Shown here piece by piece: positions 1-22,236 of a stretch of DNA of 22,236 bases (positions are counted from its first letter, which is position 1; each line of letters starts with the position of its first letter). The DNA is from a virus: IMG/VR virus record IMGVR_UViG_3300021122_000005, positions 1 through 22,236 of that record; one strand, written 5' to 3'. Position numbers and translations under genes: made by a program. The notes under the pieces are model-generated. The model had not been told where the DNA came from, made no database searches, and saw only the letters and a program-made list of their open reading frames with translations.

Positions 1-1
1 C

Positions 2-577
2 AGCAGCGGCCAGAAGTACTTGTTGGACGGGTTCGACCACAAAATGGACCTGCTCGAACGGTGGACCAACATGCGCAACCTGTGGGCCAAATGGCGGTCT
101 GCCCCTGGCATCATTGGCGTCAAGGTCGGTTACGAACGCTACGGCGCCATTGCCGACATGGACTACTTCCAAGAGCGCATCCGGGTCGAAAACGTCCAAG
201 GGCTGGACATCGAGGAGCTGGAATGGCCCGCCGAGGGTCCGGGGTCGAAGGACGATCGCGTCCAACGCTTGCTGCCCGACATCCGGGGCCACAACTTCTA
301 TTTGCCCTACGAGCCCGCCGACGACGAGCCGGACCTGACCGACCAGCAGAAACGGATGATCGCAGCGGGCTACGACTATCGAATCGCTAAGCCCATCATC
401 AATCGGGACGAAAACGGCCAACTGTACAACCTCGCCGAACGGTTTAAAATGCAGGTTGGGTATTATCCGTTCAGCGGGTTGAAAGACCTCATTGACGCGG
501 TATCGCGGGTGTATGACATGGACCCGAGACCGCCTGAATACATCGATTCCCAAGTGCTGGAGCCTGAGCTGACATGA
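2..577 (+). CDS. Terminase large subunit, C-terminal fragment (5' end outside window)
   Basis: The frame is open from base 2, so this is the last 191 codons of a longer gene; the TTG at 20 is internal and not a real start. TerL is the ATPase/nuclease motor that cuts concatemeric phage DNA and drives it through the portal. The visible part matches the C-terminal RuvC-like nuclease region of TerL: a VGYERYGAIADMDYF segment near the beginning and a terminal KDLIDAVSRVYDMDP segment whose Asp residues fit the last metal-binding acidic motif. The ATPase Walker motifs would lie upstream, outside the window. The stop overlaps the next start (ATGA), suggesting translational coupling. The family call rests on motif recognition and on the following portal, scaffold and capsid genes; it is fairly secure but not proven here. 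Confidence 0.82.
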   Translation, partial: SSGQKYLLDGFDHKMDLLERWTNMRNLWAKWRSAPGIIGVKVGYERYGAIADMDYFQERIRVENVQGLDIEELEWPAEGPGSKDDRVQRLLPDIRGHNFYLPYEPADDEPDLTDQQKRMIAAGYDYRIAKPIINRDENGQLYNLAERFKMQVGYYPFSGLKDLIDAVSRVYDMDPRPPEYIDSQVLEPELT

Positions 578-765
578 GCCGATTTGACCTCACCGACGCC
601 CAGATCCGTGCCCTACTGCGCACCGTGGATCGCGTCGCTGACGGTCGCGGCCACATCACGACGGTTGAGGCCGGTCAAATCCGTCGGCTGGCGGGCGAGT
701 TGCAGGAACTGCGGTCGCGTGAGGCCGTGACAAGGCACCTCTCCGGCCTCGAGGGCAATTACTGA
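574..765 (+). CDS. Small conserved-type phage protein of unknown function
   Basis: This 63-residue protein is not recognised. It looks fully alpha-helical and charged, with a DLTDAQIRALLRTVDRV helix followed by a second Arg/Glu-rich helix (RRLAGELQELRSREAV), so a helical hairpin is likely. It has no signal peptide or membrane segment. The ATG overlaps the terminase stop by four bases and its own stop overlaps the next ATG by one base (TGATG), so it sits inside a coupled operon and is probably real despite its size. Its place after the terminase might suggest a packaging accessory, but nothing in the sequence shows this. Confidence 0.7.
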   Translation: MSRFDLTDAQIRALLRTVDRVADGRGHITTVEAGQIRRLAGELQELRSREAVTRHLSGLEGNY

Positions 766-1040
766 TGGCACGTTCGACCGTACCCGCCAGTCTCGGCTTA
801 CCCGTCACCAGCCGCACGTTCAGCTGGAACGAGATGGTCCGTCGAGCATGGGGTAGCGAGTTCTCGGCACCCGACCACCGCGTCTACGTCTGGTCAAACG
901 GTCGCGGCTTTGACAGCACAGATCGAGGCACGACGGGGTTCTACACCCAAGGCGTCCTCGACATCCTGACCGAGCAGGGCTACGCCATCCAGATGGAGCC
1001 GCCCGCAGATTCCGTTGGCGACCCGATCCTCGTGGAGTAA
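765..1040 (+). CDS. Small phage protein of unknown function
   Basis: This 91-residue protein is not recognised. The sequence is mixed alpha/beta with several aromatic residues (FSWNEMVRRAW, HRVYVWSNGRGFD) and a helix GVLDILTEQGYAI near the end, compatible with a small globular domain. No transmembrane helix or signal peptide is seen. It begins at an ATG overlapping the preceding stop by one base and ends two bases before the GTG start of the first tailspike gene. Lying directly upstream of the tailspikes, it could be a tail accessory or chaperone, but that is only positional inference. Confidence 0.68.
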   Translation: MARSTVPASLGLPVTSRTFSWNEMVRRAWGSEFSAPDHRVYVWSNGRGFDSTDRGTTGFYTQGVLDILTEQGYAIQMEPPADSVGDPILVE

Positions 1041-1042
1041 TC

Positions 1043-3430
1043 GTGCCTAAGATTAGCCAGTTCCCATCGGGCGGCGTTGCCCAAAATACCGACCTGATCC
1101 CGGTTGTCCGCAATGGTGGCGACTACACGATCACGGGTTACAACCTCGCGGCGCTGGCATCCTACGGTCAGGCGTACACCGGCACGTTCACGGCCACGGC
1201 TGGCCAGACGGTGTTTACCCTGCCCGCGTCACCCGGCTCGTTGGCTAACCTTGCCATTAGCGTTGACGGCGCCGTCATGGTGCCTGGCACTGACTACACG
1301 TGGACGACGCCGACCACGCTGACGTTCATGACCGGCCTGTCCGCGGGTCAGACCGTGCTGTACCGGTACACCACGTCGGTTCCGGTTGGCACGGCCATTG
1401 CGGGCGGCGTCAACGGCCAGCTGCTGTACAACAACAGCGGTATTGTGAACGGCACGACGATCGGCGGCGATGCGTCGCTGGTGGCGTCTACGGGCGCTTT
1501 GACGGTCACCAAGACCAACGGCGTAGCGTTCGCGGCCTCGGCCACGACCAACACGACGGTCACGGGTAACATCACCTACACCCAAGGCGGCACGGGATCG
1601 ACGTCGCGTACTGTGACGGCCAAGCTGCAGGAATCGGTGTCGGTCAAGGATTTTGGCGCAGTCGGTGACGGCAGCACGGATGACACGACGGCGATTCAGA
1701 ACGCGATCAACGCGCTGGGTCAGCTGATTACAAGCAACCCATACGCCAACAGCAACATCGTTAGCACCGTTGGCGGCGGCATCCTTTACTTCCCGAAGGG
1801 CAAGTACAAAGTCACCAACACGCTGCTGTACTCGGGCGGCATGATTTGGCAGGGCGACGACCTCGGCACTGCTATCGTGTTTACGCCATCGTCGTCAATC
1901 AATTGCGTATCGCCCAACACGTCGGCCTACACATGGGGTACGACGATTGAGCAGTTTACGATCCGCAATATGTATTTCGCGGCGGCTAACTCAAACGCGG
2001 CAACCGGACTGTACCTCGCCAACACCAACGCGATCCATCTGGATAAAGTGCGGGTGGACGGGTTTAACACTTACGGCATCTACATCGGCCAGAGCGTCGC
2101 GTCGTCGTCCTACTGCAACGTGCTGATCGACGTTGAAGTGTGGAATTGCCCGACCAACCTGTACCTCGATACGTTAGCCAATAACACCACAATCGTGGGC
2201 GGCTTGTTCACGCACAAGACCGGCTTTTCGACGTGCAATTACAACGTCATCAACAAGGCCGGTGGCGTCACGTTCGTCGGCACGGACTTTGAAGGCAAAG
2301 CCAAACTGGCGCAGCTTAACGACCAGGGCATCGGCACTCGGTTGGTCAACGTGTACTACGAGGACGCCGGCTACACGTCGGGCGTGCCGCTCGTTACCAA
2401 AGACTACAGCGTCGGCCTGTCGGGCAATACGTCGGTCGAGCAGTCGCGCAAGGGCGCAATCCAGCTGTCCAACTTCCCAGAAACCGGCGCCGATTCGGAT
2501 TCGTACGAACAGTTTATGCCGATGACCGCACAGCGCGGTTTTCCCAAGTACGTCACCGGATTGATCTCAAACGGCAACTTCAATTATGGGCTGCGCGACT
2601 GGTTCCGTTACAACAGCGGCGGCTCATACGCTCACGGTACAGCATACCTTGATTCGTCCACGTACCTCGGAAAGGCGTCGTTGCGACTGGTACACGACGG
2701 CAGCGGGATCAACAGCTACATGGGCGTGGCGCAGACTATACCAAACCGAATGTTCGCCCAGTACGTTGGCAACGGCACTCGCGTGTACATTCATGTGTTG
2801 GTCAAGTTTGAAAACGAGGCTGATTCGTACATTCAGCTGAACATGAACGGCGCCGGAATCAGCAACAAATGGTCGGCGTACCGCTCAATGTCGTATGGCA
2901 GCGGCATCTACCTGTACACCTGCAACACGCCCATTTTGACCGCCGCAGACCTTAGTTTTGTGGTGCAGTGCGGCAGCACGACCGCGGGACGACAATTCTG
3001 GGTTTACGGTGCCTGGGCGACCATTGGCGGCATGGATTTGCTCGGTTGCCCGACACAAGACTTGTTCACCGACACCGCCAGTCCGTCCACGACGGCCTAT
3101 GCAACGTGGCCGGTGGGTGCGACCGTGTACAACGGCACGTATGCGTCGGGTCAGGCGTTCGGCTGGATCTGCAAAACGGCGGGAACCAATGGCCCTGCGC
3201 TGTCAGGCATCACGGCCAACACGACGAGCGGATCGACGGCTGTGACGTTTAGCGACGTGACTAACCTCGGCGTCGGTATGTACATCACTATCGCGGGCGT
3301 GACCGGCACAAAGCGTATCGCCACGTTGAGCGGCACGAGCGGCACGTTGGACAGCAACGCATCAGCAACCGTGACGGGCGGCGCAGTCGCCTATAGCAAC
3401 GCCACGTTCGGCGCGTTGTTCACCCCGTAA
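1043..3430 (+). CDS. Tailspike with long N-terminal anchor and beta-helix (pectate-lyase-like) domain
   Basis: This 795-residue protein starts at GTG 1043, supported by a GGAG six bases upstream. Residues 1-40 (MPKISQFPSG..., TDLIPVV) are a typical phage-fiber N-terminus. Residues 46-110 (GTFTATAGQTVFTLP ... VDGAVMVPGTDYTW) resemble the adaptor domain that docks spikes to short tails. Residues 181-222 carry a QGGTG turn, KLQESVSVKDFGA and GDGSTDDTTAIQNAI, the classic entry into the right-handed beta-helix of the Pectate_lyase_3/GH28-like class. The region to about 510 is Asn/Gly/Thr-rich beta-helix. The last 280 residues look like a jelly-roll carbohydrate-binding part and a C-terminal beta domain. 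The family binds and often cleaves capsule, O-antigen or exopolysaccharide. Specificity cannot be read. Its place upstream of the portal gene is unusual. Confidence 0.88.
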   Translation: MPKISQFPSGGVAQNTDLIPVVRNGGDYTITGYNLAALASYGQAYTGTFTATAGQTVFTLPASPGSLANLAISVDGAVMVPGTDYTWTTPTTLTFMTGLSAGQTVLYRYTTSVPVGTAIAGGVNGQLLYNNSGIVNGTTIGGDASLVASTGALTVTKTNGVAFAASATTNTTVTGNITYTQGGTGSTSRTVTAKLQESVSVKDFGAVGDGSTDDTTAIQNAINALGQLITSNPYANSNIVSTVGGGILYFPKGKYKVTNTLLYSGGMIWQGDDLGTAIVFTPSSSINCVSPNTSAYTWGTTIEQFTIRNMYFAAANSNAATGLYLANTNAIHLDKVRVDGFNTYGIYIGQSVASSSYCNVLIDVEVWNCPTNLYLDTLANNTTIVGGLFTHKTGFSTCNYNVINKAGGVTFVGTDFEGKAKLAQLNDQGIGTRLVNVYYEDAGYTSGVPLVTKDYSVGLSGNTSVEQSRKGAIQLSNFPETGADSDSYEQFMPMTAQRGFPKYVTGLISNGNFNYGLRDWFRYNSGGSYAHGTAYLDSSTYLGKASLRLVHDGSGINSYMGVAQTIPNRMFAQYVGNGTRVYIHVLVKFENEADSYIQLNMNGAGISNKWSAYRSMSYGSGIYLYTCNTPILTAADLSFVVQCGSTTAGRQFWVYGAWATIGGMDLLGCPTQDLFTDTASPSTTAYATWPVGATVYNGTYASGQAFGWICKTAGTNGPALSGITANTTSGSTAVTFSDVTNLGVGMYITIAGVTGTKRIATLSGTSGTLDSNASATVTGGAVAYSNATFGALFTP

Positions 3431-3439
3431 GGACACCCC

Positions 3440-4846
3440 ATGACCACCGCCTCATACAACCTCTCCCAGCTTGGCAGCCAGTACAACCAAGGCGGCACCG
3501 GCGCAGTCGCACGCACCACGGCGAGCAAGTTGCAGGAAAGCGTCAGCGTTCTTGATTTTGGCGCCGATCCGACGGGTAGCGCGGACTCAACGACGGCGTT
3601 CACCAATGCGTCCAACGCCGGCACGACTGTCATCATCCCGGCGGGCACGTACAAACTGACCAATTTCCGACCGCAAAAGTCGGGTCAGGCGTTCATCGGT
3701 GCTGGGTACGGCACGACCATCATCCAACAGGGATCAACCAGCTCGCCGGCAATCAATTGCCTGTCAGACGTCACCACGGGTCAGTTGATCGGCGTCAAGT
3801 TCTCGGGCTTCAAGATTGTCGGTGCGGCCAGCGCCACGGTTGCAGGTTTCGTTGTCCAGGCAACAAACCCCTACGTCGTCTCGTTGAGCGAATTTGATTT
3901 CCACGCGTCCGGTTGCTACACGTCGTTGCAAATTGTAACGACGGCGGCAAATGAGGTTTACGGAAACCGGTTTACGTTGTCGTCGTATAGCTCAACCAGC
4001 ACCGGGTTTAGCAGTAACGGCGGCGTATACAACACGTTTTCGCTGTTCGTCAGCTCTGCAGCCAACGGCATTTGCATATCCGACGCCTCGTGGAATTCGG
4101 TGTTTGTTAAAGCGGTCACAAACGGCCAGCAAGTTTATTCAGGTCAAAACTGCACAATTCTTGATCCGACGGTTGAAGGTTGGTCCGGAAGTTCTCAGTA
4201 CGCCGCAATCAATTTCAGCGGCTACAACCATCGAGCTGTCGGCGTCACGCTGACCAACGTACCTAATGCCAACCTGTCTGGCAGCTTTGGCGTCTATTGC
4301 AACGCAACCAACATCTCAATTCTAGGTTATCGCGTCATCGGAATTCAGCCGGCCACGGCGCCGACGTACCCGATCTCGTTGCAGGCTAGTGGGACCGGAA
4401 CTCTTGCCGACTGCTACACCGCCGGCTGCGCGTACAAGATTGAATCCTACACGGCGTTTTCAATCCTGTCGGGATACCAATTCGTTGGCGATTGCACGTC
4501 AATGACCAACCTGTCGCAACGCCCTCTCAAGTTCGGCCCGTCGTTTGCCGCCGTGTCTGGCACGACGTACACCGTCGACGCATCGTTCGGTTCGACTGGA
4601 CTCGATCCCGGTGTCGTCGTCGCCGCATCCGGCAGTTGCACCCTGACGCTGCCCAGCGGGTCGATCTACACGGGACGCACGCTCACGGTGCTGACGCGAA
4701 ACGCTCAGACGGTCGTGTCGGCGTCATCGAACGTCGTGGCGTTGACCGGCGGCGCTGCGGGAACGGCGATTCTTGCGGCCACCGCTGGCAAATGGGCCAC
4801 GCTGCAATATGACGGCACGAACTGGAACATCATTGCGAGCAACTAA
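3440..4846 (+). CDS. Second tailspike, beta-helix, with minimal N-terminus
   Basis: This 468-residue protein starts at ATG 3440 with AAGGA seven bases upstream. Only 16 residues precede the same QGGTG ... KLQESVSVLDFGA entry motif (residues 17-41) found in the first tailspike, followed by DPTGSADSTTAF and a long Ser/Thr/Asn/Gly-rich stretch typical of a right-handed beta-helix. It has no obvious tail-docking domain of its own, so it may attach through the first spike, as second receptor-binding proteins do in branched systems of some Klebsiella podoviruses. The final part (VVAASGSCTLTLPSG ... KWATLQYDGTNWNI) resembles the small beta domain that closes many phage spikes. A depolymerase role is likely from the fold, but the catalytic residues cannot be assigned. 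Confidence 0.85.
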   Translation: MTTASYNLSQLGSQYNQGGTGAVARTTASKLQESVSVLDFGADPTGSADSTTAFTNASNAGTTVIIPAGTYKLTNFRPQKSGQAFIGAGYGTTIIQQGSTSSPAINCLSDVTTGQLIGVKFSGFKIVGAASATVAGFVVQATNPYVVSLSEFDFHASGCYTSLQIVTTAANEVYGNRFTLSSYSSTSTGFSSNGGVYNTFSLFVSSAANGICISDASWNSVFVKAVTNGQQVYSGQNCTILDPTVEGWSGSSQYAAINFSGYNHRAVGVTLTNVPNANLSGSFGVYCNATNISILGYRVIGIQPATAPTYPISLQASGTGTLADCYTAGCAYKIESYTAFSILSGYQFVGDCTSMTNLSQRPLKFGPSFAAVSGTTYTVDASFGSTGLDPGVVVAASGSCTLTLPSGSIYTGRTLTVLTRNAQTVVSASSNVVALTGGAAGTAILAATAGKWATLQYDGTNWNIIASN

Positions 4847-4849
4847 CCC

Positions 4850-5230
4850 ATGATCCACGCCGCCTACAACAGCGTCCTCGAAGCGGGTGATCCAGAAGAA
4901 CTGTCGCAACTCGAGCTGGCGCAGAAGGTCGGTGACGCGCTCAACAAGGCGTACCCCAATCACCCGTGGGTGATCGGGTTCCAAGGCGGTGGCATCGTCG
5001 TGCGGCATCTGGCAATCGCCGGGGCCGTAGCCAACGCGATCGGCAAGGAAGGGTTCAGCAGCCTGTTGCCGAAACACCGGCTGGGCACGCCTGACGAGAT
5101 CCGGGCGTCGGCCATCACATTTGGGGGCGAGCTGCTGGAGGCATTTGACCTGCCTCGGGGCGCATGGGACGGTCGGGAGCCGGTCGTGCCGAAGGCATGG
5201 CGCTACAAACAGACTAGGAATTTCCAATGA
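4850..5230 (+). CDS. Conserved-type phage protein upstream of portal, unknown function
   Basis: This 126-residue protein starts at ATG 4850, three bases after the tailspike stop, with no clear Shine-Dalgarno sequence, so it may depend on upstream translation. It is soluble-looking, with a helix-rich N-terminus (EELSQLELAQKVGDALNKAYP), a central Gly-rich segment (WVIGFQGGGIVVRHLAIAGAVANAIG) and a basic end. The central segment is moderately hydrophobic but contains Arg and His, so a membrane helix is unlikely. Its TGA overlaps the portal ATG (ATGA). No function is recognised; position suggests a packaging or head-tail role. Confidence 0.7.
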   Translation: MIHAAYNSVLEAGDPEELSQLELAQKVGDALNKAYPNHPWVIGFQGGGIVVRHLAIAGAVANAIGKEGFSSLLPKHRLGTPDEIRASAITFGGELLEAFDLPRGAWDGREPVVPKAWRYKQTRNFQ

Positions 5231-7341
5231 CCGACAGCACCCAGTGGCGCCCGCAACCGCCGAGCATCAAAGACCCGCCGGCGGGTGACGTCCATCTCGA
5301 CTACATGGCAAACGAGCAGGACGGCGAAGGCATCATGCCCGAGCAGTCCGGCCCGGACGAGATGTACGACGATTTTGACGAGTCGATGCCCAACTGGCGG
5401 CGTCGTGCGCAGGACGCGTATCGGTTTTCCACGTCCTTCGTAGACACAAACTACCGGGGCAAGTGGGACGATTCCATTAAGGCGTTCAACAGCCAGCACC
5501 CGTCGGACAGCAAGTACAACAGTGAGATCTTCCGCAAGCGGTCGAACATCTACGTCCCGAAGACCCGGGCGATCATCCGTAAGAACGAAGCTGCTGCCGC
5601 CGCTGCGTTCTTTAGCAACCTTGACCGTATCGCCGTCACCCCGGTCAACGGCAACGACGAAGTTGAGCGGGTCAGCGCCGACGTCATGCAGCAGCTGCTC
5701 CAGTACCGGCTGACCAAGTCGATCCCGTGGTTCCAGATCTGCATGGGCGGCATCCAAGACGCCCAGGTACAGGGCGCGTGTGTCGCCCACATTCACTGGC
5801 GCTATGCCATGCGTAAGGACGCCAAAGGCAAGCTCATCCGGTCGGATGACAAGCCCATGGTCGACCTGATCCCAATTGAGAACTTCCGGTTTGATCCGTC
5901 GGCCAGCTGGACAGACCCCGTCAACAGCAGCCCGTATCTTATCCACATCATCCCCATGTACGCGGTCGACGTGAAGCAGCGGATGGAGCGGCCTGACCCC
6001 AAGGGTCGGCAGTGGAAGAAATACCCGGACAGCGCCCTGATCGGCATGATGCAGGACGACAGCACCCGTCGCGCCCGTGGCGGCAACGCCCAAGACGCGG
6101 CGCTCGAGCGGCGCACCGTGTCGGACTACGACATCGTCTGGGTGCATCGGCACATCCACCGGCACAACGGCACCGACTACCAGTTCTGGACGCTCAACAG
6201 CGACAAGATGCTGACCGACCCGGAGCCGCTGGACGCCACCGTGTTCCACGGGAAACGTCCCTACGTCATGGGCTACGCCAACGTTGAGACGCACCGCCCG
6301 ATCCCGTCCAGCATCCCGCTTATGGTCAGGGGCCTGCAGGACGAGATCAACGAGATCAAGAACTCCCGACTCGACAACGTGAAGTTCGTCCTCAACAAGG
6401 GTTACTTCGCAAAGCGCGGCAAGAACGTCGACCTGCCCGCCTTGGTACGCAACGTCCCGGGCCGCGTGGTGCTGATGGACGACCCGGCCACCGACGTGGT
6501 CGAAAACAACTGGCCGGACGTGACCGCCTCAAGCTACGCCGAGGAGGACCGCAACAACGCCAACTTCGACGAGCTGGTGGGAAACTTCTCGGCAGCGTCG
6601 GTCCAGACCAACCGGTCGCCCCGTGAGCCCGCCCGGGCCATGACGCTGCTCCAGGCGCCGGCCAACCTGCTGACCGACTACATGCTGATGACGTACTGCG
6701 AGACCTTTATCGCGCCAGTACTGCGCCAATTGGTGCTGCTGGAACAGCATTACGAGACCGACCAGACCGTGCTGGAGGTTGCCGGCAAGAAGTCCAAGCA
6801 GTTCCAGAAGTTCGGCATGGACAAGGTCACGGACGACATGCTTGAGCGCGAGATGACGGTCAACGTCAACGTCGGCATGGGCAACACCGACCCCGTCACC
6901 AAGATGCAGAAGTTCCTGGCCGGCGTGATGGCGTTCAGCAAGATTAGCTTGCGCCCGCCGCCGGGGGTCAACCTTGAGGAAGTGTTTAAGGAGATCATGG
7001 CGCTGTCGGGCTACGCGGACGGCGAACGGTTCAGCATGGGCAACGACCCCGAAAAGGCGGCTCAGGCCATGCAAATCAAGCAGCTAACCATGAAGTTGCA
7101 GCAGCTCATGATGGAGCGCCGCGACAAATCGGAGGCCAACGCGGTGAAGCGCGAGACGGCCACTCAGTCCAATATCGTCAAACTGCTGCTCGCCGACAAA
7201 GAAGATCAGCACGAAAACCTAAAAATCTACGCCGGCCACCTCGCGTCGAAGGATCAGGCGCTACAGGCGGCGCACCTGCAGGCCCAGCAGGCGGCCATGG
7301 CGCCACAGGGCCAGCCGCAGCCACAACAGGGCGTTAAATGA
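5227..7341 (+). CDS. Portal protein (head-tail connector)
   Basis: This 704-residue protein matches the large portals of P22-like and related podoviruses in size and pattern. Recognisable segments are an acidic N-terminus, FRKRSNIYVPKTRAIIRKNEAAAAAAFFS, QLLQYRLTKSIPWFQ, and LIPIENFRFDPSASWTDPVNSSPYLI, followed by a LQDEINEIKNSRLDNVKFVLNK helix region typical of the portal stem/clip. The C-terminus is a long helical, Gln-rich tail (HLQAQQAAMAPQGQPQPQQ), perhaps equivalent to the helical barrel seen in P22 portal. Twelve copies form the vertex ring through which terminase pumps DNA and on which the tail is built. The ATG overlaps the previous stop, and AGGA lies seven bases upstream. Confidence 0.9.
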   Translation: MTDSTQWRPQPPSIKDPPAGDVHLDYMANEQDGEGIMPEQSGPDEMYDDFDESMPNWRRRAQDAYRFSTSFVDTNYRGKWDDSIKAFNSQHPSDSKYNSEIFRKRSNIYVPKTRAIIRKNEAAAAAAFFSNLDRIAVTPVNGNDEVERVSADVMQQLLQYRLTKSIPWFQICMGGIQDAQVQGACVAHIHWRYAMRKDAKGKLIRSDDKPMVDLIPIENFRFDPSASWTDPVNSSPYLIHIIPMYAVDVKQRMERPDPKGRQWKKYPDSALIGMMQDDSTRRARGGNAQDAALERRTVSDYDIVWVHRHIHRHNGTDYQFWTLNSDKMLTDPEPLDATVFHGKRPYVMGYANVETHRPIPSSIPLMVRGLQDEINEIKNSRLDNVKFVLNKGYFAKRGKNVDLPALVRNVPGRVVLMDDPATDVVENNWPDVTASSYAEEDRNNANFDELVGNFSAASVQTNRSPREPARAMTLLQAPANLLTDYMLMTYCETFIAPVLRQLVLLEQHYETDQTVLEVAGKKSKQFQKFGMDKVTDDMLEREMTVNVNVGMGNTDPVTKMQKFLAGVMAFSKISLRPPPGVNLEEVFKEIMALSGYADGERFSMGNDPEKAAQAMQIKQLTMKLQQLMMERRDKSEANAVKRETATQSNIVKLLLADKEDQHENLKIYAGHLASKDQALQAAHLQAQQAAMAPQGQPQPQQGVK

Positions 7342-7622
7342 GCCGCCCAATCGACGCAGACGAGCCGCTGGTGCGGACCGCCGTGTTTGGCAAACAGGTC
7401 GAGGACTTTTTGACGTCCGACATTGGCGATTACTTGCTTCAGAAGGCCAAACACGAAGAAACCGACGCGGTGGAGGAGCTGATCGCGGCCACGGGCGCAT
7501 CGGCTGAGCAGCTGCTGGAAATCCGGTCAAGGATCTGGACCGCCCGCAAATTCAGCCAATGGCTGGGGCAGGCGGTCGAAATGGGGCAACAGGCACTTGA
7601 AATGCTGAAGGAGGATCTATGA
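7338..7622 (+). CDS. Small helical phage protein between portal and scaffold
   Basis: This 94-residue protein is predicted to be almost entirely helical and acidic (QVEDFLTSDIGDYLLQKAKHEETDAVEELIAATG, then SAEQLLEIRSRIWTARKFSQWLGQAVEMG). It overlaps the portal stop by four bases and the scaffold start by four bases, a tight head-assembly cassette. Small helical proteins of this size often sit between portal and scaffold in podoviruses, but their function is not established and none can be assigned here. Its last codons contain the strong AAGGAGG ribosome site used by the scaffold gene. Confidence 0.75.
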   Translation: MSRPIDADEPLVRTAVFGKQVEDFLTSDIGDYLLQKAKHEETDAVEELIAATGASAEQLLEIRSRIWTARKFSQWLGQAVEMGQQALEMLKEDL

Positions 7623-8635
7623 GTGAGGACATGACCGACGACCAGCGTCGGGCGCAACGGGAGGCCGAGGCCAAGGCGGCCAACAAGGCCCGCAACGACG
7701 AGCGCCTCGAGCGGCTTAACGCAATTGCCAACCAGGCGGACGAGAAGAAGTCGGCGGACGGCATGGAGGATCTAGAGGACGAGGCGTGGACCGAACACGT
7801 CGACCGTCGCCGGCCAGCCGAGCCGAACCGCCCGGAGAGTGACGAGGACGATGACGGCACGATTGTGGCCAAGGCCGAGCAGGCCGACCGGGATTTGGAC
7901 GAGGCACGGGCTGCCGGCGCCGACGACGTCCGTGTCACCAACGGCGAGACGTACTACCGCCTGATCGTGAACGGTCAGGAACGCTGGATGACCCTTCAGC
8001 AGCTTCGTGAAAATGCCAGTAAGGTTTCGGCGGCGGACGAATACTTGCGTTCCGCCAAAGAACTCGTAAAATCGAACCTAACCGCCAGTCCATCCTCACA
8101 GGACGACATGGCGAACTCGGCGCGAGGCCGGGTGCGTGAACTGCTCAACCGCGCAATCATGGGTGAGCAAGAGGCGATTGACGAGTTGGCACAGGCGATT
8201 GAGCGACCATCCGCTAACGTGGACGTCGCAAAGCTTGTGGACGAGCGAGTTGATGGTCGGTTGACGTTTCGTGAAGCTGTCAATTGGTTCGACAAGGAGT
8301 ACCAGGCAGAACTCTCTGATCCGCGCATGAAGGAATACATGGTCTGGAAGGACGCGCAGCTCGCGCAGGCCAACCCCACCATGGATTTCAAAGAGCGTCT
8401 ACGCCAAGTTGGCGAGGAAGCTCGAGCGCTGAGAGGTCGACCTGCTGCCCCCGCTGCTGATCCGCAGCGTCGAGCCGATAAAGAGCAACGCAAAGCGTCA
8501 GTTCGGGCGATTCCGGTGGCCGGCGGACGGCAAGCGGATGAGGCCGACGAGGACGATGACGAGACCTACGAGATGTCCATTGCAAGAATGGCAAAACTCA
8601 GGGGTCAGGCGCGTCCGACTGTACATCGACGTTAA
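7619..8635 (+). CDS. Probable scaffolding protein
   Basis: This 338-residue protein is highly charged and helical, lies between portal and major capsid genes, and ends with a basic tail (ARPTVHRR), all features of phage scaffolds. The first 100 residues are rich in Glu, Asp, Lys and Arg. Around residues 100-145 a small motif (VTNGETYYRLIVNGQERWMTLQQLRENA) resembles a segment seen in scaffold-like phage proteins. A basic C-terminus in P22 scaffold binds the coat protein; here that role is inferred. AAGGAGG at 7608-7614, four bases before the ATG, is the strongest ribosome site seen in the window, fitting a protein made in large amounts. There is no visible protease motif. An alternative is a scaffold-portal assembly chaperone. 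Confidence 0.75.
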   Translation: MSEDMTDDQRRAQREAEAKAANKARNDERLERLNAIANQADEKKSADGMEDLEDEAWTEHVDRRRPAEPNRPESDEDDDGTIVAKAEQADRDLDEARAAGADDVRVTNGETYYRLIVNGQERWMTLQQLRENASKVSAADEYLRSAKELVKSNLTASPSSQDDMANSARGRVRELLNRAIMGEQEAIDELAQAIERPSANVDVAKLVDERVDGRLTFREAVNWFDKEYQAELSDPRMKEYMVWKDAQLAQANPTMDFKERLRQVGEEARALRGRPAAPAADPQRRADKEQRKASVRAIPVAGGRQADEADEDDDETYEMSIARMAKLRGQARPTVHRR

Positions 8636-8637
8636 AC

Positions 8638-8678
8638 CCTCGCCATGGTGGCGAGGCCAACATTAGGAGTCTCGCCAC
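8638..8678 (+). promoter_or_regulatory. Two competing hairpins in the capsid gene leader
   Basis: Three arms are visible: CTCGCCA at 8639-8645, TGGCGAG at 8649-8655 and CTCGCCA again at 8671-8677. Arm 2 can pair with arm 1 (8-bp stem 8638-8645/8649-8656, three-base loop) or with arm 3 (10-bp stem 8648-8657/8669-8678, one G-U pair). The second stem places most of the AGGAG ribosome site (8665-8669) in an 11-base loop and pairs up to the base before the ATG. The two forms exclude each other. There is no T-run, so it is not a terminator. A translational switch or mRNA stabiliser is inferred. Confidence 0.55.
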
Positions 8679-9650
8679 ATGGCAGGTCAGGTTTGGGCTG
8701 TTAACAGCCTCGGCGGCTACCTCTACAGCCGTCAGCTTTCCAACGTACTGCGCGCCAACGTGCAGCCACTCGTCAAGTTCCGTCAGTTCGCTGACGTTCA
8801 CGACATTTCACAGCAGGGCAAGAAGAAGGGTGACACCTTCACGTGGGACGTGTTCTCGGACGTCGCGGCGGCTGGTGCCGTCCTCGTCGAAACGAACACG
8901 ATGCCGGAAACCAACTTCACGATCATTCAGGGCACTCTGACGGTCACCGAAGCCGGTAACTCGGTCCCGTACTCGGGCAAGCTCGACAACCTGTCGAAGT
9001 TCCCGGTTGAGGACGTCATCAAGAAGGTCCTCAAGAACGACTGCGTCAAGTATCTGGACCGCGCTGCGTGGACCCAGTTTAACCAGACGTTGCTCCGCGC
9101 CATCCCGACGGGCGGCACGTCGACCTCGGCGGTCACGCTCTACACCAACGGCACCGTTACGGGCACCAACTCGGTCGCGTTCAACAACGCGCACGCGAAG
9201 GCGATCGTGGACGCCATGAAGGAGCGCAACATCCCGGCGTACATCGCGGACGACTACTACGCGATCGCGTGGCCGACGACGCTCCGCACGCTCAAGAACA
9301 ACCTCGAAACGATCCACCAGTACTCGGACACGGGCTTCAACCTCATCATGAACGGTGAGATCGGCCGCTACGAGAACACCCGCTACATCGAGCAGACCAA
9401 TATCGCGAAGGGTACGGGTACGGACGGCGTCACGACGACCTCGTGGACCAACGGCCAGTCCGACTGGATCTTCTTCTTCGGTAACGACACGGTGGCCGAA
9501 GCCATCGCGGTTCCCGAGGAAATGCGCGGCAAGATTCCGACCGACTACGGTCGCAGCAAGGGCATCGCCTGGTACTACCTCGGCGGTTTCGGCATCGTTC
9601 ACACGGCGGCGATCAACACCCGCATTGTGAAATGGGACTCGCAGGCTTAA
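8679..9650 (+). CDS. Major capsid protein, N4-gp56-like (HK97 fold)
   Basis: This 323-residue protein resembles the N4-gp56 family of major capsid proteins. Visible features are an N-terminal helix (SRQLSNVLRANVQPLVKFRQFADV), a KKKGDTFTWDVFSDV segment matching the E-loop region of this family, an EAGNSVPYSGKLDNLSKFPVEDVIKKVLKND backbone-helix region, and a C-terminal beta segment (GGFGIVHTAAINTRIVKWD). Several hundred copies build the icosahedral shell. It follows the scaffold gene by 43 bases, the longest non-coding gap so far, holding the competing hairpins and an AGGAG site. Codon use is strongly GC-ending, as expected for a highly expressed gene in this genome. The head-protein call is firm; the exact family is a little less so. 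Confidence 0.87.
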   Translation: MAGQVWAVNSLGGYLYSRQLSNVLRANVQPLVKFRQFADVHDISQQGKKKGDTFTWDVFSDVAAAGAVLVETNTMPETNFTIIQGTLTVTEAGNSVPYSGKLDNLSKFPVEDVIKKVLKNDCVKYLDRAAWTQFNQTLLRAIPTGGTSTSAVTLYTNGTVTGTNSVAFNNAHAKAIVDAMKERNIPAYIADDYYAIAWPTTLRTLKNNLETIHQYSDTGFNLIMNGEIGRYENTRYIEQTNIAKGTGTDGVTTTSWTNGQSDWIFFFGNDTVAEAIAVPEEMRGKIPTDYGRSKGIAWYYLGGFGIVHTAAINTRIVKWDSQA

Positions 9651-9662
9651 GGAGCCATAGCA

Positions 9663-10208
9663 ATGTCACTGCAAAACACCACCAAGAACATGGCCTACGA
9701 CAACGCCGCGTACATCGCTCGCGGCGTTTTCACCACGGTCATGACGGCTGGCTCGGGCGGCGTCTCGGGCAAGTTCGTCGCTCACGCCAACATGCTGTTG
9801 TTCGGGCTCAACGCCTATACAACCACGGCTGGCACCTCGACCTACACGGCGACCCAGTACTATAACTACTCGGGCAGCTCCACCGCAGCATCGGTCCACG
9901 TGAACGCGTCGCAGCTCTCGCTGATCCGCATCACCAACACCGCAGCTGCGGGCGTCGCGCCGTCCCTGTCGACCTCCACGATCGGTCCTTTCTACGTCGA
10001 CACGCTGTTTGCGAACGGCACGGCGACGGGTCAGATCGGTGCAATCGCGCAGGTCGCGCTCAACACCAGCACGGGTTCTGCGGGTCTCAACGGCCTCGCC
10101 ATCAACCAGGGCGACCAGATCTACGTCGTGAACGGCACGGACACTTCGTCCGTCAACCTCATCACGATTGATTACTCGGTCCTCCCGCTCGCTAACGTCG
10201 TGGCATAA
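9663..10208 (+). CDS. Probable minor head or decoration protein
   Basis: This 181-residue protein is not firmly recognised. It is Ser/Thr/Ala/Gly-rich and beta-strand-rich (HANMLLFGLNAYTTTAGTSTYTAT, GQIGAIAQVALNTST, GDQIYVVNGTDTSSVNL), with few charged residues and no membrane helix. Placement immediately after the major capsid gene, with AAGGAG ahead of its ATG and a strong operon context, suggests a capsid decoration (cementing) or minor head protein. This is inferred from position and composition. A tail-tube-like beta protein is a less likely alternative. Confidence 0.7.
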   Translation: MSLQNTTKNMAYDNAAYIARGVFTTVMTAGSGGVSGKFVAHANMLLFGLNAYTTTAGTSTYTATQYYNYSGSSTAASVHVNASQLSLIRITNTAAAGVAPSLSTSTIGPFYVDTLFANGTATGQIGAIAQVALNTSTGSAGLNGLAINQGDQIYVVNGTDTSSVNLITIDYSVLPLANVVA

Positions 10209-10219
10209 GGAGTATCCAC

Positions 10220-10702
10220 ATGCCGAAGATCACTCAGCCGGGACGCAAGCAGTACGAGACGCCGCAGGTCACCCCGGACCAGCTCGCAACCGAAATGTAC
10301 GGCGGCATGGCGCCGTCGCACATGGACATCATCAAGTCGGCCAACGCTCGCGCCCAGAAGCGGCACGAGATGAAGGGCCAGCACGTCGCGGACATTGAGG
10401 TGCTGCCGGACAGCGCCGAGATGATCCACAACGAGATGGTCGGCGTCCGCAATTCGGGATACCTCGTCAAGAAGGGCCTCGAGTTCGGCGTCAACGCGTT
10501 CTACAATTCCCTGCCCCCGGGTATGGACATTGAAGATCAGGAAGTTTCCGACATCCGCAAGATGGATCTTTACGCCTACGAGGGCGGTCTGGGCTACCCG
10601 GGTGACGGGTGGGTTTACCGCGCTTCTGGTTCGATGATGCCGAAGAAGATGGACATGGGCCGTCCGGAAGAAACGAACTACCTCGGGTCGAAAAAGATCT
10701 AA
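10220..10702 (+). CDS. Phage protein with MPKI start and PPGMDIEDQE motif, copy 1
   Basis: This 160-residue protein is of unknown function and starts after a GGAG site. It is charged, Met-rich and helical in the first half (EMYGGMAPSHMDIIKSANARAQKRHEMKGQ). Residues 96-115 hold NSLPPGMDIEDQE followed by DIRKM, which recurs almost unchanged in the next gene. Both proteins also begin with MPKI and end with a short NYL segment, so they are diverged duplicates. The motif could be a binding peptide for a shared partner such as capsid or scaffold; this is inference. No membrane segment is seen. Confidence 0.72.
   Translation: MPKITQPGRKQYETPQVTPDQLATEMYGGMAPSHMDIIKSANARAQKRHEMKGQHVADIEVLPDSAEMIHNEMVGVRNSGYLVKKGLEFGVNAFYNSLPPGMDIEDQEVSDIRKMDLYAYEGGLGYPGDGWVYRASGSMMPKKMDMGRPEETNYLGSKKI
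10505..10564 (+). repeat. Coding repeat, copy 1 (PPGMDIEDQE motif)
   Basis: These 60 bases encode residues 96-115 of the first duplicate gene. They match 10898-10957 at 18 of 20 encoded residues, while third codon positions have drifted, so the protein motif rather than the DNA is conserved. Confidence 0.8.
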
Positions 10703-10717
10703 CCGCTGGAGCCAGTC

Positions 10718-11164
10718 ATGCCGAAGATCGTGCAAGAGAAGTTCCAGGTTAACTACCCGGACAGACAGTCAAGCGCAGAGAATCAGCATGGCTGGCTCAC
10801 CGACCTTGAGGCGCGAGCCAAAAAGATGATGCCGGGGCGCGAAGGCGTTCCCGGTGGCGACGGTGAGTCGCGGTTCATGAACAACGCGGCGTTTTTCAAC
10901 TCGCTGCCGCCCGGGATGGACATTGAGGATCAGGAGATCGTCGACATCCGCAAGATGGGCGTCAACGTGTCGGGTAACATGCCCGCTGAGTACGCCGAAG
11001 GCGATTTGACCAACAACGAGCTTAACAAAGTGTCGTTGCGCGACGGTTTCCACAAGAAAAAGTTGCTTCAGACGGACGATGAGTACACCCGCGAACACAA
11101 CGACGCGTTCTACGACGACGTCGGTGGGTTTGTTGAGCGCAACAACTATTTGGATCGGATGTAA
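10718..11164 (+). CDS. Phage protein with MPKI start and PPGMDIEDQE motif, copy 2
   Basis: This 148-residue protein is a diverged paralog of the gene just upstream: both start MPKI, carry the NSLPPGMDIEDQE...DIRKM motif (here residues 61-80) and end with NYL. The flanks differ. This copy is Asp/Glu/Lys-rich, with a hydrophilic C-terminus (KKKLLQTDDEYTREHNDAFYDDVGG). A GGAG site lies upstream of its ATG. It sits among head genes, so a minor head or head-completion role is plausible but unproven. Confidence 0.72.
   Translation: MPKIVQEKFQVNYPDRQSSAENQHGWLTDLEARAKKMMPGREGVPGGDGESRFMNNAAFFNSLPPGMDIEDQEIVDIRKMGVNVSGNMPAEYAEGDLTNNELNKVSLRDGFHKKKLLQTDDEYTREHNDAFYDDVGGFVERNNYLDRM
10898..10957 (+). 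repeat. Coding repeat, copy 2 (PPGMDIEDQE motif)
   Basis: This segment encodes residues 61-80 of the second duplicate gene. The only differences from copy 1 are two adjacent residues after DIEDQE (VS in copy 1, IV here). Confidence 0.8.
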
Positions 11165-11167
11165 GCC

Positions 11168-11572
11168 ATGCCTATCATCGGCGTAAACCCGACCGCTCCG
11201 AGCAACGCATCGCCTTTTGCGACCTGCGCTTTTGATCCGACCTCGGGACTTTATTACAGCCCCGGTTGCGCCAACTACACCGCCATCACGACCGCGGGCA
11301 CAAGTACCGTAAAAACGGGCGGCGGGATTTTCTACGGATTTGTCGCTGTTGCCACCGGAACGGCGTTCACGATTACCCCGTATGACATTTACGTCAGCGT
11401 GACGGGCACGACCACGTCCACAACGACGACTCAGCTGTACGCGACCAGCACGACCGGCGGCGCGACAAGTTCGATCAATATCACCGCTGGCGCTGCGGGA
11501 GTGCGCGTCAACAATTCTTTGGTGGTTGTTACCACTGGCACGGCTGGCCAGTGGAACGTGTTGTGGGACTGA
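11168..11572 (+). CDS. Beta-rich, Thr/Ser-rich phage structural protein candidate
   Basis: This 134-residue protein is unrecognised. It is nearly free of charge, with Thr, Ser, Gly and Val dominating and alternating polar/hydrophobic strands (GGGIFYGFVAVATGTAFTI, DIYVSVTGTTTSTTTTQLYA, NNSLVVVTTGTAGQWNVLWD). Two Cys residues lie near the N-terminus. The composition resembles that of the post-capsid gene at 9663, and both could be decoration proteins, although they are not clearly homologous. The ATG lies three bases after the previous stop; no strong ribosome site is seen, so coupling is likely. Confidence 0.7.
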   Translation: MPIIGVNPTAPSNASPFATCAFDPTSGLYYSPGCANYTAITTAGTSTVKTGGGIFYGFVAVATGTAFTITPYDIYVSVTGTTTSTTTTQLYATSTTGGATSSINITAGAAGVRVNNSLVVVTTGTAGQWNVLWD

Positions 11573-11581
11573 GGAGCAAAC

Positions 11582-11779
11582 ATGATTGCGAAGGACGAAT
11601 TTACGGCTGACGGCACGCGACTGTTCAACCCGAGCAAGCCGCACGGCAGCGTGTACGGCGGCGGCCCCGAAGACGGTCGCTGGGTTCAGGATGGCATCGT
11701 TTACGGTGGCGATCGCAAGCCGGTCGGTTACGTCGAGCCGGCACCTGCGGAGCCGAAAACGCTGAAGCTGAAGGGCTGA
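11582..11779 (+). CDS. Small phage protein at the end of the head block
   Basis: This 65-residue protein has no recognised family. It is Gly/Pro-rich (PHGSVYGGGPEDGRWVQDGIVYGGDRKPVGYVEP) with a Lys-rich end. A GGAG site six bases before the ATG supports it. The stop lies six bases ahead of the first arm of the attenuator-like structure, so a ribosome stopping here would cover that arm. The gene may therefore also act as a regulatory leader, which is inference. No counterpart in the other half of the window was seen. Confidence 0.62.
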   Translation: MIAKDEFTADGTRLFNPSKPHGSVYGGGPEDGRWVQDGIVYGGDRKPVGYVEPAPAEPKTLKLKG

Positions 11780-11784
11780 AGCCA

Positions 11785-11831
11785 ACCGGATCACAGCCGG
11801 TGACATGGGACCGGCCTAGCGCCGGTCTTTT
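11785..11831 (+). promoter_or_regulatory. Attenuator-like set of four competing CCGG arms
   Basis: Arm 1 is ACCGG (11785-11789), arm 2 GCCGGT (11796-11801), arm 3 GACCGGC (11809-11815) and arm 4 GCCGGTC (11821-11827). Pairing 3:4 makes a terminator, 2:3 would break it, and 1:2 would free arm 3, the classic leader-attenuator logic. The stop codon of the preceding gene is at 11777-11779, so a terminating ribosome should mask arm 1. The arms are visible; regulation is inferred. Confidence 0.45.
11809..11831 (+). terminator. Rho-independent terminator between head and tail genes
   Basis: GACCGGC (11809-11815) and GCCGGTC (11821-11827) form a perfect 7-bp GC-rich stem with a five-base loop, followed by TTTT (11828-11831). 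The T-run is short, so partial termination is likely. It is the only hairpin with a T-run noticed in the window and it separates the head genes from the enzyme, neck and tail genes. Confidence 0.7.
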
Positions 11832-11851
11832 CAATTAGGGAGTGGGGAAAC

Positions 11852-13501
11852 ATGGTGTGGAAAGCAGACAATCCGCAGGGTAACGAGTCAGGCAAGATCC
11901 GTTGGGAGTTGGTCAAGTGGACGCGTGGCCGTGGCCTCGATGTAGGCTGCGGCGGCAACAAAGCGTTCCCGCACATGATCGGCGTCGACAACGGCACCGA
12001 CATTCAACTTTTTGGCCACCAGTTCAAGCCCGACGTCTGGATCGACGATGCGGCGGACCTTCGCATGTTCGCGTCGGACAGCATGGATTTCGTGTTTTCG
12101 AGCCACGTTCTCGAACATATCCCGTTTGACAAGGTCGTCAAGTGCCTCAAGGAATGGCTGCGCGTTATCAAAAACGACGGCTACCTCGTGCTGTACCTGC
12201 CCGACGAGACGCTGTATCCCAAGGTGGGAGAACCCGGGGCCAACCCGGACCACAAGTGGAACGTCTCGTACAAGCTGCTGGTCGACTTGATGGAAAAGGC
12301 CGGCCATTGGGATCTGGTCGACTGGCAGCGCCGGGACCAGAACGACGAGTACAGCCTCTTTTTCGTGTTTCAGAAAACGAGAAAGGGCCACGCGTTTTCG
12401 TGCATCAAGCCCAAGTTGCAAGTCAAGCGGGCCGCCGTGGTCCGTTACGGCGCGTTTGGCGACATTGTCCAGGCATCCTCGATCTTCAAGGGCCTCAAGG
12501 AGCAGGGCTACCACGTCACGGTGTACTGCTCGCCCCCGGGGTCCGACGTGATCCTGCACGACCCCAACATTGACGAGTTCTACTATCAGGACAAGGATCA
12601 GGTGCCCAACCACGCGCTCGGCGCATTCTGGGATTACCAGAAAGCCAAATACGACAAGTGGGTCAATCTGTCCGAGTCGGCTGAAGGGACGCTTTTGGCG
12701 CTCCCGGGGCGGTTCCTGCACGGCGTGCCGCCGAAACTCCGGCACAAGCTCGCCAACGCCAACTACCTTGAGCTGCAGCACGACGCGGCGGGTGTGCCCC
12801 ACAAGCCGCAGGTCAAGTTCTATCCGACGGCTGACGAGGTCGCATGGGCGCAGCGCACCCGCGAGGCTATGGGCAAGTTTGTCATCGTTTGGTCACTGGC
12901 GGGCTCGTCGGTACACAAAACGTGGCCGTTTGTGGACAACATCATCGCGGCTTTGCTGATGGAATTTCAGGACCTGCACATCGTGCTGGTCGGTGGCCCC
13001 GCCGGGGTGCTGCTCGAGCAGGGTTGGTTCAAGGTGGACGACAACGGCCAGCCGGTGCGCACGGATGCCGGAAAAAAGATCCCGTCGGACCCCCGCGTGC
13101 ACCCGATGTCGGGCGACTGGTCGATCCGCCAGACCATGGCGTTCAGTCAGGTCGCGGACCTCGTCATCGGCCCCGAGACGGGCGTTCTCAACGCTGTATC
13201 GCATGACGATATGCCCAAGGTCGTTTTTCTGTCTCACTCGAGCCACGAAAACCTGACTCGGGATTGGGCAAACACCCACGTTCTGATGGCCGAGAACACG
13301 CACTGCCCCGGTCGCGGTGCAAACGAGGCGCCGGCCTGTCACCAGCTGCACTACGGCTGGGACCATTGCAAGAACGCGGTCGGCGAAGACGGCAAACCGT
13401 CTGGGATCGCCCAGTGTCAGATGGACATCACCCCGGAACACGCTCACCGGGTCATCTGGCACGTCATCACTCAGGCGCTTGAGCGGCGCAAGGCGGCATA
13501 A
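11852..13501 (+). CDS. Methyltransferase-glycosyltransferase family 9 fusion
   Basis: This 549-residue protein has two enzyme halves. Residues 27-120 are a class I SAM-dependent methyltransferase: GLDVGCGG (28-35) is the SAM-binding loop, IGVDNG (43-48) gives the acidic ribose-binding site, DSMDFVFSSHVLEHI (76-90) is a typical motif of small-molecule methyltransferases, and LRVIKNDGYLVLYLP follows. Residues 193-545 resemble glycosyltransferase family 9 (ADP-heptose:LPS heptosyltransferase): VVRYGAFGDIVQAS (196-209), LAGSSVHKTWPF (349-360), LVGGPAG (379-385) and QTMAFSQVADLVIGPETGVLNA (427-448). A Cys-rich segment (485-522, four Cys) follows. Family members transfer sugars to LPS; here virion, glycan or host-LPS targets are all possible. 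It sits just after the terminator and abuts the neck gene (TAAATG). It is not a standard morphogenesis gene. Confidence 0.82.
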   Translation: MVWKADNPQGNESGKIRWELVKWTRGRGLDVGCGGNKAFPHMIGVDNGTDIQLFGHQFKPDVWIDDAADLRMFASDSMDFVFSSHVLEHIPFDKVVKCLKEWLRVIKNDGYLVLYLPDETLYPKVGEPGANPDHKWNVSYKLLVDLMEKAGHWDLVDWQRRDQNDEYSLFFVFQKTRKGHAFSCIKPKLQVKRAAVVRYGAFGDIVQASSIFKGLKEQGYHVTVYCSPPGSDVILHDPNIDEFYYQDKDQVPNHALGAFWDYQKAKYDKWVNLSESAEGTLLALPGRFLHGVPPKLRHKLANANYLELQHDAAGVPHKPQVKFYPTADEVAWAQRTREAMGKFVIVWSLAGSSVHKTWPFVDNIIAALLMEFQDLHIVLVGGPAGVLLEQGWFKVDDNGQPVRTDAGKKIPSDPRVHPMSGDWSIRQTMAFSQVADLVIGPETGVLNAVSHDDMPKVVFLSHSSHENLTRDWANTHVLMAENTHCPGRGANEAPACHQLHYGWDHCKNAVGEDGKPSGIAQCQMDITPEHAHRVIWHVITQALERRKAA

Positions 13502-14518
13502 ATGGCAACCTCTGGCACATACGTCTTTACCGTCACGCGTGACGACATCATCCGCGAAGCCATGCTCAACATTGGCAAGCTGGACGTATACGGCCAGATC
13601 GACCCGTCGGAAACCGCCGATTGTGCCCGCAAGCTCAACATGATGGTGAAAACGTGGATGGGTCGCCTCGACTACGCTCCGGGCCTCAAAATGTGGACGC
13701 GGCAGCGAGGCGACCTGTTCCTTTCATCAAGCCAGTACCGGTACAACCTTGGCCCCACGGGTGACAACTGGGCCGGCGGCTGCACGGCACTGCCAGGGCA
13801 GAACTACGGCAGCGACCAGCTGTCGACGGGTGCCGCCGCGGCTGCCACGACCCTGTTCACCGGCGTTGGTTCCACGGGAAACTTCACGGCGGGCGACTAC
13901 TGCGTGGTCCAACTTGACAGCGGCGACATCTTTTCGACCACCATCACGGCGGTCAACGCCGGTGCGGGCTCCATCACCATCGCGGCGGGCTTGCCGTCGT
14001 CGGCTTCTGCCGGCAACTACGTTTACAACTACACGACCAAGGCGCAGCGCCCGCTCGAGATCGTCACGGCCATCTTGCGCGACAACACGCAGAACGACAC
14101 GCCGCTCGATTACATGACCTTGCAGACCTACGAGGCGCTGCCGACCAAGACCAACAGCTCGTACTTGTCCGACCCGACGGAGATCTACTACGAAGCGCAG
14201 ATCGGCAACAACGGCCCGTCTGGCGCCAACGGCCAGCTGTACATTGATTGCGGCGGCGCCCAAGACGTCACAAAGCAGATCCACATCGTGTACCTGCGCC
14301 CGGTGCAGGACTTCAACAACCCGCTCGACAACCCGGAATACCCGCAGGAATGGTACGCGGCACTCTGCTGGGGTCTGTCCAAGCAGATCGCGCCCATGTT
14401 CAACGCGCCATGGGTTCCTGTCATGGAGCAGAATTATCAGGAAGCCGTGATGTACGCCCGTCACAGCAACACCGAGACGTCCGACGTGTACTTCCAGTGT
14501 AACGCGGGCAACCCGTAA
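13502..14518 (+). CDS. Neck/tail accessory protein, P22 gp4-like, with inserted beta domain
   Basis: This 338-residue protein matches the P22 gp4-type head-completion/tail accessory family that binds under the portal and seals DNA in the head. The start (TVTRDDIIREAMLNIGKLD ... SETADCARKLNMMVKTWMG) and the tail (NPEYPQEWYAALCWGLSKQIAPMF) fit. P22 gp4 is about 166 residues; the extra length comes from an insert at residues 100-180 (STGAAAAATTLFTGVGS, GDYCVVQLDSGDIFSTTIT) that looks like an immunoglobulin- or beta-type domain, a common form in relatives. It follows the fusion enzyme immediately and overlaps the gp10-like start (TAATG). The next gene supports the pairing. Confidence 0.8.
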   Translation: MATSGTYVFTVTRDDIIREAMLNIGKLDVYGQIDPSETADCARKLNMMVKTWMGRLDYAPGLKMWTRQRGDLFLSSSQYRYNLGPTGDNWAGGCTALPGQNYGSDQLSTGAAAAATTLFTGVGSTGNFTAGDYCVVQLDSGDIFSTTITAVNAGAGSITIAAGLPSSASAGNYVYNYTTKAQRPLEIVTAILRDNTQNDTPLDYMTLQTYEALPTKTNSSYLSDPTEIYYEAQIGNNGPSGANGQLYIDCGGAQDVTKQIHIVYLRPVQDFNNPLDNPEYPQEWYAALCWGLSKQIAPMFNAPWVPVMEQNYQEAVMYARHSNTETSDVYFQCNAGNP

Positions 14519-15939
14519 TGAAGATCCAGCCGCTTTTCGGAGCAGGAATTCAGGGACGCAGTTTGCCGGTCACGGCACAGCGTCGCTTGAATTGCTACTT
14601 TGAGCAGCGGCCAGACGGCGACAAGTCATCCATCGTCGTCTACGGCACCCCCGGCCTTGTCTACCAGACGACCATGATGTCGGTGGTGCGCCGGATGCTC
14701 GGGACGCAATCGACGCTGTACGTCGTGGCCGGCAACGCGCTGTATTCGCTGACGCCGACGTTCACGCAGACTCAACTCGGGTTTCTGCAGACGTCGACCG
14801 GCACTGTGTCGATGGCAAACAACCCGTCCCAGATCATGATCGTCGACGGGACGGCGGGGTATATCTACACGCCGAACAGCGCCACTTTCGCGCCAATTAC
14901 GTCGCCCGGGTTTCCCAACGGCGCCAATACGGTGACGTTCGTGTCCGGGTATTTTGTTTGCGAACAGCCTGGCAGCCAGCAGTTCTGGGTGTCGAACCTC
15001 TACGACGGCACGACGTGGAACGCCTTAGCATTCGCATCGGCCAGCCAATACAGCGACAACATCAAAGCCGTGGACAGCCTGATCGGCAACCTCGTGCTGT
15101 TCAGCGAACGGCACACGGAGTTCTGGCAGAACGTTGGCTCAACCCCGGAACCGTTCGCGCCGATCATTTCGGCCACGTCCGAGTTTGGCCTTGCGGCCAT
15201 CTACTCGAGGGCTCACGTCAACCAGACGATCTGTTTCCTCGGCATGAACCCGCAAGGCGCCCCGCAGGTCGCGCAAATCAGCGGATACAACGTGTCCGTT
15301 ATATCGACGCCGGATTTAGATTTCATACTGTCGCAGATGTCGACCGTGTCGGACGCCATTGCGATCAGCTACGTGGTCAACGGCCACCCGATGTACCAGC
15401 TGACGTTGCCAACCGCTGACCGCTCGTTCCTATACGACACGGCGACCGGTCTTTGGTCAGAAACGCAAAGTGGATTGACGAATAAATATTCGACCCGACA
15501 TTTTGCTCAATACTCTGCGTATTTTAACTCAACGACCTACGTGTCTCAGGCCAACACCGGCACTATTTTAAAGTTCGACACGAACGCGTACACCGACAAC
15601 GGAACGACAATCTTGCGCGAGCTGATTACCCGCCACGGGTCGGCCAATTTCAACCGTTTTTCGGTTGATGAGCTGTACATTGACATGGATACCGGCGTTG
15701 GAGCCAACACGGGCCAAGGGTCGACGCCGACGTTGTTGCTTGAGTGCAGCAAAGACAACGGGCGCACGTATTCGACGCCCCGCCAGCTGCAGGTCGGGCC
15801 GTTGGGCAATTACCAACAGCGAGTCATCGCCCGTCGATTTGGATCCGCTCGAGATTTCGTATTCAGACTACGATTTAGCGATCCAGTTCAATTCACGATC
15901 ACCGACGGCGCCGTGACGATCCGTGAGGGCGAGCAATGA
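14518..15939 (+). CDS. Tail/packaged-DNA stabilisation protein, P22 gp10-like
   Basis: This 473-residue protein matches P22 gp10 in size (about 470) and in place after a gp4-like gene. The start ([34 protein letters not shown] ... [10 protein letters not shown]) is characteristic of this family, as is the [25 protein letters not shown] segment and later [25 protein letters not shown]. The fold is probably a beta-propeller-like hub onto which tailspikes or fibers attach. It stabilises packaged DNA by closing the neck. The ATG overlaps the previous TAA, and its TGA overlaps the next ATG. Confidence 0.83.
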
Positions 15940-17273
15940 GCCAGCTGCCGCCGGTGCCAGGGCAACTCATCACGCAAAAGGACCTTCTGACGCCGCAATG
16001 GCAATCGTGGTTCTATTACCTGCAAAACCTCATTAACGCCGGTTCGTTGGGTCCTACGGGCGCCACAGGCCCGACTGGCTCTGCAGGTCCGACCGGTGCC
16101 ACGGGGCCGACCGGTGCTACCGTAGGCGTCACTGGACCAACCGGTTCCACCGGCCCTACGGGCGTCACTGGGGCGACGGGATCGACGGGCGCTACCGGTC
16201 CGAAAGGCGACACGGGACCCGCCGGATCGACCGGTCCCACGGGGCCAACGGGCGCTACAGGCGCCACGGGACCGACAACGCCGACCAACGTGGTGTCTTT
16301 TACCAGCAGCGGCACATATACGCCCTCAACCGGCGCAATCGCCGCACAGGTATTTGTGTGTGGTGGCGGTGGTGGCGGTGGTGGCGCGGCAGCCATAACC
16401 AACCTCGGAACGCCATATTATTCTGCCGGCGCAGGAGGTGGTGGCGGAGCTTATTTGATTGGCTGGTTTCCAATTTCAACAATTACCACGCCAGTCACGA
16501 TTACAGTTGGTTCGGGTGGAACAGGTGGCGCTGGCGGAGTTTACACATCTGGCGCGTATGCCCCCGGAAGCGACGGCACAGCAGGCGCAAATTCCAGTTT
16601 TGGAAGTTACTTGGTCGCCGGTGGTGGAGGTGGTGGTAGCGGTGGCGGATGTCAAGCAACCACATTCGCAGGTAGCGGTAGCGGCGCCGGTGGAGCGCCG
16701 GGAGCTGCTGGCGGTTCCGGAGCAGTGGCCACCTTTACATACGGAATAAGCGCAACCGAAGGTTATGATTCAAGCGGAAATCGAATTGCAAACACTGTCA
16801 ATGGAAATTTCGGCAACCAATCGACGTTTATTTTTTCTCCGAACGTAATTGCTTATTGCGGGTCTCCAGGCGGTGGAACAATTGCTGCAAACGCTTTTTC
16901 AACAGTAAAAGGCACCGCTGGCGTCAATAATTACGCGTATGCCCCCGCAGGTGGTGGCGCCGGAGCAATCGGCGCAGCTGGAATCGGAAGTGGCGGTCGA
17001 GGCGGGGCTGTCCAAGGAACTACCGGAACAGGCGGTAATCCGGGGAACGGCGGAAATGGCGGTAACGCTACAAACCCCGGATTGCCAACACCGGGCGGCG
17101 GTGGCGGCGGCGGCAGCGAAGGTCGTTTCGTTGGTTCCGGAGTTTACAACGGAGGCAACGGCGTCAACGGCGGCGGCGGCGGCGGTGGCGCAGTAAACCA
17201 AGATGCCAACGTAAACGGCGGAACTGGCGGCAACGGCGGCAATGGTTTTGTTTACGTTGTGGAGTATTTTTAA
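15936..17273 (+). CDS. Collagen-like, glycine-rich tail fiber/adhesin
   Basis: This 445-residue protein begins with a short anchor ([32 protein letters not shown], residues 4-35), a type common at fiber N-termini. Residues 39-114 are collagen-like Gly-X-Y repeats ([10 protein letters not shown]...), broken once near residues 61-65, forming a predicted triple-helical rod. From about 119, [10 protein letters not shown] then runs of glycine and GGNGG/GGAG motifs form a glycine-rich tip similar to phage adhesins with polyglycine-II layers. The product is predicted to be a trimeric fiber for host contact, placed where P22 has its tail needle. Bases 16741-16860 are about 41% GC against about 67% in a sampled neck-gene line, so the tip may have been acquired. 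Confidence 0.82.
16050..16277 (+). repeat. Collagen-like Gly-X-Y coding repeats
   Basis: About 25 triplets of Gly-X-Y, mainly GPT, GAT and GST, are encoded here by 9-base-periodic DNA. The repetition could let copy number vary by slippage. An irregular step (ATVGVTG) breaks the phase once. Confidence 0.85.
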
Positions 17274-17276
17274 CCC

Positions 17277-18113
17277 ATGAACGCCCTCGTCCACGCCGAA
17301 CGTCTGGACAAGCTTGAGGAGGTCATGACTGACCTACCTCAAACGTCCTGCAACGTCCGGCACATTTTTGCCCCGGGACAATACATCCGCGAAGTCACAA
17401 TTCCGGCGGACACCTACGTCGTCAGCCACAAGCACCGTGTGCCGCACCTCAACATTTTTGTTAAAGGCGCCGGCACCATGGTCATGTGCGACGGCTTTCA
17501 CCAAGAGCTGAAAGCGCCCATGGTGTTCGTGGGTCAGCCAGGGCGAAAAGTCGGTTACGTCCGCGAAGAGGTCGTTTGGCTTAACGTGTTTGCGACCGAC
17601 GAGACCGACGTTGACACGCTCGAGCAGATGTTCTTTGACAAGACCGAGGAGTTTGCGGAGGCGCAGGCGACCCACCGCGAGCAGCGCAACGTCAAGCTGA
17701 TCGGCCACGAGCGAGACGATTACGCCGCATTCCGTGACGAAGTCGGCGTGGATGAAACGAAATGTCGGCAGATCTCAGAAAATACCGACGATTTGATCCC
17801 GCTGCCGCATGGCACCTACAAGGTAAAGATCGGCCCGTCGCTGATCGAGGGCCGCGGTGTCATCGCCACGGCTGACATTGCAGCTGGCGAATTCATCGGT
17901 CCCGCCCGGATTGACGGCAAGCGCACCCCGCTCGGGCGCTACGCCAACCATTCCCAATTCCCGAATGCAAAATTTGTCACAGCCGGCAATCGCGTCATTT
18001 TGATAGGATTACGCCCGATAGCGGGCTGTCGCGGAGGCTTTGACGGCGAGGAGGTCACGGTGAACTACCGGGACGCCCTTGCTTTGAACCTGACCATCGG
18101 AGCGCAGTCATGA
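17277..18113 (+). CDS. Cupin-SET domain fusion protein
   Basis: This 278-residue protein joins two domains. Residues 31-105 look like a cupin: IPADTYVVSHKHRVPHLNIFVKG carries His51, His53 and His57 as possible metal ligands, followed by GTMVMCDG and a second strand set. Residues 181-270 resemble a SET lysine methyltransferase: EGRGVIATADIAAGEFIG (191-208), RYANHSQFPNA (221-231, the NHS...PN signature that folds around SAM) and GEEVTVNY (257-264, with Tyr264 as likely catalytic Tyr). Only about 30 residues lie between the GRG and NHS motifs, so the SET is very compact. Helices at 110-170 join them. The start has GGAG 12 bases upstream. Its TGA overlaps the ejection gene ATG. A virion or host protein-lysine target is inferred. 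Confidence 0.75.
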   Translation: MNALVHAERLDKLEEVMTDLPQTSCNVRHIFAPGQYIREVTIPADTYVVSHKHRVPHLNIFVKGAGTMVMCDGFHQELKAPMVFVGQPGRKVGYVREEVVWLNVFATDETDVDTLEQMFFDKTEEFAEAQATHREQRNVKLIGHERDDYAAFRDEVGVDETKCRQISENTDDLIPLPHGTYKVKIGPSLIEGRGVIATADIAAGEFIGPARIDGKRTPLGRYANHSQFPNAKFVTAGNRVILIGLRPIAGCRGGFDGEEVTVNYRDALALNLTIGAQS

Positions 18114-18820
18114 GTGGAATTGCAGGAGCTATCGCAGGAGCCGCCGTGGTCGGTGCTGCCGGTAGCATCATCGCCGGCAATCAGGCCGCATCGGCCACCC
18201 GGGACGCGTCCAACGCCGCCATCCAGCAACAGCAGGCGGCTCTGGCCCAGCAGAAAGAACTGGCCGCGCCGTACACCGGCCTCGGCCAGCAGGCCATGGG
18301 CGCCTACGAAAACCTGCTCGGCATTGGCAAGGATGGCAAGGTCAACCCGCAGCTCGCCCAGCAGACCCTGCAGAACATGCCGGGTTATCAGTTTGCGCAG
18401 CAGCAGGGCCAGCAGCAGACGCTGGCCGCTGCCGGCGCCATGGGCATGGGCCTGTCCGGCAACACGCTTGCGGCTTTGTCCCGGTACAACCAAGGATTGG
18501 CCGACCAGACGTACCAGCAGGAGCTGCAGAACCTGCTCGCGCCGGTCCAGATCGGTCAGGCAGCGGCAGCGGGTCAGGCAGCCAACATCGGTCAAGGCGC
18601 GGCCAACATGGGCAACATTATGATGGGTCAGGGCCAGAACGCGGCCAACATTGCGATCGGCCAGATGGGCGGCATCACGGGCTCGATCGGCAACGCGCTG
18701 AACCAGTACACCACCATGAACACGCTCAAGGCGCTCCAGAACCCGTCAGCCGGGTTTGTGCCGCCGACGTATGACGCCAGCCTGACGTCCAACATCCAGA
18801 ACCTCCCGGGGCTCGGTTAA
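18110..18820 (+). CDS. DNA ejection protein, P22 gp7-like
   Basis: This 236-residue protein fits the small ejection/DNA-transfer proteins of P22-like phages (gp7 class). The first 25 residues form a Gly/Ala-rich membrane-active segment (GAIAGAAVVGAAGSIIAG), then NQAASATRDASNAAIQQQQAALAQQ, a helical region, and APYTGLGQQAMGAYENLLG, a pattern common in this family. The rest is Gln/Ala/Gly-rich (QQQGQQQTLAAAGAMGMGLSG). Such proteins are packed in the head and leave with the DNA to form a channel across the envelope. The gene is followed two bases later by another virion gene. Confidence 0.8.
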   Translation: MSGIAGAIAGAAVVGAAGSIIAGNQAASATRDASNAAIQQQQAALAQQKELAAPYTGLGQQAMGAYENLLGIGKDGKVNPQLAQQTLQNMPGYQFAQQQGQQQTLAAAGAMGMGLSGNTLAALSRYNQGLADQTYQQELQNLLAPVQIGQAAAAGQAANIGQGAANMGNIMMGQGQNAANIAIGQMGGITGSIGNALNQYTTMNTLKALQNPSAGFVPPTYDASLTSNIQNLPGLG

Positions 18821-18822
18821 TC

Positions 18823-20337
18823 ATGCCTATTTCACCGGAAAGCATCAGCTCAATCGGCACGTCGGGTCCGGACATTGTCGGGTCAATTGGTCGCGGTTAC
18901 ACGCTGGCCGACACGATCAACCGCGAGCAGCTCAACAAAATGACGCTGCAGTCGCAGCAGGAAGAACAGACCGATCTTGCCAAACTGAGAACGCTTGGCC
19001 AGAAATACGACCTGTCAAAGCCTGAGGACCGTCATGCGTTCGCGGCTGAAGCCACCAAGATATCGCCCAAGCTCGGCATGGACGTGCTGAAAACGACGCA
19101 GGAAGCCGATCGTCGCAGTTCTGAATTGAGCGCCGATCAAATGCGCGTTTACGAGGCCAAGCACGAGGCGATGACCAGCGCTTTAATTCCCATGTACCAG
19201 CAAATCGATACGCTGACCAAGCAGGGCGTTCCGCCGCAAATGATTGAAGCGCAGCTGTTGCCGGTATTCAAACAGACGCTGGACACGTTGCAGAAACAAA
19301 CCCTTCCCAACGGCGAAAAACTGCTCAACCAGCAAGACATCCAGCAAATTTCGACCATGCTGTCGGGTCAGCCCGGTGCGCTGTTGCAAGGCATTAACGC
19401 GGCCATGGCGTCGTCGCGGACGGCGGCTCAATTTTTTGAGCGCCAGCGCAAGGCAAACCTTGAGGAGCGCAAAGTAAACGTCCAAGAGGAAAGCGCAAAG
19501 ACAAGAGCCGAGCAAGGCGCCGAGCGTTTGGATATTGCTCGAGGCCGCGCCAAAACCGGCGATACACAACTGACGCCGGAACAAACGGACCTCGCAGCGG
19601 CCCTCACCGAAGCCGGCGTCCAGCTGCCGCCGTATTTCCGTGGCAAGCAGCTGTCGGCCAATCTTGAAGGTCTGTTGCGACGTCACCCAGGCATGAGCCC
19701 CGACCAGATCGCGGCCAACGTCAAGGAAGGAAAAATTGAGATGGCTGCCGAAACGGCTGGCCGTCGCGCTGTCGGATCGCAGGTCGGCAAAGTTGAAGTC
19801 GGTCTCAACGAAGTCAACGAGTTCGCGCCGCTCGCGCTGGCCGCGTCTCAGGCCGTGCCGCGTGGCACGTTCGTGCCGTTCAACCGGCTCAGTCAGGTTG
19901 CCGATACCAGCATTTCCGATCCGAACCTTAAAAAGCTCAAGGCGTATCTCACGTCGCTGTCCAACGCCTACGACGTGGTTGCCGCTCGAGGCGGTACGGA
20001 CGTTGCCAAGCGTCAGGAAGCGCACCGGATGCTGGATTCTGCCGACAGCCCCGAAACGCTGGCCGAGGCGATCCGCGTCATGCAGACCGAAGCGCAGGCC
20101 GCCATTCGTGCCGGCGAAAAGGCGCTTCGTCGCCCCGCTGGCGTCACGCCGCAGGGCCCCACAACTCCACCCCCGTCGGCGGTTTCCCCAACCGGGAACC
20201 CTCCCCCCGGCCCTCCCGCCGCTGGCGGGGGTGGACCTACACCACCGGCCAACCTTCTCAAAGAAGGCGCCGTCACCCATTTCAAGAATGGCCAGAACTG
20301 GACGTTGCGTAACGGCCAGCCGGTGCAGGTGCAGTAA
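18823..20337 (+). CDS. Probable ejection/internal virion protein (second)
   Basis: This 504-residue protein is mostly helical with long polar helices (REQLNKMTLQSQQEEQTDLAKLRTLGQKY; QRKANLEERKVNVQEESAKTRAEQG), suggesting coiled coils. The middle part (LNEVNEFAPLALAASQAVPRGTFVPFNRLSQV ... AYDVVAARGGTDVAK) resembles a domain in internal virion proteins of P22-like phages. A Pro/Gly-rich linker at about 443-475 joins a 30-residue end with FKNGQNWTLRNGQPVQV, a small module seen at the ends of phage proteins. Its location between two ejection-type genes supports a role in DNA delivery (gp20-like). Its stop overlaps the next ATG by one base. Confidence 0.7.
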   Translation: MPISPESISSIGTSGPDIVGSIGRGYTLADTINREQLNKMTLQSQQEEQTDLAKLRTLGQKYDLSKPEDRHAFAAEATKISPKLGMDVLKTTQEADRRSSELSADQMRVYEAKHEAMTSALIPMYQQIDTLTKQGVPPQMIEAQLLPVFKQTLDTLQKQTLPNGEKLLNQQDIQQISTMLSGQPGALLQGINAAMASSRTAAQFFERQRKANLEERKVNVQEESAKTRAEQGAERLDIARGRAKTGDTQLTPEQTDLAAALTEAGVQLPPYFRGKQLSANLEGLLRRHPGMSPDQIAANVKEGKIEMAAETAGRRAVGSQVGKVEVGLNEVNEFAPLALAASQAVPRGTFVPFNRLSQVADTSISDPNLKKLKAYLTSLSNAYDVVAARGGTDVAKRQEAHRMLDSADSPETLAEAIRVMQTEAQAAIRAGEKALRRPAGVTPQGPTTPPPSAVSPTGNPPPGPPAAGGGGPTPPANLLKEGAVTHFKNGQNWTLRNGQPVQVQ

Positions 20338-22236
20338 TGGCTGATGAATGGCAAGTCGTAGGCGAGACACCCGCTGGCGCCGATAGCCAATGGCAAGTCG
20401 TCGGTCAGACGCCCGCTGCCCCGGCACCCACGCTCATGCAGGACCTCAAAAAGGGCGCCGTAAAGGGCGCCGTAGAGACGTTTTACGGGCCTCTGGAGGC
20501 CGCTGGCCGTATGGCCTATGGCGCCATGGCAACGCCCGTGGCGGGCCTTGCAGGGCTTGCACAGGGCGCATACAACGTCGGACGCGAGGCGTTGGGCTAT
20601 CAACCCGGTATGCCCGCCGGCAACGTGGTCGAAAACATCATGACGGCGCCGGGGCAACCACAGACCGACGTTGCCCGAAACGTCGAACGAGGCATTGGCT
20701 ACGTTACGCAGCCTTTAGTGGAAGCTGCTCGTGCGCCTGGGCGAATGATTTCCGAAGCCGGCGCTCCCGTAACCGGCGCCATTGTGTCGGCTCTGCCCGA
20801 AACTGCCATGACATTGTTGGCGCCCGAAGCCCGTGGTGCGGTCGGTAGTGCAGCTCGAGGCGTGACTCGGGCAGCACCTGCCGCAGCCACAACCGCGGCC
20901 ACCGCTGGTGCTGCCACCGCGGCAGCCGAGAACGCTGCCCGTCAGTACATCGCGGCCAAAACGTCCGTCGCGTGGAACGATTTGCCAAATTCTGTCCAGC
21001 AGACGCTGACCGAGGTCGCCAAAAACGCCAAGAACCTTGACAAGCTAGACCCCAAAGCGATTGAGCGGCTGGCGACGTTGCGCCGTGCCGGCGTCCAAAA
21101 CGCCACGGTTGGCCAGCTAACCCGAGACCCGCTCCAGCAGACCCGCGAAATGATCGCCCAGCAATCCGAGGGCGGGCAGGTTCTGCGCGATCTGACGACC
21201 GAACAGAACAAACAGCTGGTCAGCAGCATTGAGAGTTTGCGTGGTCGAACGACCCCGCTGCCCCCGGGCAGCACAACGGCGGGTCGCGGTGTCCGCGAGG
21301 CGGTAACGTCGAAATTGCGCGGTATGCAACGCAGCGTCACCCGCCTATACGGTATTGCCGAACGAAACGCGGGTGACACACCGGTACAGGCGACGTCGCT
21401 GGGCGACTACGTCAACAACCATGCCGATCCTGAACTGGTGGGCTACGTCACCCGCAAATTGCCAAAAGACGCGTACACGGTCGAAAACGGCCAAGTTACG
21501 CTGACCCGCGACCTTACCCTTAAAGAGCTGGAGATCGTCCGCAAAGCGGCTACCGCGGCCAAAAAGGCTGGTGGCGACAAGGGTTACTACGCCGGCGAAG
21601 TCACGGATCTGATTGACGACATCACCAAGGACTCGGGCGGCGAATGGTATGCCAAGGCTCGAGCTGCCCGCCGTAAGGTCGGCGAAGAATTTGAACGCAC
21701 TAAAGCGGTTAACGACATTATCCGCACCCGTGGCCGTTCCCGTGAACAAGCGGTCGCGCTTGAAGACGTCTGGCGCCAGTCGGTCGTGCGGGGGTCCGTC
21801 GACGACTTGCTGGCTTTGAAAAAATCGCTGCTTGGCGGCTCACCGATTGTTGCAAAGAAAGGCGCTGCGGCCTTTGATGACCTGCGAGCTGCCACCGCTG
21901 ATTACCTGCTGGAAAAGGCAACGCGAAGCCCGAAGAACTCGGTCGGCGATCCCAACGTGCAATGGAACGCATTCCGTAATGCTGTCAACGAGATCGGGCC
22001 CGAAAAGCTAGAAGTGCTGTTCGGCAAAGCCGGGGCCAAGAAAGTTGCCGACATCGTCGAGTCGCTGGAGATTCTCAAGACCGAAGCGCCGAACAATTGG
22101 CGCGGTTCCAGCACGTTCAAGAACATGATTTCCATGTTGGACACGCTGGGCGGATTGGGCGGCAAATATCTCGGGACAGATGTTATCGCCGGTGCCGTGA
22201 AGGGTGTAGCCAAATTGAAAGAAGCCGGTGAAGCGG
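20337..22236 (+). CDS. Large ejection/internal virion protein, 3' end outside window
   Basis: The frame is open from ATG 20337 to the window end, 633 codons with no stop, so the protein is longer. It begins with two copies of a short WQVVG repeat (EWQVVGETPAG, QWQVVGQTPAA), then Gly/Ala-rich amphipathic stretches (residues 40-100 and 140-200, including APAAATTAATAGAATAAAE) that could insert into membranes, then a long helical, charged region. It lacks a visible lytic transglycosylase motif in the part seen; that domain, if any, would lie downstream. Size and order fit the P22 gp16/gp20 class of head-packed proteins that pass into the host with DNA. The call rests on position and composition. 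Confidence 0.68.
   Translation, partial: MADEWQVVGETPAGADSQWQVVGQTPAAPAPTLMQDLKKGAVKGAVETFYGPLEAAGRMAYGAMATPVAGLAGLAQGAYNVGREALGYQPGMPAGNVVENIMTAPGQPQTDVARNVERGIGYVTQPLVEAARAPGRMISEAGAPVTGAIVSALPETAMTLLAPEARGAVGSAARGVTRAAPAAATTAATAGAATAAAENAARQYIAAKTSVAWNDLPNSVQQTLTEVAKNAKNLDKLDPKAIERLATLRRAGVQNATVGQLTRDPLQQTREMIAQQSEGGQVLRDLTTEQNKQLVSSIESLRGRTTPLPPGSTTAGRGVREAVTSKLRGMQRSVTRLYGIAERNAGDTPVQATSLGDYVNNHADPELVGYVTRKLPKDAYTVENGQVTLTRDLTLKELEIVRKAATAAKKAGGDKGYYAGEVTDLIDDITKDSGGEWYAKARAARRKVGEEFERTKAVNDIIRTRGRSREQAVALEDVWRQSVVRGSVDDLLALKKSLLGGSPIVAKKGAAAFDDLRAATADYLLEKATRSPKNSVGDPNVQWNAFRNAVNEIGPEKLEVLFGKAGAKKVADIVESLEILKTEAPNNWRGSSTFKNMISMLDTLGGLGGKYLGTDVIAGAVKGVAKLKEAGEA

Follow-up and report, generated by a model that had tools for sequence, protein, structure and literature searches.

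A phage cupin-SET fusion protein encoded beside DNA-ejection genes, a putative lysine methyltransferase with a minimal SET core

Gene and domain layout

The window (the whole stretch of DNA that was analysed) is a virus record of 22,236 bases and represents an incomplete genome. Within its structural operon lies a gene for a protein, hereafter cupin-SET, in which a cupin-fold domain is joined through a helical linker to a SET domain. The whole protein was assigned to the uncharacterised family phrog_34170 (PHROGs, E 2e-75, residues 10-271). The gene, its parts and its neighbours are as follows.

14518-15939, plus strand: P22 gp10-like head-closure (Hc3) gene (phrog_578, E 8e-100)
15936-17273, plus strand: collagen-like/glycine-rich tail fibre gene, directly upstream (tail fibre PHROGs; Gly_rich_2 below cut-off)
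17277-18113, plus strand: cupin-SET gene, member of phrog_34170, 278 aa, ATG start
17340-17597, plus strand: cupin-fold (RmlC-like) domain, residues about 22-107 (AlphaFold strands 26-106; Foldseek and VIA matches to cupins; phrog_12032 and phrog_24280 match)
17427-17447, plus strand: HKHRVPH segment, residues 51-57, preceded by S at position 50; not a conserved metal-cupin signature
17598-17801, plus strand: helical linker, residues 108-175 (model helices 112-119, 124-137, 139-156 and 160-167)
17802-18074, plus strand: SET domain, residues about 176-266 (Pfam, AlphaFold, Foldseek, VIA, family profile)
17850-17858, plus strand: GRG, residues 192-194, SAM-binding GxG motif (both Gly invariant in 75 homologues)
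Inside the SET domain, plus strand: 8-residue SET-I region, residues 209-216 (the gap between the halves aligned to MLL1)
17946-17966, plus strand: NHSQFPN, residues 224-230, SAM-binding/pseudoknot motif (N224 and H225 invariant)
18045-18068, plus strand: GEEVTVNY, residues 257-264, with presumed catalytic Tyr264 (E259 and Y264 invariant)
18110-18820, plus strand: P22 gp7-like DNA-ejection gene, directly downstream (phrog_598, E 3.4e-27)
18823-20337, plus strand: second gene after cupin-SET, at the P22 gp20 position (by position only; no PHROG match)
20337-22236, plus strand: third gene after cupin-SET, at the P22 gp16 position (by position only; no Pfam match; runs off the record)

An earlier note on this DNA had described a His-rich segment at residues 51-57, followed by GRG, RYANHSxxPN and GEEVTVNY, in one 278-residue protein. 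All four motifs were recovered, with HKHRVPH, GRG and GEEVTVNY at the residues listed above and RYANHSQFPN at residues 221-230. It had also described the gene as lying between the fibre and ejection genes and overlapping the latter; the tail fibre PHROGs, the phrog_598 match and a 4-nt overlap of the ejection gene with the cupin-SET stop (ATGA) agree with this. A hidden Markov model built from relatives of the downstream ejection gene recovered P22 gp7 (E 1.2e-19).

The SET domain

Most work on SET domains concerns histone enzymes of eukaryotes and effectors of bacteria. The SET domain of cupin-SET scored above the curated cut-off of Pfam PF00856 (E 2.3e-6, 28.4 bits versus 22.4); the Pfam search, which the earlier note had proposed for both domains, thus found SET and missed the cupin, for which no Pfam match was returned. 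An NCBIfam search of the protein gave nothing useful. An AlphaFold model (mean pLDDT 93.9, pTM 0.90, from a 36-sequence alignment) was searched by using Foldseek, the structural check named in the same note; the C-terminal half was matched to the SET enzymes MLL1, EZH2, SETD8 and vSET, and the N-terminal half to cupins. SET matches were found over residues 181-270, the segment on which that reading had been made to depend. VIA-align gave Z values that are modest on their own, against SAH/SAM-bound MLL1 (Z 7.1, rmsd 2.0, 79 aligned, 29% identity) and chlorovirus vSET (Z 6.3, 30% identity), and also matched EZH2 and SETD8, the latter at up to 36% identity. The case for a SET domain stands because fold, profile and motif register agree, not because of Z values alone.

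The family profile matched MLL1 in the PDB (E 6e-8) with both SET halves aligned (180-208 and 217-270) and with GRG, NHS and DY in register. SET entries were reached only by this family profile; a single-protein phmmer search against the PDB gave no match. As judged from the alignments, the GxG, NHS and Tyr of the putative pocket coincide with those of cofactor-bound SET structures. The SET domain first proposed from the letters is upheld by the Pfam cut-off, the AlphaFold and Foldseek matches and the core SAM-binding and catalytic motifs.

In the same profile alignment SET-I comprises 8 residues versus 42 in MLL1, which bears out the minimal SET core suspected earlier; SET-I has the same length in 75/75 homologues, and the post-SET cysteine cluster is absent from the cupin-SET sequence. 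In other SET enzymes SET-I lines the substrate groove, and in the eukaryotic ones SET-I and post-SET elements together form much of the substrate channel.

The cupin domain

The N-terminal domain has the jelly-roll (double-stranded beta-helix) fold of the cupin superfamily, and its AlphaFold model matched many cupins, including ectoine synthase and TM1459 (Foldseek E down to 1.9e-5; VIA Z 5.8). The N-terminal half was also matched by phrog_12032, 'short tail fiber protein' (E 5.7e-28, residues 7-137), and likewise by phrog_24280, 'tail fiber adhesin', the two matches together spanning residues 7-139. From the sequence the earlier note had called residues 51-57 a His-rich cupin-type segment; the cupin fold was supported by the AlphaFold model, and the His-rich character did not hold as a conserved feature. 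Among homologues H51 is present in 96% and H57 in 85%, with H53 in only 37% (Q in 61%), so that neither the HxH pair nor the classical metal cupin site is conserved. The two signatures of metal-dependent cupin enzymes, G(x)5HxH(x)3-4E and G(x)5PxG(x)2H, were not found, since neither a Glu nor a second-motif His is conserved. The N-terminal domain is therefore a cupin fold and, by signature, not a metal-cupin enzyme.

Cupin-only proteins of phrog_12032 and phrog_24280 (Vibrio phages, VPMS1, Sphaerotilus vB_SnaP-R1 and Variovorax VAC_51) are homologous to the cupin half of cupin-SET and share its slot before the ejection genes. They differ in having no SET domain and in carrying GKxHxxxH where fused proteins carry GHx(Q/H)xxxH.

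Relatives, conservation and fusion history

Relatives of cupin-SET are encoded by at least 544 IMG/VR stretches. A tblastn search of 50,697 phage records gave full-length relatives at 28-50% identity in six distinct phages (Phage zth2-2, Rhodoferax phage P26218, Pseudoalteromonas phage PH1 and three Manatee Spring assemblies, two of which look like the same phage), and dozens of further phage records matched in the cupin half only. A GTDB scan returned nine loci, including Paraburkholderia contigs L090 and L098, which are probably prophages. Members of phrog_34170, for example Rhodoferax phage P26218 gp30 and the protein of Pseudoalteromonas phage PH1, are full-length homologues with the same architecture and position and show no essential difference from cupin-SET. 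The homologue in P26218, a phage in cultivation, has the accession AKA60333.1. Some members are already called SET proteins by automatic annotation, such as MW202744 ('pbcV-1 histone H3-lys 27 methyltransferase structure') and A0A6J5PTS6 ('SET domain containing protein'); our literature search found no publication on phage cupin-SET proteins.

Across 75 distinct full-protein homologues, including that of PH1 at 28% identity, G192, G194, T217, R221, N224, H225, E259 and Y264 are 100% invariant, and the spacing from G192 to N224 is exactly 33 residues in every one (75/75). Both domains are under purifying selection, with a median Ka/Ks over 46 pairs of 0.074 for SET and 0.052 for the cupin. The invariant motifs, the fixed spacing and the low Ka/Ks indicate a working active-site pattern and not a relic.

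The SET domain is fused to a cupin in 124 of the 126 distinct SET sequences in the fetched loci. On the Paraburkholderia ferrariae contig L098 the cupin and SET are two genes with a 4-base overlap, and the Comamonadaceae contig L096 has a SET gene (7860-8710) with no cupin nearby; because SET is a separate gene in the one and stands without a nearby cupin in the other, covalent joining to the cupin is not required, and the cupin could not be obligatory in the role of missing substrate-binding part that the earlier note had suggested for it. The SET gene of L096 lies between primase/AAA-like genes and putative ejection genes, the latter assigned from position and composition since PHROGs gave no match, and is followed by a 95-residue open reading frame of unknown family. 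Fusion in one lineage and adjacency in another point to a functional link between cupin and SET. When a tree was built for the cupin domain, the SET-fused sequences grouped together with support (99/95), apart from PH1, which sits on a long branch. The grouping would fit a single main fusion, with the placement of PH1 and the bootstrap being unsure.

The slot before the ejection genes

A gp7-like ejection gene follows 107 of the 119 distinct fused genes with enough downstream sequence, usually starting between -15 and +4 nt from the cupin-SET stop codon. The gene order is gp10, gp26, gp14, gp7, gp20, gp16 in P22 and gp11, gp12, gp13, gp14, gp15, gp16 in T7. Cupin-only genes are found at the gp14 position in P22-like phages (loci L008, L181, L182, L183 and L185) and at the gp13 position in T7-like phages (L178 and L184). 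The split cupin and SET genes of L098 occupy this slot as well. Since these cupin-only relatives share the slot, the linkage to the ejection gene belongs to the cupin too, and since they stand at the P22 gp14 or T7 gp13 position, the label 'short tail fibre' is doubtful; the comparison suggests that this label, which is spread over many phage records, is wrong. Among individual records, the 'short tail fiber protein/adhesin' annotations of L008, L178, L181, L184 and others look doubtful. An exception in position is Alteromonas phage vB_AmeP_R8W (L180), where the cupin gene (7866-8336) lies between RNA polymerase and head-tail connector genes and not before ejection genes.

P22 gp14 (PF11039) and T7 gp13 (PF11090), which occupy this slot in their phages, resemble cupin-SET in standing before the ejection proteins. 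P22 gp14 (L176, 3912-4364) is filed as PF11039 DUF2824 and is annotated only for head morphogenesis. Homology of P22 gp14 to either domain, cupin or SET, was rejected, no sequence relation being detectable. When folded with IMG/VR relatives it gave a predicted GNAT fold (AlphaFold pLDDT 84.9) that was matched to GNAT enzymes by Foldseek (E 4e-9) and VIA (Z 16.3, rmsd 2.3, 144 aligned). P22 gp14 is thus like cupin-SET in having the predicted fold of a group-transfer enzyme and unlike it in that the donor would be acetyl-CoA and not SAM, both activities being predictions; the literature search found no publication on acetyltransferase activity of P22 gp14. In the T7-like phage vB_PaeM-G11, ORF39, which lies after the tail-tube genes and before the gp14-16-like genes, is reported to encode an acetyltransferase (PMC10142737).

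The predicted GNAT fold of P22 gp14, taken with cupin-SET, puts group-transfer folds of at least two unrelated kinds (GNAT and SET) at this slot. We tentatively raise the idea, which we consider somewhat doubtful, that short-tailed phages repeatedly put unrelated protein-modifying transferases before their ejection genes, with SET here and a GNAT fold in P22 gp14 and some T7-like phages. If this is true, the making of infectious podovirus particles would include, as a general and unrecognised step, the covalent modification (amine methylation or acetylation) of a protein in the ejection pathway. The comparison also offers a testable role for P22 gp14 (DUF2824).

Candidate substrates

The ejection protein encoded next door had been put forward as a natural substrate. 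This was not supported: when the gp7-like ejection proteins from 117 genes that follow a cupin-SET gene were aligned, Lys made up at most 38% of any column, a negative of moderate weight because the alignment is loose (1428 columns). The lack of a conserved lysine in these neighbours weakens the ejection protein as a candidate. Neither gp10-like (93) nor gp16-like (32) proteins had a lysine column at or above 80%, and the gp20-like homologues, only 3, were too few for a lysine-column count. One lysine column was found in the gp4-like protein (K216, 97% of 29 sequences), which we take to be part of a general adaptor motif. Variable sites, a different phage protein, cupin-SET itself or a host protein are possible substrates.

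Discussion

Cupin-SET resembles the solved PF00856 SET lysine methyltransferases (MLL/KMT2, EZH2, SETD8/KMT5A and chlorovirus vSET, PDB 3kma) in its fold and in having GxG, NHxxPN and GEExxxxY in register. It differs from them in its 8-residue SET-I (42 in MLL1) and lack of post-SET cysteines, in its fusion to a cupin and in its place in a phage structural operon, and methylation by it is predicted. As a putative SET methyltransferase, cupin-SET combines a minimal core with a partner and a biological setting that are both new. A family of phage proteins, hundreds strong, whose SET core is both intact and unusually small and whose genes keep to the DNA-ejection genes would constitute a minimal model of SET catalysis.

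The computed evidence comprises the SET fold, the invariant motifs, purifying selection, the conserved position and the modular fusion and splitting of the two domains. The explanation that we favour, and to which we give about an even chance, is that cupin-SET is a SAM-dependent protein-lysine methyltransferase composed of a minimal SET and a docking cupin and acting in assembly of the ejection apparatus. Late in infection the protein would be produced alongside the ejection proteins through translational coupling; the cupin-fold domain would dock SET on a component of the ejection or tail-assembly pathway, and while virions are being assembled SET would methylate one or more lysines of an ejection-apparatus protein or of a protein associated with that apparatus. 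Cupin-SET would act in the slot filled by gp14 in P22 and gp13 in T7. Catalysis, lysine as the target, the timing, the role in assembly and docking by the cupin are parts of this picture that we infer. Action during assembly is favoured by the coupling of the gene to late ejection genes and by the expectation that SAM is absent outside cells, and the placement of the fusion gene before the injection-protein genes suggests that proteins of the injection machine, or their partners, are chemically marked during assembly. Methylation would not be required at the slot in general, since most cupin genes in isolated phages have no SET. Against this explanation speak the lack of a conserved lysine in the gp7-like neighbour, the VIA Z values of only 6-7 and the near absence of SET-I and post-SET elements.

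That same reduction (SET-I cut to 8 residues, no post-SET cysteines) and the modest structural Z would suit a SET fold that does not catalyse and that serves a virion protein as a binding or structural domain, such as a beta-clip interaction module. We regard this as improbable, because GxG, NH and Tyr are 100% invariant down to 28% identity and a purely structural use would not need that. An active lysine methyltransferase aimed at a host protein, whether produced inside the infected cell or delivered along with the DNA, that alters translation, envelope or defence proteins is unlikely in our view, although it shares the intact SET core and would fit both the lack of a conserved lysine in the gp7-, gp10- and gp16-like virion neighbours and the rise in host protein methylation during infection of Cellulophaga baltica by phages without a known methyltransferase (PMC13288928). 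Weighing against a host target, the gene is late, belongs to the tail/ejection operon, almost always has ejection genes next to it and shows no host-protein signature, and other phages keep the fused cupin at the same place without SET.

The matches to phrog_12032 and phrog_24280, together with several GenBank records that label the cupin half accordingly, would make the protein a short tail fibre or adhesin in which SET is an accessory receptor-binding domain. This reading has little to recommend it: the gene occupies the T7 gp13 or P22 gp14 morphogenesis position and is not with fibre genes, a separate fibre gene lies upstream in the window, an adhesin would not show the good conservation of the cupin half, no SAM is expected outside cells, and the literature searched held no report of a virion location. 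Least credible is automethylation by SET of its own cupin-linker part, for instance at K122. This position is Lys in 71 of 75 fused proteins and is missing in 10 of the 11 aligned cupin-only or split proteins, as automethylation would have it; yet K122 may have a structural role at the linker junction, and L096 has a SET with no cupin nearby.

A 2026 report described protein methylation, including that of lysine, in Cellulophaga phages that encode no known methyltransferase (PMC13288928). Cupin-SET could be one way in which lysines of phage proteins become methylated.

Other observations in the window

Further genes on the plus strand of the window drew our attention. In the structural operon, a 549-residue protein (11852-13501) carries a class I methyltransferase domain at its N terminus (Methyltransf_11, E 9e-10), and its long C-terminal part looks like a family 9-type glycosyltransferase. 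The adjacent open reading frames at 10220-10702 and 10718-11164 have the segment NSLPPGMDIEDQE(V/I).DIRKM in common, as if a small gene of the structural operon had been duplicated in tandem. Adjacent genes at 1043-3430 and 3440-4846 encode tailspike-type proteins that resemble pectate lyases (PF12708; E 5.6e-14 for the first and 2.7e-5, below the cut-off, for the second).
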